A stretch of 64,000 nucleotides of DNA from positions 869,001-933,000 of the forward strand of contig NC_007512.1 of assembly GCF_000012485.1 (NCBI RefSeq), given 5' to 3'. Positions 1-64,000 of the stretch are shown one piece after another. This DNA comes from Pelodictyon luteolum DSM 273 (GTDB lineage Bacteria > Bacteroidota > Chlorobiia > Chlorobiales > Chlorobiaceae). A program made the position numbers and the translations under genes. The notes below the pieces were generated by a model. That model saw only the letters and a program-made list of their open reading frames with translations. It was not told where the DNA came from and did no database searches. Position 1 is the first letter of the stretch, and every line of letters begins with the position of its first letter.

Positions 1-436
1 TCATCACCTGGAGGAGCGGGCTCCCGATGCCGCACCGTTGCATCTCGGCAAAGAGGAATGAGCGGAACAGGAACTCCTGGACAGGGCTTGAGATGAGGAT
101 GTAGAAGAAAAAAAACGCCACGGCAGGCGTCTTGAGGCTTTGTTCCGGCATGCCGGGGATCGGAAGCAGGATGACCAGTCCCGCACCCGCGATGCCTGCC
201 AGAATGTTTACGCCGATGGCTTTCGGCAGGTTCGAGGTCCGGAGCCCCAGCTCTCCTGCTGTGTGCCCATGCCGGTGGGAGTACATGAGGGCGAACGCAA
301 ACATCAGCAGCAGCATCGCCGAGCGCAGTGAAAACGGCACCACCCCTCCAAGCACAGCCAGCACCGGCAACAGGTAAAGCAGCGTAACCAGCAGGATGAA
401 GTGGCGCAGGCTATGGTGTTGTGTCTGATGCTTCAC
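1..436 (-). CDS. CPBP-family intramembrane protease-like protein (3' part missing)
   Basis: The reading frame runs from a GTG at 436 off the left edge of the window, giving about 145 residues. The protein is strongly hydrophobic with at least three membrane segments. The last visible part has the motif SPVQEFLFRSFLF, which resembles motif 1 (E-E-x-x-x-R) of CPBP (Abi/CAAX-like) intramembrane proteases, with Gln replacing the first Glu. The His motifs that complete the active site would lie beyond the window. The start is the only reasonable one after an in-frame stop upstream; its ribosome site is weak. A membrane protease role is inferred from one motif and the hydrophobic profile, so the call is moderate. 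Confidence 0.5.
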   Translation of the reverse strand, partial: MKHQTQHHSLRHFILLVTLLYLLPVLAVLGGVVPFSLRSAMLLLMFAFALMYSHRHGHTAGELGLRTSNLPKAIGVNILAGIAGAGLVILLPIPGMPEQSLKTPAVAFFFFYILISSPVQEFLFRSFLFAEMQRCGIGSPLLQVM

Positions 437-461
437 TCGTCTTTTTCTTGCAGTGCATTCA

Positions 462-516
462 GAGAGAGCGAGAGACAGAGCTCGCTATTGTCTGCGTCTC
501 TCTCTCTCGCTCTCTC
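462..516. repeat. GA/CT inverted repeat (14-bp perfect arms)
   Basis: The arm GAGAGAGCGAGAGA at 462-475 is exactly complementary to TCTCTCGCTCTCTC at 503-516, with a 27-base loop. One arm is all purine except a single C and the other nearly all pyrimidine. It lies just upstream of the CPBP gene start and beyond the terminator of the neighbouring leftward gene. It could form a long hairpin in RNA reading either way. Confidence 0.7.
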
Positions 517-539
517 GGCGGTAATGTGGTTTTAAACAG

Positions 540-570
540 AAAAAGGCCGGTAAGCATTCCGGCCTTTTTC
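540..570. terminator. Rho-independent terminator, symmetric
   Basis: The stem AAAAAGGCCGG (540-550) pairs with CCGGCCTTTTT (559-569) around an 8-base loop. Both sides end in an A/T run, so it can work in both directions. It sits about 30 bp past the stop of the leftward gene at 601. Confidence 0.85.
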
Positions 571-600
571 ATGTTCTCTGCTGTTACTGGTTTTTCGGTC

Positions 601-1302
601 TCATTCGGACGGTTTTTCCTTCTCGGCCTCGAATTTTTTCCTGTTGTTGCCGTTTTCTTCGCCTTCGGCGGTCTGTGGAGCGTTGACCCTGTAGTTCCCG
701 CTGATATTAACGGTTCTGCTTTTTTCACTGTCGATCAGCACCAGGAATGTTCCCCCGATGGTTGCCGTTGGAACGGTGATGCCTCCGCTTTTTGATACTC
801 CGCTTGCCGCACCGGCCAGAACGCCTGCCGGCCCGTTCACGAATCCCGATACGAAAGGCGAGAGGGCAAAGCCTGTTGCCCGGGTATCGACGCCCAGTGA
901 ATAGGTCAATGCTTCCGTAAGGCTGAGGAGGGTGATGTTGTATCCCTTCAGCTCTTTAACGTTTTCGATATAATTTGCGGCGTCATGTATAAGGGTCGGA
1001 AAGTCGACTTCATCGGCTTTGTTCTTTTTGCTCTGGATCGTTATTGAGCCGACAATCTCTCCCTCGGACAGGCCATAGAAGTTGAATGAGATTTGCCGCT
1101 CTTTCACTCCTTTCCGTTTCCTGACGTCAGCTCCGTTATAAATGATCTTCGTTCCTCTGCTGCGCCCGATGGCCACGTCATGGTTCTTTGTGGAAAAAAA
1201 GTTTTTTGTGAGCATGGGAAATCCCTTCACCTGCATAGGAAGGCCCTTTCTTATTCCTGCCCGGGCGACTCGCAGGCATGTCTGTTTCATGAGATTCTCC
1301 AT
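601..1302 (-). CDS. Unknown protein, paralog of the broken gene at 2413-3294
   Basis: I do not recognise the family. The residues from KGFPMLTKNFFST onward align along their length with the product of 2413-3294: FFST, HDVxIG, KxIYNG, GLxxGxxVGSxTxQSxK, DEVDxPxxIxDA, KELKGYN, then a Gly/Ala-rich hydrophobic stretch PFVSGFVNGPAGVLAG and a closing hydrophobic strand FLVLID. The C-terminal tail is charged and low-complexity. The related gene starts with a signal peptide and about 60 further residues; this one has none. The start at 1302 was chosen because AGGA lies 6 bases before it; a longer frame from 1329 (MKDVEAG) has poor spacing. The gene may be N-terminally truncated. Confidence 0.6.
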   Translation of the reverse strand: MENLMKQTCLRVARAGIRKGLPMQVKGFPMLTKNFFSTKNHDVAIGRSRGTKIIYNGADVRKRKGVKERQISFNFYGLSEGEIVGSITIQSKKNKADEVDFPTLIHDAANYIENVKELKGYNITLLSLTEALTYSLGVDTRATGFALSPFVSGFVNGPAGVLAGAASGVSKSGGITVPTATIGGTFLVLIDSEKSRTVNISGNYRVNAPQTAEGEENGNNRKKFEAEKEKPSE

Positions 1303-1313
1303 CATATTTCCTG

Positions 1314-1347
1314 CCTCAACATCCTTCATTCCTCAACATCCTTCATT
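1314..1347. repeat. 17-bp perfect tandem duplication
   Basis: CCTCAACATCCTTCATT occurs at 1314-1330 and again at 1331-1347. Read leftwards it copies an ATGAAGGATGTTGAGG block, so a possible start codon is duplicated in a shifted frame; the outer copy stops after six codons. Confidence 0.9.
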
Positions 1348-1410
1348 CCAATCCTTCTGTATATCCGGCCTCCGGTGTTATCTCATAGCGAAACGCTATC
1401 CGTTCCTTTC

Positions 1411-1439
1411 TTGAGACAGGGTTGATATGTATTGAGACA
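1411..1439. promoter_or_regulatory. Pair of TTGAGACA repeats, candidate enhancer (UAS)
   Basis: TTGAGACA is found at 1411-1418 and 1432-1439, 21 bases apart, or two helical turns. The reverse complement core GTCTCA recurs upstream of the EPS operon at 3797-3831. Both sets lie about 85-150 bp before a sigma-54-like promoter, the usual place for an enhancer-binding protein site. Function is inferred. Confidence 0.45.
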
Positions 1440-1522
1440 TGTTCCGGCGGTTCGGCTGGGCTCTCTATCGGGCATTGTCAATAAGTGATTATGATATTGT
1501 TTGTTATGAACCATGCTTTGTG

Positions 1523-1539
1523 TTGGCACGAGATATGTA
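1523..1539 (+). promoter_or_regulatory. Weak sigma-54-like promoter
   Basis: TTGGCACG at 1523-1530 matches the -24 element perfectly. After the right spacing the -12 element reads ATGTA instead of TTGCA/T, so the match is poor there. It would give a leader of about 160 bases for the gene at 1712. The repeat pair about 90 bp upstream supports it, but the site may not be used. Confidence 0.3.
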
Positions 1540-1711
1540 TGAGTTGTACTTGATGGACTTAATCCAGCATGGTTTCTCTTCCCTATGCCAGGCTCCGCTT
1601 TATGAAGCTGGAGATGGAGCGGATTTTGAGGTACTCGGCCGGATTTAGTGTTGCATCAACGACAACAACATCATCACAGTCAAATCAAACATCAATCAAC
1701 AGGAGATTATT

Positions 1712-2071
1712 ATGAAAAAGACAATTGCAGCTGTTGCTTTTGCCGCCGCAATGGCGCTGGGTACTTCCACCTCGTTTGCAGGTGAGCTTGCACAGATTTC
1801 ATCTGTCGGTCTGAACTCCAACGGGTTCGCAGCCGCAAGTGGAATTGCAGGGAACTTTGCAAATGTGAACAACAGTGCATTTCAGATTGTCAGCATGAAT
1901 GAGTCTACCAATGGTGGATGGTTCAACCCCGGAAGCAGTTCATCGGCTTTCAGTCTGACTGATCTGAATACCAGCGTGAACGCCATTTCTGGTGCTCAGG
2001 CGCAGACTTCTTCATGGTTTGGCGGTTCTTCAGCGGCATCGCTTCTGAATGCCCAGATGATCAGCTTCTGA
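1712..2071 (+). CDS. Small secreted Ser/Ala/Asn-rich protein, unknown
   Basis: The product has 119 residues. It starts with a clear signal peptide (MKKTIAAVAFAAAMALG...TSFAG) and the mature part of about 95 residues is rich in Ser, Ala, Asn and Gly with no Cys. A good ribosome site (CAGGAG) lies six bases before the ATG. The composition is like extracellular matrix or adhesin subunits, but no family motif is recognised. It is the first of a set of small secreted genes in front of the EPS operon, and a role in the cell envelope or biofilm is a guess from that context. Confidence 0.75.
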   Translation: MKKTIAAVAFAAAMALGTSTSFAGELAQISSVGLNSNGFAAASGIAGNFANVNNSAFQIVSMNESTNGGWFNPGSSSSAFSLTDLNTSVNAISGAQAQTSSWFGGSSAASLLNAQMISF

Positions 2072-2098
2072 TTCTCGGAATAACTCGCAACGAGGGTA

Positions 2099-2129
2099 CA
2101 AGGCTCCGGGTTCACAGCCAGGAGCCTTG
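2099..2129 (+). terminator. Hairpin after the gene at 1712
   Basis: CAAGGCTCC (2099-2107) pairs perfectly with GGAGCCTTG (2121-2129). It is followed by ATTATATAATG rather than a T run, so it is either a weak terminator or an mRNA 3' stabiliser/attenuator before the next gene. Confidence 0.55.
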
Positions 2130-2169
2130 ATTATATAATGGCGTGTCATCCAATCATAACGGAGCAACA

Positions 2170-2340
2170 ATGAAAAAGATAATCGCAGTAGCCTCTTTGG
2201 CACTTATTCTGCTTACAAATATTGCTGAAGCGGAAGACATTTCAACCAGTACCGTGACAACGGCCGTCGGGGTCTCCTCAGTCAATATTTCGGGGATGGG
2301 TGCGGTTTACAATCTGTGGATGCAGTTTTTCCATTTCTGA
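2170..2340 (+). CDS. Truncated secreted paralog (56 residues)
   Basis: The short product begins MKKIIAVASLALILL...AEAED and continues STSTVTTAVGVSSVNISGMG. This matches the N-terminal 45 residues of the next gene (MKKIIAIATLACCGF...; TSTITDAVGSSFVDM) in sequence and order, then ends at a stop after an unrelated tail. GGAG lies six bases before the ATG. It looks like a tandem duplicate that kept the signal peptide and lost the rest. It could still be expressed as a small exported peptide. Confidence 0.55.
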   Translation: MKKIIAVASLALILLTNIAEAEDISTSTVTTAVGVSSVNISGMGAVYNLWMQFFHF

Positions 2341-2412
2341 TTCCGGTTCGCAGTTTCATTGAAGGCCTGGAGGAGCGTCATCTCATGATGGTCTTGTAAC
2401 AAGTGAGAAAAC

Positions 2413-3294
2413 ATGAAAAAAATTATTGCTATTGCAACGCTTGCCTGCTGTGGGTTCTCGAATACGGCATTTGCCCAAGCTGAAAGCCAGGCGACATCGA
2501 CCATTACTGATGCCGTTGGCTCAAGTTTTGTCGACATGACATTCGAGGCATCGAAAATGCAACCCTATATGCCAGGAACCGTTTCTGCTCCCGTCATCTC
2601 GCCGACACTGTTCAGCCTGATGGGTAAACCGGCACAGATTGCCGGCCTTCCGGTTCTTTCCCAGTATTTTTTTTCCACGATGCTGCACGATGTAGAAATC
2701 GGGAAGAGCGGCAACACCAAGGTGATTTACAACGGTGAAAAGCTGCCCGGAAAAAAGAAGCTCAAAAACCGGAAGATCAAATATGACTTCAATGGTCTGG
2801 CCCATGGAAAAGTAGTCGGTTCTCTTACGGTCCAGAGCCGAAAAAAGTCCTCTGATGAAGTGGATCTGCCCTCCGTCATTTATGATGCCACCCATTATGC
2901 ATCCTTTTCGAAGGAACTGTAGGGCTATAATTTACTGCTCCTGTCGGTTCCCGATCTGATTTCCTATGCCGTTGGCGTGGATTCAAAAAGCCGGGGGATG
3001 TCTGTCGCACCGGTGGTGTCAGGTTTGATAAACGGTCCGCTCGGTGCTTTGACTGGATTGTCGTCAGGTCTTTCAGCTACCGGCGGTGTGACTGCTCCTA
3101 CTGCGCTTGTCGGATGTACTTTTCTGATCGTCATTGAGGATGAGGCGGCATCGGAGATCAATCTTGCGCAGTGTTTCGGTCGATCTTCAATTGCTTCACG
3201 AGTTAAGGACGATAAAGATGTTGTTGATGGTGCTGCCAACGGAGGCGCTGTGGGAAAAAAATATGAATCAACTACCCGGAAGGGGGAAAAGTGA
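2413..3294 (+). pseudogene. Secreted protein gene split by an in-frame TAG
   Basis: One frame runs from 2413 to 3294 with a single TAG at 2920-2922. Before the stop are a signal peptide (MKKIIAIATLACCGF...AFAQA) and 150 residues similar to the gene at 601-1302. After the stop the same frame continues GYNLLLLSVP and then a Gly/Ala-rich stretch (PVVSGLINGPLGALTG) that matches the paralog. The paralog reads KELKGYN where this one reads KEL-stop-GYN, and its Lys codon is AAG, so one base change (AAG to TAG) explains the break. Downstream sequence has not drifted, which points to a recent mutation, readthrough, or a sequencing error. Family function is unknown. Confidence 0.75.
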
Positions 3295-3338
3295 GGTCTC
3301 TGTCGCTCTGATTAATGTCAATAACGGAGGAGAAAAAA

Positions 3339-3686
3339 ATGAAAGCAAAATCCATGATTGCAGGTGCAGTAGCCGTCGCAGGGCTGTGTATGCATACAGG
3401 ATCGTCAGCTGAGGCCGCGGGGTTTGAACTCCAGCAGCTTGAGGCTGTGCAGTTGATGACCGTTGGCGCCGGGACCGCAGCGGGTCAGGCATACAACTTT
3501 TCCGGGTTCAACCCCACGGCTGTCGGACTGACAAGCCCATTTGTGTCCGTGTCCTTCCAGAACGAAAATGCATATGACATTTCACTGGCCAATGCATTTG
3601 CATCAAGCGTCGGCGGATCAGCCAGTGCTTTTGTTTTTGCTGGGAATAATGTAAAGTTTGCTCCCGATTCCATTACCATCCGGTGA
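3339..3686 (+). CDS. Small secreted protein, unknown
   Basis: The product has 115 residues. It has a signal peptide (MKAKSMIAGAVAVAGLCMHTGSSAEAAG) and a mature part of about 88 residues rich in Ala, Ser, Gly, Asn and Phe, without Cys. A strong GGAGGAG ribosome site precedes the ATG at 3339; upstream starts are worse. It resembles the product at 1712 in size and composition but not in alignable sequence. It is the last small secreted gene before the EPS promoter. No known domain is recognised. Confidence 0.7.
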   Translation: MKAKSMIAGAVAVAGLCMHTGSSAEAAGFELQQLEAVQLMTVGAGTAAGQAYNFSGFNPTAVGLTSPFVSVSFQNENAYDISLANAFASSVGGSASAFVFAGNNVKFAPDSITIR

Positions 3687-3796
3687 CTCATCACTCCGTC
3701 CGGTCATTCCCCCGTACCGGCCTTCCTCCTCATTTTAGCCACGACTCAAATTCTTGCATGAGTTCCCTTTGCGCGGATTCTCATCTTCCATTCTTC

Positions 3797-3831
3797 GTCT
3801 CATATTCATCCACAGTCTCGCCATTGTCTCA
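3797..3831. promoter_or_regulatory. Three GTCTC repeats, candidate enhancer (UAS)
   Basis: GTCTCA at 3797-3802, GTCTCG at 3815-3820 and GTCTCA at 3826-3831 lie 120-155 bp upstream of the sigma-54 promoter at 3951. The motif is the reverse complement of the TGAGAC core repeated at 1411-1439. The binding protein is not in the window. Confidence 0.4.
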
Positions 3832-3950
3832 TAACGTTTCTGATGTGTCACCTCGATGCCAATTGCCTTGGCATCTGATTATGATGAGGTGCTGCTTCCG
3901 ATGTCTGCCGTTGTTGTATCAAGCATTTATTGCTTGTTCACAGAAGATGG

Positions 3951-3967
3951 TTGGCATGGTCTTTGCA
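3951..3967 (+). promoter_or_regulatory. Sigma-54 promoter of the EPS operon
   Basis: TTGGCATG-GTCT-TTGCA matches the sigma-54 consensus (TGGCACG, four bases, TTGCA/T) with one mismatch and exact spacing. The expected transcription start is near 3978. This implies control by an activator ATPase, as for some other bacterial EPS operons. Confidence 0.7.
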
Positions 3968-4135
3968 TATGAACCGTGTAAGCGACGGTCATGTTTCGGC
4001 CTCATCTGTCATTGGGTTGCATTTTCAACAGACAACGGCATTCAGTGTAACTGAAGGCTGCGAAGCATTTGCGGAATTATAGTCTAGATCGCTGATATGT
4101 ATGGTTTCTGGTCATTAAATCACAGGCAGGTCATC

Positions 4136-4711
4136 ATGAGCGTTTTAAGGATGTTGCTGGTCTTTATGGTATTGGTGCAGTGTGTGAAGTTTTCCACCGG
4201 AGGCGGTGAGGCCAACGCTGAGACATACGGCGCGCAGTCAACGACAAGTCCTTTGTTCAATGAACAGCAGGAGTCAACCACACGGCCGGAATACAATCCG
4301 CTTGCCGGTCCGAATTATCCCATTCAGCCGAACTCCTATTTCACCGACGATAACGGCAATATCCTGATGATGGTCAATGTGCTTGGAGAAGTTCACAAAC
4401 CCGGTCAGATCGTCGTACGTGAAAATGCGGATTTTTCAACGGTGGTGGCTTTAGCGGGAGGACAGACCGATAGGGCTAACATGAAAAAAGTTGTTGTGGC
4501 CCGTCAAGAGCCAGATGCACAAGGCAAGCAGTCTTACAAGATTAACCTCAAAGAGTATTTCAAAACAGGCAATAGGGCGGACTTTATCACTCTTCGTCCG
4601 AATGATACCATATTCATTCCCGACAAAAAGAAAGTCGGGCTGGAAAAAATTGCTACCGTAATCGGAACTGCCGCTGCGGGGTTCAGCATTTTCGCTATTC
4701 TTCAAAACTGA
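4136..4711 (+). CDS. SLBB-domain polysaccharide export protein
   Basis: The product has about 191 residues. An N-terminal signal or membrane segment (VLRMLLVFMVLVQC) is followed by a linker and an SLBB/beta-grasp domain: VNVLGEVHKPGQIVV, then VVALAGGQTDRANMKKVVV and an LRPNDTIFIP ending typical of Wza-like export proteins. The canonical N-terminal export domain is missing, so the protein is much shorter than Wza (about 380 residues). The ATG at 4136 has AGG upstream and gives the better signal peptide; an ATG at 4097 is in frame. It is the first gene after the sigma-54 promoter, four bases ahead of the chain-length kinase, so a role in EPS export is likely. Confidence 0.8.
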   Translation: MSVLRMLLVFMVLVQCVKFSTGGGEANAETYGAQSTTSPLFNEQQESTTRPEYNPLAGPNYPIQPNSYFTDDNGNILMMVNVLGEVHKPGQIVVRENADFSTVVALAGGQTDRANMKKVVVARQEPDAQGKQSYKINLKEYFKTGNRADFITLRPNDTIFIPDKKKVGLEKIATVIGTAAAGFSIFAILQN

Positions 4712-4715
4712 ACGC

Positions 4716-7139
4716 ATGAACAACGAAACGACGCCTGTGAAGCATCTGGCCGGCTCGATGTTTTCGCCCGGCGGTCATAGAGTTCGCAGAAAAAACGAGA
4801 TGACGATGGATGAACTGTTCCGGATCGTTCATCGCCGGGGCGCAGGTATGATTGTCTTGATGGTCGGGACTCTAGTCGTGGCCATGCTGTTTTATTTGTT
4901 TAAAACCCCCGAGTATCATGCTGTGTCCGTTGTCATGATCAAAGAGGACAAACAATCAAACGATCTTTTGCAGACGATTCTCGGCCCGGAAGCCGGCATG
5001 GACATCAATGCTTCAAAGAAAGATATTGCTCTTTTCAAGTCAATGCCGATCGCACGGCTCACCATTGAGCAGCTGGAGCGGAACCTGAAAGGAAAGCCAC
5101 TTGAGCTTTTCGGGAGCAGGGACTATACTTCTCCCCTCATGGCTCTGTTCACGAAACTCCAGCCATCGAGTATCGGTAATGCGTTCCCCTCTGAAACTGA
5201 TGGCCTCAGCAAGGAGGAGCTGCTTCGTCAACGATGTTTATTGCTCACAAAGCGGATTCGGGTGGAGCCGGTAAAGGATACGAATATGCTGAACATCTCT
5301 GTGGCAAGCCCGTTTGCTGATGAAGCAGAACTCTTGACAAACACGATATGCGAAGTTTATCGGCAAGCCGATATTTCCAGGAATTCCGAGAAATATGCTC
5401 AGGCTAACAGCTATATCGCAAAAAGCCTGGTCGAGCAGCAGAGTAAAGTCGATGAAGCAGATCGAGCGCTTTCTCTGTTTATGACCCACAATGAAATCTA
5501 TGAGGTATCAGGCAACACCCAGCAGCTGCTCGACAAACTGGTTGAGGCTGATGCACAGTACAATACCATTCAAGCTGAGTATCATACGGTAGGTAACACG
5601 TTGCGCTTCCTTGAACAGCGGCTTTCTGAATCCGACAAGGCTATTGGTTCGCAGATCGAGCAGACGGTCAACTCAAAGCTCGGCGCTATCATGGATGAAA
5701 TTCGCGGTTTGGAGAGCAGTTATGTAGCACTGCTCAAGCAGAAGGGCGCAGATGATCCTGCGGTGAGGGCGGCAAAGGTCCGGCTTGAGGAGGTCAAGTC
5801 ACGGTACGCAACCCTTCAAAGAAGCCAGATCGCCGGTGAAATCGGCTATGCAGGAAGAGCTAAAAAGTTCGGATTCGATATGGTTTCCGAAAAGCTCCAG
5901 ATTGAGAGAAAGCTTAATGAACTGCAGTTCCGGGCAGGAGAATTATCCCGAATCCGGCAATATTATGAACAACAGCTGTCGTCGCTTCCAAACAAACAGC
6001 AGGAGTACCTGAAGCTTGAACGGGATCGCAACGTTGCTGGTAAGACCTATGCGGAACTCAAACAGAAGTTTGATGAAACAAGCATTTTCCTTGGTTCTGA
6101 GGTTGGTGGCGTATCCCTTATAGGTGCTGCGTTTCGTCCCTTTTTCCCTGAATCACCCTCCTTGCTGAAAAGCCTTCTTCTTGGAGTGCTTTTTGGTGGC
6201 ATGCTGGCCATCGGGTATGCATACATCGAAGAAGCAATGGATGGCACCCTTCAGGACGAGTGTCTGTATGACGAGATCGGGCTGAGGCCGCTTTCTGTCA
6301 TTCCAACAGTTGGTTCCGCCAGGAATCCAGCCGTTCCGCCTTCTGGATCGAGTCGGATGCTCAGCCATGTGGGCAACTCTTTCGGTAAACTGCTCCCCGA
6401 TGCTTCATCCCGACAGTCGCCCTCCGGTCGGGAAGATGCTGCCCAGTTGATCCCGCTTATTACCGACAACTTGACCTCGTCTTTTGCTGAAAGCATCCGA
6501 ATTCTGAGGACATCGATTCAATACAGCCGCCAAGGCTCTCCTCCACAGTCAATCTTGATTTCCGGAACTGCGATGTGGGAAGGAAAATCTACGGTCTGCC
6601 TGAATCTTGGTATGGCGTATGCGCTGGTCGGCAAGAAAACCCTCATCATCGATTGCGATCTCCGCAGACCATCCCAGCATGTAAAGCTGAACTGTTTAAG
6701 GGGGCCCGGGTTGACCGATTATCTTCTTAGTAGTGACGGGGACTCGTGCGTTCCGAATATTCAGAACACCCGGATGGAGAATCTTTTCCTGCTGAGTGCC
6801 GGTTTAAATGTATCGGGTTCAAGTGAGCTTCTTGCTTCAAAGAAAATGCAGGGTCTGCTGTCTGTTATGCGGAAACGTTTTGACTGCATCCTGCTCGACT
6901 GTCCGCCGTTTTTCCTGAGTGATGCATCACAGATCTCAGCTTTGACTGATGGGGTCGTTCTGGTTTCAAGACTGCAGTACACAGAAAGAAAAATGTTACA
7001 GAGCATTATTGCCGATCCTGCCGTGAAAGACGCTCTGTTGGGTGTTGCGCTCATTGCCACCCCTGAGCTGAGCCGAAAAGGCTATCTTGGTAAATACGGA
7101 AATGGAGTCTATGAAGAAGACCCTTTGCTGCTGACCTAG
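4716..7139 (+). CDS. Wzc-like chain-length determinant and tyrosine autokinase
   Basis: The product has 807 residues. The N-terminal Wzz domain has a membrane segment near residues 45-65 (GMIVLMVGTLVVAMLFYLF). A long coiled-coil region follows, then a second membrane segment near 480-500 before a cytoplasmic BY-kinase domain. In the kinase, Walker A' is LIIDCDLRRP and Walker B is CILLDCPP. Walker A reads SGTAMWEGKST (about residues 615-625); most relatives have Pro-Gly where this has Met-Trp. The C-terminus has three Tyr (GYLGKYGNGVYEE) that fit an autophosphorylation cluster. It should control EPS chain length and export with the preceding SLBB protein. Confidence 0.9.
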   Translation: MNNETTPVKHLAGSMFSPGGHRVRRKNEMTMDELFRIVHRRGAGMIVLMVGTLVVAMLFYLFKTPEYHAVSVVMIKEDKQSNDLLQTILGPEAGMDINASKKDIALFKSMPIARLTIEQLERNLKGKPLELFGSRDYTSPLMALFTKLQPSSIGNAFPSETDGLSKEELLRQRCLLLTKRIRVEPVKDTNMLNISVASPFADEAELLTNTICEVYRQADISRNSEKYAQANSYIAKSLVEQQSKVDEADRALSLFMTHNEIYEVSGNTQQLLDKLVEADAQYNTIQAEYHTVGNTLRFLEQRLSESDKAIGSQIEQTVNSKLGAIMDEIRGLESSYVALLKQKGADDPAVRAAKVRLEEVKSRYATLQRSQIAGEIGYAGRAKKFGFDMVSEKLQIERKLNELQFRAGELSRIRQYYEQQLSSLPNKQQEYLKLERDRNVAGKTYAELKQKFDETSIFLGSEVGGVSLIGAAFRPFFPESPSLLKSLLLGVLFGGMLAIGYAYIEEAMDGTLQDECLYDEIGLRPLSVIPTVGSARNPAVPPSGSSRMLSHVGNSFGKLLPDASSRQSPSGREDAAQLIPLITDNLTSSFAESIRILRTSIQYSRQGSPPQSILISGTAMWEGKSTVCLNLGMAYALVGKKTLIIDCDLRRPSQHVKLNCLRGPGLTDYLLSSDGDSCVPNIQNTRMENLFLLSAGLNVSGSSELLASKKMQGLLSVMRKRFDCILLDCPPFFLSDASQISALTDGVVLVSRLQYTERKMLQSIIADPAVKDALLGVALIATPELSRKGYLGKYGNGVYEEDPLLLT

Positions 7140-7204
7140 CTGCATTTCCCTTCCTCCCCCCGGCTGTAACCGTATCTCCCCCCTGATTCAAGTGAGACAT
7201 TGCC

Positions 7205-8716
7205 ATGATGATCGTGGCTGATTTCCCCCCCCCTTTTTTGCAACCTGAAAGCATCAAGGATATGGATGGGGGTGTGCATGCGGTTGGGAAGATTCCTGAA
7301 TTAAGGATTCTTTCTGGTGGAGAGCATCTTAAGGCGTTATTGGTGGGCGTTTTGCGCTCAATGATGGGTCATTGGGCTCGAGAACAGCTCCTTCGTCTGT
7401 TTGATGCCTTGCTATGGTTGGTCGGGGCTTATGTGGCGGGGAGTCTATGGCTTGGGGTTCCCCTTGAGGCCAAGGGCTGGATCCACTTGATGCTCGCATA
7501 TGTTTTTCCATTGATTGCTTTCATGATCTATCCCTCCATGGGTTGTTATAGGTCTTGGAGAAGCATCGATTATTTATCGGTTGTCAAGCCGGTTGTACTC
7601 TCAATTCTCGTGGTCGGTCTTTCTGCACTGACCATCACATTCCTGATGCATGAAATTGGTGCGCTCTCGCGTGTCTGGTTCATGTTGACGCTCTCGTTTG
7701 TGCTCGGTACTGCAGTATCCGTCCGTCTGGTTGCAGTCGGTATCATGCGGTGGCTGCGCCGCAATGGTTGCGATCTGCGGAGGATCATACTTGTGGGTGA
7801 TGCAGAGAGACTTGCATATATGCGACAGTCGGTTTCCGAGCATCCCGGGTTCGGCTTTTCCATCGTCTCTACTCTTGGCTATGAGGACGGTGCGGCAGCG
7901 TCTATACTTGATGCGATGGCTGGACAGAATATTGATGAAGTCTGGATGGCGCTGTCGCCGGAGAAGATGGAACGTATGGATTCATTGCTTGGGGCGCTTT
8001 CACAATCTCCTGTTTCAGTCCGCTGGATACCTGACATCAGGTGGCATGCGTTGTTGAACTCCAGGGAAGAGAATCTGATGGGCCACCCCAGCCTTCTTCT
8101 CAACGCCACAGCCATTGACGGAAGTCAGGGGCGTCTGCTGAAATCAATTTTTGACCGTCTTTTCTCACTCCTTGTTCTCCTGTTGCTCTCCCCACTGCTT
8201 CTATTGATTGCCGTGCTAGTGAAATTGAGCTCTCCGGGTCCGATCATTTTCCATCAAGCCAGACAGGGAATATCGGGAAAGCCCTTTCAGTGCCTTAAAT
8301 TCAGGACCATGGTCACCCATCGTGAAGAAAGCGGGTTGACTCAGGCAACTGTGAATGACAGCAGGGTGACGCCCCTGGGTGCGTTTTTACGCAAGACAAG
8401 TCTGGATGAACTGCCGCAGTTCTTCAATGTGCTGGCTGGCGATATGTCGGTAGTCGGGCCCAGGCCCCATGCCATTCAGCATAACGAATTCTACACCAAG
8501 CAGGTCTACGGATACATGCAGCGGTACAGAACCAAACCGGGCATAACCGGATGGGCTCAGATCAATGGATATCGGGGTGAAACCGATACGCTTCAGAAGA
8601 TGGTCAAGCGGGTTGAATATGATATCTACTACATGAAAAACTGGAGCTTCCTGCTTGACCTCAAAATCATTTTTGCTACAGCATTCAGCGGCTGGATGGG
8701 GCGGAATGCGTATTGA
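7205..8716 (+). CDS. Undecaprenyl-phosphate sugar phosphotransferase (EPS initiation)
   Basis: The product has about 503 residues of the WcaJ/polyprenyl glycosylphosphotransferase type. N-terminal membrane segments and a nucleotide-binding-like domain ([15 protein letters not shown]) are followed by one more membrane segment and the catalytic domain: [37 protein letters not shown]-like [29 protein letters not shown] and [19 protein letters not shown]. It loads the first sugar phosphate onto the lipid carrier at the inner membrane. The start at 7205 places a C9-T6 run at codons 7-12; a later in-frame ATG at 7262 would leave that run in the leader. Neither start has a strong ribosome site. Confidence 0.92.
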
Positions 8717-9914
8717 GCTTGGTGAAGTTGAGACTGTGGCATCGGAAATCAATCAGATGAAACTTCGCATGATGAAGAACATTTATGTGACGCAGCCATT
8801 TCTTCCTCCTTTGGAGGAGATGATTCCCTTTATGAAAAGAATATGGGAGAACCGTGTGCTTACCAACTGCGGTCCGTTTCATCAAGAGTTGGAGTCGACG
8901 CTTGCCCGCTATCTGGGCGTTACGCATATTTCGCTTTTCGCAAATGCCACGATCGGCTTGATTACGGCCTTGCAGGCCCTGCGAATCAAAGGGGAGGTCA
9001 TCACTACGCCGTATTCCTTTGTCGCAACTTCGCATTCCCTGCTCTGGAATGGCATCAAACCGGTGTTCGTAGACATTGATCCCGATACGTTCAATCTGGA
9101 TCCGTCAAAAATCGAGGCGGCAATTACTCCCGATACATCAGCCATCATGCCGGTTCATTGCTATGGCCATCCATGCGACGTCCATGCCATCCAGCGGGTT
9201 GCTGACCGCTACAATCTTAGGGTTATTTACGATGCAGCCCATGCCTTTGGTGTTTCTGATCAAGATGGCAGCATCCTGCAGCACGGCGACCTGTCCATCC
9301 TGAGCTTTCATGCCACAAAAGTATTCAATACGTTTGAAGGCGGCGCCATCGTCTCGGGTTCTTCAGGGTTGAAGCGGCATATCGATGATCTTAAGAATTT
9401 CGGAATAGCTGATGAAGTGGCCGTTGTCGCTCCCGGCATCAATGGCAAAATGAGCGAATTCAATGCAGCGCTGGGTCTTTTGCAGCTGGAGTATATCGAT
9501 GAGGTCATTGCCTGTCGGAAAAGTATCGATCAACGGTACCGTGAAGGCTTTGCCGGAGTCAAGGGTATTCGCTGCCATCATGTTGATAAGGACGCCTACA
9601 CTCCCAATTATGCATACTTTCCTGTACTGGTCGGTCCGGAATATGGGATCAGCCGTGATGAGCTCTATATGAAACTTAAAGAGCACGGGGTGTACTGCCG
9701 TCGTTATTTCTACCCGCTGATTTCCGACTATCCGATGTATCGCATTCTCCCTTCTTCAAGTCACAGCAACCTGCCTGTTGCGGTTGAGGTGGCTCAGCAG
9801 ATCCTGTGTCTGCCCATATATCCGGGCCTTGACATGTCGGCAGTTGAAAAGATCATTGATTTGATCCGGGAGTGTTCCTGGCAACCGGGAGTTCTTGCCG
9901 CTGAGGCCCGGTGA
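8706..9914 (+). CDS. DegT/DnrJ/EryC1-family sugar aminotransferase
   Basis: This PLP-dependent enzyme probably aminates a nucleotide-linked keto-sugar. Typical sequence begins at NIYVTQPFLPPLEEM and includes NRVLTNCGPFHQELE, an FANATIGLITALQAL substrate helix, VITTPYSFVATSHSL, a DAAHAFGV segment and the PLP lysine in SFHATK (K205 from this start). The C-terminal half has the KFR-like YCRRYFYPL region. The ATG at 8706 overlaps the previous gene by 11 bp and has a GGGGCGGA site; the conserved part starts only at the ATGs near 8769-8772, so the true start may be there. The family resembles VioA/FdtB-type enzymes, but the exact sugar cannot be told. Confidence 0.88.
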   Translation: MRIELGEVETVASEINQMKLRMMKNIYVTQPFLPPLEEMIPFMKRIWENRVLTNCGPFHQELESTLARYLGVTHISLFANATIGLITALQALRIKGEVITTPYSFVATSHSLLWNGIKPVFVDIDPDTFNLDPSKIEAAITPDTSAIMPVHCYGHPCDVHAIQRVADRYNLRVIYDAAHAFGVSDQDGSILQHGDLSILSFHATKVFNTFEGGAIVSGSSGLKRHIDDLKNFGIADEVAVVAPGINGKMSEFNAALGLLQLEYIDEVIACRKSIDQRYREGFAGVKGIRCHHVDKDAYTPNYAYFPVLVGPEYGISRDELYMKLKEHGVYCRRYFYPLISDYPMYRILPSSSHSNLPVAVEVAQQILCLPIYPGLDMSAVEKIIDLIRECSWQPGVLAAEAR

Positions 9915-9942
9915 GAGCAGTAATGCGGCGGGTCCCTGGATT

Positions 9943-11463
9943 ATGTCATCGATAAAAGCCAACATATTCACCAATTATGTCAGCCAGTTTTATGTGGCTG
10001 GAATTGGTATTCTGATGGTCCCGTTCTACATCAGGTACATGGGTGCTGAAGCCTATGGTCTGATAGGTTTCTACACGCTGCTGCAATCCTGGTTTATGTT
10101 GCTGGACATGGGGCTTACGCCGACCATGCAGCGGGAAACAGCCCGTTTTCACGGTGGCTCAATTGATGCCATCAGCTTCCGTCGAGTTGTCAGGGCTCTT
10201 GAGGGGCTGTTTCTCGGAGTAAGCATTATCGGCGGCGGTGTATTGTTTTTCTCTTCTGGCTATATAGCCTATAGCTGGCTGAAAGCTTCCTCGCTGCCGT
10301 ATTCAGAGGTTCATGCTGCCATCGGGACCATGGCCTTCATTATCGCCTTTCGATGGATGGGTGGATTGTACCGTGGTGCCATTGTCGGCTCTGAAAAACT
10401 GGCGTGGCTTGGTGGGTTCAACGCTTTTCTGGCCACCATCAAATCTTTGGGCGTCGTCCCATTATTGCTGTTTGTTGGTGTGGCGCCGAGGATCTTTTTC
10501 GGCTATCAGCTTGTCATTGCCTTGATTGAATTGATCGGACTGATGCTGTATGCCTATCGGTTATTGCCTGATATACCAAAAGGAGCGGTTCTTTCCTGGG
10601 ACATCCGTCATATCCGTCCGCTGCTTCGTTTTTCCCTCACGCTGGCCTTTACGTCGAGTGTCTGGATTTTGACGACGCAGATGGACAAATTGGTACTGTC
10701 AAAAATACTGCCTCTTGCGGATTATGGCTATTTCACTCTGGCGGTACTTGTTGCCAGCGTTGTCATAATGATCAGCTCACCGGTAGGTTCTGCAATAATG
10801 CCGCGGCTCTCAAAATGTGATGCAGCGGGAGACAGCTCAGGGTTGATTCTTGTCTATAAAAACGCCACCCAGCTGGTGTCAGTCGTGGCCGGGTCGGCAG
10901 CCATCACGCTTGTTTTTTGCGCAGAACGGGTGCTGTATGTCTGGACAGGTGACCATGAACTGGCCCGGCAGGCCGCACCGGTTTTACAGGCTTATGCATT
11001 GGGAAACGGTGTTTTAGCCGTCGGGGCATTTCCCTATTATCTCCAGTATGCAAAAGGCGATCTGCGGGTGCATTTCATATGGAATATCGGCAGTCTCATC
11101 GTGCTGGTTCCATCAGTTATCTGGGTGGCGGAGAGATATGGGGGGGTGGGAGCCGGATATGTATGGCTTGTCATGAATCTTCTGGGAGTCCTGACTCTTC
11201 CTCCCCTGATTCACCATAAGTTTTATCCCGGACTAAACCGGAAATGGTTTTCAGATGATGTGCTTGTGATTTTCGCTTCAGGTGCGTGTGCCGGATTGGT
11301 TGTGACCCTGTTGCTGGCCACTGGCGCTGATCGGTGGCTTCAGCTCATTGAGGTCTTGGCGGTCGGCATTGCCGTTCTTTCGGCCTCCTCCCTGGCATCA
11401 GCAGAAATTCGGAAGAGACTCAATAAACTGAGGGTGTTTCTTCTGCAGAGGGCAACGGCATGA
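9943..11463 (+). CDS. Wzx-type oligosaccharide flippase
   Basis: The product has about 506 residues with 12-14 predicted membrane segments. It has a Wzx/MATE-like opening (IFTNYVSQFYVAGIGILMVPFYIRYMG) and a repeated second-half segment (WILTTQMDKLVLSKILPLADYGYF) typical of polysaccharide transporters. It should flip the lipid-linked repeat unit across the inner membrane. The ATG at 9943 gives the natural N-terminus; longer frames start in charged, non-conserved sequence. Its stop overlaps the next start (ATGA). Confidence 0.88.
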   Translation: MSSIKANIFTNYVSQFYVAGIGILMVPFYIRYMGAEAYGLIGFYTLLQSWFMLLDMGLTPTMQRETARFHGGSIDAISFRRVVRALEGLFLGVSIIGGGVLFFSSGYIAYSWLKASSLPYSEVHAAIGTMAFIIAFRWMGGLYRGAIVGSEKLAWLGGFNAFLATIKSLGVVPLLLFVGVAPRIFFGYQLVIALIELIGLMLYAYRLLPDIPKGAVLSWDIRHIRPLLRFSLTLAFTSSVWILTTQMDKLVLSKILPLADYGYFTLAVLVASVVIMISSPVGSAIMPRLSKCDAAGDSSGLILVYKNATQLVSVVAGSAAITLVFCAERVLYVWTGDHELARQAAPVLQAYALGNGVLAVGAFPYYLQYAKGDLRVHFIWNIGSLIVLVPSVIWVAERYGGVGAGYVWLVMNLLGVLTLPPLIHHKFYPGLNRKWFSDDVLVIFASGACAGLVVTLLLATGADRWLQLIEVLAVGIAVLSASSLASAEIRKRLNKLRVFLLQRATA

Positions 11464-12158
11464 AGCTTGCGGGTATGCAGCCTTATTTTTTCCCCTATAT
11501 CGGCTATTTCCAATTAATTGCAGCGGCTGATCGATTCCATCTTGCCGATAATATGCAGTTCATCAAGAATGGCTGGGTGCATCGCAACCGCATTCTTAAA
11601 AATGGGGAAGAATCTCTCTTCAGCCTCTCTCTGAAAAAAGATTCTCACTCGCTGGCAATACGGGATCGACAGTTGTCCACGGCTTACGACCGTTCCCATC
11701 TTCTTCATCAGTTCCATGTCGCCTATAGCAAAGCACCCCATTTCAGGGATGCCTATCCTGTGCTTGAGCGTATCGTTGCAAATGAAAGTGATAATCTGTT
11801 TGAATATCTGAAGTATTCGATATTCTCTCTTGTCGGGTATTTAGGTATTGCAACCCAGATTGGTGTCCTCTCCGATGTGCCTGTTGCCGAAGGACTTTCA
11901 ATGCAGGACCGCTTGTTGGACGAATGCGGCAGGGTGGGTGCAACCACCTATATAAATGCTATCGGCGGAGTAGGTCTTTATGCAAAAGATGCCTTTAGGC
12001 AACGAGGGATTGAACTGCAGTTTCTCAAGCCGGCACTGAATCCCTATCCACAGTTTAGAGAGGTGTTCGTTCCGGGACTTTCCATCATCGACGTGATGAT
12101 GTTCAATTCAGCAGACCGCATACACAGTGAGTTGCTGTATCGGTATGAACTCTTGTGA
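11460..12158 (+). CDS. WbqC-like family protein
   Basis: The 232-residue product begins MKLAGMQPYFFPYIGYFQLI, the typical start of WbqC-like proteins, with later DNMQFIKNGWVHRN and CGRVGATTYIN segments of the family. Members are often found in O-antigen and EPS clusters, where they may act in amino-sugar modification, but the reaction is not established. The start overlaps the flippase stop by four bases, indicating translational coupling. Confidence 0.85.
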   Translation: MKLAGMQPYFFPYIGYFQLIAAADRFHLADNMQFIKNGWVHRNRILKNGEESLFSLSLKKDSHSLAIRDRQLSTAYDRSHLLHQFHVAYSKAPHFRDAYPVLERIVANESDNLFEYLKYSIFSLVGYLGIATQIGVLSDVPVAEGLSMQDRLLDECGRVGATTYINAIGGVGLYAKDAFRQRGIELQFLKPALNPYPQFREVFVPGLSIIDVMMFNSADRIHSELLYRYELL

Positions 12159-12164
12159 GCCAAA

Positions 12165-13154
12165 ATGAGCAAAGCCTTGATCATCGAAGAGTCGAGCATG
12201 AAAAAGCCGAAAGTATCAGTATGCCTCATTACCTACAATCATGAGAAATATATCCGACAGTGCATGCAGAGTCTGGTGGATCAGCAGACATCCTTTGATT
12301 ATGAAATAATCGTTGGAGACGATGCGTCTACCGATGGCTCACGCGCCATCATCCGTGAGTTTGCGCTAAGGTATCCGGATCTGGTGAAGGTCTTGTTTCA
12401 TGAAGAGAATGTTGGTCCCTCTCAAAATTATCGTGATGTCCATTTTCAGGCCAGGGGCGAGTACCTCGCCCATATTGATGGTGATGATTACTGGATGCCC
12501 TGGAAACTTCAGCTTCAGGCTGATTTTCTCGATGCTCATCAGGAGTGTGTTGCCGTTTACTGCAATGCGCTGGTACTCACTGATGATCATAAGTTTCTCG
12601 GTGTTTTCAACGATCACATTCCTGAGGTTTTTGATCTTGGGTTTCTTCTTGCTGAGGGAAACTTTCTGAACAACAGCAGTCTCTGTTACCGGAGCAGGTA
12701 CAGAGAGCGGGTAGTGCCTCATGCTCATTTTCTGGACTATCTTGTGCATCTGCGTCTGGGCTGTTCAGGGAAACTGGGTTATCTGAACAAGGTGCTTGTT
12801 GTGTATCGTGTGGGTTCTGAAACCTCCATTTTGGTGCAGATGACAGACAAGTGCCGGCTTCTCTCCTGGGAGACATTGCAGGCAGCTCAGCATATGCCGG
12901 TGAGTAAAGCTGTACAGCGAAATGCCGTGTCACTGTTTATTTTTGATGTTCTGCATGAGGGGTTACGCCGTTTTGATATGCCATTCCTGCATCACTGGAT
13001 GCACCGGATCTACAGGGAATCTGGTGCTGTGCGCAATAGCGCTATGTTTGTCGGTATGCTCAGGGTGTGTGCCTCAATTGTAACAGCGCCTCCCAGGCGG
13101 ATGCGGCGTTTTGTCTTTGGTCCCACTGCATTCAGGGTGCTCCACAGCCGATAA
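12165..13154 (+). CDS. Family 2 glycosyltransferase
   Basis: The product has 329 residues. GT-A fold motifs are clear: VSVCLITYNHEKYIRQCM, YEIIVGDDASTDGSRAI, and LAHIDGDDYWMPWKL with the DxD motif. The C-terminal third has no membrane segment and is variable. An in-frame ATG at 12198 just before the conserved strand is an alternative start. It should add one sugar of the EPS repeat unit on the cytoplasmic face. Confidence 0.88.
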   Translation: MSKALIIEESSMKKPKVSVCLITYNHEKYIRQCMQSLVDQQTSFDYEIIVGDDASTDGSRAIIREFALRYPDLVKVLFHEENVGPSQNYRDVHFQARGEYLAHIDGDDYWMPWKLQLQADFLDAHQECVAVYCNALVLTDDHKFLGVFNDHIPEVFDLGFLLAEGNFLNNSSLCYRSRYRERVVPHAHFLDYLVHLRLGCSGKLGYLNKVLVVYRVGSETSILVQMTDKCRLLSWETLQAAQHMPVSKAVQRNAVSLFIFDVLHEGLRRFDMPFLHHWMHRIYRESGAVRNSAMFVGMLRVCASIVTAPPRRMRRFVFGPTAFRVLHSR

Positions 13155-13227
13155 GATATCGTATGGGTTTGAGTGTGGCATATCCCGGATCCTGATCTCC
13201 TTGTCCCGGCAACGTCATCCTGTTTTT

Positions 13228-14229
13228 ATGCGGAACCTTTTTCTGGTAACGGTGACCTACGGACACCGGCTCAATCTGCTTGCCCAAACATTGGCTTCTG
13301 CATTTCGCGAGGGGGTTGCGCATGCCATAGTCGTCAATAATGCTTCAGATGACCCCGTTGAAGAGCATTTGAGTAAACAGTACGGTGACTGGGTTACATG
13401 TGTTGCCTTTTGCTCGAATACCGGATCCGCCAATGCCTATAAGGCCGGTATGGCAAAGGCTGTAGAGATGGGCGCAGAATTCCTGTTTCTTCTTGATGAT
13501 GATAATGTCATTGGCGAGGGGGCACTCTCCATACTCATAGCCGGATATTTGGAGTGTGCCGGTTCCATCGCTCCTGACCGTCTCTCCGTTCTGGCCTGTC
13601 GTCCCGACCATCATGCCGATGTGCTTGCCGGACTTGGGGAAAAGAGAGCCAATCCGAAGCCGGGCAGCTTTTTAGGGTTTCATCTGGCCGATATCCCCTT
13701 CAAGTTCTGGAGGCGGACACCATGGTTTCGTTTGTTGGCGGCGAGGGTACCGATGCCGGCAATGATGCGCATGGATATTGCTCCCTACAGTGGCATGCTG
13801 TTTCATGTTTCTGTTCTTGAAAAGCATGGGTATCCCGATACCCGCTTTGTACTCTATGGAGATGATTCTGAATTCTCCTTTCGGATCACGCATGCCGGAG
13901 GCTCCAACATATTGATAACTGGTGCAGGGTTGACCGACCTTGAAACTTCATGGAATCTCAAAGAGAAAAAGGACTCATCCTTCCGATCATGGCTTCGCGG
14001 GGAAGGAGATTTCCGTGTGTATTATGCTGCGCGCAATGGGGCGTATTTCGAACACTTTGTGCGGCCGCACAACAGGCTGGAGCGCAACATCAATAAAAAG
14101 ATTTATCTGTTTATGCTCTGGCTCGAAGCAATGCGATCCGGCAGGGTTGAACGCTTCAGGCTGATACTCTACGGCATTGCCGATGGAGAGTCTGCCAGGC
14201 TGGGAATGAATCCTCGCTTTATTCTTTGA
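13228..14229 (+). CDS. Family 2 glycosyltransferase (GlfT2/rhamnosyltransferase-like)
   Basis: The product has about 333 residues. Visible motifs are FLVTVTYGHRLNLLAQTL, IVVNNASDDPVEEHL, FLFLLDDDNVIGEGAL with the metal-binding acidic cluster, and a FVLYGDDSEFSFR motif near the acceptor site. That last motif is common in rhamnosyl- and galactofuranosyltransferases. The ATG at 13228 fits the conserved N-terminus; upstream codons overlap the preceding gene. The sugar donor is not identifiable. Confidence 0.85.
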   Translation: MRNLFLVTVTYGHRLNLLAQTLASAFREGVAHAIVVNNASDDPVEEHLSKQYGDWVTCVAFCSNTGSANAYKAGMAKAVEMGAEFLFLLDDDNVIGEGALSILIAGYLECAGSIAPDRLSVLACRPDHHADVLAGLGEKRANPKPGSFLGFHLADIPFKFWRRTPWFRLLAARVPMPAMMRMDIAPYSGMLFHVSVLEKHGYPDTRFVLYGDDSEFSFRITHAGGSNILITGAGLTDLETSWNLKEKKDSSFRSWLRGEGDFRVYYAARNGAYFEHFVRPHNRLERNINKKIYLFMLWLEAMRSGRVERFRLILYGIADGESARLGMNPRFIL

Positions 14230-14258
14230 AATCCAGATAACATAATGGCTTAAACCAC

Positions 14259-15320
14259 ATGACCATGAACTCATCCTCAAAAACGCCATACGAAGTGCTC
14301 CGGGAAATGTCGGGCGGTTTCATGTTGACCCAGTTGCTCTATACGGCAGTGAAACTTCGGATTGTTGATCACCTGCATGCCGGCATCATCACGGTTCCGG
14401 AGCTCTCGGCCATTCTTGATGCAGATGTTTCAGCACTAAATCGCTTTCTTCGCATGCTTGTTGTGATCAACATTCTTGTTCAGCGAGAAGATGGGTGTTT
14501 TGAGGTGTCTGCATTAGGGGAATTGCTTCGCCATGATCACCCTGATTCGCTTTCTAATAGAATTCACTACATCGGGGAAGTGAGCTATCCTGCAGCTCAG
14601 GGGATATCCTATGCGGTTCAGACTGGAGAGCCGGGCTTTGATCATGTTTTCGGGATGTCATTTTTTGATTATTTCTCACACAACCCGCATCTGGGGACTC
14701 TCTTCAATGAACTGATGCGTCAGGGTGTGGCTGATCGGGTTGCTAATGTCGTCCAGACCTATGATTTCTCTGGCTATGGTTCCGTTGTTGATGTTGGTGG
14801 AGGGAACGGTGCCCTGGCTGCGGTACTGGCAGAGGCGTATTCCGATATATCGGCTACAGTATTTGATGCACCGGCTGTAATTGAAGAGGCGCGTCGCTAT
14901 TTCGCTGAGAAAGGGCTTTCGGAACAGTGTCAGGTGGTCGCGGGCGATTTCTTCCTTGATCCTGTTCCTAATGGAGCTCACCTGTATGTGTTGTCCAACA
15001 TTATTCATGACTGGGATGACCAGAAAGCGCTTTCGGTGCTTGAAAATTGCCGGGCGGCAATGGATTCAGGCAGCGTTTTGCTGATTATCGAACAGATTAT
15101 GCCGGAAAAGGCTCTTGATGCACCCGTAACCGTAGCCAGTGACGTCAGCATGTTACTGTTGCTCAGAGGGCGTGAACGAACCGAAATGGAGTATGATAAT
15201 CTCCTTGCCAGGGCGGGTCTGCGAATGACCAAAGTGTATCCGTTTGAGCAGTCAAAAGTATACAGCGGAAGAAAGTCAAACTGGGCGGTTATTGAAAGTC
15301 GTCTCCAGTCTGCAGTCTAG
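14259..15320 (+). CDS. SAM-dependent O-methyltransferase (CrtF/ASMT-like)
   Basis: The 353-residue product has a winged-helix dimerisation domain (GGFMLTQLLYTAVKLRIVDHL; LSAILDADVSALNRFLRML) and a class I methyltransferase domain with VVDVGGGNGALAAVLA as the SAM loop and NIIHDWDDQKA near the active site. This is the family of hydroxyneurosporene and acetylserotonin O-methyltransferases, distantly related to BchU. In an EPS operon its substrate is more likely a sugar hydroxyl or a small secondary product than a pigment, but the sequence does not decide this. Confidence 0.82.
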   Translation: MTMNSSSKTPYEVLREMSGGFMLTQLLYTAVKLRIVDHLHAGIITVPELSAILDADVSALNRFLRMLVVINILVQREDGCFEVSALGELLRHDHPDSLSNRIHYIGEVSYPAAQGISYAVQTGEPGFDHVFGMSFFDYFSHNPHLGTLFNELMRQGVADRVANVVQTYDFSGYGSVVDVGGGNGALAAVLAEAYSDISATVFDAPAVIEEARRYFAEKGLSEQCQVVAGDFFLDPVPNGAHLYVLSNIIHDWDDQKALSVLENCRAAMDSGSVLLIIEQIMPEKALDAPVTVASDVSMLLLLRGRERTEMEYDNLLARAGLRMTKVYPFEQSKVYSGRKSNWAVIESRLQSAV

Positions 15321-15380
15321 GTCCATGTCCTTGAGCGTAACGGTTGTGATGCGTATCAGGTACTATGGGATGGTACGGGA

Positions 15381-16574
15381 ATGAGGATTCTTTTTATCAA
15401 TGGCCTGTATGAACCATACGTTGGCGGTGGAGCCGAGATAACCCTTCACAAGCTGACGAGGGGATTGATGAGTCTCGGTCATCAGGTGGCCGTTCTCAGC
15501 ATTGGGGATAATGTCGGGCTCTGCATCGATCGTGTCGATGGGGTAAAGGTCTATAGAGCTGGTATCCGCAATCTGTACTTCCCTCACGGAAATAAGACCC
15601 CTTCGCCATTGAGCCGAACCGCATGGCATCTGTTGGATTGCTATAATCCACTGATGCAGGACTATGTCCGGACTGTCGTTGATGCTGAAAAACCCGAAGT
15701 TTCGTCCTGCCATAATCTTGCGGGATGGTCAGTAAGCGCATGGGATGCATTGAGCGATTGCGGCGTTCCAATCGTACAGGTTTTGCATGATCAGTATCTG
15801 CTTTGCCCGACTTCGACAATGTTTGATGGACATTCACCTTGTCAGAAGCAATGTCTCCGGTGCCGCACCCTGCGTTTGCCGCATGCAGGAAAATCCAATC
15901 AGGTGAGTGCTGTCGTCGGCGTCAGCCGCTTTATTCTCGATAAGCTTCTCTCATACGGCTATTTCCGTGATACCCCCATCCGGCAGGTCATTTATAACGC
16001 CCGAACCCTTGATGCCGCTTTTCATCATTCCCGTGAGCGGGCCGTTGGCGGACGTCGTGTGTTTGGTTTCATCGGTACACTCGCGCCTCAAAAAGGCATC
16101 GAGATGCTTCTTGATAGTTTTTCTCAGTGCACAGAGGCGGGATGGCGACTGATTGTTGCCGGAACGGGAAGAAGCGGCTATGAGGCTGAATTGAAGAAAC
16201 GATATCGCAACGAAAATATTTCATTCGCCGGCTACTCCAGCCCGATGGATTTTTTTGAAAAGATTGATATATGCGTTGTCCCCTCCCTTTGGGAGGACAC
16301 CTTCCCAGGTGTGGTTCTTGAATCACTGAGCATGGGCGTGCCGGTGATCGGATCGGAAAGAGGAGGCATTCCTGAGATGCTGCAGAACGGGTACAACGGC
16401 TTGCTTTTCAATCCTGGAGATCCTCATGGCCTGGCTTCAGCCATGAGGCGCATGTCCGAAGGACTTGATTCATGGCCGCTACATCGGGCTGGTATTGTCA
16501 AGAGTTCCCTCCCGTTTTCTGATGGATATGGGTGGTCAAAGCAATGGGAAAATGTCTATGCAGGCGTTGTCTGA
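15381..16574 (+). CDS. Family 4/1 glycosyltransferase
   Basis: The 397-residue product has a GT-B fold: ILFINGLYEPYVGGGAEITLHKLTRGL at the N-terminus, GFIGTLAPQKGIEMLLDSF at the domain junction and EDTFPGVVLESLSMGVPVIGSERGG as the donor-binding E-x7-E region. Cys-rich segment CQKQCLRCRTL near residue 155 is seen in some relatives. A GGTACGGGA site precedes the ATG. It should use a nucleotide sugar in EPS assembly. Confidence 0.9.
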   Translation: MRILFINGLYEPYVGGGAEITLHKLTRGLMSLGHQVAVLSIGDNVGLCIDRVDGVKVYRAGIRNLYFPHGNKTPSPLSRTAWHLLDCYNPLMQDYVRTVVDAEKPEVSSCHNLAGWSVSAWDALSDCGVPIVQVLHDQYLLCPTSTMFDGHSPCQKQCLRCRTLRLPHAGKSNQVSAVVGVSRFILDKLLSYGYFRDTPIRQVIYNARTLDAAFHHSRERAVGGRRVFGFIGTLAPQKGIEMLLDSFSQCTEAGWRLIVAGTGRSGYEAELKKRYRNENISFAGYSSPMDFFEKIDICVVPSLWEDTFPGVVLESLSMGVPVIGSERGGIPEMLQNGYNGLLFNPGDPHGLASAMRRMSEGLDSWPLHRAGIVKSSLPFSDGYGWSKQWENVYAGVV

Positions 16575-17841
16575 AACCACCACATTCTCCAGCGGCGACT
16601 GGAAAGTACGAGTTGTCCTGCTGCTTGGCGGCCTCATTCTTATGACTGACGCGCTTGGGGGCGCACTGCGGTATTACGCGTCCCGGCATAATCTGGAGAT
16701 TGCCTTGTATTTGCCGAAGTTGCTGGTCGTCATCGCCGCCTTTTTCCCGTTTGCAGGATTTTATTCATCAAACGGGTATCCGTTTGCGAATAAACCGGTT
16801 TTCTGGGTCTATTACATACTCATCTTTTCCATTGGTATCGGCATTCTGCATTCTGTCGCTTATGGCGCAATCGCATTTATGGGCCTGCAGCTGATGCCAT
16901 TCGTTCTCGGTCTGCTCATCACCATGCCCTCCGGGGATACGCTGACCGAGAACATCATCCGGTTTGTGTTTTTGCTGTGGATTATTACCTGTGTCGGGAT
17001 CTGGGTTGACTATTTCATTGATTTTCCATGGAAGGGGAGCCTGTTTGAAATCTACGGTTCCACCATTGAGCTGAGCCGGTCCTGGTCAACGTTTGGTGTG
17101 GAACGGCCTGCCGGATTTACCCGCATTTCAGCAACTGCCGCATTTTATGCGGGCATTCTGGGCCTCTTGCTTCTGGTTTTTTCCCGCTCGTCCCTTGCTC
17201 GTGTTTCCATCATGCTTACAACCCTTGCATCCATGGCCGTTACTACGACCAAATCGGCGGTTGCTGCCACCGTGGTCGTGTTGATTTTCCGAATCCTTCG
17301 ACGTGCACCAAAAATCCGCTTGTCACTGGTGGCCGCAGCAATGACTGCTGCCGTTGTTCTTCCTCTTTCCTATCCGAAAGGCAATCAGGAACTGCCGGTG
17401 GATAGTGATCTCTCCGAGCAGCTGTTTTATTCTTTCAATGACCGAACAGCTCAGACTTGGCCATATTTTGTTGCAGCAATCGAGCACGGCATCCTTGGCG
17501 AAGGTGCTGGCGCTGTCGGTACGTCCAACAAAATTGCCGGCGGCGCCATGTCACGGATACACTTGAATGTGGCAGACAGTTTCCCGCTTTATCTTATCGG
17601 CTGGTTTGGCTTTGCAGGCGGGATCGCAATTTTCCTGTGGCTCGGATACTCTGCATATGGGCTTGCTGTTTCTGAGAATACTTGGAAAGAGGCCATCGGA
17701 ACGGCCGGTCTGTTCATCATGATGGTCGGCATTACCATCGATGTGATTGAAACCGTCCCGGGGTGTATACTGCTTGGAATCATCGTTCGGGGAATCAGCG
17801 GAATGGATCCGATTGAAAGCAGCGAAGCCCCAGTATGCTGA
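16552..17841 (+). CDS. O-antigen polymerase/ligase-like membrane protein (Wzy/WaaL type)
   Basis: The product has about 429 residues with 10-12 membrane segments and a large periplasmic loop between about residues 275 and 340, ahead of a HGILGEGAGAVGTSN segment and GWFGFAGGIAIFLWLGY. This pattern fits the O-antigen ligase/polymerase superfamily. In a cluster that also has a flippase and a Wzc protein, polymerisation of repeat units is the likely role. The start at 16552 has GGGA four bases upstream and overlaps the preceding gene by 23 bp. Confidence 0.78.
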   Translation: MSMQALSETTTFSSGDWKVRVVLLLGGLILMTDALGGALRYYASRHNLEIALYLPKLLVVIAAFFPFAGFYSSNGYPFANKPVFWVYYILIFSIGIGILHSVAYGAIAFMGLQLMPFVLGLLITMPSGDTLTENIIRFVFLLWIITCVGIWVDYFIDFPWKGSLFEIYGSTIELSRSWSTFGVERPAGFTRISATAAFYAGILGLLLLVFSRSSLARVSIMLTTLASMAVTTTKSAVAATVVVLIFRILRRAPKIRLSLVAAAMTAAVVLPLSYPKGNQELPVDSDLSEQLFYSFNDRTAQTWPYFVAAIEHGILGEGAGAVGTSNKIAGGAMSRIHLNVADSFPLYLIGWFGFAGGIAIFLWLGYSAYGLAVSENTWKEAIGTAGLFIMMVGITIDVIETVPGCILLGIIVRGISGMDPIESSEAPVC

Positions 17842-18920
17842 GTACGGAGATGTTCGTCAACTGCCGGTTTCTGGCGAAGGACATTACTGGCGTGCAGCGT
17901 TACAGTCTGGAAATTACCAGAGAGCTGAAATCGCAATATCCTTCCATAACATGTCTGGCTCCTGATCAGATTCTTCATCCCGATCTTGCTGATGAGCTTG
18001 ATGTGAACGTCATCGGTAGCCATACGGGACATCTTTGGGAGCAGCTTGATCTGCCGGCCTATCTCCATAAAAAAGGCTCGCCTGTTCTGCTCAACATGGG
18101 CAACTCAGCGCCGATGTACTACGGCAATTCACTCGTTGTCATACACGATCTCGCATATGAACGCTATCCGGACTCATTTTCACTGCAGTACAGACTGCTA
18201 TACCGCTTCATGGTTCCACGTCTGCTTCGTTCCGCCCGGGCCATTGTCACAGTCAGCGAGTTTTCAAAGGCCGAACTGATTGAGCGTTTCCAACTCTGTT
18301 CGGATGACATTTTTGTGGTACATAACGCTGCTCGGGGCGAATTCCGGAATGTAGGCGCCCTGCCTGCAGAGCGCTTCATTCTTGCAGTTTCATCCATTAA
18401 CCGGCAGAAGAACTTCCATTCTCTTATCCAGGCATTCAACAGGCTGAAATCTGCTGAGGTAAAGCTCTACATTGTCGGCGGTTTCAACCGGATTTTTGCA
18501 GATCCAGTACTCATGGCGGAGGTTGACGGCAATCCCGACATTGTGTTCAAGGGAAGAGTATCGGATGATGAACTCATATCGCTCTACTCGAATGCCCTCT
18601 GTTTTGTTTTTCCTTCATTTTACGAAGGTTTTGGCATCCCCCCCATTGAGGCCCAGTCATGCGGTTGTCCGGTTATTGCATCTAATGCAGCTAGCCTGCC
18701 TGAAATATGTTCCGACAGCGTGCTTTACTGTGATCCATACAGCGTGGATGATATCGCAGGAAAAATCCACATGCTTCTTGATCAAAAACAACTGAGGGAA
18801 GAACTCGTCAGGAAGGGTTTTGTGAACAGCCGGAGGTTTTCATGGAACCGTTCCGCACAGAAAATGTATGCGATTGCACGCATTTTGATTGACGCGAAAA
18901 CCGAGCCGCTCCATTCCTGA
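17835..18920 (+). CDS. Family 4 glycosyltransferase
   Basis: The 361-residue product is GT-B type: FVNCRFLAKDITGVQRYSLEI, VIHDLAYERYP, IVTVSEFSKAELIERF, ILAVSSINRQKNFHSLIQAF and FPSFYEGFGIPPIEAQSCGCPVIASN. The start overlaps the polymerase stop (ATGCTGA). Sequence style resembles mannosyltransferases of EPS clusters; the donor is not certain. Confidence 0.9.
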   Translation: MLSTEMFVNCRFLAKDITGVQRYSLEITRELKSQYPSITCLAPDQILHPDLADELDVNVIGSHTGHLWEQLDLPAYLHKKGSPVLLNMGNSAPMYYGNSLVVIHDLAYERYPDSFSLQYRLLYRFMVPRLLRSARAIVTVSEFSKAELIERFQLCSDDIFVVHNAARGEFRNVGALPAERFILAVSSINRQKNFHSLIQAFNRLKSAEVKLYIVGGFNRIFADPVLMAEVDGNPDIVFKGRVSDDELISLYSNALCFVFPSFYEGFGIPPIEAQSCGCPVIASNAASLPEICSDSVLYCDPYSVDDIAGKIHMLLDQKQLREELVRKGFVNSRRFSWNRSAQKMYAIARILIDAKTEPLHS

Positions 18921-18930
18921 TATTCAAGCA

Positions 18931-20046
18931 ATGCGGCTCAACGGATTTGAAGAAAATGCCGGACCGATTCGCGTCCTTCATGCAGCTGAAACTGTTATCG
19001 GGGGCATTGGATCCTATATAGATGAGCTTGTCTGCCTGCAGAACCGTCACTATGGGGCTGAGTCCGTTAGGGTTGTCGTGCCGGCTTCGCAGGCTGGGTT
19101 TCTTGAGCGGGTTTCAGCTGCACAGGTAATCGGGTTTCAGGAGAAGCAGCATCGTCTGGCCAACGCCATTGAGCTTGCCGGACGGGTGTATGCGGAAACG
19201 TTCAATTTCTCACCTCATATTCTGCATCTGCACTCCTCATATGCCGGCCTGGCGGTCCGCCCGCCCATGATCTTCCTCCATCATAAACCGAAGGTTGTCT
19301 ACTGTCCTCATGGATGGGCGTTTTGCCGGGACTCTGCCGGCATGCTCAACGCTATCTCGGCCCGTATCGAATACGCACTTTCATATGCAACGGATGCCAT
19401 TGTCTGCATCTCACATAGTGAGCATGATGCCGCCATGGGTGCTGGAATATGTCGGGATCGTCTCCAGCTCATATGTAATGGTATTGACGATGATCTGCAA
19501 CAGGCGGATGAAGGCGCAATAAACTGGCCGGATAACCGCTTGCATCTGCTGTTTGTCGGCCGATTCGACCGGCAGAAGGGCATTGATGTTTTTCTTGAGG
19601 CGATGCGCCGGCTCGGTAACCTCGCCTTTGCCTATGTGGTAGGGGCTCCTGTGGTAAACGGGGAGGCGCTGACTGCAATCCCGGACAACGTCACCCTTGT
19701 CGGCTGGAAGAGCCGTGCCGAAGTGCAGGCGTATTATCAATCCGCTGATCTGCTTGTGATGCCTTCACGATGGGAAGGCTTTGGCCTCGTGGCTGCAGAA
19801 GCGTTGCGTGCCGGTCTGCCTGTCATTGCCAGCAGAGTCGGAGGGCTTGTCGACATTGTTGAGGATGGCGTATGTGGCCGGCTTGTGGCCCCTGAATCTC
19901 CGACTGCAATTGTTGATGCTGTCTCTTCGCTTGACCGTGAAATGCTGAGGCGTATGGGTCAAGCCGGCAAGGCAAGAGCGAATAGTCTGTTTGGCTCGAC
20001 TCGCATGTTCAATGAAATGGACTGCCTGTACACCCGACTTCTCTGA
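18931..20046 (+). CDS. Family 4 glycosyltransferase
   Basis: The product has about 371 residues. It has RVLHAAETVIGGIGSYIDELV at the N-terminus, HLHSSYAGLAVRPP, LLFVGRFDRQKGIDVFLEAM, and MPSRWEGFGLVAAEALRAGLPVIASRVGG for the donor site. The ATG at 18931 follows the previous stop by 10 bases; a TTG at 18889 is in frame but unlikely. It resembles EPS transferases that act late in repeat-unit synthesis. Confidence 0.9.
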   Translation: MRLNGFEENAGPIRVLHAAETVIGGIGSYIDELVCLQNRHYGAESVRVVVPASQAGFLERVSAAQVIGFQEKQHRLANAIELAGRVYAETFNFSPHILHLHSSYAGLAVRPPMIFLHHKPKVVYCPHGWAFCRDSAGMLNAISARIEYALSYATDAIVCISHSEHDAAMGAGICRDRLQLICNGIDDDLQQADEGAINWPDNRLHLLFVGRFDRQKGIDVFLEAMRRLGNLAFAYVVGAPVVNGEALTAIPDNVTLVGWKSRAEVQAYYQSADLLVMPSRWEGFGLVAAEALRAGLPVIASRVGGLVDIVEDGVCGRLVAPESPTAIVDAVSSLDREMLRRMGQAGKARANSLFGSTRMFNEMDCLYTRLL

Positions 20047-20144
20047 TGCTCAATCAAAGCGCAGTATTTAAGGTGTGACTTTTTTGGGATCGTGTGTTTT
20101 CTCCCGCTGTGTATGCATCAACCCTTAACTGCTAGAGTATTGTT

Positions 20145-21161
20145 ATGAAAAGATATGCGCGCTGGGCTAAAGTGTTGTACGGCTGGAAAATCAATAAAAG
20201 CGTCGATGCGCTTTGTCCTCCGGAAGAGGTGTTTCTGGAGATTACCAACACGTGCAATTTCAAGTGCAGCTACTGTCCGCATGCTGAGCCGAACCATTTT
20301 CTTGAGGTAAGTCCGGCAACCATGTCTCCGGATGACGTTCTGCTTCTTCTGGGTAAACTGCGTGATGGGGGGGTCACTACGAGTGCCATACATCTGAATA
20401 TCGATGGAGAACCCTTCATGAACAGGCGGATCGATCAGATTTGCTCTGCCGCGATAAGCAAGGGGTGGAATACCTTTATTTTTGCGACCAACGGTTATTA
20501 TGCCAGCGCTGAACGGGTGAACGCACTGCCGGCCGCAGGCAAAGACGTCCGGTATCTTTTCACGATAGACTTCTGTTCCGACAGGGTCCTATTTGAGCGG
20601 TATCGGGGTGGTACAGGTTCATGGGATGTCGTGCGCCAGAATGTCCATGATCTGATAAGCCTTGATATTCCGCATGTATCCATCGTCATGACCGATATTT
20701 CATCGTTTGTCATTACTGATCGGAGGGAGTTGCTCTCACGGTATGCGGCTTTGAAGCAGCTGTTCCCTGATTCGAAGAGGCTGGGGTTCAAGACCCGGGA
20801 ATTTCATGATGTCACAGCCTATGTCACAGGTCAGGTGAACGGCAGTCATGAGCACAGAAAGTACAATGAGTGCCCGTACCCATGGACGTCAATTCATATC
20901 GCTGCTAATGGTGATGTAATCTCCTGCGACAGGGATCTGCGGCATAAAAATGTTCTGGGGAATCTTTTCACCGAGAATTTCTCTGACATATGGAACGGAG
21001 AAAAATACAGAAGGCTCAGGAATGCCATACTGGAAGGTGATCTGGCGGACATGGGCGCCTGTCCTTTTTGTGATCTTCCCTACGACAGCAGCAAGTTCTC
21101 ACTGCGACATCTCGCTCAAGTAGCGGTTGTTCGCCTAGGGGCTTTCAGTATGGTTGATTAG
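20145..21161 (+). CDS. Radical SAM/SPASM-domain protein
   Basis: The 338-residue product has the radical SAM cluster motif C-x3-C-x2-C in TCNFKCSYCPHAEP (C37, C41, C44), GEPFMNRRI near the SAM site, and a C-terminal SPASM-like region with CPYPW, VISCDRD, ILGNLF-like VLGNLFTENFSDIWNG and CPFCDLP cysteines for auxiliary clusters. SPASM enzymes often modify peptides, but members in polysaccharide clusters also occur. A 98-bp gap precedes the gene, so it may have its own promoter. Its substrate cannot be told from sequence. Confidence 0.85.
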   Translation: MKRYARWAKVLYGWKINKSVDALCPPEEVFLEITNTCNFKCSYCPHAEPNHFLEVSPATMSPDDVLLLLGKLRDGGVTTSAIHLNIDGEPFMNRRIDQICSAAISKGWNTFIFATNGYYASAERVNALPAAGKDVRYLFTIDFCSDRVLFERYRGGTGSWDVVRQNVHDLISLDIPHVSIVMTDISSFVITDRRELLSRYAALKQLFPDSKRLGFKTREFHDVTAYVTGQVNGSHEHRKYNECPYPWTSIHIAANGDVISCDRDLRHKNVLGNLFTENFSDIWNGEKYRRLRNAILEGDLADMGACPFCDLPYDSSKFSLRHLAQVAVVRLGAFSMVD

Positions 21162-21230
21162 GGTGGGTTGTGTGCGGTTTGCTTCTGTCGATCCCTGCTG
21201 TAGGGTGGTTAATATTCATAATGAGTGCGT

Positions 21231-22190
21231 ATGAATGGAATAGGAGGCTTTTTTGAGCTTGAGCTGCCTCATGGCGGGACACTGCCCCATGAACGGGCTC
21301 TAGGACTGAGTACGGGGAGGGGATGCTTGACGTTGATGCTTCAGGAACTGGAGCCAAAGATCGTATATGTTCCGTTTTATACCTGTGATGCGACGCTTGA
21401 ACCTTTCAGGACGCTTGGTATACAAACCCGGTATTATGGCTTGGATGAATACCTCTTTCCCATTGATCTGCCTGAGCCGGCTGCAGGGGAGTATTTTCTT
21501 TGGACGGATTACTTCGGCATTTGCAGGAGGCACACAAATACACTGAAAGCTCATTTCGGTAGATCCCTGCTGATTGATGATACCCACAACTTTTTTACCT
21601 ATGGTCATCAGGGCTATTGGTCATTTACTTCAGCGCGCAAGTATTTCGGTGTCCCTGATGGGGCATTTCTTTATTCTCCCCGGCCGCTTTCCGTTGATCT
21701 CGAGCGGTTCCGGGGCGTCTCTTTGACTCACGGTGTGCTACGCCGACTTGGGCGGGGAGTTGAAGCCTTTGCCGCATCTCAGTCTTATGAGCATACCTTG
21801 GATTGCCGTGTTGCTAAAATATCGGAGATCTCGGAAGGTTTATTGCGCGGTGTTGATTTTCCTGCCGTTGCAGCTCTTCGAAGAGAAAATTTCAGGTTTT
21901 ATCATTCCCGGCTGGGTTCCTCAAATCAGTTGGAAATCGATATGGGGGAACAGGTGCCATTTTCCTATCCTTATCTGCCAACGCGTCCAATCACGCATAC
22001 ATCAATGCATAGAAAGGGATTCTTTATTCCTGTTCTCTGGCCGGATGTCATCCATAGGGACGCAGCCGGGTTTGAATGGGAAAAATACCTTGCGGCCAAT
22101 ACGCTGCATTTACCAGTTGATCATCGTTACTTTCCTGAAGATCTGACCCCGATTGTTGAGTATATCCTTCATGCAGAGGGGCGAGAGTGA
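21231..22190 (+). CDS. DegT/aspartate-aminotransferase-fold-like protein
   Basis: The product has 319 residues. The N-terminal half recalls a shortened PLP fold type I enzyme: ALGLSTGRGCLTLMLQEL, VYVPFYTCDATLEPF, FLWTDYFGIC, LIDDTHNFF and FTSARKYFGVPDGAF. The Lys in SARK is at the place of the PLP lysine. Overall similarity to DegT enzymes is weak, so catalytic activity is not assured. The ATG at 21231 was chosen over a GTG at 21225. It lies in the same run as the radical SAM gene and may act on the same substrate. Confidence 0.65.
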   Translation: MNGIGGFFELELPHGGTLPHERALGLSTGRGCLTLMLQELEPKIVYVPFYTCDATLEPFRTLGIQTRYYGLDEYLFPIDLPEPAAGEYFLWTDYFGICRRHTNTLKAHFGRSLLIDDTHNFFTYGHQGYWSFTSARKYFGVPDGAFLYSPRPLSVDLERFRGVSLTHGVLRRLGRGVEAFAASQSYEHTLDCRVAKISEISEGLLRGVDFPAVAALRRENFRFYHSRLGSSNQLEIDMGEQVPFSYPYLPTRPITHTSMHRKGFFIPVLWPDVIHRDAAGFEWEKYLAANTLHLPVDHRYFPEDLTPIVEYILHAEGRE

Positions 22191-22219
22191 ACAGTATTCG
22201 TAGTTAAGTTGGCATACAG

Positions 22220-22648
22220 ATGAATAACTCCTTGCATGCGTTGATGATAAGAGTTCCGCTATGGAAAACGCTTTTCCTGCCGGCAGGCAGATATTTCACA
22301 ATATCAGTTTGGGTCGCAGTTACATTTATTGCCTTATTTCCCGGTGCTCATCCACCGGTTGCCACCTTCAATTGGGTGGATAAGATTGAGCATTTTATCG
22401 CATTCAGTACGCTTGCGTTTCTTTTTTGTCTATTTTGGGAGACCTCACGGGTTCGACTGTTCCTGCTTCTCCTTGCTTACGGCTGCGGTATAGAACTGTT
22501 CCAGCTGTTCATCCCGGATCATGTTGCAAGCCTGCTTGACATCCTGGCAGATTTCTTTGGGATTGTTTCGGGTCTGGGGGGCATTTTCCTGCTTGAACGG
22601 ATAATTGATGACCGTCAGGACGAGGCCGACCGTCTGAGCGTCAGATAA
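22220..22648 (+). CDS. VanZ-like membrane protein
   Basis: The 142-residue product has four predicted membrane segments and the VanZ pattern: WVDKIEHFIAFSTLAFLFC followed by GIELFQLFIPDHVASLLDILADFFGIVSG. VanZ-like proteins are common at the ends of EPS gene clusters; their role is not settled. It is the last gene of the operon, followed by a terminator. Confidence 0.82.
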   Translation: MNNSLHALMIRVPLWKTLFLPAGRYFTISVWVAVTFIALFPGAHPPVATFNWVDKIEHFIAFSTLAFLFCLFWETSRVRLFLLLLAYGCGIELFQLFIPDHVASLLDILADFFGIVSGLGGIFLLERIIDDRQDEADRLSVR

Positions 22649-22772
22649 TAGGCATAGCCTTACGCGAATTGGTATGAAAACGGGCCTTGCTGTCAGCTGA
22701 ATGGGTACTATCAGCGACTGTATTGTGTGTCTCGATTGATTTAGGATAGCGTATGCGCTGATGGCCGATAAG

Positions 22773-22808
22773 GGCGGGACTTCAGGAAACGGGGTTCCCG
22801 CCTTTTTT
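22773..22808 (+). terminator. Rho-independent terminator ending the EPS operon
   Basis: GGCGGGA (22773-22779) pairs with TCCCGCC (22796-22802), followed by six T. It lies between the VanZ-like gene and the stop of the convergent gene at 22807. Confidence 0.75.
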
Positions 22809-23364
22809 ATTTCTGCATTGTGCGGATGCGGCTGAAGAGGCTCGTGTGGGGGTGTTTCAGGAGGTCGTCCTGGTGCTCGGGGAGGGTGACGTGCCTTGCT
22901 ACCGTTTCAAGCATCCTGTCGTCGAGGTGCTCGGCGATCTGGAGCATGCGGGCGAGGTGGTGGCGGAGTTCCGAGATGATGAACTTCTCTGCATGGTGCT
23001 TTTTCATCCTGCCGAGGATTTCGGCCAGGATGGGCGGGTCGATATGGCGCGAAACCTCGGTGAAGTACTCCGGGGGGAGGTCGTTGGCATAGCCGGTTGC
23101 CTGCTCCACGCCCATCTTGAGGCAGACGCCGGCAGCTATCTTCGGCCGTATGTGCTCGACCATCAGCGGGATGACGACGAAGTGCGGGATGTACTTTACG
23201 ATCATGCTGATGGCCTGGTACAGCTCATCGAACCCTTCCGTTTTGGCATCAACCACTGAGCGTGTCCAGAGGGCGACAGCTTCCTGCTGGTGCTGTTCCA
23301 TACGGCGGATGGTTTCGGGTACGGGGATCTCAGCCCAGGCGAGGGTGTCGTCGATACAAGCCAT
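22807..23364 (-). CDS. Hypothetical cytosolic protein
   Basis: The 185-residue product has no signal peptide or membrane segment and appears alpha-helical, with many His and charged residues. I recognise no family motif. It is transcribed alone towards the EPS terminator and divergently from the ABC-F gene. Codon use is like the housekeeping genes around it, so it is likely a real gene. Confidence 0.7.
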   Translation of the reverse strand: MACIDDTLAWAEIPVPETIRRMEQHQQEAVALWTRSVVDAKTEGFDELYQAISMIVKYIPHFVVIPLMVEHIRPKIAAGVCLKMGVEQATGYANDLPPEYFTEVSRHIDPPILAEILGRMKKHHAEKFIISELRHHLARMLQIAEHLDDRMLETVARHVTLPEHQDDLLKHPHTSLFSRIRTMQK

Positions 23365-23396
23365 CTGAAGGGGTCGGGTTCGGATATGATTGATCG

Positions 23397-23417
23397 GGGG
23401 CCGCGGCCCCTTTTTTT
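23397..23417 (+). terminator. T-tailed palindrome in the ABC-F leader
   Basis: GGGGCCGCGGCCCC at 23397-23410 is a perfect palindrome followed by seven T. It reads as an intrinsic terminator on the plus strand although no plus-strand gene ends here. It lies about 190 bases upstream of the ABC-F start, so it may be an attenuator. Confidence 0.6.
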
Positions 23418-23605
23418 ATTGTAATCAAAAAAAACCGATCACGAAACCTCCCCTCACCCAGACTTCGCTTCAAGCGTATTGCGGAGGGTGCAAAACCCGA
23501 TGCATTGTCTATATTGGGGCGATATATCGGGACGCCGCCGGGCGCGACATCCGCGCTTCCCGGACATGCGGCATTCGATTCACTTACAGGGAAGAGAAGG
23601 TACAT

Positions 23606-25498
23606 ATGGTTTTACTGACGGTTGAGGGGCTCAAAAAGCAGTACGGGCTGAAGCATCTGTTTTCGGACGTGTCGTTCGGCATCGACGACGGCGACAAGGT
23701 CGGCATCATCGGGGCAAACGGGAGCGGCAAGAGCACGCTGCTGCGGATTCTGGCAGGGGTGGAGCAGCCCGACAAGGGGCGGCTTATGGTGGCCAACAAA
23801 AAGAAGATCTCCTTCCTCCCCCAGGACTCGCCCTTCGATCCGCAGGACACGGTGCTCGAGGCGGTGCTGCGCTCCAGCGACCGGGTGATGGACCTCATTC
23901 TCCAGTACGAACTTGTCTGTGAAAAGCTCGAGCATCTCCACAGCGAGGACCCTTCGCTCATCGACACCATGAGCGAACTGGCCCATGAGATCGACGTCGC
24001 CGGCGGCTGGGAGCTCGAGTCGAACGCCAAGGCGGTATTGGGGCGTCTCGGTCTGTATGACCTTACGGCCAGAATGGGCACCCTGTCGGGCGGCCAGCGC
24101 AAGCGAGTTGCCCTCGCCCATGCGCTTGTCGTGCCGAGCGACGCCCTCATCCTCGATGAACCGACCAACCATCTCGATGCAGACAGCGTCGAATGGCTCG
24201 AGCAGTACATCAAACGATACCAGGGCGCCGTAATCCTCATCACCCACGACCGGTACTTCCTGGACCGTGTGGCGATGCGCATGATTGAAGTCGATAAAGG
24301 AACGGTTTCCACCTATACGGGCGGGTATTCAAGCTACCTGCAGCAGAAGGCAGTGGAGGAGGAGCAGGCCGTGCGAGACGAGCGCAAGCGCCAGGCGCTC
24401 GTGAAGCAGGAGCTGGAATGGATGCGCGGAGGCTGCAAGGCCCGCACCACGAAACAGAAAGCCCGCATGCAGCGGGCCGAAGGGCTGGTCTATGCTCCAC
24501 CAAAGGAGAAGGACCAGGCGCTCTCGATCGACTTCGGTTCCGATCGTCTCGGCGACAAGATCGTCGAGTTCCATGATGTCTCGAAAGCATACGGAGAGAA
24601 AACCCTTCTGCGTGATTTCGAGTACCGAATCCGCAAGGGTGACCGCATCGGCATCATCGGTCCGAACGGATCGGGCAAAACCACCCTCTTTGAAATGATC
24701 GCCGGCCGCATCCAGCCCGACAGCGGCCATATCGACATCGGCAAGACGGTCCGGATCGGCTACTACGACCAGGAGAGCCGCAACCTCGACGAATCGAAAC
24801 GCGTGATCGACTTCATCCGCGAGGATGCCGAGCAGATAAAGACCAAAGACGGCACGGTGGTCTCTGCAGCCAAAATGCTCGAGCGCTTCCTGTTCTCCGG
24901 ATCCCAGCAGTACAACACGATCGGTACCCTCTCGGGCGGCGAACGCCGCCGCCTCTACCTGCTGCATCTCCTGATGGAGACTCCGAACGTGCTGCTGCTT
25001 GATGAGCCGACCAACGATCTCGACATTCCGACACTCCGGGTGCTCGAGGACTACCTCGACACCTACGAGGGGTGCCTTGTCGTGGTGAGCCACGACCGCT
25101 ACTTCCTCGACCGGACGGTGGAAGACATCTTCGCCTGGGAGGAAGGCGGCACCATCCGCCGCTACCCCGGCAACTACACCGTCTACCTGGAAATGAAGGC
25201 GGGGGAGAGGGCCTCCCGTGAGAAACCCTCACAGAAAAAAGAGCCGGTGCGCCAGAACGCCGCCCCTGTGCAGGCACCGACCCAGCGCAAACTCAGCGGG
25301 AAGGAGAAAAAGGAGCTGGAGCGGCTTGAACAGGCGATCGCGGCAGCTGAAGAGCGCCAGCAGGCGATTGCAGGGGAGCTTGCCGCAGCCGGCAGCGACT
25401 TTGCCATCGTGCAGCGGCTCAGCGGGGAGCTCGAGCTGCTGCAGAAGCAGCTTGAGCTGGACATGGCCCGCTGGACCGAACTTGCCGAGTTTGCCTGA
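23606..25498 (+). CDS. ABC-F family ATPase, Uup-like
   Basis: The product has about 630 residues with two ABC domains in one chain and no membrane segment. Domain 1: GANGSGKST, LSGGQRKRVALA, ALILDEPTNHLD. Domain 2: GPNGSGKTT, LSGGERRRLYLL, VLLLDEPTNDLD. A P-site linker lies between them and a C-terminal coiled coil (KLSGKEKKELERLEQ...) is typical of Uup. Such proteins act on ribosomes or DNA rather than in transport. AGAAGG lies five bases before the ATG at 23606; the frame is open upstream to 23390 but that part looks non-coding. Confidence 0.92.
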   Translation: MVLLTVEGLKKQYGLKHLFSDVSFGIDDGDKVGIIGANGSGKSTLLRILAGVEQPDKGRLMVANKKKISFLPQDSPFDPQDTVLEAVLRSSDRVMDLILQYELVCEKLEHLHSEDPSLIDTMSELAHEIDVAGGWELESNAKAVLGRLGLYDLTARMGTLSGGQRKRVALAHALVVPSDALILDEPTNHLDADSVEWLEQYIKRYQGAVILITHDRYFLDRVAMRMIEVDKGTVSTYTGGYSSYLQQKAVEEEQAVRDERKRQALVKQELEWMRGGCKARTTKQKARMQRAEGLVYAPPKEKDQALSIDFGSDRLGDKIVEFHDVSKAYGEKTLLRDFEYRIRKGDRIGIIGPNGSGKTTLFEMIAGRIQPDSGHIDIGKTVRIGYYDQESRNLDESKRVIDFIREDAEQIKTKDGTVVSAAKMLERFLFSGSQQYNTIGTLSGGERRRLYLLHLLMETPNVLLLDEPTNDLDIPTLRVLEDYLDTYEGCLVVVSHDRYFLDRTVEDIFAWEEGGTIRRYPGNYTVYLEMKAGERASREKPSQKKEPVRQNAAPVQAPTQRKLSGKEKKELERLEQAIAAAEERQQAIAGELAAAGSDFAIVQRLSGELELLQKQLELDMARWTELAEFA

Positions 25499-25510
25499 AG
25501 GCCGATCCGC

Positions 25511-27721
25511 TCAATGTTCCGGCTGAAAGTTGCTGTCGCCCGTCTGCCAGAGCCCGAAGGAGAGCACGTCGGCCAGCGACTCGAACGTTTTTGATTTGGT
25601 GTTGCCCATCCCGTGCCCGGCTTTCCTGTCAGCGAAAAAGAGCACCGGTTTTGCTGACGTCGTCGCCTGCTGGAGCCGTGCCGCGAACTTCGCCGGCTGC
25701 CAGGCGCTGACCCTCGGGTCGTTCAGGCCGGTGGTCACGAGTGCGGCAGGATAGGCGGTGCCATCCTGTATGTTCAGGTAGGGGTCCATGGCAATGAGGG
25801 CGCGGCATTCATCCTCCTTGTGCACCGTTCCGAACTCCGGTACGTTCACCGGTCCGTTCGGAGTCTTTTCCCCGCGCAGCGGGTTCATGGCTCCGACCTG
25901 TGGAATGACTGCCCCGAACAGCTCCGGCCGCTCCGCCATCGCCATCCCCACCATGATTCCCCCCGCACTCGCACCGTTGAGGACGATTTTTCCCGGTTTC
26001 GTGTACCCGTTCCGTACGAGGTACTCCGCCGAGGCGATGGCGTCTTTCCAGGTGTTGGGTTTCTTCTCCTTCATGCCCTCCACATGCCACCGGTCGCCAA
26101 GCTCCCCGCCGCCGCGCACATGGGCGATGGCGAAGATTCCGCCCCGTGTGGTCCAGAGCAGCGTGGAGGGGCTGAAGAACGGCGAGATCGATTTGCCGTA
26201 GGCGCCGTATCCGTAAAGCAGCACAGGGTTCTCTCCATTCCGTTTGAGCCCCTTGCGGTAGACGAGGGAGAGGGGTACCATGGTGCCGTCGTGGGACGGC
26301 ACCATCACCTCTTCCACCACCATGTTCCGGTACTCGGGGTACTCCGCCGAGGAAGAGATGGTTTCTTTGCGGTATGTTCCGGTTTCGGGCAGGTAGCGGT
26401 AGCGGCGGTAGTCGCTGCTCCAGCCGGCGATGGTTACCCAGATGTCCCTGAACCTCGGGCCTTTCGAGGAGATGTAGGCCGAGCCGGCCCTGAAGGGGAG
26501 GGTGAGCGGGGCGACTTTGCCGGTCGCGTGCTCGAGCCGGTACATCGTCGCTTCGACGCCGTGGCGGGATCGGGTGAAGTAGAGGGCGTCACGGGTAAGG
26601 CTGAAGGATGTGAGGAGCGCGTCGGGGTCTTCCCCGACGACGGTTTCAGCGTTGCTGAAGTCCGGCCGCTCGAGCGGGGTTTTCAGGATCCTGAAACGGG
26701 GAGCGTTTTTCGGCGTGAACACGTACAGCTCAGTCGCTGTGGTTGCAAAATCATGGATCTCGTCTTCGGGGCGGATCAGCGGCTTCCAGTCGATCTTCGG
26801 GGCCAGCAGGCCGGCCGAAGGGGCGGTGTAGACCCGGAGGCGCCGCTCGACGCTGGAGACGAAGGCGAAGAGGCGCCCGCTCTCGCGGTCATAGGTGACG
26901 CCGGGAATCTCGGAGCCTGCAATCTGCAGCTCGGGGTACTTTTCGGCTGAAAATATCTCGATATCCTCCTTCGGGTCGGTACCGGCCCGGTGCAGGAATA
27001 CCTGACTGTCGTACTGCGGGTTCTGGCCCGGGCGGGTAAGGGGCCGCAGCCTGTTGTAGATGAATGCGGTGCCGTCCTCCGTCCATGAGGGAGAGGCGAA
27101 CCGGCAGCGGTCGATGATTTCAGGGTAGAGCTGTTTACGGTCGACGTCCATGATGAGGATGCGGTCATCTTCCGAGCCGTTGGCCGATACCGATACGGCT
27201 ACCCTCAACCCGTCGTCGGAAGGGGAGATGTGGCTGATGACATGGCGCGTGCCTTTTTCGCGGTCGAGGGTGCCGGGGTCGAAGAGCAGGGTTTCCCTGC
27301 CTTTGAACCCCTCCCGCAGGTAGAGTTTGCCGGTTTCATCGCCGGGCGTTTCCTTGAGGTAGAAGTAACGGTCGTTGTCGGTGATGGAGAGACTGTAGGC
27401 CTTCGACTTCCTCCTCAGGTCGAACTCCTCCATTTTCCGGAGCAGTTTACCTCTGCCGGGGATGCTTTCGAGCACCGCGCGGGCATGCTCCGACTGCTCC
27501 TGGACCCACTCCGCGACAGCGGGAACACTGAAATCCTCAAGCGGGCGGAACGGGTCGGAGACCTCCACCCCGCAGAGCGTCTCAGTGTGCGGCCGGCAGG
27601 GCGGAGCAACCCTCGGCGCCGCCGGACCCTGTTCCGTGGCCTGGAGGGTCCCGCCGGAGAGGAGAGAAGCGAAAAGCAGGACGATGAGGAGGGATGCCGG
27701 GGATCGGGTCATTGGCGTCAA
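25511..27721 (-). CDS. Prolyl oligopeptidase (S9A)
   Basis: The 736-residue product has a signal peptide (SLLIVLLFASLLSGG), so it should act in the periplasm. A beta-propeller domain (about residues 40-440) is followed by an alpha/beta hydrolase. Catalytic residues are visible: Ser in NGASAGG (about 584), Asp in TGLNDPRV (about 665) and His in KAGHGMG (about 702). Length is normal for the family. It cleaves short peptides after proline. The gene is alone on its strand; its 3' end faces the ABC-F gene. Confidence 0.93.
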   Translation of the reverse strand: MTPMTRSPASLLIVLLFASLLSGGTLQATEQGPAAPRVAPPCRPHTETLCGVEVSDPFRPLEDFSVPAVAEWVQEQSEHARAVLESIPGRGKLLRKMEEFDLRRKSKAYSLSITDNDRYFYLKETPGDETGKLYLREGFKGRETLLFDPGTLDREKGTRHVISHISPSDDGLRVAVSVSANGSEDDRILIMDVDRKQLYPEIIDRCRFASPSWTEDGTAFIYNRLRPLTRPGQNPQYDSQVFLHRAGTDPKEDIEIFSAEKYPELQIAGSEIPGVTYDRESGRLFAFVSSVERRLRVYTAPSAGLLAPKIDWKPLIRPEDEIHDFATTATELYVFTPKNAPRFRILKTPLERPDFSNAETVVGEDPDALLTSFSLTRDALYFTRSRHGVEATMYRLEHATGKVAPLTLPFRAGSAYISSKGPRFRDIWVTIAGWSSDYRRYRYLPETGTYRKETISSSAEYPEYRNMVVEEVMVPSHDGTMVPLSLVYRKGLKRNGENPVLLYGYGAYGKSISPFFSPSTLLWTTRGGIFAIAHVRGGGELGDRWHVEGMKEKKPNTWKDAIASAEYLVRNGYTKPGKIVLNGASAGGIMVGMAMAERPELFGAVIPQVGAMNPLRGEKTPNGPVNVPEFGTVHKEDECRALIAMDPYLNIQDGTAYPAALVTTGLNDPRVSAWQPAKFAARLQQATTSAKPVLFFADRKAGHGMGNTKSKTFESLADVLSFGLWQTGDSNFQPEH

Positions 27722-27857
27722 GGGGTTTGAATGTGAAGCTGTCTTTTTCGTTGTACAAGAAAGCGGCCAGGCAGTGTGGTGCTGCCGGCCGCTGTGCTCA
27801 CTGCTCTATTCGTGTAATATACAGCATTACAGATAATCCCCGGGGGCCGTCAATCGT

Positions 27858-28391
27858 TCATCTCCAGCGGGGGCGATCTGCGTCTCTCTGGCGGTCACGG
27901 TCATTGGAACGGTCATTGGAACGGTCATTGTAACGGTCATTAGGGCGATTCCTGTCCTGCCGTTCCCAACTCTCTGCTCGGCGGTATTCCCGGTCCCGCC
28001 GCTGGCGGATCTCCTCATACCGGTACCGTGAGATGTGAGTGGGCAGGCGCTGCCTGCGCACCGTCATCCAGGGACCGCGGTAGTTTGATGAGCGGTACCA
28101 CTCCCCTCCGTCATAGATGTAGTACTGGTCCTGGTAATAGATGATGTCATAGGGCGCGCCTACCGAGACATAGAACCCGAGATCCGGAGTGTAGAGGAAC
28201 CGCGGCTGGCGCTCGATTGCAAAGCGCCGGGGACCCCGCTGCTCGACGACAACCGGCGTCGGGGAGCTCACAATGACGGGGCCGGGGGCTCCGAGGTTGA
28301 TGTTGACATTTACTTTCGCCTGTGCGTCCGGCCCGTAAGCGGCTGCGGCGAGAAACGCTGCCAGAGCTGCGGTTTTCATTCCTGTGTTCAT
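27858..28391 (-). CDS. Secreted Tyr/Arg-rich protein with repeat tail
   Basis: The 177-residue product has a signal peptide (MKTAALAAFLAAAAYGPDAQA) and a middle part rich in Tyr and Gly-Pro (YYQDQYYIYDGGEWYRSS; NYRGPW), a pattern seen in many exported bacterial proteins of unknown role. The C-terminal 45 residues are Arg/Asp/Asn-rich, ending in NDRS-type repeats encoded by a 12-bp tandem repeat. AGGACAG lies eight bases before the ATG at 28391. Function is unknown. Confidence 0.75.
   Translation of the reverse strand: MNTGMKTAALAAFLAAAAYGPDAQAKVNVNINLGAPGPVIVSSPTPVVVEQRGPRRFAIERQPRFLYTPDLGFYVSVGAPYDIIYYQDQYYIYDGGEWYRSSNYRGPWMTVRRQRLPTHISRYRYEEIRQRRDREYRRAESWERQDRNRPNDRYNDRSNDRSNDRDRQRDADRPRWR
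27898..27941. repeat. 12-bp tandem repeat inside the gene
   Basis: CGGTCATTGGAA occurs at 27898-27909 and 27910-27921, with one mismatch at 27922-27933 and a partial fourth copy. On the coding strand it encodes Asn-Asp-Arg-Ser/Tyr. Copy-number change would keep the frame. Confidence 0.85.
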
Positions 28392-28503
28392 ACGTACTGT
28401 CCTGTTTTCTTCGTGTTGGCTTCCTGAATTGTCATGGGCACATGGCAGGAGAGGATGAAGATGATGGTCTGCCGGTTCGGGTCCCCGGCAGAGATGATCG
28501 GCT

Positions 28504-29568
28504 TCAGGCTTCTCTTGCGCTCCTGTATATGACGCGGATTTTCTCAAGAGCTTGCGCCATGTCTTCGGGAAGCGGTGCAGTGAAGGAAAGCGGACGCCCG
28601 GTCGTGGGCTGGTGGAAGGAAAGGCTTGCGGCGTGCAGGGCCTGGCGGGGGAGGAGGTCGAGGAGGTTTTTGACGAAGCTTTCGCTTCTCGGGAAGTCGA
28701 GGGTTCGCAGTGAAGCGCCGCCGTAGGTGGTGTCACCGAGGATCTGGTGGCCGAGGTGCTGCATGTGGGCGCGGATCTGGTGGGTCCGGCCGGTGTGGAG
28801 GGTAAGCTCTGCGAGTGAGAACCAGTGGAGGTTTTCGGTGACCCGGTAGTCGGTTATGGCCGTTTTGCCCTCAAGTCCCTCGTAGGGGAAGTTGGCCATG
28901 ACCTTGCGGTCCCTTCTCGAGCGGCCGATGTTGGTATGGATGGTGCCTTCCTGCGGCTCCGGCACCCCCCAGAGGATGGCGGTGTAGAGTTTCGACACCT
29001 TCCGGTCGGCGAACTGCCTGGCAAGGCGGTGGAGTGCGGTGGGGTTCCGGGCGACGATGATGAGGCCGGAGGTGTCCTTGTCGAGCCGGTGCACGATGCC
29101 GGGACGGAGTTCATCCGTTTCAAGTTCTTCTGCATCGGTGCCGAAGTGGTGCAGGATGGCGTTGGCGAGCGTGCCGGTCCAGTTGCCGAACGCAGGATGC
29201 ACCACCATGCCGGGGGCCTTGTTGACCACCATGAGGTCACTGTCCTCGTAGACAATGTCGATCGGGATGTCTTCGGGCGCAAGCTCCGGAGCGGGCGGGC
29301 GGAGGAAGGTCATCTCAATCGAGTCGCAGGACTTCACCCGGTAGTTCGACTTCACCGATTTGCCGTTCACCAGCACCCGTCCGTCCTCGATGGCTTCCTG
29401 TACCTTGTTCCGGGTTGCGTTTTCGACCTGCCGGGTAAGGTACTGGTCGATGCGCATTGGGCACTGCACCCTGCTGACCTGCAGGGTGAGTTTTTTCGGC
29501 TCAAGGGCCAGGTCCCCCCCGGGGGGGCATTCGTTTTTTTGCGGGTGATTTTGCATTTTGCTGAACAT
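28504..29568 (-). CDS. RluD-type pseudouridine synthase
   Basis: The product has about 354 residues. An N-terminal S4 RNA-binding domain (MRIDQYLTRQVENATRNKVQEAIEDGRVLVNG) is followed by the RluA/RluD catalytic domain with HRLDKDTSGLIIVA, holding the catalytic Asp, and HTGRTHQIRAHMQHLGHQILGD. It should modify uridines in 23S rRNA. The start at 29568 was chosen because longer frames run into the promoter of the divergent lpd gene. Near its 5' end is a CCCCCCCGGGGGGG block that encodes Cys-Pro-Pro-Gly-Gly. Confidence 0.88.
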   Translation of the reverse strand: MFSKMQNHPQKNECPPGGDLALEPKKLTLQVSRVQCPMRIDQYLTRQVENATRNKVQEAIEDGRVLVNGKSVKSNYRVKSCDSIEMTFLRPPAPELAPEDIPIDIVYEDSDLMVVNKAPGMVVHPAFGNWTGTLANAILHHFGTDAEELETDELRPGIVHRLDKDTSGLIIVARNPTALHRLARQFADRKVSKLYTAILWGVPEPQEGTIHTNIGRSRRDRKVMANFPYEGLEGKTAITDYRVTENLHWFSLAELTLHTGRTHQIRAHMQHLGHQILGDTTYGGASLRTLDFPRSESFVKNLLDLLPRQALHAASLSFHQPTTGRPLSFTAPLPEDMAQALEKIRVIYRSAREA

Positions 29569-29597
29569 TATACTAAAACCCTGACACAATTCAGCGT

Positions 29598-31016
29598 ATG
29601 CCTTCCATGAACGCTTCAACTCCTCTTTCAGCTCCCCGCAAGGTAGACGTTGCCGTCATCGGTTCCGGGCCCGGCGGCTACGAGGCGGCACTCCTTGCCG
29701 CCCGTATGGGCATGCAGGTCGCCCTCATTGAAAAATCGGCACTGGGCGGCGTCTGCGTCAACTGGGGCTGCATTCCAACCAAAGCCCTGCTCCGGAGCGC
29801 CGAGGCGTTCGACCTCGTCCGGAAAGGGGCGGCGCTCGGCCTGCATGCTCCCGGTGCATCCTTTGAGCTTGCTGCAGCCGTAAAGCGCAGCCGTACGGTG
29901 GTGCTGAAGATCTCGAAGGGAATCGAGTACCAGCTGCGCAAAGCGGGTGTGGAGGTAGTTCCCGGCGAGGCGCGCTTTGCCGGTCCGCACGAGCTCGACA
30001 TCATCCGTGAGGGTGCGGTTGCCGACACCATCACCGCACGCTCCATCATCATCGCCACCGGCGGCAGGATGCGCACCATTCCGGGCCTTGAGCCCGATCT
30101 TCGCCTTCTCATCACGAGCCGCGAGGCTCTTGCCATGAAGGAACTGCCGGCCTCCATGATCGTGCTCGGCGGCGGGGCGATCGGCGTAGAGCTGGCCTGG
30201 TTCTATGCAACCATCGGTACCCGGGTCACCATCGTCGAAATGATGGACCGCCTCATGCCGCTTGAAGATGCCGAGATATCCGAAGCCCTCAAACGCTCGT
30301 TCCAGAAGGCCGGCATCACGGTCGCTACCGGCTCGAAGCTCGAGGACGTAAAAAGAGAAGGGGAGCGGGTTACGGCCCGGCTTATGGTTCCGGGTGAAGA
30401 GCCGCAGGAGATCGAGGCGGAGCGTCTGCTGCTGGCTGTCGGTGTCGGCGGCAGCACCGAAGGGCTCGGGCTCGAGGCTGCCGGTGTCGGTGTGTCGCGG
30501 GGGTTCATTGAAACCGATGCACTGTGCCGGACCGCCGTGGCGCACATATACGCCATCGGCGACGTGCGCGGCGGGATGCTGCTCGCCCACAAGGCCTCGG
30601 CCGAGGCCGCCATCGCCGTTGCCTCCATCGCCGGCACCTCTGCCGAACCCCTGGAAGATACCATGATCCCGCGCTGCGTCTATGCCGAGCCCTCCATCGC
30701 AAGCATCGGCATGAGCGAGGAGCAGGCGGTTGCTGCCGGGAAAAACGTGTCGGTCGGCCGCTCGAACTTTGCCGCATCCGGCAAAGCCAACGCCTACGGC
30801 AGCCTCGAAGGGCTGGTGAAACTGGTGTTCGAGGCCGGGGGCGGGCCGCTGCTCGGCGCCCATCTCATAGGCCACGGCGCAGTGGAGCTCATCGGGGAGC
30901 TGGCGCTTGCCAGAAGCCTCGGCATCACGGCATCAAGGCTCTCCTCGGTCGTCCACGCGCACCCGACCCTGTCGGAGTCGATTCGTGAAGCCGCCCTGCA
31001 GGCTCTCGGGGAGTGA
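29598..31016 (+). CDS. lpdA: Dihydrolipoyl dehydrogenase
   Basis: The 472-residue FAD enzyme oxidises dihydrolipoamide with NAD+. The FAD site GSGPGGYEAALLAARMG, the redox pair in GGVCVNWGCIPTK (C53, C58), a second dinucleotide fold (MIVLGGGAIGVELAWFYATIG) and the C-terminal HAHPTLSE with the catalytic His-Glu are all present. No E1 or E2 gene is adjacent, so it may serve 2-oxo acid dehydrogenases or glycine cleavage encoded elsewhere. An ATG at 29607 is an alternative start. Confidence 0.94.
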   Translation: MPSMNASTPLSAPRKVDVAVIGSGPGGYEAALLAARMGMQVALIEKSALGGVCVNWGCIPTKALLRSAEAFDLVRKGAALGLHAPGASFELAAAVKRSRTVVLKISKGIEYQLRKAGVEVVPGEARFAGPHELDIIREGAVADTITARSIIIATGGRMRTIPGLEPDLRLLITSREALAMKELPASMIVLGGGAIGVELAWFYATIGTRVTIVEMMDRLMPLEDAEISEALKRSFQKAGITVATGSKLEDVKREGERVTARLMVPGEEPQEIEAERLLLAVGVGGSTEGLGLEAAGVGVSRGFIETDALCRTAVAHIYAIGDVRGGMLLAHKASAEAAIAVASIAGTSAEPLEDTMIPRCVYAEPSIASIGMSEEQAVAAGKNVSVGRSNFAASGKANAYGSLEGLVKLVFEAGGGPLLGAHLIGHGAVELIGELALARSLGITASRLSSVVHAHPTLSESIREAALQALGE

Positions 31017-31175
31017 AGGGCATGCCGGCCGCCACCTTTATTAAAAGGATTTTCGATTGTCGGGCTAAAAGCATAAATTCAAGGTTTATTATTGCAACTC
31101 CTTAACCAACAGTAAGCCTTTTCCGGTGAATGATTTCTCGGTTCACGGGGCGGGGTCTCAACCAAACGATCAATT

Positions 31176-32330
31176 ATGACTCAGACTGAAACAGCTGCCA
31201 AGAAAACTGCTGCCAGGAAAACAGTTGCCAAGAAGGCCGCAGCGGCTCCTGCACCCAAAAAGGCTGCAGCTCCTGCCAAGAAGAAGTCCGGCCTTGCGTT
31301 TCCTTTCACCGCCATCGTCGGCCAGGAGGAAATGAAGCTCAGTCTGATCCTCAACATCATCGATCCGAGGATCGGCGGCGTGCTCGTCATGGGCCACAGG
31401 GGTACCGGCAAGAGCACCACGGTCCGTGCGCTTGCAGAGGTGCTTCCCTTCATCGAACGCGTACAGGACGACATCTACAACCGCACCCCTTCGCAGTTTG
31501 TCGAGGGTGAGGATGCAAGGAAAGGCGCAAAAGCGATCGACCCCGCAACCCTGAAGACCGAGAAGATCCCCGTTCCCGTCGTCGACCTTCCGCTCGGTGC
31601 GACTGAAGACCGCGTCTGCGGTACCATCGACATCGAACAGGCGCTCACCAGCGGCGTCAAGGCCTTCGAGCCGGGTCTGCTCGCCCAGGCCAACCGCGGC
31701 TTCCTTTACATCGACGAGGTCAACCTCCTCGACGACCACCTTGTCGACGTGCTGCTTGATGTGGCCGCCAGCGGCAAGAACGTGGTCGAGCGCGAGGGCA
31801 TCAGCATCCGCCACCCGGCCCGCTTCGTGCTCGTCGGTTCCGGCAACCCCGAGGAAGGCGAGCTCCGCCCGCAGCTCCTCGACCGTTTCGGCCTCCATGC
31901 CCGCATCATCACCATCCTCGACGTCGCCAAGCGTGTCGACATCGTCAAGCGCCGCCGTGACTTCGATGAGGACCCGGATGCCTTCATGAAGAAGTACAAC
32001 CGCGAGCAGGTCAAGCTGCAGAAGAAGATCCAGACCGCCAAGGACCTGCTTCCGGAAGTGACGATGAGCGACGAGGTACTGACCGACATCGCCCGCCTCT
32101 GCATGAACCTCGGCATCGACGGCCACCGCGGTGAACTTACCATCACCCGTACCGCCCACGCCCACGCCGCCTTCATGGGCCAGAAGGTGGTCACCATGAA
32201 GCATGTCAGGGAGATCGCAGGACTCTGCCTCCGCCACCGCCTCCGCAAGGATCCGCTGGAGACGCTTGATGCTGGAGAGAAGATCGAACGTGAGCTCGCA
32301 AAAGTCCTTGGAGAAGCAGAAGCAGTATAA
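31176..32330 (+). CDS. bchI: Magnesium chelatase ATPase subunit I
   Basis: The 384-residue AAA+ subunit drives Mg insertion into protoporphyrin IX, the first committed step to bacteriochlorophyll. Walker A is GHRGTGKST (residues 73-81), Walker B is LYIDEVNLLDDH and the arginine finger region is PQLLDRFGLHARI. Residues 7-37 form an Ala/Lys-rich tail (AKKTAARKTVAKKAAAA...), an addition to the usual core of about 345 residues. The bchI stop and bchD start overlap by one base (TAATG), so the two subunits are translationally coupled. Confidence 0.96.
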   Translation: MTQTETAAKKTAARKTVAKKAAAAPAPKKAAAPAKKKSGLAFPFTAIVGQEEMKLSLILNIIDPRIGGVLVMGHRGTGKSTTVRALAEVLPFIERVQDDIYNRTPSQFVEGEDARKGAKAIDPATLKTEKIPVPVVDLPLGATEDRVCGTIDIEQALTSGVKAFEPGLLAQANRGFLYIDEVNLLDDHLVDVLLDVAASGKNVVEREGISIRHPARFVLVGSGNPEEGELRPQLLDRFGLHARIITILDVAKRVDIVKRRRDFDEDPDAFMKKYNREQVKLQKKIQTAKDLLPEVTMSDEVLTDIARLCMNLGIDGHRGELTITRTAHAHAAFMGQKVVTMKHVREIAGLCLRHRLRKDPLETLDAGEKIERELAKVLGEAEAV

Positions 32331-34192
32331 TGAAGATAGCTTTTACCGATATAGTGGGAATGGATCTGGCCAAGCAGGCGCTCATGCTGCTGGCCGTCGA
32401 TCCAGCCCTCGGCGGTGTCGTCATCCCCTCGGCCGTAGGCTCGGGCAAGTCGACTCTGGCCAGGGCATTTGCCGACATCCTTCCCGAAGGGACCCCCTTC
32501 GTGGAACTGCCCCTGAACGTCACTGAAGACCGCCTCATCGGCGGCGTCGACCTTGAGGCGACTCTGGCAAGCGGCGTACGCGTCGTGCAGCACGGCGTGC
32601 TCTCAAAAGCCGATGGCGGCGTGCTCTATGTCGACTCGCTGAGCCTGCTTGACAGCTCGGCCGTGTCGCACATCATGGACGCCATGTCGAGGGGCGAAGT
32701 GCTCGTCGAGCGTGAAGGACTCAGCGAGGTGCACCCGGCCAACTTCATGCTGGTCGGTACCTACGACCCCACAGACGGCGAGGTGCGCATGGGCCTGCTC
32801 GACAGGATCGGCATCATCGTCCCCTTCACCGCGCAGAACGATTTCCGGGCGCGCAAGAAAATCGTCGATGTCGTCCTTGGAAAAAGGAATCTTGAAGATA
32901 CCCGCGACGAACTGAAAATGCTCGCCGGGTTCATCGATGCGGCCAAGGAACAGCTTCCGCTGGTCTCCATCACGAAAGAACAGGTGCAGGCGCTCATACA
33001 GACCGCCCTCAGCCTCGGCGTCGAGGGCAACCGCGTCGACATTTTCACCGTCCGTGCCGCACTTGCCAGCGCAGCCCTACAGCAGCGCAGCGATGTCGAT
33101 GAAGAGGACATGAAGCTGGCCATCAAGCTGGTGCTCATTCCCCGTGCGACCCGCATGCCCGAGCGTGAAGAGGCGGCTGAGGAGATGGGACCCGAAGAGG
33201 CGCCGCCTCCCGAAGAGGAGCCGCAGGACGGGGAAGAAGAGCAGCAGCCGGACAACTCGACGGACGCCGATGCCGAAGAGGAGAAGGAGGAGACCCCCGA
33301 CATGATCGAGGAGCTCATGATGGAAGCCATCGAGACCGAGCTGCCGGACAACATCATGAACATTTCGCTGGCTTCGAAGAAGAAGAGCACGTCGGGAAGC
33401 CGCGGCGAGGCCTTGAACAACCGGCGCGGCCGTTTCGTCAGGGCCCAGCCCGGCGAGATGCGCAGCGGCAAGGTGGCCCTCATCCCCACGCTGATATCGG
33501 CAGCTCCGTGGCAGGAGACCCGCAAGAAAGACAAGAAGATGGCGGGCAGGCCGAAAACCGCCCTCATCATCAGCAAGGACGACGTGAAGATCAAGCGGTT
33601 CCGCGACAAGAGCGGTACCCTGTTCATCTTCATGGTCGACGCCTCCGGCTCGATGGCACTCAACCGCATGCGCCAGGCCAAGGGCGCGGTTGCAAGCCTG
33701 CTACAGAACGCTTATGTGCATCGCGACCAGGTCGCACTCATCTCCTTCCGCGGCAAGCAGGCACAGGTGCTTCTTCCCCCTTCGCAGAGTGTTGACCGTG
33801 CAAAGCGCGAGCTCGACGTGCTGCCGACCGGCGGCGGAACCCCGCTCGCCTCAGCCCTCTACCTCGGTTGGGAGACCGCCAAGCAGGCCCGCACCAAGGG
33901 AGTCTCGCAGATCATGTTCGTGCTCATCACCGACGGGCGCGGCAACATCGGCCTGCAGTCCTCGTTTGACCCCAATGCCGAGAAACCCTCCAAAGAGGAT
34001 CTCGAAAAAGAGGTCGAAGCGCTCTCGCTCTCCGTGCAGTCCGACGGCATTGCCTCCGTGGTCATCGATACCCAGATGAACTACCTCTCCCGCGGCGAAG
34101 CTCCCAAACTTGCCCAGAAACTCGGCGGCCGCTACCTCTACCTTCCGAACGCAAAAGCCGAGCAGATCGTCGACGCAGCCCTCAGCTTCTGA
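32330..34192 (+). CDS. bchD: Magnesium chelatase subunit D
   Basis: The 620-residue subunit has an N-terminal AAA+-like module related to BchI, an acidic Pro/Glu linker at about residues 278-326 and a C-terminal integrin-like vWA domain with a MIDAS motif DASGSMA (D437). The ATPase core has AVGSGKST-type Walker A but is likely less active, as usual for BchD. It bridges the BchI hexamer and the porphyrin-binding H subunit. Confidence 0.95.
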   Translation: MKIAFTDIVGMDLAKQALMLLAVDPALGGVVIPSAVGSGKSTLARAFADILPEGTPFVELPLNVTEDRLIGGVDLEATLASGVRVVQHGVLSKADGGVLYVDSLSLLDSSAVSHIMDAMSRGEVLVEREGLSEVHPANFMLVGTYDPTDGEVRMGLLDRIGIIVPFTAQNDFRARKKIVDVVLGKRNLEDTRDELKMLAGFIDAAKEQLPLVSITKEQVQALIQTALSLGVEGNRVDIFTVRAALASAALQQRSDVDEEDMKLAIKLVLIPRATRMPEREEAAEEMGPEEAPPPEEEPQDGEEEQQPDNSTDADAEEEKEETPDMIEELMMEAIETELPDNIMNISLASKKKSTSGSRGEALNNRRGRFVRAQPGEMRSGKVALIPTLISAAPWQETRKKDKKMAGRPKTALIISKDDVKIKRFRDKSGTLFIFMVDASGSMALNRMRQAKGAVASLLQNAYVHRDQVALISFRGKQAQVLLPPSQSVDRAKRELDVLPTGGGTPLASALYLGWETAKQARTKGVSQIMFVLITDGRGNIGLQSSFDPNAEKPSKEDLEKEVEALSLSVQSDGIASVVIDTQMNYLSRGEAPKLAQKLGGRYLYLPNAKAEQIVDAALSF

Positions 34193-34205
34193 CATTTTCC
34201 CCATT

Positions 34206-34229
34206 CCGTCCCGGCATGTTCCGGGACGG
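34206..34229 (+). terminator. Hairpin between bchD and bchH
   Basis: CCGTCCCGG (34206-34214) pairs perfectly with CCGGGACGG (34221-34229), followed by a loose T-rich tract (ATATTTCTTGATTTTC). It may partly end bchID transcripts so that the large subunit is expressed at a different level. Confidence 0.65.
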
Positions 34230-34255
34230 GATATTTCTTGATTTTCTTCTTCTTT

Positions 34256-34268
34256 TCTACATTGTAGA
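34256..34268. promoter_or_regulatory. Palindrome upstream of bchH
   Basis: TCTACATTGTAGA is a perfect 13-base inverted repeat located 55 bases before the bchH start and after the hairpin. It has the size and symmetry of an operator half-site pair. No known regulator site is recognised. Confidence 0.35.
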
Positions 34269-34322
34269 TACGGGTTGCCACGGCGGCCTGAATATCTTTT
34301 TTGTAAAAAAGTCAAGGAAGTC

Positions 34323-37300
34323 ATGTCACAACTTCGCAAAATCGTTGCCGTTGTAGGGCTCGAGCAGTACAACGCAGGTCTCTGGAGGAAAATCAAGGGG
34401 CTGCTCTCGGGCGAGGCCGAGCTGACCCAGCTGAGCGACGTGGATCTGGAAAAGCAGCACCCCGAGGCTGCAACGGCCCTCCGGGAGGCCGACTGCGTGT
34501 TCATGAGCATGATCCAGTTCAAGGAACAGGTTGACTGGTTCAAGGAACAGGTAGAGGCCGGTACCCCCGGCAAGACCATTTTCGTGTTTGAGTCGATGCC
34601 GGAAGCCATGTCCCTGACAAAGGTCGGCAGCTACGGCACCGGGGACGGCAAGGCGGGCATGCCCGACATGGTGAAGAAGGTGGCCAAGATGCTTGTGAAA
34701 GGCCGTGACGAGGATGCCCTCTACGGCTACATGAAGCTGATGAAGATCATGCGAACGATCCTCCCGCTCGTGCCGGCCAAAGCGAAGGACTTCAAGAACT
34801 GGCTGCTGGTATACTCCTACTGGATGCAGCCGACGGCGGAGAACATCGCCAACATGTTCCGTCTCATCCTCAAAGAGTACTTCAACGAACCAGTCACCGT
34901 CGGCGCCATCGTCGACGTGCCGAACATGGGACTCTACCATCCCGACGCCCCGGAGTATTTCAAGGACGTGAAAAGCTACAAGTCGTGGATGAAGAAGCGC
35001 GGAGTGAACATGGACAAGGGGCGCCGTATCGCCCTGCTCTTTTTCCGCAAGCACCTGATCCAGGAAAAGACCTATATCGACAACACCATCCGTGTGCTTG
35101 AAAAGCACGGCATCCAGCTCTATCCCGCCTTCGTGACCGGTGTCGAGGGCCATGTGCTCGTGCGTGACTGGCTTTTGAAGGAAAAACTCGACATGCTGGT
35201 CAACATGATGGGGTTCGGCCTCGTCGGCGGCCCTGCAGGCTCGACCAAGCCCGGCATCGCAGCCGATGCCCGCCACGAGATCCTCTCGAAGCTCGACGCC
35301 CCCTACATGGTCGCACAGCCGCTCCTTACCCAGGAGTATGAATCATGGCACGAGCTCGGTGTCTCGCCGATGCAGGTGACCTTCACCTACTCCATCCCTG
35401 AGATGGACGGTGCCGTCTGCCCGGTCATCCTCGGTGCGCTCCGTGACGGCAAGGTGGAGACCGTGCCCGAGCGTCTTGAGCGCCTCGCCATCCTCGTCAA
35501 GCAGTGGCTTCGATTGAGGGAAACGGCGAACCGCGAGAAGAAACTCGCCCTCATCGTCTACGACTATCCGCCGGGCCTCGGCAAAAAAGCCAGTGCAGCC
35601 CTGCTCGACGTGCCCAAAACCCTCTTTGCCGTGCTCCAGCGCCTGAAGAAGGAGGGGTACGAGGTCGGCAAGCTGCCGGAAAGTTCTGATGAACTGTTCC
35701 GTCTGCTCGACCGCGCAACCGACTACCAGGCCCTGCAGAACAGACGCGAAGCGCTTACGGTAAGCCATGAGCGATTCAAGGAACTGACGACGGCGGGCGA
35801 GCGTGAGCGCATCGAAGAGCGCTGGCAGTCGTTCCCGGGCGAGATCGTTCCGATGGGCACCGAAGAGCTGTTTATCGGTGGCATCCGGTTCGGCAACATC
35901 TTCATCGGCGTCCAGCCGCGCATCGGCGTGCAGGGGGACCCGATGCGGCTTCTGTTCGACAAGTCGAACACCCCGCATCACCAGTATATCGCGTTCTACC
36001 GCTGGATCAGCCGCGAGTTCCAGGCCCACGCCATGGTGCATGTCGGCATGCACGGTTCGGCCGAGTGGATGCCGGGCCTGCAGACGGGCCTGACCGGAGA
36101 GTGCTGGCCGGACGCCCTCTGCGGCGAGGTTCCGCATGTCTACATCTATCCGATCAACAACCCGAGCGAGTCGACCATCGCCAAACGGCGCGGTCTTGCC
36201 ACCATGGTCTCGCACGTCGTGCCGCCGCTTTCTCGCGCAGGCCTCTACAAGGAGCTTCCGGCCCTCAAGGACCTGCTTGCCGACTACCGCGAGCGCAACC
36301 CGCGGGGAGCGGGTGATGGGAGCGATGCGGCAGGCATCGAGGAGGCAATCATGCAGAAGGCCGAGCTGCTCAACCTTACCGATGACTGCCCGAAGAGGGA
36401 GGGAGAGCCGTTCGCCGACTTCGTCAGCCGCCTCTACATCTACATGAGCGAACTCGAAAACCGCCTCATATCCAACTCGCTGCATGTGTTCGGCGAGGCA
36501 AGCCCTCTTGAGTCGCAGGTCACCACCATCACCGAAACCCTTAAAAACCGGGGTGAGAACGGCCGTACCCTGCCCACCATCCTGCTCGCTTCTTCCGGAA
36601 AGAACGGCCACTTCACCGGCTACGAAGAGCTGGCCGCACGTTCCCGCCAGGGTGACGAAGAGGCCATCCGTCTGCGTGAATGGGTCGAGCAGGCCTGCCG
36701 GCAGTTCGTCGAAGAGGTCCTGTTCCAGCACAAGTCGGCTTCGGGTGTGTTTACCGCAATCACCGGCGGCAGCCGCCCTGCCGCTGAGGACCAGCCGTTC
36801 ATCGAGCAGCTGATGGGCGAGGGAGCGCAGCTCCTGCATGCCCTTCGTGACAACACGGGCGAGATGGAGTCGCTCATGAAGGTGCTCAACGGCCGCTACA
36901 TCGCCTCTGGCCCCGGCGGCGACCTGGTGCGCGACGGCATCAACGTCCTGCCGTCCGGCAGGAACATCCATGCCATCGACCCCTGGCGGATCCCTTCCGA
37001 GCTTGCATTCAAGCGCGGGACCCTCATCGCCGACAGCATCGTCAAAAAGCACCTTGAGGAGAATGAAGGCCGCTATCCTGAAACCATCGCACAGGTGCTC
37101 TGGGGCCTTGACACCATCAAGACCAAGGGCGAGGCCGTGGCCGTCGTCATCCGCCTGCTCGGCGGTGAACCCGCTTACGACGCCTTCGGCAAGATCAGCC
37201 ACTACGGCCTCGTGCCGCTTGATCGCCTGAAGCGCCCTCGCATCGATGTGCTCATGCAGCTCAGCCCGATATTCCGTGACGCGTTCGGCCTGCTCATGGA

Positions 37301-38150
37301 CCAGCTCGACCGCCTGTTGAAAGAGGCTGCCAAAGCCGATGAACCCGAGGATATGAACTTTGTCCGCAAGCACGTCAACGAAGCCATCGCAGGAGGAGCA
37401 ACGTTCGAGGGCGCGACGTCGCGGCAGTTCACCCAGTCGCCCGGCGCCTACGGCACCTACGTCGACGACATGATTGAAGACTCCGCCTGGGAGTCCGAGG
37501 ACGACCTCGACGATCTCTTCATCCGCCGCAACAGCAGCGCCTACGGCGGTGAGCGTAAAGGAGAGAAGGAGACGGAAATCCTCAAGAACCTGCTCGGCTC
37601 GGTCGACCGTGTAGTCCATCAGGTCGATTCCACCGAGTTCGGCATCTCCGACATCGACCACTACTTCTCATCGTCCGGCTCACTGCAGCTTGCCGCACGG
37701 CGGCGCAACACCAGGGCAACGGACGTGAAGCTCAACTATGTCGAGTCCTTCACCTCCGACATCAAGGTCGACGACGCGGAGAAGTCCCTCCGGGTCGAGT
37801 ACCGCTCCAAACTCCTCAACCCGAAATGGTTCGAGGGGATGCTGAAGCACGGCCACAGCGGCGCTACTGAAATCAGCAACCGTGTCACCTACATGCTCGG
37901 CTGGGACGCCGTGACCAAGAGCGTTGACGACTGGGTCTATAAAAAGACCGCGGAAACCTACGCCCTCGACCCCGAGATGCGCGAACGCCTTGCGAAGGTG
38001 AACCCGCAGGCCATCAAGAACATCGTCGGCAGGATGCTCGAAGCCCACGGCCGCGGTATGTGGTCTGCCGACCAGTCGACCATCGACGAGCTGCAGGAGA
38101 TCTACGCTGATCTTGAGGACCGCCTCGAAGGCATGACGGATGAGGATTGA
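34323..38150 (+). CDS. bchH: Magnesium chelatase large subunit H (BchH/BchT type)
   Basis: The product has 1275 residues, the usual length for the porphyrin-binding H subunit. Family hallmarks include the CobN/BchH segments MVHVGMHGSAEWMPG and PSGRNIHAIDPWRIPS near residue 880, and a C-terminal MLGWDAVTKSVDDWVYK region. The ATG at 34323 has AAGGAAG directly upstream. Green sulfur bacteria have three H paralogs (BchH, BchS, BchT); as I recall, the copy linked to bchID in Chlorobaculum is bchT, so this may be that paralog. The gene ends inside a 14-bp tandem repeat. Confidence 0.93.
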   Translation: MSQLRKIVAVVGLEQYNAGLWRKIKGLLSGEAELTQLSDVDLEKQHPEAATALREADCVFMSMIQFKEQVDWFKEQVEAGTPGKTIFVFESMPEAMSLTKVGSYGTGDGKAGMPDMVKKVAKMLVKGRDEDALYGYMKLMKIMRTILPLVPAKAKDFKNWLLVYSYWMQPTAENIANMFRLILKEYFNEPVTVGAIVDVPNMGLYHPDAPEYFKDVKSYKSWMKKRGVNMDKGRRIALLFFRKHLIQEKTYIDNTIRVLEKHGIQLYPAFVTGVEGHVLVRDWLLKEKLDMLVNMMGFGLVGGPAGSTKPGIAADARHEILSKLDAPYMVAQPLLTQEYESWHELGVSPMQVTFTYSIPEMDGAVCPVILGALRDGKVETVPERLERLAILVKQWLRLRETANREKKLALIVYDYPPGLGKKASAALLDVPKTLFAVLQRLKKEGYEVGKLPESSDELFRLLDRATDYQALQNRREALTVSHERFKELTTAGERERIEERWQSFPGEIVPMGTEELFIGGIRFGNIFIGVQPRIGVQGDPMRLLFDKSNTPHHQYIAFYRWISREFQAHAMVHVGMHGSAEWMPGLQTGLTGECWPDALCGEVPHVYIYPINNPSESTIAKRRGLATMVSHVVPPLSRAGLYKELPALKDLLADYRERNPRGAGDGSDAAGIEEAIMQKAELLNLTDDCPKREGEPFADFVSRLYIYMSELENRLISNSLHVFGEASPLESQVTTITETLKNRGENGRTLPTILLASSGKNGHFTGYEELAARSRQGDEEAIRLREWVEQACRQFVEEVLFQHKSASGVFTAITGGSRPAAEDQPFIEQLMGEGAQLLHALRDNTGEMESLMKVLNGRYIASGPGGDLVRDGINVLPSGRNIHAIDPWRIPSELAFKRGTLIADSIVKKHLEENEGRYPETIAQVLWGLDTIKTKGEAVAVVIRLLGGEPAYDAFGKISHYGLVPLDRLKRPRIDVLMQLSPIFRDAFGLLMDQLDRLLKEAAKADEPEDMNFVRKHVNEAIAGGATFEGATSRQFTQSPGAYGTYVDDMIEDSAWESEDDLDDLFIRRNSSAYGGERKGEKETEILKNLLGSVDRVVHQVDSTEFGISDIDHYFSSSGSLQLAARRRNTRATDVKLNYVESFTSDIKVDDAEKSLRVEYRSKLLNPKWFEGMLKHGHSGATEISNRVTYMLGWDAVTKSVDDWVYKKTAETYALDPEMRERLAKVNPQAIKNIVGRMLEAHGRGMWSADQSTIDELQEIYADLEDRLEGMTDED

Positions 38151-38197
38151 TGGTTGAAGATTGATGGACGAAGATTGAGGGCCGAAGATTGAGCTGT
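38142..38197. repeat. 14-bp tandem repeat over the bchH stop
   Basis: Four head-to-tail units begin GAGGATTGATGGTT, GAAGATTGATGGAC, GAAGATTGAGGGCC and GAAGATTGAGCTG at 38142, 38156, 38170 and 38184. The first unit contains the last codons and stop of bchH. The units differ in their last four bases and share GAAGATTGA. Confidence 0.85.
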
Positions 38198-38233
38198 GGG
38201 TAGAGAATGCGGCGAAGAGCCGGAAAACAGACG

Positions 38234-38262
38234 CGGGTCCATCAGGACCCGTTTCTGTTTAT
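38234..38262. terminator. Bidirectional terminator between bchH and guaB
   Basis: CGGGTCC (38234-38240) pairs with GGACCCG (38245-38251) around ATCA. TTTCTGTTT follows on the plus strand and TCTGTTTT on the minus strand, so it can serve both convergent genes. Confidence 0.85.
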
Positions 38263-38312
38263 ATGAGTGCGCCCGTTGCCGGGGATGTGCTGCAAGAGAC
38301 GAAGCCTGGCGT

Positions 38313-39848
<1,536 letters not shown>

Positions 39849-39982
39849 TTACAAAAAGTGCCGTTAGAACGGCAATCTGCTGTAAAAAATCCATTGCAGG
39901 GCCGGTTTTTGGCAACTGAATCGGAAGGAACCTTTTTGAAAAAATAAAATAGAGTGTAAATTAGAGGCCGTTTCTATGGAAC

Positions 39983-40069
39983 GGAGAGGTCGCATAGTGG
40001 TCTAGTGCGCTCGCCTGGAAAGCGGGTAGGGTGTAACAGCCCTCGAGGGTTCGAATCCCTCCCTCTCCG
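39983..40069 (+). tRNA. tRNA-Ser (anticodon GGA)
   Basis: An 87-base class II tRNA. Acceptor GGAGAGG (39983-39989) pairs with CCTCTCC (40062-40068). The anticodon loop CTGGAAA gives GGA, and a long variable arm and GGTTCGAATCC T-arm are present. CCA is not encoded. It reads UCC and UCU. Confidence 0.95.
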
Positions 40070-40158
40070 CTGAACGTCGTCCTTTCGGGCACCGGAATTT
40101 TTCTGGTATTTTGCCTTGGGAATGGCTATCTTTTGTTCCTGTTCTTTACATGCCAAGT

Positions 40159-40241
40159 GGAGGATTAGCCTAATTGGTAAGGCAGCAGTCTTGAAAACTG
40201 CCGGGTTCACGCCCATGGGGGTTCGAGTCCCTCATCCTCCG
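40159..40241 (+). tRNA. tRNA-Ser (anticodon UGA)
   Basis: An 83-base class II tRNA. Acceptor GGAGGAT (40159-40165) pairs with ATCCTCC (40234-40240). The anticodon stem GCAGT/ACTGC encloses CTTGAAA, giving UGA, which reads UCA and related serine codons. A variable arm (CGGGTTCACGCCCAT) is present. CCA is not encoded. Confidence 0.92.
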
Positions 40242-40255
40242 CAAAAAAAACACCT

Positions 40256-40348
<93 letters not shown>

Positions 40349-40380
40349 AATGACAGTATGAAGCTGTCTCATATAGTCCG

Positions 40381-40408
40381 AAAAGCCCTTTAAAATCAGG
40401 GCTTTTTT
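40381..40408 (+). terminator. Terminator after the serine tRNA cluster
   Basis: AAAAGCCCT (40381-40389) pairs with AGGGCTTTT (40398-40406), with two more T. It ends the tRNA transcript just before the integrase remnant. Confidence 0.8.
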
Positions 40409-40426
40409 GGTTTATGGCTCTAATGA

Positions 40427-40727
40427 GGCCTACATTGGCAGCAATATCAGGGCACCCCTGTCGTGAAATCACCCCTCCAACTCGCAGCCATGCTAGTTCG
40501 TCCGCACTGGCGAGCTTCAGAACATGGAGCGCTCACAGATTGAATTCGAAACCGGCACCTGGTCGATTCCTGCGGAACTCAGGATGATGAAGCATCCGCA
40601 CGTTGTCCGGCTCTGAGGGCAGTACATTGCAATTCTTCGAAAACTGCAGCCGGAGCGGCGCGGCCAATATGTCTTCCCAGGACGAGCCTCTCGTCCGATG
40701 CGAAACAACAGCATCAATGACCATTGA
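40427..40727 (+). pseudogene. Tyrosine integrase remnant (island/prophage type)
   Basis: Three joined frame segments spell the middle of a P4-type tyrosine integrase. Segment one reads YQGTPVVKSPLQLAAMLV up to about 40495. After a frameshift segment two reads FVRTGEL (the catalytic Arg box), SIPAELRMMKHPHVVRL. An in-frame TGA at 40614-40616 follows, then GQYIAILRKLQPERRGQYVFPG and RPMRNNSIND. The N-terminal domain, the later H-x-x-R box and the catalytic Tyr are missing. It starts about 80 bp after tRNA-Ser(GCU), the usual site for such integrases, so it marks an old island. Confidence 0.8.
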
Positions 40728-41469
40728 AATCGAAGCGGAAGTCCCTGACGGGGCGCCCGATTACGAAGATTTGCGTCCGGTTTTCGACTGGTTTGCACGA
40801 GATCTGGTCATTTTCAATGAGCAGGCCCCACTGAATACGCAGTTTGCCATTCAGCTGCTAAAAGATGCTGAAAGCAAAAAGCGGATATGCGACTTCCTCA
40901 CAACGGCAGATATCAGTATTTCTGATATCGAAGTTGTTACCGATAAAGTGCCCGGGCAAAAAGTGCATTTTGATCTGACCGCCGGCAAAACCGAACTGCG
41001 AAGTGAAGAGTTTGAGGAAAGCAGATTGCGTTTCACCCATGTCACTGACCAGGGGAAAGCGGTCTTCGATCTTGATGATGAGTCCAATGGCACGCGCATC
41101 CTGGTGTTTCTGGCAGCGCCTATTCTCGATATTCTCGACAAGGGTCTTACGCTGGTCATCGATGAACTCGATACCAGTCTGCATACCCTTCTGGTCAGGG
41201 AGCTGGTAAGATTGTTCCATCGTCCCGAAATCAACCGGCGTGGTGCGCAGCTGCTATTCACCACGCATGACACCTCCCTGCTTGACGCACCGGGCCTGTT
41301 TCGACGTGATCAGATATGGCTGGTCGAAAAAGATACCAGCCAGGCCTCGACATTGGCTGCTCTTGCGGAATTCAGTCCCCGTAAAAACGAGGCTTTGGGG
41401 AAAGGGTACCTGAGCGGCCGGTATGGAGGCATTCCCTTCCTGACCCATCATTCAGGGGAGGTTGACTGA
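40717..41469 (+). pseudogene. RloA-like AAA ATPase, N-terminal half missing
   Basis: About 250 residues remain of an AAA-type ATPase that normally has over 400. The kept part has the SNGT signature, LTLVIDELDTSLHTLLV (Walker B), LLFTTHDTSLLD with the switch His, and the C-terminal YLSGRYGGIPF. The Walker A half is absent because the frame begins within the integrase remnant. The pairing with RloB directly downstream (TGATG overlap) supports the RloA name. It cannot be a working ATPase as it stands. Confidence 0.75.
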
Positions 41470-41957
41470 TGGCGCGTGATAATTCACCCAAAATCCGGCA
41501 GATAAAGCATCTGGAACGTAAACTGGGGCGACGGGCCAGCTATGAGCGGATATTGATCGTTTCTGAGGGAAGCAAAACCGAACCGAACTACTTTGAAGAA
41601 ATCCGTTCCACGCTTCGCCTGCATACCGCCAACGTGGTGGTACGTCCCGGCGAACTTGGAACAGCACCCTTTCAGGTTGTCCACTATGCCAAACAGCTTT
41701 TTCTTGAGGGTGACAGGCACCGAAACATCCAGCGCCTCGCCTTCGAGCAAGTCTTTGCCGTATTTGACCGTGATGATCACAAGAACTATTCCAATGCGTT
41801 GAACGCTGCCGGATTGCTTGATGGAACCCCCAGGAACGACAACAGGCAGTTGATCCGATTCCAGGCGATTCCTTCAGTGCCAAGCTTCGAACTTTGGCTC
41901 CTGATTCATTTTGAAAACATTCAGTCACCAATCAATCGCCATGCAGTTCTTTGCTGA
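41469..41957 (+). pseudogene. RloB-like protein, C-terminally cut
   Basis: The 162-residue frame begins like RloB: RILIVSEGSKTEPNYFEEI (Toprim-like acidic strand), QVFAVFDRDDHKNY with the acidic pair, and PSFELWLLIHFENI. It stops at TGA 41955-41957, yet the next codons in the same frame read LKKHLG, as relatives would continue, before similarity fades. So the gene lost its C-terminus by a stop followed by decay. RloA-RloB pairs equal the AbiL type of abortive-infection system against phage. Confidence 0.72.
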
Positions 41958-42102
41958 TTGAAAAAGCATCTTGGGGCGGCATGCTATAGTTATTGTATGA
42001 GGAATCGAAACGAGTATGCGCTATGTATATTACGGAACAAGTATAAACACCGTGAGGCAGTACGCAAATCAATTCATAACCGTCATAGGGAGATAGCAGA
42101 CA

Positions 42103-42849
42103 ATGGACATTCCAAGGATTTTCAGCATCACTGAAAATGCTCATCGCATCCACGACCCGTTCACACCAGAAAAACTCGCTGCTCTCGGAGCCGCTTTGAA
42201 AATGGAACCCGGGACCCGCATTCTCGACCTCGGCTGCGGCTCGGGCGAGATGCTGTGCACCTGGGCACGTGAATATGGCATCTTCGGCACTGGTATCGAC
42301 ATGAGCCAATTGTTCTTTGCTCAAGCCGGGCGCCGCGCTGAAGAACTCGCTGTTGACGGCCGGGTCAAGTTCATTCACGACGATGCTTCCGGTTACGTAG
42401 CCGCCGAAAAAGTCGATGTGGCAGCCTGTCTCGGTGCCACGTGGATTGGCGGGGGAGTCGCCGGCACCATCGAACTTCTTGCCAGAAGCCTCCGTACTGG
42501 AGGAATCATCCTCATCGGCGAACCCTATTGGCTGCACGTACCATCGACAGAAGATGTTGCCAGGAGTTGCCGTGCCGGTTCGATAGCCGACTTTCTCACG
42601 CTTCCGGAACTGCTCGCCTCTTTCGGAAGACTCGAGTACGACGTTGTGGAAATGGTTCTGGCAGACCAGGACAGCTGGGACAGGTACGAGGCAGCCAAGT
42701 GGCTCACAATGCGGCGATGGCTCGAAGCCAATCCCGACGACGAGTTAAGCAATGATGTTCGAGCTGAATTGACCTCGGAACCCGTGCGCTACGCCACGTA
42801 CACACGTGAGTACCTCGGCTGGGGAGTGTTCGCATTGATGGCGCGGTAA
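42103..42849 (+). CDS. Class I SAM-dependent methyltransferase
   Basis: The 248-residue product has the SAM loop ILDLGCGSGEMLC, an acidic strand end GIDMS and a later IILIGEPYW segment. AGGGAGA lies nine bases before the ATG. The substrate is unknown. It follows the decayed RloAB island and may be the first chromosomal gene beyond it or cargo of the island; codon use gives no clear answer by eye. Confidence 0.8.
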   Translation: MDIPRIFSITENAHRIHDPFTPEKLAALGAALKMEPGTRILDLGCGSGEMLCTWAREYGIFGTGIDMSQLFFAQAGRRAEELAVDGRVKFIHDDASGYVAAEKVDVAACLGATWIGGGVAGTIELLARSLRTGGIILIGEPYWLHVPSTEDVARSCRAGSIADFLTLPELLASFGRLEYDVVEMVLADQDSWDRYEAAKWLTMRRWLEANPDDELSNDVRAELTSEPVRYATYTREYLGWGVFALMAR

Positions 42850-43224
42850 TGAAGAGCTTTTCCTGCGACCCGGACACAAGGACGTCGGTCATTGACGGGT
42901 TTGCCGTTCATGTTCAAAGCAATGACGCTGCCTCTTTCCTGTTCGATGCGATACCTGATGGATCGAGAGGCATCGGTACACCTGAGGGTGCACTGCAGAG
43001 GGAAGAGCGGGGGGCGTGAGCTCCGTAAGGCGCCGTTCTTTCGCGTCCGAAGCGGACAGTCGTTGCTCACGCAGGTGAACCGCGCATCGGATTCGACAGG
43101 TGAAGCTCTTTTTCAGAGTGTGGCATCAATAGATCTTGTGATAGCAAGGGTGCTGTTGCGGGTTCAGTCAGGGGGGGCACGGACTGCCAGCGCGGGTAAT
43201 CCATCGTTGCGTTACTTCCGGCAT
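42850..43224. other. Intergenic stretch without a convincing gene
   Basis: Short frames here (for example 42892-43233 plus and 43067-43294 minus) lack ribosome sites and recognisable protein content. A TCATTGAC...AGCAATGA imperfect inverted repeat near 42890-42925 may be a weak terminator for the methyltransferase gene. No second copy of the tRNA-Ser 3' end (an attR) was found here by eye. Confidence 0.5.
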
Positions 43225-43947
43225 TCAATGTGAATACGCGGCAAGCAGGCTCCAGACCAGCGCCGCCGCAGCAATGGCGGGCCCGAACGGCCATTCAGCG
43301 TCGGGGTCAGGGCGTTTCAGCCATCGCCACACCGCATACCAGACCACGGTACCCACACTGGCCCATACCACCATGTAGAGCACGTCGAGCAGTCCCCACC
43401 AGGCTCCAAGTGCGGCCAGGAGTTTGATGTCCCCGCCACCGATCCCGTCTTCACCCCTCCGGCGGCGGTACAGCCATGCCAGCCCGCCGAAGATGCCCGC
43501 CACAACGGCAGCCGATGCCGCGCTTTCCGGCAGGTTCTGCGAAGTCAGCCCCGCCCAGCTTGCGGCCAGGCCCGAGAGCCCCAGCGGCAGGACAATCCGG
43601 TCCGGCAGGAGCGTGGTGTCCCAGTCGATGAGGGCGAGGAGTATGAGGGCGCTGGCAAGGCCGGCCCCGGGAAGCCGGGACAGGAATGCCGGATCGCTTG
43701 TGCTGTTGGCCAGACAGATCCACAGCCCCGCGTTCAGCAGCGGCACCCAGATGCGTCTTGCCGGCGGCAGAGCCTCTTTGAGGCCCCCGCCGGGGCCCCG
43801 CCATTCCTCGAGTGAGACTTCGCCATCGAGCAGTACCTTCTCCGCAGTGATGCGGGCCAGAGGCACCAGCAGGTACCCCGCAAACAGCCCGCCGGGCAGC
43901 CATGGCAAGTGGTTCAGGAGGGCATGCCATAGGTCGTTGGGGCTCAT
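43225..43947 (-). CDS. cpaA: Prepilin peptidase (TadV/CpaA, A24)
   Basis: The 240-residue membrane protease has both catalytic Asp motifs: ALIDWDTTLLPD and GEDGIGGGDIKLLAALGAWWG. It should cleave the Flp prepilin and TadE leader at the inner membrane. It is larger than the minimal CpaA (about 170 residues) because an N-terminal part is kept, but the Cys motif of the methylase domain is absent. It is the last gene of the tad operon and overlaps tadC by four bases. Confidence 0.88.
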   Translation of the reverse strand: MSPNDLWHALLNHLPWLPGGLFAGYLLVPLARITAEKVLLDGEVSLEEWRGPGGGLKEALPPARRIWVPLLNAGLWICLANSTSDPAFLSRLPGAGLASALILLALIDWDTTLLPDRIVLPLGLSGLAASWAGLTSQNLPESAASAAVVAGIFGGLAWLYRRRRGEDGIGGGDIKLLAALGAWWGLLDVLYMVVWASVGTVVWYAVWRWLKRPDPDAEWPFGPAIAAAALVWSLLAAYSH

Positions 43948-44891
43948 GGCATCGGTTTGTTTGAGAGGGCATGCATCACCTGGATGACTGCCGGGCCCAG
44001 AAGCACCATCATGAGGGTGGGGAAAATGAACAGGATGAGCGGAAGGAGCATCTTGACGGGGATTTTGGCTGCGAGCTCCTCGGCCCGCTGTGTGCGTCGA
44101 GAGCGCATCATGTCGGACTGCACGCGCAGCGATTCGGCGAGGCTGGTCCCGAACCTGTCGGCCTGCGCAAGCACGGAGACGAGGTCGTCCAGATCTTCAA
44201 GGCGTGAGCGCAGTGCCAGATTGCGCAGGGCTTCGATGCGGGTGGCACCGGCCCGGATTTCAAGGGCCGAGAGGTAGAACTCCTGCGCAAGGTCGGGATT
44301 GGTGCCGGCCATTTCCTTCGATATTCGGGTAATGGCGGCATCGATGCCCATCCCCGACTCGGTGCATATGACCATGAGGTCAATCATGTCTGGCAGGCTG
44401 TCGCGCAGCCGTCCGATACGTTTTCTCGTGATGAAGCCAAGCAGCATTTCGGGCAGATAGTAGCCTGCGGCGGCGGTGCACACCACAAAGATCATGGTGC
44501 GGGTCGGGGGGACACCGGGCGCTCTTACATACAGGAACAACCCGAGCAGGACCGGAAGCACGACGGAGAGCAGGGTTTTCAGGGCGAAGTAGTATCGGGG
44601 CGCGTTGATGCTGCGGATGCCGGCCTGCAGAAACAGTAGCTGCACGCCGGAGCTCTGCCACCCTTTTTCCGGGATCGAGAGTTTTGAGAGCACGTCGATG
44701 ACTGGTGTGATTTTGCGGGCGGCGGCTGATTTGGGCCGGGCGCCCTCATCCGGCAGGCGGCTCTCGTGGAGGATGCTGATAAGTCGTTTTTTGATGGCAT
44801 TGCCGGCCCCCCAGTTGTAGATGGCGAGCACAACCGAGGCGACGGCGGCCCCCGAGAGCAGGGTGGTAAGGATCAGGAGGGTGTTTTGCAT
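43944..44891 (-). CDS. tadC: Flp pilus platform protein TadC (T2SF domain)
   Basis: The 315-residue product has an N-terminal membrane segment, two mid segments and a T2SF domain with DLMVICTESGMGIDAAITRIS and ADRFGTSLAESLRVQSD, and a C-terminal segment (KMLLPLILFIFPTLMMVLLGPAVI). With TadB it forms the inner-membrane platform for pilus assembly. It follows tadB with a 17-bp gap. Confidence 0.88.
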   Translation of the reverse strand: MQNTLLILTTLLSGAAVASVVLAIYNWGAGNAIKKRLISILHESRLPDEGARPKSAAARKITPVIDVLSKLSIPEKGWQSSGVQLLFLQAGIRSINAPRYYFALKTLLSVVLPVLLGLFLYVRAPGVPPTRTMIFVVCTAAAGYYLPEMLLGFITRKRIGRLRDSLPDMIDLMVICTESGMGIDAAITRISKEMAGTNPDLAQEFYLSALEIRAGATRIEALRNLALRSRLEDLDDLVSVLAQADRFGTSLAESLRVQSDMMRSRRTQRAEELAAKIPVKMLLPLILFIFPTLMMVLLGPAVIQVMHALSNKPMP

Positions 44892-44908
44892 GGCGGCGGT
44901 TCCCGGAG

Positions 44909-45877
44909 TTAAACCTTGAAATTGACGATGCGTTTGAGCAGGAAGAACCCGACGGACATGAGGCCGAGAGCGGAGAGGGTGAGTTTGTGGCCCTCGGGAG
45001 TGGTCCAGAGCACCGAGATGTATCCGGGGTTTATGAGGGTAAGGATGGCAACGAGCGCAAAGGGCATGCTTCCGAGTACCCAGGCCGATGCGCGCCCTTC
45101 GGATGACAGGGTGCGGATCTTGCCGCGCAGCTTGATGCGCTGGCGAATCGTGTTGGAGAGGCCGTCGAGCAGTTCGGTGAGGTTGCCGCCGGTTTCGTGC
45201 TGGATCTGGAGGGAGATGACAAAGAAGTTCAAGTCAGTGCTCTGCACCCGGTCGGCCAGCTCGCCGATGGCGTCTTTGAACGGGATGCCGAAGCCGATCT
45301 CATCAAAGACGGTTTTGAATTCATGGCCTATGGGGTCCCTGAACTCCGTGCCAAGCATGCCGATGGCCGAGGTGAGGCTGTGGCCGGCGCGCATGGACCG
45401 GGAGATGTAGTCAAGCGCTTCGGGGAGTTTGTCCCCGAAGGCACGGCGGCGCCGGTTGGCCGCGCGCGACAGCCAGAGCACCGGCGTGGAGGCGATGGCT
45501 GCTGCAGGCACAAGGATGAAGAGGGCGTTGATGCCCATGAGCATGCCCGGCACGCCGACCAACGCAAACAGCCCGAGTGTCATGGCCAGCACCTGCAAGG
45601 CGCAGAGCGGGCTGTGGGCGCGCCGGATAAGGGCTTCGAGCTGACTGAATGCTTTAAAGTGTGAACGCAGCCAGCTCTCACCTGCACCCTCACGCACCGT
45701 GTTCTGCACCCCTCCGGGACCCTTCCCGGCACGGTGAACGGTGTTGTGGATTGCCTGCAGACGATGATTCTTTGCCTTGCTGCGGGGGTCGAAGAGGCCT
45801 ACCCACACCCGGTGGAGCAGCAGCACCGTCAGGAGGACTGCCAGAAATGCAATGAGAGGAAAGAATAACAACGCCAT
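44909..45877 (-). CDS. tadB: Flp pilus platform protein TadB (T2SF domain)
   Basis: The 322-residue product has membrane segments at both ends and a T2SF domain: LPEALDYISRSMRAGHSLTSAIGML and HETGGNLTELLDGLSNTIRQR, preceded by a PVLWLSRAANRRRR turn. The ATG at 45877 starts a hydrophobic segment; the frame is open further upstream but those residues are low-complexity noise from the cpaF strand. Confidence 0.88.
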   Translation of the reverse strand: MALLFFPLIAFLAVLLTVLLLHRVWVGLFDPRSKAKNHRLQAIHNTVHRAGKGPGGVQNTVREGAGESWLRSHFKAFSQLEALIRRAHSPLCALQVLAMTLGLFALVGVPGMLMGINALFILVPAAAIASTPVLWLSRAANRRRRAFGDKLPEALDYISRSMRAGHSLTSAIGMLGTEFRDPIGHEFKTVFDEIGFGIPFKDAIGELADRVQSTDLNFFVISLQIQHETGGNLTELLDGLSNTIRQRIKLRGKIRTLSSEGRASAWVLGSMPFALVAILTLINPGYISVLWTTPEGHKLTLSALGLMSVGFFLLKRIVNFKV

Positions 45878-45890
45878 GATGTGCTCCCTG

Positions 45891-47284
<1,394 letters not shown>

Positions 47285-47309
<25 letters not shown>

Positions 47310-48430
47310 AGCGTGCGTTTTGCATGACGGCTGCCCGTGAGCTGCAGGGCCCAGTCGACAATGGTTTTGGAAAGCCTGGATTCGGGTGCCGCCTGCAGGA
47401 GGGGCTGGCCCATCATGAGGGACTCTTCCACAGCGTCGGCGTCGGAGGGGAAGCGCCGCTCAATCGGACGCTCGATGACTTTTTCGATTTCGGTACAGGT
47501 GAGCCGTACGCTGGCGTCGGCACGGTTGAGGATGATGTTGATCTCCGGGACGGGTTTATCGAGCTCGCCGGAGAGTTTGAGCAGATGGCCCGCCCGGCGA
47601 AGCGAAGGCAGCGAGGGTGTCGATACGATTGAGAGCTCATCGAGCTGCTCAAGTACCCAGACGCCGACCTGGTCGATGCATGAGCCGAGGTCTACCAGAA
47701 TGAAGTTGTAGGATTCTCTGGCGATTTGGACGAGCTGGCTTACGCGCGCGGGTTCGATGTCGACGATTTTTTCGAACGTTGCAGGCGAGGAGATGAGGTC
47801 GAAGGTGGAGCTGAGGTGCTGCACCATGCTGTCGAGGAGTGAACGGTCGAGCCGGTCGGATTGACAGGAGATGTCGGCCAGATCCTGGCAATGGGTTTCT
47901 CCGGTAAGGTACATGTCAAGGTCGCCGAATGGCAGGGATGCGTCGATTGCCAGCACCCTGATGGCCGGCTCGCAGGAAAGCGCGAAGGCCAGGTTTGCCG
48001 CCAAGCAGGAACTGCCGTCCCCGCCTTTGGAAGAGACAAACCCGATTACCCGGCCGCGGCTGGTGCAGGCGCCGCTGGTACGGAGGTCTATGCGCCGGAT
48101 GACCTGGCGGAGGGTTTCGGGGGCGCTGTCCTGAATGACTTCACGTACACCGGCCTGCATGAGGGAGATCAGCAGTTCCGGCTGTGAGGCCGGGTGCAGG
48201 GCCACGATGGCGGCGTGCGGCAGAGCGACGGAGAGCAGCTCCACCTCGCGGATGTACTCACTGCCGGCATTCTCAAAGCCCGCCAGCACGACGAGGTCGG
48301 GTTTCCGCGCCGTGAGCTGGCGGACCATGTCTGCCGGCTCGCCGACCAGCCCTGTCAGCTGGTGCTGGCCGGTTTCAAAGAGGATGCCGGGAACCTCCCA
48401 TGGGCGGGGAGAGTACACAACGATGTTCAT
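47285..48430 (-). CDS. cpaE: Pilus assembly protein CpaE/TadZ (MinD-like ATPase)
   Basis: The 381-residue product has an N-terminal receiver-like domain (IVALHPASQPELLISLMQAGVREVI) and a C-terminal MinD/ParA-like ATPase with GFVSSKGGDGSSCLAANLAFAL. The Walker A is of the deviant type, ending Ser-Ser rather than Lys-Thr/Ser. Members place the pilus machine at a cell site. It lies between tadG and cpaF. Confidence 0.88.
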
Positions 48431-48436
48431 GGGTGG

Positions 48437-49486
48437 TTATTTGACCAGTATGGGGGGCGTGTAGGCACCGTATGATACCCCGTTGCCGGTGCCCGGATTT
48501 GTGCCGGGGATGGTTGCTGCGGGGATGAAATGCCCGGTGATATATTTTCCGCCCTGATTGTAGCCATCAATATGAAACGCAGCAATTGCAACGACAGGAA
48601 CAAAGGCATTGGTTGCAACCTCGTTTACGACGAAGATGCCGACATCGGTGCCGACGGGTACTTCTGCGTATAAGGTTGCCTTGGCTCCCGGCTGGATGTA
48701 CGTGTCATCTCCGATTGATAATTCGGTGGTGTTGCCGTTGTCGATGAGGTCCCGCATGAATGGGACATCGGGGTTTGCTATCGACGACTGAAATGTGGTC
48801 CATTGGCCCGACAATACGTCAACACCGTTGAATGTGTAGACGGATCCGAGGTCAATGGTAGGCGCGACGCCATTCTGCAGAACGGGAGTGTTGGTGTTGA
48901 AATCCCAATAATGTTCGAGCATTGCCAAGCCGATAACAAAGGGAAACAGACCGGTGCCGCCTGCTGGTGGAGCTATGACGGCAACGGAGCTGCCCTGGAC
49001 ATCCTGTTCGGCGATCCCTAGAACGGGTGCGAAAAAGAGCCTCAGGGGGCCGTTGTTAAGGGTCCGGGAGATGGTGATGGTGACCTGCACTGCGGCAACA
49101 TCCCCTGCAGCGGGCACGCCGGGTGTGCCGGGGGCGCGCAGGCCCTCTGAGGGGTCCTGGATGTTCCAGTAGCCGGTTTCAATGAGGGCATCCTGAATCC
49201 CGGCGCCATTGGCGACGTTGCGCCGTGCAATATCCAGCGCAGCGGACCCGGCTGCTGACCAGTTGTAGGGGTTTCCCCCGGAATCGCTGAGTGAGCGGGC
49301 TCCGCCGAGAGCCGCTGCGTCGGCCGCGTTCTGCAGCTCGACCCTGGTCAGATGGATGCGGGCCAGATCGACAGCCAGAGCGGCAAAGCCCAGGAGCACC
49401 GGCAGCGTGAGGGCAAAGAGGATGGCGGCTCCGCCGCGCTCGCTCTGCAGCCGTTTTTGTCTCTGAGGTGAATGTGCCATGGTCAT
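48437..49486 (-). CDS. TadG-like pilus protein
   Basis: The 349-residue product has an N-terminal membrane segment in the pattern GGAAILFALTLPVLLGFAALAVDLARIHLTRVELQNAADAAALGGAR, typical of TadG/TadE-like Flp proteins. No vWA domain is obvious in the rest, which is rich in Gly, Val and Asn. It overlaps tadE by four bases and is likely a membrane-anchored extracellular part of the pilus system. Confidence 0.82.
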   Translation of the reverse strand: MTMAHSPQRQKRLQSERGGAAILFALTLPVLLGFAALAVDLARIHLTRVELQNAADAAALGGARSLSDSGGNPYNWSAAGSAALDIARRNVANGAGIQDALIETGYWNIQDPSEGLRAPGTPGVPAAGDVAAVQVTITISRTLNNGPLRLFFAPVLGIAEQDVQGSSVAVIAPPAGGTGLFPFVIGLAMLEHYWDFNTNTPVLQNGVAPTIDLGSVYTFNGVDVLSGQWTTFQSSIANPDVPFMRDLIDNGNTTELSIGDDTYIQPGAKATLYAEVPVGTDVGIFVVNEVATNAFVPVVAIAAFHIDGYNQGGKYITGHFIPAATIPGTNPGTGNGVSYGAYTPPILVK

Positions 49487-49953
49487 TCGAGCCTCATGGT
49501 TGTTTGTGACGAGATCACCAGATCCGGCACAATGAAGATGCCGGTGAAATCGACGGTCGCCGAGACCGTGAGGATATTGTCAAGAGTCGGAGTGGAATTC
49601 GTGGAAACAGCCGCACTCACGGGGGCGCCGAAGGAGATGAGGTTGTTCTGGCAGACGCGGTCTGCCGCGAGGGTTGCGCTGCTGCGTATGATGGCGTCGG
49701 TACGGTCCGGAACGAACAGGACGCCGGCACGCGCTCCCTCCCTGGTGGCCATGGTGAGTACGGTTTTGTTGTACAGGGCGGCAGAAAATGACACAACACC
49801 GAACAGGAGCGCAAGAAACACGGGCAGGATGAGCGCAAATTCGACCAGCACGCTGCCCTTCCGGGATCGGATGCACCTCGCTTTCGGGAAAGGAAGGGTT
49901 GGCGTGGGCCTCATTTTTTTTGTCTTGATGCTCATGGAGGCCATGGTGGTCAT
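49483..49953 (-). CDS. TadE-like pseudopilin
   Basis: The 156-residue product has a type IV-like leader RSRKGSVLVEFALILPVFLALLFGV; cleavage after the Gly would leave a Glu at position 5, as in pseudopilins. The rest is a soluble Thr/Ser/Val-rich domain. It should be processed by the CpaA peptidase of this locus. Starts overlap by four bases at both ends. Confidence 0.85.
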   Translation of the reverse strand: MTTMASMSIKTKKMRPTPTLPFPKARCIRSRKGSVLVEFALILPVFLALLFGVVSFSAALYNKTVLTMATREGARAGVLFVPDRTDAIIRSSATLAADRVCQNNLISFGAPVSAAVSTNSTPTLDNILTVSATVDFTGIFIVPDLVISSQTTMRLE

Positions 49954-51410
49954 TTCGCCCCTCCTGAACCATCCAGCTTTCCTTCTATGAACAGCTCAAG
50001 GGGAGCAGGCGGAACGAACCGGTCGGTGGGGAGCTCCGGCGCCGGGTTGCCGGCCTTGACCAGGGTCGGGCGGACAATGACCATGAGTTCGGTCGTTTCC
50101 TTATTCATCTCGGTATGCCGGAAGAGCGATCCGAGAACGGGAATGGAGGAGAGCAGGGGGACGGAGCGCTTGACTTCGGTGAGATTGTCGCGGAGCAGGC
50201 CGCCGATGACCAGATTCTCACCCTCCTGCATCTGCACGGTGGTGGACGCGTAGCTGAGTTTGAATGCCGGCAGGCTGGTGGATGTGCCTGCAGTGACTGC
50301 TTCTTTGAGGGGCTCGGAGACCTCGGGGGCAACCTTGAGCGAAATACGGCCGGAATCCAGCACGGTTGGCGTGCATCGCAGCCCTACCCCGTAGGTTCGT
50401 TCAACGTAGTCGACCGATCCGTTGGTGCCGAGGGTGGGGGTATAGACTTTACCGCCGACGAGGAAGTACCCCTCCTCTCCGCTCATGGCGACAATGGTAG
50501 GCTCGGCAAGGATTTTAACCAGCCCTTTTTTTTGCTCGGCATCAACTGTGAGGCGGTTGCCTTCCGTGCTGCCGGGCATGCCGCCGGTCTTGAGCAGGAG
50601 GTCGAGGGTGGCGTTGCTGACGAACCCGGTCATGAGGCTTCCCTGTGTGCTGCCACGTCCCTGTGTCCAGCCGATGCCCAGGCTTTCAATGTGGGAGCGG
50701 GACACTTCTGCGATGCGGACTTCGAGCCGGACCTGCTGCGGATCGCGGATTTTGAGGAGATTGACCACGCGGGGCGTATCGCGGGCTGCGGGCGACCGGC
50801 TGGCGGCCGCACCGGGCAGGGCGGACGGTGCGGCAGGAGCACTGTCATGGATGCCGGAGATCCCTGGGGCCCCAACAGATCCGGATGCTCCGGCACTTCC
50901 GGCCAGCAGTGCGGATTCGGGGTTGAGCGCCGGCACCGTGCCGCCGGAATATGCAATGACCAGGCGGTAGGCCGTGTCAGCAGCCATGGCGTCAGATGCA
51001 GAGCCGCTGAGTACCAAAGCATGGCCCGAGGCGTAGAGCTGAATGCCTGTCTCCCCGGGAAGCACGACCCTCAGCAGCTCCTGTATGGGGGCGACATTGC
51101 GGCTCACCCGGAGCGATCTGCTGCTGACCTTTCCTTTACGGTCCCATACGGTAAGATTGGTCGAGCCTGTTTTCTTTCCCAGCAGATAGATCTCCGAAGG
51201 GTTCAGCATGATATAGTCGGCAACTTCGGGATCGCCGACCGCCACCCGCGTAACGGGTTGAGGGAGCCGATAGACCCTCGATTCTCCCACAGGCACCCGG
51301 TACGGCGGGACATAGGCCGATCCGGCAGCGGGAGCGGTGGCGGCGAGGAGTGCGGCAAGGGTACTTGCCCTGCAGCCCGAACGCATGATGGAGGGTATCT
51401 TCATCTGCAT
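49950..51410 (-). CDS. cpaC: Flp pilus secretin CpaC/RcpA
   Basis: The 486-residue product has a signal sequence, an N-terminal BON/pilus-secretin region (RVYRLPQPVTRVAVGDPEVADYIMLNP) and a C-terminal secretin domain with VRLEVRIAEVSRSHIESLGI, GEEGYFLVGGKVYTP, EGENLVIGGLL and PVLGSLFRHTE. An Ala/Gly/Ser-rich insert lies between them. It forms the outer-membrane channel of the Flp pilus. Confidence 0.92.
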   Translation of the reverse strand: MQMKIPSIMRSGCRASTLAALLAATAPAAGSAYVPPYRVPVGESRVYRLPQPVTRVAVGDPEVADYIMLNPSEIYLLGKKTGSTNLTVWDRKGKVSSRSLRVSRNVAPIQELLRVVLPGETGIQLYASGHALVLSGSASDAMAADTAYRLVIAYSGGTVPALNPESALLAGSAGASGSVGAPGISGIHDSAPAAPSALPGAAASRSPAARDTPRVVNLLKIRDPQQVRLEVRIAEVSRSHIESLGIGWTQGRGSTQGSLMTGFVSNATLDLLLKTGGMPGSTEGNRLTVDAEQKKGLVKILAEPTIVAMSGEEGYFLVGGKVYTPTLGTNGSVDYVERTYGVGLRCTPTVLDSGRISLKVAPEVSEPLKEAVTAGTSTSLPAFKLSYASTTVQMQEGENLVIGGLLRDNLTEVKRSVPLLSSIPVLGSLFRHTEMNKETTELMVIVRPTLVKAGNPAPELPTDRFVPPAPLELFIEGKLDGSGGAK

Positions 51411-51416
51411 GGCGGT

Positions 51417-52217
51417 TTAAGGGGTGGCGGCAGGTTGGCGGCTGGTGCCGCGGATTTCATCTGGCTTGCTGCCTTGAGCCGGAGCTGCTGCATGTGCAGC
51501 GCCTGCAGGGCCCTGTCGGCCGGCGGACTGTGCCTGTATGATATCGGCCAGACGTACACCCGCAGAGTTTATTTCGCCTGTGTCGAGTTCGTTGCGGAGC
51601 ACCAGCGAGAGCACCCCGATGCTGCGTGCAAGATCAAGTGTTTCGGATTCGTGCGGCGTAAGCTCAAGGGTGACGGCATTCACCACTTTGGGTTTGTCGG
51701 GTTCCGCGGTGGTTTCCTGGGCCACGGCCAGTACTTTGATGCGTGAGAGCACCGTTCGGGAAAAAGGCTGTCGCTCAGCATCTCTGCCGCTGACCAGAAT
51801 GTCCACATAGCTGCCAGGCAGGGCAAAGCCGGCAACGGCAATAACCTCGTTCACTTTAACGGTAATGGCGCGCTTGCCGTCCGGGATGATCGATGACAAG
51901 CCGCCGGAGGCATTCGTCGGGGCCAGTTTGCCGGGCAGAACCGGCTCTCCGGCAATCATCGACACGCGGGCAATCCGGCCCGCCACATCGTCGGTCCGGG
52001 CGGACGCACCCTCTGGAACGGTTGACCGGGGCCATTGGACGGCCTTGAGTTGATTCTCGGCAATGGCGGTGCCTGCGTCGATGGCCCGGGCCGCAATGAC
52101 GACCGTAGGCCCTGACACCTCACTCCTGCTTTGCACGACACCCATCCAGCGGGCGGTGATGAAAGCCGCCATCGCTCCAAGCGTGAGAGCGATGGCAGCA
52201 TGGGTCGGTAGTTTCAC
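51417..52217 (-). CDS. cpaB: Flp pilus assembly protein CpaB/RcpC
   Basis: The 266-residue product has one N-terminal membrane segment, an SAF domain (AARAIDAGTAIAENQLKAVQWP; AGRIARVSMIAGEPVLPGKL) and a RcpC/CpaB domain with KVNEVIAVAGFALPGSYVDILVSG. It is periplasmic and partners the secretin. It lies 30 bp downstream of flp. Confidence 0.9.
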   Translation of the reverse strand: MKLPTHAAIALTLGAMAAFITARWMGVVQSRSEVSGPTVVIAARAIDAGTAIAENQLKAVQWPRSTVPEGASARTDDVAGRIARVSMIAGEPVLPGKLAPTNASGGLSSIIPDGKRAITVKVNEVIAVAGFALPGSYVDILVSGRDAERQPFSRTVLSRIKVLAVAQETTAEPDKPKVVNAVTLELTPHESETLDLARSIGVLSLVLRNELDTGEINSAGVRLADIIQAQSAGRQGPAGAAHAAAPAQGSKPDEIRGTSRQPAATP

Positions 52218-52247
52218 CGTTTTAGGGGTTAGGGGGTAAAATCGTTG

Positions 52248-52430
52248 TTACTCAGTGGTGCCGGCAGCACCCGAAAGAGCGTCTGAGATGGTGGTGAAAA
52301 TGGTCGTCAGATTCTCTCCGACAAGACCAAGAGCTGTGATGACCACAACTGCAACCAGCGCTGCAATCAAGGCGTACTCGATCATGGTTACGCCTTTTTG
52401 TGATGTGATGGGGGAGAGCCTGTTCAGCAT
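52248..52430 (-). CDS. flp: Flp/Fap-type pilin
   Basis: The 60-residue prepilin has a short leader ending in QKG, then VTMIEYALIAALVAVVVITALG. Cleavage after G13 gives a mature pilin of about 47 residues with Glu5 and Tyr6, the Flp signature. It is the first gene of the tad operon and its main pilus subunit. Only one pilin copy is seen. Confidence 0.95.
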   Translation of the reverse strand: MLNRLSPITSQKGVTMIEYALIAALVAVVVITALGLVGENLTTIFTTISDALSGAAGTTE

Positions 52431-52477
52431 GGTGTCCTCACTGTTTATGGTTGATTTTTTTTGATGCCGACGTCTTA

Positions 52478-52505
52478 ATCGCCCCGCCGTGTCGGGCGGG
52501 GCGAT
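52478..52505 (-). promoter_or_regulatory. Strong hairpin in the flp leader
   Basis: ATCGCCCCGCC (52478-52488) pairs perfectly with GGCGGGGCGAT (52495-52505), with a 6-base loop, about 50 bases upstream of the flp start. It has no T run towards flp, so it is not a standard terminator in that direction; mRNA 5' stabilisation of a highly expressed pilin is possible. Confidence 0.6.
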
Positions 52506-53107
52506 TCCTCACAGGACAGGCTTGCGACTGATGGTGGCGGGTGTCTGCTGTCGACGAAGCTGTTCGAGATGTTTCGGTTCGCCATGACTGGTTTGGCAAG
52601 GTTGAAAAGCATCAACAATCAAAAAAATCCAGGCAGCAGGTCTTTTTCCCTCAATACCGTAGAGAGGCTGTCGCCGTATAGGACTTATGGGGCCAGAGGG
52701 ACGGCGTGCAGGTGTTTCCTGCGGTGCCGGGTTTTGTGAGCGGGTATATAGGCTGCGGTCGGCCTTGAGGGCTGATTCGATGAGACCGGTCCGGCGGGCG
52801 AGGCCCTGTGGGCTTCCGGCACGAGCGGCTTCCAGAGGGCGATGGCTGCCGCTGAAACACCGCCGGGGTCCTCGACGGACACCGTGTCAATGGATGTAAC
52901 GCCGTCAAGGACAGCTGGGCCACCGGGGTGGAACAGCGGCACGGAGGCTTGTATGTTGAGTGATTTCCGCATGTCGCTGGGGGTCAATGCGTTTATCTGA
53001 AGGAGTTTCTATGACATGACGTTCCGAGTCGCTGTTCTGCCGGTACTATTGATGATCATCTCCAACGGGCCTGCACACATCAGGGCCATCGTGCTACATC
53101 ATTGGTT

Positions 53108-53218
53108 ATCAATCTGTCATATATATAAAGTACACAAGTGCGGGAGTCGGCGCAAGCTATATCGTATATAAATATATGTAGGTGCGCTAATTTAATGATG
53201 TAAACCAAGCAGATTGAT
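53108..53218. repeat. AT-rich block flanked by 9-bp inverted repeat
   Basis: ATCAATCTG (53108-53116) is matched by CAGATTGAT (53210-53218). Between them are CATATATATAAAG and GTATATAAATATATG runs. This is the most AT-rich stretch in this part of the window. It may be a promoter or protein-binding region. Confidence 0.45.
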
Positions 53219-53351
53219 GCGGTTACAGATATATGTTTCATGTATCTCTGTTGTAGTCCACTGTAACGAAATGAAAAACAACGACATGCCGGGCATCAAG
53301 CAAAAAAGGCCCGGGAGTCCGGAAAGAGGGTGCGGTGTCAGCTTTTATCGG

Positions 53352-54641
53352 TCATCCGCTGAAGTTCCGGCTCCTCAGGTGGCGGTGGATGTGCCCGGCA
53401 GCGAGTGCGGTGAGGAGGGTGAGGAGGGTTCCGTAGAACGATGACGGGCTTTGGTTGAGCTGCCACGCCAGAAGTCCTGCCAGGACGGCAGAGAGCACAA
53501 GGGTGAAGGCGGCGATGAGGGGGCGGCTTCCTCCGTAGTAAGGGGCAAGCCGGTAATGGGCAGAGAGAACGAAGATGTAGATGATGGTAGAGACCGAGCT
53601 CATGATGGAGGCGATTGCGGTCATGTCGAAGAGGAGCGCGAAGAGGAGGCCGAGGCCTGCGGTTATGGAGAGCCCCTCGTTCGAACCAAACCATGCTTTT
53701 CGTTCAAACACGACAGGCAGCTCTCCCTCTTTTGCAAGGGCGTAGGCGATGTTGGCTCCCCCATAAATGGTTGCGTTCAGTGCGGAGGCAATCGAGATGA
53801 GCGCACCCGTGGAGATGAAAACAAAGCCCCGGCTGCCGAAGAACGGCTTTGCCGCTATGGCAAGGGCGTTGTCGCGGGCACTGATGAGTTCCCGAAGAGG
53901 GAGATTGCCTATCGCCACCGCAGCAACCAGTACATACACGACGATGACGAGGAAAATGCAGATGTAGATGGCTCTCGGGACATTCCGTTCAGGGTTTTCG
54001 ATGTTTTCGGACGCATTGGTGATCAGCCCGAAGCCCATGTAGGAGAGGAAGAAGACGATCGAGCCGGTGAGGATCTCTTTGGTGGCCTGCATGCCGAATG
54101 AAGGGTAGATGCGTTCGGGATTGATTGACTGGAACCCCGCCGCGATGAAGATGAAGAGGATAGAGAGCTTGAAGATCACCATGCCGAATTCAACCCTCCC
54201 GGTTGTCTTGCTCCCGAAACAGTTGAGGGCGGTGAAGAACAGGAGTACGGCGGCTTCGGCTGCGCCCATGGCGAGGGCGGTTGCGGGGATATGCAGAAGC
54301 GGCAGCAGGTAGCCGGCGAATCCCTTGATGAAGAGCGAGATGGAGACGACGTAGCTGAGCCACAGAAGGACTGCCAGGGAGCCGGTGAGCGCATTGTCGC
54401 CGAAGCCCTTCTGGATGAAGGCGATCGGCCCTGCATTCGAAATGATCTTTCCTCCGAGCGTCGCAAAGGAATAGGCCACCATGAGGGCGAGGAGTCCTGA
54501 AAGGATGAAGGCTTCAGGCAGGTGCCTGCCCGAGATCTCTGCCCCGATGCCGAAGATGGTGAAGATGCTCGCACCGATCATGCTCCCTACGGCCATTGCA
54601 ACGGCTTCCGGAAGCGAGAGCTTTTTGTTTTCACCTTTCAT
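53352..54641 (-). CDS. APC-superfamily amino-acid permease
   Basis: The 429-residue product has about 12 membrane segments and opens with LPEAVAMAVGSMIGASIFTIFG, the Gly-rich unwound helix 1 of APC transporters. Later SYMGFGLITNASENIENPERNVPRAIY is the helix 6 region of the family. Likely an inner-membrane amino-acid or polyamine transporter; the substrate cannot be told. It is divergent from ogt with a 31-bp gap. Confidence 0.88.
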   Translation of the reverse strand: MKGENKKLSLPEAVAMAVGSMIGASIFTIFGIGAEISGRHLPEAFILSGLLALMVAYSFATLGGKIISNAGPIAFIQKGFGDNALTGSLAVLLWLSYVVSISLFIKGFAGYLLPLLHIPATALAMGAAEAAVLLFFTALNCFGSKTTGRVEFGMVIFKLSILFIFIAAGFQSINPERIYPSFGMQATKEILTGSIVFFLSYMGFGLITNASENIENPERNVPRAIYICIFLVIVVYVLVAAVAIGNLPLRELISARDNALAIAAKPFFGSRGFVFISTGALISIASALNATIYGGANIAYALAKEGELPVVFERKAWFGSNEGLSITAGLGLLFALLFDMTAIASIMSSVSTIIYIFVLSAHYRLAPYYGGSRPLIAAFTLVLSAVLAGLLAWQLNQSPSSFYGTLLTLLTALAAGHIHRHLRSRNFSG

Positions 54642-54672
54642 GGCCGTACGTTATACAAACACCCGAAGCTCC

Positions 54673-55140
54673 ATGCACCTCTATTTCCGCCATACCCTCA
54701 TCGGCACCATCGGCATCGCCGAGCGGAGGGGCGCCATATGCAATCTGTATTTCCAGCAGCAGTTCCCTTACCCCGACGCTGCACTCTGCAGAACGGATCT
54801 CCTGCAGGAAGCGTTCCGGCAGCTTGACGCCTGGCTTGCCGGCAGCATCAGGACATTTTCCCTTCCCCTGGAACCGGCACCGACCCCGTTCGCCCGTTGT
54901 GTGCGTGAGGCGCTTCTCTGTATTCCCCCCGGTGCCGTGTCCACCTATTCCGGGGTTGCTGAAGCCATCCTCCACCCTCATGCCGCACGGGCCGTAGGCT
55001 CGGCCTGCAGCCGTAACCCGCTGCCCCTGTTCATCCCCTGTCACCGCGTCGTGCCGGCCTCCGGCGGGACCGGTCTCTACCGGGGAGGAGCGGCGCTGAA
55101 GAGCACCCTTCTTGAGCTCGAGCAGCGCCGCACCGCCTGA
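54673..55140 (+). CDS. ogt: Methylated-DNA-protein-cysteine methyltransferase
   Basis: The 155-residue repair protein removes alkyl groups from O6-alkylguanine by transferring them to its own cysteine. The active-site IPCHRV motif (C123) and RAVGSACSRNPLPLFIPCH region are clear, with the GAVSTYSGVAEAI helix before it. Length fits Ogt rather than Ada. The ATG at 54673 is the natural start; a longer open frame overlaps the permease gene. Confidence 0.92.
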   Translation: MHLYFRHTLIGTIGIAERRGAICNLYFQQQFPYPDAALCRTDLLQEAFRQLDAWLAGSIRTFSLPLEPAPTPFARCVREALLCIPPGAVSTYSGVAEAILHPHAARAVGSACSRNPLPLFIPCHRVVPASGGTGLYRGGAALKSTLLELEQRRTA

Positions 55141-55249
55141 TCCCGTGCTGTTCTCCCGCGGGTCATCACTACGCCTTTTTTTGTGGAATGGTTTGAAAAG
55201 TCCAAATCTTGAGGAAGATTGTCTAAAGCTTTTGAGGCCTTCTGTTGGT

Positions 55250-56167
55250 ATGTTTACAGCATTGGATGCATTGACCAACCTTTTCAACTCCGGAAGTGCA
55301 TTGAAGCGTGATCATGACATACCGGTCAGCAGGCTGGAGAACAGTTTCTTTGAAATCGTCCGGCTCTCCGACCTGGATGCTTCGATGAAGCGGCCGAACC
55401 ACCGGCACGACTTTTTCAAGATCCTCTGGTTCACCTCCAGCAGTGATGCGGCGCATTTCATTGATTTCGAATCCTATCCTGCCGAATCGGGACTGATCTA
55501 CCTGATTGCCCCCGGTCAGGTGCATGCCTATGAAGGACTTTCCGGTAGCGGCTACGCCATCGTTTTTTCACTTGACCTGTTCAGCAGCATCCAGAACCCC
55601 CGGCTCAGGCTCATGTTCAACCCGTTCATGAACCGGGGCATCCCGTCCGGGAGCGACGAGGCCGGCGTTCTCCGCCAGCTTGCCGAACTGATGGTACTGG
55701 AATCCGGAGGAAAGAAAGATTTTTTCATTCTTCTGTCGTATGTTGAAGCATTTTTGCGCCATATTGCACGCATGCACAGCGAGGCGTCATTCGTCCTGAC
55801 AAAGGCAGGGGAGCGCATGGGTAAACTTTTTGCTCTCGTTGACGGTAGTTTCCGCAGCGAGCGCCGCTCGGATTTTTACGCTTCTGCGCTCGGTATCACC
55901 CCGAAACGCCTGAACGAGATCCTCAACGAACGCTTCGGCACGACCCTTACCCGGATCCTGCACCGGCGGCTGATCCTTGAAGCAAAAAGGGAGGTTGCCT
56001 ACGGGAGGAAGAGTTTCAAGGAGATCGCCTTTGAACTGGGCTTCAGCGACCAGGCCTACTTCAGCAGGTTCTTCAAGGCGCAGGCCGGCATGATGCCGGC
56101 GGACTTCCGGAGGACCATGGCCTCGGGTCCCGGCGGTGCCATGCCGAAAGATGCTGGAGGATCATGA
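55250..56167 (+). CDS. AraC-family transcriptional regulator
   Basis: The 305-residue product has an N-terminal cupin-like sensor domain (FKILWFTSSSDAAHF; IYLIAPGQVHAYEGL) and a C-terminal AraC DNA-binding domain with two helix-turn-helix units: FYASALGITPKRLNEILNERFGTT and FKEIAFELGFSDQAYFSRFFKAQAGMMPADFR. It lies directly upstream of the RND efflux genes in the same direction, so it may control them. The effector is unknown. Confidence 0.9.
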   Translation: MFTALDALTNLFNSGSALKRDHDIPVSRLENSFFEIVRLSDLDASMKRPNHRHDFFKILWFTSSSDAAHFIDFESYPAESGLIYLIAPGQVHAYEGLSGSGYAIVFSLDLFSSIQNPRLRLMFNPFMNRGIPSGSDEAGVLRQLAELMVLESGGKKDFFILLSYVEAFLRHIARMHSEASFVLTKAGERMGKLFALVDGSFRSERRSDFYASALGITPKRLNEILNERFGTTLTRILHRRLILEAKREVAYGRKSFKEIAFELGFSDQAYFSRFFKAQAGMMPADFRRTMASGPGGAMPKDAGGS

Positions 56168-56251
56168 TGTGGCGGGCTGTGTGAGGGCCCATCTGACGGC
56201 CCGATGAGACGGGCAATGCAACTGCAATGCTATCAATGAATTACAGGGTAT

Positions 56252-57367
56252 ATGAACAACACTATGAGATTCTTCCCCGGACGTTCAGTGGCTCCGGCTC
56301 TTCTCGGCTTTGTGCTGCTCTTTTCGGGCTGCGGCCAGAAGGGTGGCGGACCGGGTATTGCGGAGCTGCCCGTCCTGACCCTCAAGCCTTCCGACGCAAG
56401 GGTCGAAAGCGCCTATCCCGCCGTTCTTGAGGGCCGGGTCAACGTTGAAATCCGTCCGAGGATCGACGGCACCCTGGAGAAGATCCATGTCGGGGAGGGC
56501 TCGTTCGTCAAGGCGGGCCAGCCGCTCTTCACCATTGATGACCGTAGCTACCGCCAGGCGTACATGGCTGCTGCGGCAGCCCGTGACGCCGCAAAAATCG
56601 ATGTGGACCGCCTGCTTCCGCTGGTGGAGCACAAGGTGGTTTCCGGGGTGCAGCTTGACGCCGCACGCGCGAAATTCCGTGCGGCCGATGCAGCCAGGGA
56701 GGCGGCACGGATCGACCTCGGCTACAGTGTCCTCCGCTCTCCCGTCAGCGGCTACGTGGGCATGATACCGTTCCGTATCGGAAGCCTTGTTTCGAGGAAC
56801 CAGACGGAGCGGCTGACCATCATCAGCGACAACAGCCGGGTACACGCGTATTTCAGCATGAGCGAATCGGACTTCCTTCGTTTCCGCAACGCCTACCCCG
56901 GACATACCATCCGGGAGAAGCTCCGGGCCGTGCCGGAGGTGCAGCTGCAGCTGTCGGACGGCAGCGGGTTTGCTGAAAAGGGCCGCCTCGAAACCCTCAG
57001 CGGCCTCTTCGATGCTGAAACCGGCTCCATCCGCCTCATGGCCTCATTCCCCAACCCCGACGGCCTGCTCCGTTCAGGCAATACCGGCCGTGTCGTCGTT
57101 CCCTCCATCTACCATGACGTGATCCTCGTTCCAGTGGCTGCCACCGTCGAACTGCAGGACAAGATCCTTGTCGCACTGCTCGACAAAGAGGGAAAACTCA
57201 AGCGCCGGCCGATAAAGGTCGAGGCCTTAAGCGGAAGCGACTATGTGGTGAGCTCGGGAGTGCGTGCGGGGGACCGGATCGTCACGGCCGGCTACGAGCG
57301 CCTCCCGGACGGCACCCCCGTCAAACCCGCCGCCCCGGCTCCCGCCGTATCGAAAGAGAAACCCTAA
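56252..57367 (+). CDS. RND efflux periplasmic adaptor (MFP)
   Basis: The 371-residue product is a predicted lipoprotein (LLFSGC lipobox near residue 25). It has the biotinyl-lipoyl half motifs (VNVEIRPRIDGTLEKIHVGEGSFVKAGQPLFTID), an alpha-hairpin region and a beta-barrel domain with YVGMIPFRIGSLVSRN. It should link the inner-membrane pump to the outer-membrane channel encoded next. Similar to AcrA/MexA. Start 56252 has AGGG three bases upstream. Confidence 0.9.
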   Translation: MNNTMRFFPGRSVAPALLGFVLLFSGCGQKGGGPGIAELPVLTLKPSDARVESAYPAVLEGRVNVEIRPRIDGTLEKIHVGEGSFVKAGQPLFTIDDRSYRQAYMAAAAARDAAKIDVDRLLPLVEHKVVSGVQLDAARAKFRAADAAREAARIDLGYSVLRSPVSGYVGMIPFRIGSLVSRNQTERLTIISDNSRVHAYFSMSESDFLRFRNAYPGHTIREKLRAVPEVQLQLSDGSGFAEKGRLETLSGLFDAETGSIRLMASFPNPDGLLRSGNTGRVVVPSIYHDVILVPVAATVELQDKILVALLDKEGKLKRRPIKVEALSGSDYVVSSGVRAGDRIVTAGYERLPDGTPVKPAAPAPAVSKEKP

Positions 57368-57391
57368 TGACCGCATCCATAGCTTCCGCTC

Positions 57392-60300
57392 ATGTTTGAA
57401 CGCTTCATAACACGGCCGGTTCTGGCCACGGTCATTTCGGTGATCCTCGTCATCCTCGGTCTCGTCGGAATGGTGCAGCTCTCCGTAACCCGCTTCCCTG
57501 ACATCGCTCCGCCGAGCGTCACGGTGACTGCCAGTTACCCCGGCGCCAGCGCCGAAACTGTCGGCCGCTCCGTCGCCCCCCCCCTTGAGGAGGCCATCAA
57601 CGGCGTCGAGAACATGACCTACATGACCTCGACCTCGGCCAACGACGGTTCACTCTCCATCAATGTGTTCTTCAAGCAGGGGACCAACGCCGACCAGGCC
57701 GCAGTCAACGTGCAGAACCGTGTGGCGCAGGCCACAAGCCGCCTGCCGGCCGAGGTGAACGAGATCGGCGTGTCGACCATCAAGCGCCAGAACAGCCAGA
57801 TCATGCTCGTGAACCTCTCGAGCAGCCGTGAGGAATACGACCAGACTTTTCTGCAGAACTATGCGAAGATCAACATCGTCGACGACCTTGCCCGTGTGCC
57901 GGGTGTGGGGCAGGTGTCGGTGTACGGGAACATGGACTACTCCATGCGCCTCTGGCTGCGTCCTGAAAAGATGGCGGCTTACGGGGTGAACCCGGATGAG
58001 GTCATGGCTGCAGTCAGGAGCCAGAACCTTGAGGCCGCTCCCGGTTCGTTCGGTGAGAGCGGAGGGACGTCGATGCAGTACACCATCAAATACCCCGGCA
58101 AGTTCGCCTACCCCGGGGAGTTTGAGCATATCGTCGTGAGGGCCAATCCCGATGGTTCCATCCTCCGGCTCGGGGACCTGGCCCGCGTGGAGTTCGGCGC
58201 ATACAGCTACGGGGTCAGGGTAAAGGCCAACGGAGATGCGGGCATTGTGCTTGCGGTCTACCAGGCTCCGGGTTCCAACGCCAACGAGGTCGAGACCCGC
58301 CTTCGCGAAGTTCTCAAAAAAGCCTCACACTCGTTGCCCGAGGGACTTTCCGTCTCCATTCCCTTCAGTTCCAAAAAGGTGGTCGATGAGTCGATCGAGC
58401 AGGTCCAGCACACCCTCATCGAGGCATTCCTCCTCGTCTTCCTCGTCGTGTTCCTTTTCCTTCAGGACTTCCGCTCGACCCTCATTCCGGCCATTGCCGT
58501 GCCGGTGGCCATTCTCGGCACGTTCTTCTTCATGAACCTGTTCGGGTTCTCCATCAACGTCCTCACCCTGTTCGGCCTCGTGCTCGCCATCGGCATCGTC
58601 GTCGACGACGCCATCGTGGTCGTTGAGGCCGTGCACGCCAAAATGGAGAAGACACACTGGCCGGCAACGGCAGCGACGGTGTCGGCCATGCGTGAAATCA
58701 CCACGGCCATCGTCACCATCACCCTCGTCATGGCCTCCGTTTTCCTTCCGGTGGGTTTCATGGAGGGATCGACCGGCGTTTTCTACCGCCAGTTCGCCTT
58801 CACGCTCGCCATCGCCATTTTGATCTCCGCACTCAACGCCCTGACCCTCAGCCCCGCCCTCTGCGCCCTGTTCCTCGGCGGACTGCACAGTACCGGCAAA
58901 GAGGAGGGAAAAGGCCACCGCTTCAGCGCCTTCCAGCGCCGTTTCTTTACCGGATTCAACAGCGGCTTCAATGCCCTCAAGCGGCGGTACCTCGGCCTGC
59001 TTCTCCTGCTTCTGCGCAGAAAAAGCGTCGCGCTCTCAGCACTCGGCCTCATCACCGTGCTCTCTTTATGGATGTTCAAAACCACACCGACCGGATTCAT
59101 CCCTGAAGAGGACAACGGGTTTGTGATCGTTTCCGTCTCGATGCCCGCCGGCGCTTCGCTTGAGCGTACAGAGGCGGTCATGGACCGAGCCGCAGTGATG
59201 CTCCGCTCCATGCCGGCAGTCGAACGGGTCATCTCGGTGGCCGGCATCAACATTCTTTCGCGCAGCTCGTCACCCTCCGCCGGCCTCATTTTCATGCAGC
59301 TGAAGGATCTCCATCTACGCGGACCCGGCGGGGACATCAAGAGTGTCATCGGCACCATCACCGGCAGTTTGTACTCCATCAAGGAGGGCTCGTTCTTTGC
59401 CCTCTCCATGCCAACCGTTCCAGGCTTCAGCACGGTCGGCGGCCTGGAGTTCGTCCTGCAGGACCGCAGCGGCGGCAGCCTCCAGAAATTCAGCGGCATC
59501 ACTGAAAGCTTCATCGGCAGCCTCATGCAGCGCCCGGAGATCGCGTTTGCCTTCACCACCTTCAACGCATCCTATCCCCAGTACTCGCTCGAAGTGGATG
59601 CGGCGCGGGCCAAGCGCATCGGGGTCGAAGTCAGCGATCTGCTGCGGGTGATGCAGGCATACTACGGCAGCATGCAGGCCTCCGACTTCAACCGGTTCGG
59701 CAAGTACTACCGGGTGGTCATGCAGGCCGAGCCGGACGCCCGGCGCGACCCTCAGTCACTCAGCGGCATCTTCGTGAAAAGCAGTTCCGGCAGTATGGTG
59801 CCGGTCAGCTCCCTCATTACCCTCAAACGGGTCTACGGCCCTGAATCGGTCGACCATTTCAACCTCTTCAACGCCATCCCCATCAACGCCGTCGTGAGTC
59901 CCGGCTACAGCACCGGCCAGGCCATCGCGGCCATCGGGGAGGTATCGGCCGCAACGCTGCCGACCGGGTTCACCTACGACTGGAAAGGACAGAGCCGTGA
60001 GGAGCTGGAGTCGAGCGGGGGACAGATGGCCATCTTCCTGCTCTCCGTCATTTTCGTCTACTTCCTGCTTTCCGCCCTCTACGAAAGCTATCTCCTGCCG
60101 CTCGCCGTCATGCTCTCCATACCGACCGGGCTTCTCGGCGTGTTTATCGGCATCAGGGCGGCCGGCATCGAGAACAACGTCTACGTGCAGGTGGCCATCA
60201 TCATGCTGATAGGGCTTCTGGCCAAAAACGCCATCCTCATCGTCGAGTTCGCCATGCAGCGCAGGATTGCGGGCATGTCGCTCGGCCGGGCGGCCATAGA

Positions 60301-60604
60301 GGGCGCCAAGGCCCGGCTCCGCCCCATTCTCATGACCTCCCTGGCGTTCGTCGCCGGCCTCCTGCCGCTGCTCTTCGTCACCGGCCCTGCAGCTGCCGGC
60401 AACCACTCCATCGGGGCGGCGGCCATCGGCGGCATGTTTGTCGGCATGGTGCTCGGCATTCTCGTCGTGCCGGTGCTCTTCGTGGTGTTCCAGCACCTGC
60501 AGGAGCGCCTGACGGGCCCGGCCGCCGTCATTGTCGAAGCAGGGGAACAGCTTGACTCGGTATTGGCCCGGGAGGGCACCCTAATAAAGGAGGATGAAGC
60601 ATGA
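57392..60604 (+). CDS. RND efflux pump, HAE1 family (AcrB-like)
   Basis: The 1070-residue product has the full RND layout: one N-terminal membrane segment, a periplasmic loop, segments 2-6, a second loop and segments 8-12. Visible are FITRPVLATVISVILVILG, the paired Asp of segment 4 in VLAIGIVVDDAIVVVEAVHAK, and LLAKNAILIVEFA with the Lys of segment 10. These proton-relay residues indicate an active proton-driven pump. The next gene overlaps its stop by four bases. Confidence 0.95.
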   Translation: MFERFITRPVLATVISVILVILGLVGMVQLSVTRFPDIAPPSVTVTASYPGASAETVGRSVAPPLEEAINGVENMTYMTSTSANDGSLSINVFFKQGTNADQAAVNVQNRVAQATSRLPAEVNEIGVSTIKRQNSQIMLVNLSSSREEYDQTFLQNYAKINIVDDLARVPGVGQVSVYGNMDYSMRLWLRPEKMAAYGVNPDEVMAAVRSQNLEAAPGSFGESGGTSMQYTIKYPGKFAYPGEFEHIVVRANPDGSILRLGDLARVEFGAYSYGVRVKANGDAGIVLAVYQAPGSNANEVETRLREVLKKASHSLPEGLSVSIPFSSKKVVDESIEQVQHTLIEAFLLVFLVVFLFLQDFRSTLIPAIAVPVAILGTFFFMNLFGFSINVLTLFGLVLAIGIVVDDAIVVVEAVHAKMEKTHWPATAATVSAMREITTAIVTITLVMASVFLPVGFMEGSTGVFYRQFAFTLAIAILISALNALTLSPALCALFLGGLHSTGKEEGKGHRFSAFQRRFFTGFNSGFNALKRRYLGLLLLLLRRKSVALSALGLITVLSLWMFKTTPTGFIPEEDNGFVIVSVSMPAGASLERTEAVMDRAAVMLRSMPAVERVISVAGINILSRSSSPSAGLIFMQLKDLHLRGPGGDIKSVIGTITGSLYSIKEGSFFALSMPTVPGFSTVGGLEFVLQDRSGGSLQKFSGITESFIGSLMQRPEIAFAFTTFNASYPQYSLEVDAARAKRIGVEVSDLLRVMQAYYGSMQASDFNRFGKYYRVVMQAEPDARRDPQSLSGIFVKSSSGSMVPVSSLITLKRVYGPESVDHFNLFNAIPINAVVSPGYSTGQAIAAIGEVSAATLPTGFTYDWKGQSREELESSGGQMAIFLLSVIFVYFLLSALYESYLLPLAVMLSIPTGLLGVFIGIRAAGIENNVYVQVAIIMLIGLLAKNAILIVEFAMQRRIAGMSLGRAAIEGAKARLRPILMTSLAFVAGLLPLLFVTGPAAAGNHSIGAAAIGGMFVGMVLGILVVPVLFVVFQHLQERLTGPAAVIVEAGEQLDSVLAREGTLIKEDEA

Positions 60605-62031
60605 AGAGCAGACTGCACCTAAGGCTTCAGGGGAGTGCGGCAACGATCCTCCTCCTTACAACGCTGCTTCTCGGCGGCTGCGGCGCCAGCGGCAGATTCC
60701 ACCGCCCCGATGCCGCCCTTCCGGCAGCATACAGGGGGGACGGCAGTGCGGCTTCAATGGCAGATACATCCGTAGCTCTCCTGCCATACAACCGGTTTTT
60801 CAGGGACTCCACGCTGGTTGGACTCGTCGACCGTGCAGTCGAGGGGAACCTTGACCTGCAGGTTGCCTTGAAAAACATCGATTATGCCCGCCAGACCCTC
60901 AATTCCGCACGCCTCGGTGTTCTGCCCGAGGTAAGCCTCGGCGTGTCCGCATCTTCCTCGCGCCCCTCCGACAACGGCCTCAACGCCGTGACATCCGGCG
61001 ACAAGACCGTCGAGGCCTTTACTGCCTCCGGCCGTGCTTCATGGGAGGTCGACATCTGGGGCAGGATCCGCAGCCGCAGGAAGTCGGCCCTTGCTTCCTA
61101 CCTCAAAACCGCCGAAGCCGCCAGGGCTGTCCGTACGCGGCTCGTCGCCGACGTGGCCGATACCTACTACTCGCTGCTTCTTTTCGATGCCCAGCTGGAA
61201 TCGTCCCGCCGCAACCTCGCCCTTGCCGACACCACCCTCACCATGATCCGCCTGCAATACGATGCCGGCCTCGTCACCTCTCTTGCTGTACAGCAGCAGG
61301 ATGCCGCACGCCAGAGCATCGCCCTCAGGGTTCCGGAACTCGAGCGGCAGGTCGCTGCCGCTGAAAACGCCCTCAGCATCCTCTGTGGTACCATGCCGGC
61401 TTCAGTCCGCCGGGGTGAGCCACTCTTCAGGACCGCCATCCGGGATGACCTCCCCGCAGGCGTTCCTGCCGCCCTGCTTGAGAACCGCCCCGATGTGAAG
61501 GGGGCTGAAATGGCGCTTCGTGCCGCCTATCAGGATGTCGAGGCGGCACGCTCTTCGCTATACCCCTCCATAACCCTCACCGCCGAAGGCGGCCTCAACG
61601 CACTCCGGGCATCCGACTGGTTCACTACACCCGGCTCGCTGTTCGGGCTTGTAGGCGGTGCGGTGCTGCAGCCTGTCTTCCAGCAGGGGAAACTGCAGGC
61701 TCTGCTCCGTCAGGCAAAAATCCGCAACCTCCAGGCCGAGCTGGCGTTCCGCCAGTCGGTGCTCCGGGCAGTCGGGGAGGTGTCCGACGCGCTTGTTGCG
61801 CTCCGCAAGATCCAGGAAGGGGAAACGATCGCCGCCCGCCGTGCCGCTTCGCTCGAGACGGCCGTATCCAATGCCTCCATGCTCTTCAAAAGCGGCCTTG
61901 CGACCTATCTCGAAGTGATGCAGGCCGAAGAGAGCGCCCTGCAGGCCGAGCTTGAGCTGGCCGACATCCGGCGCCGGCACCTGTCGGCAATGGCCGAGCT
62001 GTACCGTGCACTCGGTGGCGGGTGGCGCTGA
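60601..62031 (+). CDS. NodT-type outer-membrane efflux lipoprotein
   Basis: The 476-residue product has a lipobox (LLGGC), and OEP repeats typical of TolC/OprM-like channels: LVDRAVEGNLDLQVALKNIDYARQTLNSARLGVLPEVSLG and LLENRPDVKGAEMALRAAYQDVEAARSSLYPSITL. It completes a tripartite efflux system with the two preceding genes; ATGA overlap shows coupling. Confidence 0.93.
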   Translation: MKSRLHLRLQGSAATILLLTTLLLGGCGASGRFHRPDAALPAAYRGDGSAASMADTSVALLPYNRFFRDSTLVGLVDRAVEGNLDLQVALKNIDYARQTLNSARLGVLPEVSLGVSASSSRPSDNGLNAVTSGDKTVEAFTASGRASWEVDIWGRIRSRRKSALASYLKTAEAARAVRTRLVADVADTYYSLLLFDAQLESSRRNLALADTTLTMIRLQYDAGLVTSLAVQQQDAARQSIALRVPELERQVAAAENALSILCGTMPASVRRGEPLFRTAIRDDLPAGVPAALLENRPDVKGAEMALRAAYQDVEAARSSLYPSITLTAEGGLNALRASDWFTTPGSLFGLVGGAVLQPVFQQGKLQALLRQAKIRNLQAELAFRQSVLRAVGEVSDALVALRKIQEGETIAARRAASLETAVSNASMLFKSGLATYLEVMQAEESALQAELELADIRRRHLSAMAELYRALGGGWR

Positions 62032-62166
62032 AGGGGGTGTGCCGGGGTGAACGCATTTGCCCGTTACGATGTTCTTTAGAGGGAGAGTGTTTGGTATGAG
62101 GGCCCCCGGGGTCGGACGATAAGCCCTCCCCTACATCTTTACAGTAATAATCAGAAGGAATCGGTG

Positions 62167-62967
62167 ATGACTCAGGTGGAATACAACGCGACGGTAAGCA
62201 GGAAAGTCATGGTAACGCCCGACATCATGATGCTGGCGCTTGTGACCGATACCCCGCGAAACGGAGCCGAAGCCGGCCAGTACCTCCTGCTCGGGCTCTA
62301 CGGCAGAGCACCGCGCTCATCGAATTCCCTCCCGGAATACCCTCCGGTCGCCGACGACCACCTCATCCACCGTCCTTACGCCATCGCATCGCTCTCAACC
62401 CAGACTTCACAGTTCGAGTTCTTCATCTCGCAGGTGAAATCCGGCGAGCTCTCCCCGCGCCTCTTCAACCTTCAGCCGGCTGACCGCCTGCACGTCGGAG
62501 AGAGCATCAAGGGATCGTTTCTCCTCAACGACACACCCGACGGGAGCGATATCATCATGATCGCTACCGGAACAGGCATCGCCCCCTACATCAGTTTTCT
62601 CCGCACGCATATTGCCGAGCGCCCTGAAAGCAAGATGATCGTCATTCAGGGTGCGGCGCATCTGGAGGACCTCGGATACTTCAGCGAACTGGCCTTCCTT
62701 GAGAAAACCTACCCGAACTTTTTCTATGTCCCCACCCTCACCGACCCCGACAGCAGATGGCTCGGTCAGCGGGCTTCGATAGAAGAGCTGCTTGAAAACG
62801 ATTTTCTCCAGAACGGCTTCAACATCACCCCTGATCCGGAGTGGACCCACTTCTTCATTTCCGGCAAGCCCGACATGGTCGTCCGGATATCGCAGTGGCT
62901 CGAAGGGTTCGGCTACAGCCGCCACCATCCCGATGCACCGGGTGAGTACTATATCGAAGAGTACTGA
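62167..62967 (+). CDS. Ferredoxin/flavodoxin-NADP+ reductase
   Basis: The 266-residue FAD enzyme has the FNR motifs HRPYAIASLS (FAD binding), GELSPRLFNL, IMIATGTGIAPYISFLR (nicotinamide site) and a C-terminal GEYYIEEY aromatic end. It resembles the bacterial Fpr type rather than the thioredoxin-reductase-like FNR found elsewhere in green sulfur bacteria. ATG at 62167 was preferred to GTG at 62164; AAGGAA lies upstream. Confidence 0.88.
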   Translation: MTQVEYNATVSRKVMVTPDIMMLALVTDTPRNGAEAGQYLLLGLYGRAPRSSNSLPEYPPVADDHLIHRPYAIASLSTQTSQFEFFISQVKSGELSPRLFNLQPADRLHVGESIKGSFLLNDTPDGSDIIMIATGTGIAPYISFLRTHIAERPESKMIVIQGAAHLEDLGYFSELAFLEKTYPNFFYVPTLTDPDSRWLGQRASIEELLENDFLQNGFNITPDPEWTHFFISGKPDMVVRISQWLEGFGYSRHHPDAPGEYYIEEY

Positions 62968-62980
62968 GACCTTCCCGACA

Positions 62981-63013
62981 GCGGGCGGCAGGGCCGCCGC
63001 CCGGGTTCTGTTT
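62981..63013 (+). terminator. GC-rich hairpin after the FNR gene
   Basis: GGGCGGC and GCCGCC(GCCC) can pair just past the FNR stop, followed by GGGTTCTGTTT. Likely a terminator, with a short T tract. Confidence 0.5.
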
Positions 63014-63109
63014 CCCTGCATTTTCTCCTGTATATGATCCGTACTTTGTATATTAAAGTATTGTGGTGCCGCAGTTTCATGAGCAACCGATAACTGGAGG
63101 GAATCCATC

Positions 63110-63340
63110 ATGTTGAAAGAAGCCGCAGGAGCAGCCGGAGGCGCCCTGCTTTTTTCGCCGCTCGCCATGCCGTTCGTCCTGCACGGAGTTGCAGGGCTTC
63201 TGGTCGGCGGCGCAGGGCTCTATGCCGCTGACTCGATGCTCAAGCAGGTCATGGACGCCACCGCGAAGCAGAAAGGACGTCCGGAACCCGCTGAACGTGT
63301 CGTCCAGCACGTCCGGACACCGGGAGAGGAGGGGGAGTGA
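63110..63340 (+). CDS. Small membrane protein, unknown
   Basis: The 76-residue product has a glycine-rich hydrophobic N-terminal two-thirds (ALLFSPLAMPFVLHGVAGLLVGGAGLYAA) and a charged tail. GGAGGGAA lies seven bases before the ATG. It is short but has a good ribosome site and a following terminator, so it is likely real. No family recognised. Confidence 0.65.
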   Translation: MLKEAAGAAGGALLFSPLAMPFVLHGVAGLLVGGAGLYAADSMLKQVMDATAKQKGRPEPAERVVQHVRTPGEEGE

Positions 63341-63351
63341 AGCGCGCCATC

Positions 63352-63392
63352 GGCGGTTAGCGGCCTGCAGCGCGCAGTCCGCCCTTTTTTTT
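63352..63392 (+). terminator. Terminator before the peroxidase gene
   Basis: GGCGG (63352-63356) can pair with CCGCC (63379-63383), with alternative GCGCGC pairing inside, followed by a run of eight T at 63385-63392. It ends the small-protein transcript. Confidence 0.6.
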
Positions 63393-63461
63393 GTTTTCAT
63401 GATCCGGCCCAGGGCGTCCATGCCCGGGCTTTCCGGCATGCGTGTTGCTGCCGGCGCGCTC

Positions 63462-64000
63462 ATGAATTTGAAAAAACTCAAGAAGCACATCACCATGAAC
63501 GCAACGTCACGGTTGTTTGCGGCAGCGGCTTTTTCAGTCCTCGCAGCCTGCTCCGAGGGGGGACAGACCCCCCGGTCTTCCTCCCTCCGCAGCGAACCGG
63601 TTGCCCCTGTGGCTGCAGCCAGGGTCGATGACCCTGAACTCGTAGAGCTTGGCAGGAAGCTCTATTTCGATCCGCGTCTCTCGAAGTCCGGGTTCATTTC
63701 CTGCAATTCCTGCCACAACCTCAGCATGGGCGGCAGCGACAACCTGAAGAGCTCCATCGGCCATAACTGGTCGAAAGGGCCGATCAATGCACCCACCGTG
63801 CTCAACTCGAGCATGAACCTCGCACAGTTCTGGGACGGCCGTGCCAAAGACCTGCAGGAGCAGGCCGGCGGCCCGATTGCCAACCCCGGTGAAATGGCTT
63901 TCACCCACAAGCTGGCTGTCGACATGCTTCTCTCCATACCAGCCTATGTCGATGAGTTCAGGGAGGTGTTCGGTGCGGAGGGTATTGATATCAAGAAGGT
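63462..64000 (+). CDS. Di-heme cytochrome c peroxidase (5' part)
   Basis: The frame runs off the right edge. A lipobox-like signal (FAAAAFSVLAAC) is followed by LVELGRKLYFDPRLSKSGFISCNSCHNLSMGG, where CNSCH binds the first (low-potential) heme, and GHNWSKGPINAPTVLNSS, RAKDLQEQAGGPIANPGEM. This is the MauG/CcpA-type peroxidase that reduces hydrogen peroxide in the periplasm. The second heme motif lies beyond the window. The ATG at 63495 is an alternative start with AAGAAG upstream. Confidence 0.9.
   Translation, partial: MNLKKLKKHITMNATSRLFAAAAFSVLAACSEGGQTPRSSSLRSEPVAPVAAARVDDPELVELGRKLYFDPRLSKSGFISCNSCHNLSMGGSDNLKSSIGHNWSKGPINAPTVLNSSMNLAQFWDGRAKDLQEQAGGPIANPGEMAFTHKLAVDMLLSIPAYVDEFREVFGAEGIDIKK

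Follow-up and report, generated by a model that had tools for sequence, protein, structure and literature searches.

Truncated integrase and RloAB (AbiL-type) genes next to tRNA-Ser(GCT) in Chlorobium luteolum: probable remains of a decayed defence island

The AbiLii/RloB protein has been described as an OLD-Toprim-related effector that is paired with an AAA ATPase (PMC10440598). Another pairing of an ATPase with a Toprim protein is that of PARIS, in which AriA sequesters the tRNase AriB (PMC12409363). Hma systems were originally defined by a helicase, a methylase and an ATPase (PMC8565338), and were later grouped into the DUF499-centred BREX-related systems (PMC12839542). The literature on RloB, AbiL and Hma serves as background and reports nothing about the locus described here. 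We analysed a window of 64,000 nucleotides (G000:C1:869001-933000) from the single-contig genome (2,364,842 bases) of Chlorobium (Pelodictyon) luteolum, in which pieces of an integrase gene, of rloA and of rloB lie one after the other downstream of three tRNA-Ser genes (Table 1). It is highly probable that a defence island with a P4-type integrase entered at tRNA-Ser(GCT) and subsequently decayed by successive deletions, leaving a dead system.

Table 1. Features of the tRNA-Ser(GCT) locus in the window, with positions counted from the first base of the window.
Feature	Position	Strand	Basis
Three tRNA-Ser genes	39983-40070, 40159-40242, 40256-40348		ARAGORN
tRNA-Ser(GCT), last of the three tRNA-Ser genes	40256-40348	+	ARAGORN; island pieces also 3' of tRNA-Ser in G093 and G050
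tRNA 3' flank with terminator-like inverted repeat	40349-40438	+	Sequence comparison with relatives
P4-type tyrosine integrase relic, about residues 231-322 of 420	40439-40717	+	Frame reading, Pfam, alignment to intact integrase
43-bp scrap attributed to a DUF499 (HmaC-like) ATPase, encoding TIEIEAEVPDGAPD	40719-40761	+	Homology to HmaC C-termini
rloA (AbiLi) 3' part, residues 189-422 of 422	40765-41469	+	PADLOC, Pfam, alignment to relatives
rloB (AbiLii, OLD/Toprim-like) 5' part, 162 codons, ended by TGA	41469-41957	+	Pfam, PADLOC
Four more rloB codons past the stop; end of homology taken as deletion breakpoint	41958-41969	+	DNA match to complete copies

The locus agrees with RloAB / AbiL (AbiLi-AbiLii) in gene order, strand, sequence families and a 1-bp overlap of the rloA stop with the rloB start, and rloB directly follows rloA on one strand, as it does in the related genomes G093, G144 and G075. 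However, complete copies are held by related genomes, whereas in the window both genes are truncated, RloB carries a stop and the pair is most likely non-working, judged from the sequence. The descent of the first piece from rloA is clear: it matched the AbiLi model of PADLOC with E=7.5e-57 at model positions 140-289 of 326. Only its 234 C-terminal residues are left, so that Pfam AAA_21 is covered at positions 175-304 of 304 only, and with the Walker A motif and the N-terminal lobe gone the window holds no RloA-type ABC/AAA ATPase with Walker A. The rloB piece matched Pfam RloB (E=7.4e-27) at positions 1-129 of 195 and ends in a TGA at 41955-41957, in comparison to the complete copy of G144, which spans positions 1-195. 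Past this stop the DNA match to complete copies persists to 41969-41972.

The integrase relic was read in three frames. It starts in one frame with YQGTPVVKSPLQLAAML (40445-40495) and, past a frameshift near 40490-40497, continues in a second frame (40497-40717) with FVRTGELQNMERSQIEFETGTWSIPAELRMMKHPHVVRL, a TGA stop at 40614-40616 and GQYIAILRKLQPERRGQYVFPGRASRPMRNNSIN, and the similarity stops at about 40717. Against Pfam Phage_integrase it scored slightly under the curated cut-off (E=1.6e-4), and an alignment over 88 aa gave 56% identity (E=1e-28) with an intact Chlorobium integrase that has arm-binding, central and catalytic domains, as in the P4 type. The relic thus resembles the P4-type tRNA-associated integrases (Arm-DNA-bind_3, Phage_int_M, Phage_integrase) in this identity, in its position right after the tRNA and in its strand. 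In contrast to an intact P4-type integrase, it has been reduced to about 90 residues of the catalytic domain, which carry a frameshift and a stop; the arm-binding and central domains are missing, as is the C-terminal end that would hold the catalytic HxxR and Tyr. An integrase gene adjoining the 3' end of a tRNA gene, present as a relic in the window, is intact in G013, where a 420-aa integrase follows tRNA-Ser(CGA) with a homologous flank.

A preliminary description had reported an integrase fragment with a frameshift and a stop after the serine tRNAs, and we found it at, or very near, the place described, with the family resemblance expected of it. The proposed families of the other two genes were likewise borne out by the Pfam and PADLOC searches, as was an RloB cut by a stop and followed by a few more matching codons. 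The integrase had been said to run directly into the C-terminal half of RloA; the RloA part is real, but the 43-bp scrap between the two had been missed.

This scrap encodes 14 residues in frame with the downstream rloA piece. Its motif suggested the DUF499 family, and the searches served as the test. In the best matches the sequence reads TIEIEAELPDGAPD, and 13 of the 14 residues match the DUF499 protein of the genus, which is HmaC by PADLOC (E=3e-227), near its C-terminus. Nine DUF499 (PF04465) ATPases retrieved from the family had a readable C-terminus, and the C-terminal region was matched in every one; at the DNA level 28 of 32 bases were the same as in hmaC of G169. As a null, 33,617 fourteen-residue peptides from 124 kb of the same genome were scored against two HmaC proteins: the scrap scored 69, its own shifted versions 56 and 54, and the top unrelated peptide 42. 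A single simple deletion that fused the integrase to rloA, with the intervening 43 bp as chance or filler DNA, would agree with the arrangement in G093, where the integrase piece adjoins rloA and hma genes are absent; with the peptide matching each of the nine intact HmaC C-termini in the genus at scores well beyond the null, and the DNA agreeing, we consider this improbable.

A complete Chlorobium hma operon consists of a helicase, some smaller genes, a large methylase-type gene and the DUF499 ATPase gene, all on one strand. With hmaC as the last gene and on the same strand, this layout fits an operon lost from between the integrase and rloA, where a second, Hma-like defence system probably lay. 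Relative to Hma (HmaC) and the DUF499-centred BREX-related systems, the agreement is confined to those 13 positions of the C-terminal region; the rest of the operon is gone, with no helicase or methylase gene beside the 14 DUF499 codons, and it is by homology that we infer the origin of the scrap. No other PF04465 match was found in the genome of the window, and the peptide had no match in the plasmid collection.

We compared the site with its relatives, of which G093 (a MAG, P. luteolum CIII) is the closest, with 96.7% identity over the tRNA cluster and flank up to 40438 and 98.2% over 40765-41969. Genes for bchH and IMP dehydrogenase lie upstream in both genomes. After the tRNA site G093 carries a piece of the integrase (residues 1-132), which has its own frameshift and two stops, then rloA (422 aa), complete from the start codon and including Walker A (GANASGKS), and lastly an almost complete rloB (209 aa), the end of which is unlike that of complete copies and sits at a contig end. 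The window and G093 therefore retain complementary stretches of the same kind of integrase at the same place (about residues 231-322 versus 1-132), an indication that their common ancestor had an integrase between the tRNA and rloA. In G050, a second species, this tRNA-Ser(GCT) is followed by an intact rloA and by an rloB into which about 146 bp are inserted, and no integrase is present. Both rloA and rloB (224 aa) are complete in G144 and G075, where the stretch that was read shows no tRNA-Ser close by. In G024 the homologous tRNA-Ser(CGA) flank runs into integrase residues 247-380, and this N-terminal deletion is independent of that in the window. The island thus sat at the tRNA and has been broken differently in each lineage.

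The 40349-40438 flank is common to G093, G050 and the integrase-bearing tRNA-Ser(CGA) loci of G013 and G024, and tRNA-Ser(GCT) is the probable attachment gene of the island. A direct repeat of the tRNA 3' end (attR) was not found downstream of the relic in the window, where only the tRNA-Ser genes carry this sequence; one more copy in the genome lies inside another tRNA-Ser-like match. The right end of the original island was not found either. Within 1.5 kb of the other tRNA-Ser(GCT) loci of the genus there was no integrase, rloAB or hmaC, and other lineages carry different cargo at this site. This different cargo, together with rloAB at the tRNA without an integrase in G050, would suit a decayed island in which rloAB, the hma genes and the integrase came from different elements that arrived at the same tRNA separately and were joined by later deletions. 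That both luteolum genomes have an integrase piece between the tRNA and rloA points the other way, and G050 may have lost its own integrase; separate arrivals are possible, though we lean against them. The integrase, hma genes and rloAB together at tRNA-Ser(GCT) were found in none of the genomes compared.

The history that we favour, one P4-integrase element that decayed in place, would have begun in an ancestor of C. luteolum, with integration at the tRNA-Ser(GCT) 3' end. The element would have carried rloA-rloB and probably also a DUF499/HmaC defence operon between the integrase and rloA. Deletions would then have taken away the N-terminal half of the integrase, its C-terminus along with almost the entire Hma-like operon, residues 1-188 of rloA and the 3' end of rloB; one frameshift and two stops would have arisen besides. 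The simplest account has four breaks, at 40438/40439, about 40717/40719, about 40761/40765 and 41969; we infer the order and number of events from these joints. Before its decay the system presumably acted in an AbiL/PARIS-like way, with the ABC-type ATPase RloA restraining the Toprim effector RloB and freeing it upon infection. In the preliminary description a phage-defence island had been inserted at the tRNA, and a comparison of this site in relatives had been set beforehand as a check; G093, with the same tRNA site followed by the integrase N-terminal part, complete rloA and nearly complete rloB, supports the insertion. The single deletion from the integrase into rloA that it proposed has to be given up for at least four breaks, with the scrap between them and the N-terminal half of the integrase lost separately. 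Full-length homologues with the same shortened ends had been named as evidence against it; the four close RloA homologues are instead 420-422 aa long and start 188 residues before the window piece, and among the homologues we found none that ends or starts as the truncated RloA and RloB frames do. The view that the island is now decaying also held, with the frameshift, the stops and the truncation of the integrase, rloA and rloB, and with the substitutions described below.

Changes in rloAB on the window branch, polarised against G144, G075 and G050, comprised 8 nonsynonymous (the stop included) and 3 synonymous ones, small numbers that fit the neutral expectation of 2.7-2.9 : 1 and give no sign of constraint. 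For the neighbouring IMP dehydrogenase gene the comparison of the window with G093 gave 5 nonsynonymous and 43 synonymous changes. As the rloA and rloB pieces are still open and 98.2% identical to G093, the decay is recent and the fragments could be expressed. An ATG at 40717 opens a frame of 250 aa in which the HmaC scrap is fused with RloA, and just two amino acids of the RloA part changed on the window branch. Both features, and the two open frames, could be read as signs of selection on a shortened but functional pair of proteins, or on a chimera of HmaC and RloA fused in frame. We hold this to be very unlikely, since Walker A and the entire N-terminal lobe are gone, RloB is without the last third of its family profile, the branch changes are unconstrained and no homologue shares these ends. 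That the chimera and the short RloB are still made and active, for example as a modifier of another defence system, is hardly credible. Because the N-terminal, ATP-binding half of RloA is lost and the RloB domain stops short of its end, we conclude that the system is dead, although both open frames could be translated.

The locus represents a well-documented but ordinary event. It offers a well-resolved snapshot of a dying defence island, in which two close genomes hold complementary integrase parts and a 43-bp scrap betrays what was probably a second, lost system. Annotators should treat the AAA ATPase frame (250-288 aa) and the RloB-like frame (162 aa) as fragments and not score them as an AbiL system.

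Additionally, we compared the DNA to the right of the relic; in the sequence of G093 this part is absent and gives no right border. G011 has no such relic; downstream of its tRNA come a small methyltransferase gene and then genes for a transporter, a regulator and RND efflux, the counterparts of window positions 53352-62967. By this gene order, most of 40349 to about 53350 (about 13 kb, including a Tad pilus cluster) is extra in the window as compared to G011. The Tad pilus cluster lies at about 43225-52300 and was not found in the close relative G093. A SAM-dependent methyltransferase is encoded at 42103-42849, and its 73%-identical (DNA) relative in G011 is on another contig, away from the tRNA; a 'mad2' match of this gene was judged to be a generic methyltransferase-domain match.

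Some further observations concern the relatives. The joint of the tRNA-Ser(CGA) flank with the integrase catalytic domain in G024 (C127, 5853-6450) resembles that of the window. In G013 (C158, 497-8000) further large open frames follow the intact P4-type integrase at tRNA-Ser(CGA), and the region looks like a complete related integrative element. Finally, rloB is broken independently in several Chlorobiaceae (G050, G100, G216 and G266) in which rloA is mostly intact, by a palindrome-rich insertion of about 146 bp in G050 (locus L085, about 5440-5590) and by in-frame stops or split frames in the other three. Such repeated breakage of rloB with rloA kept could reflect selection against the effector.
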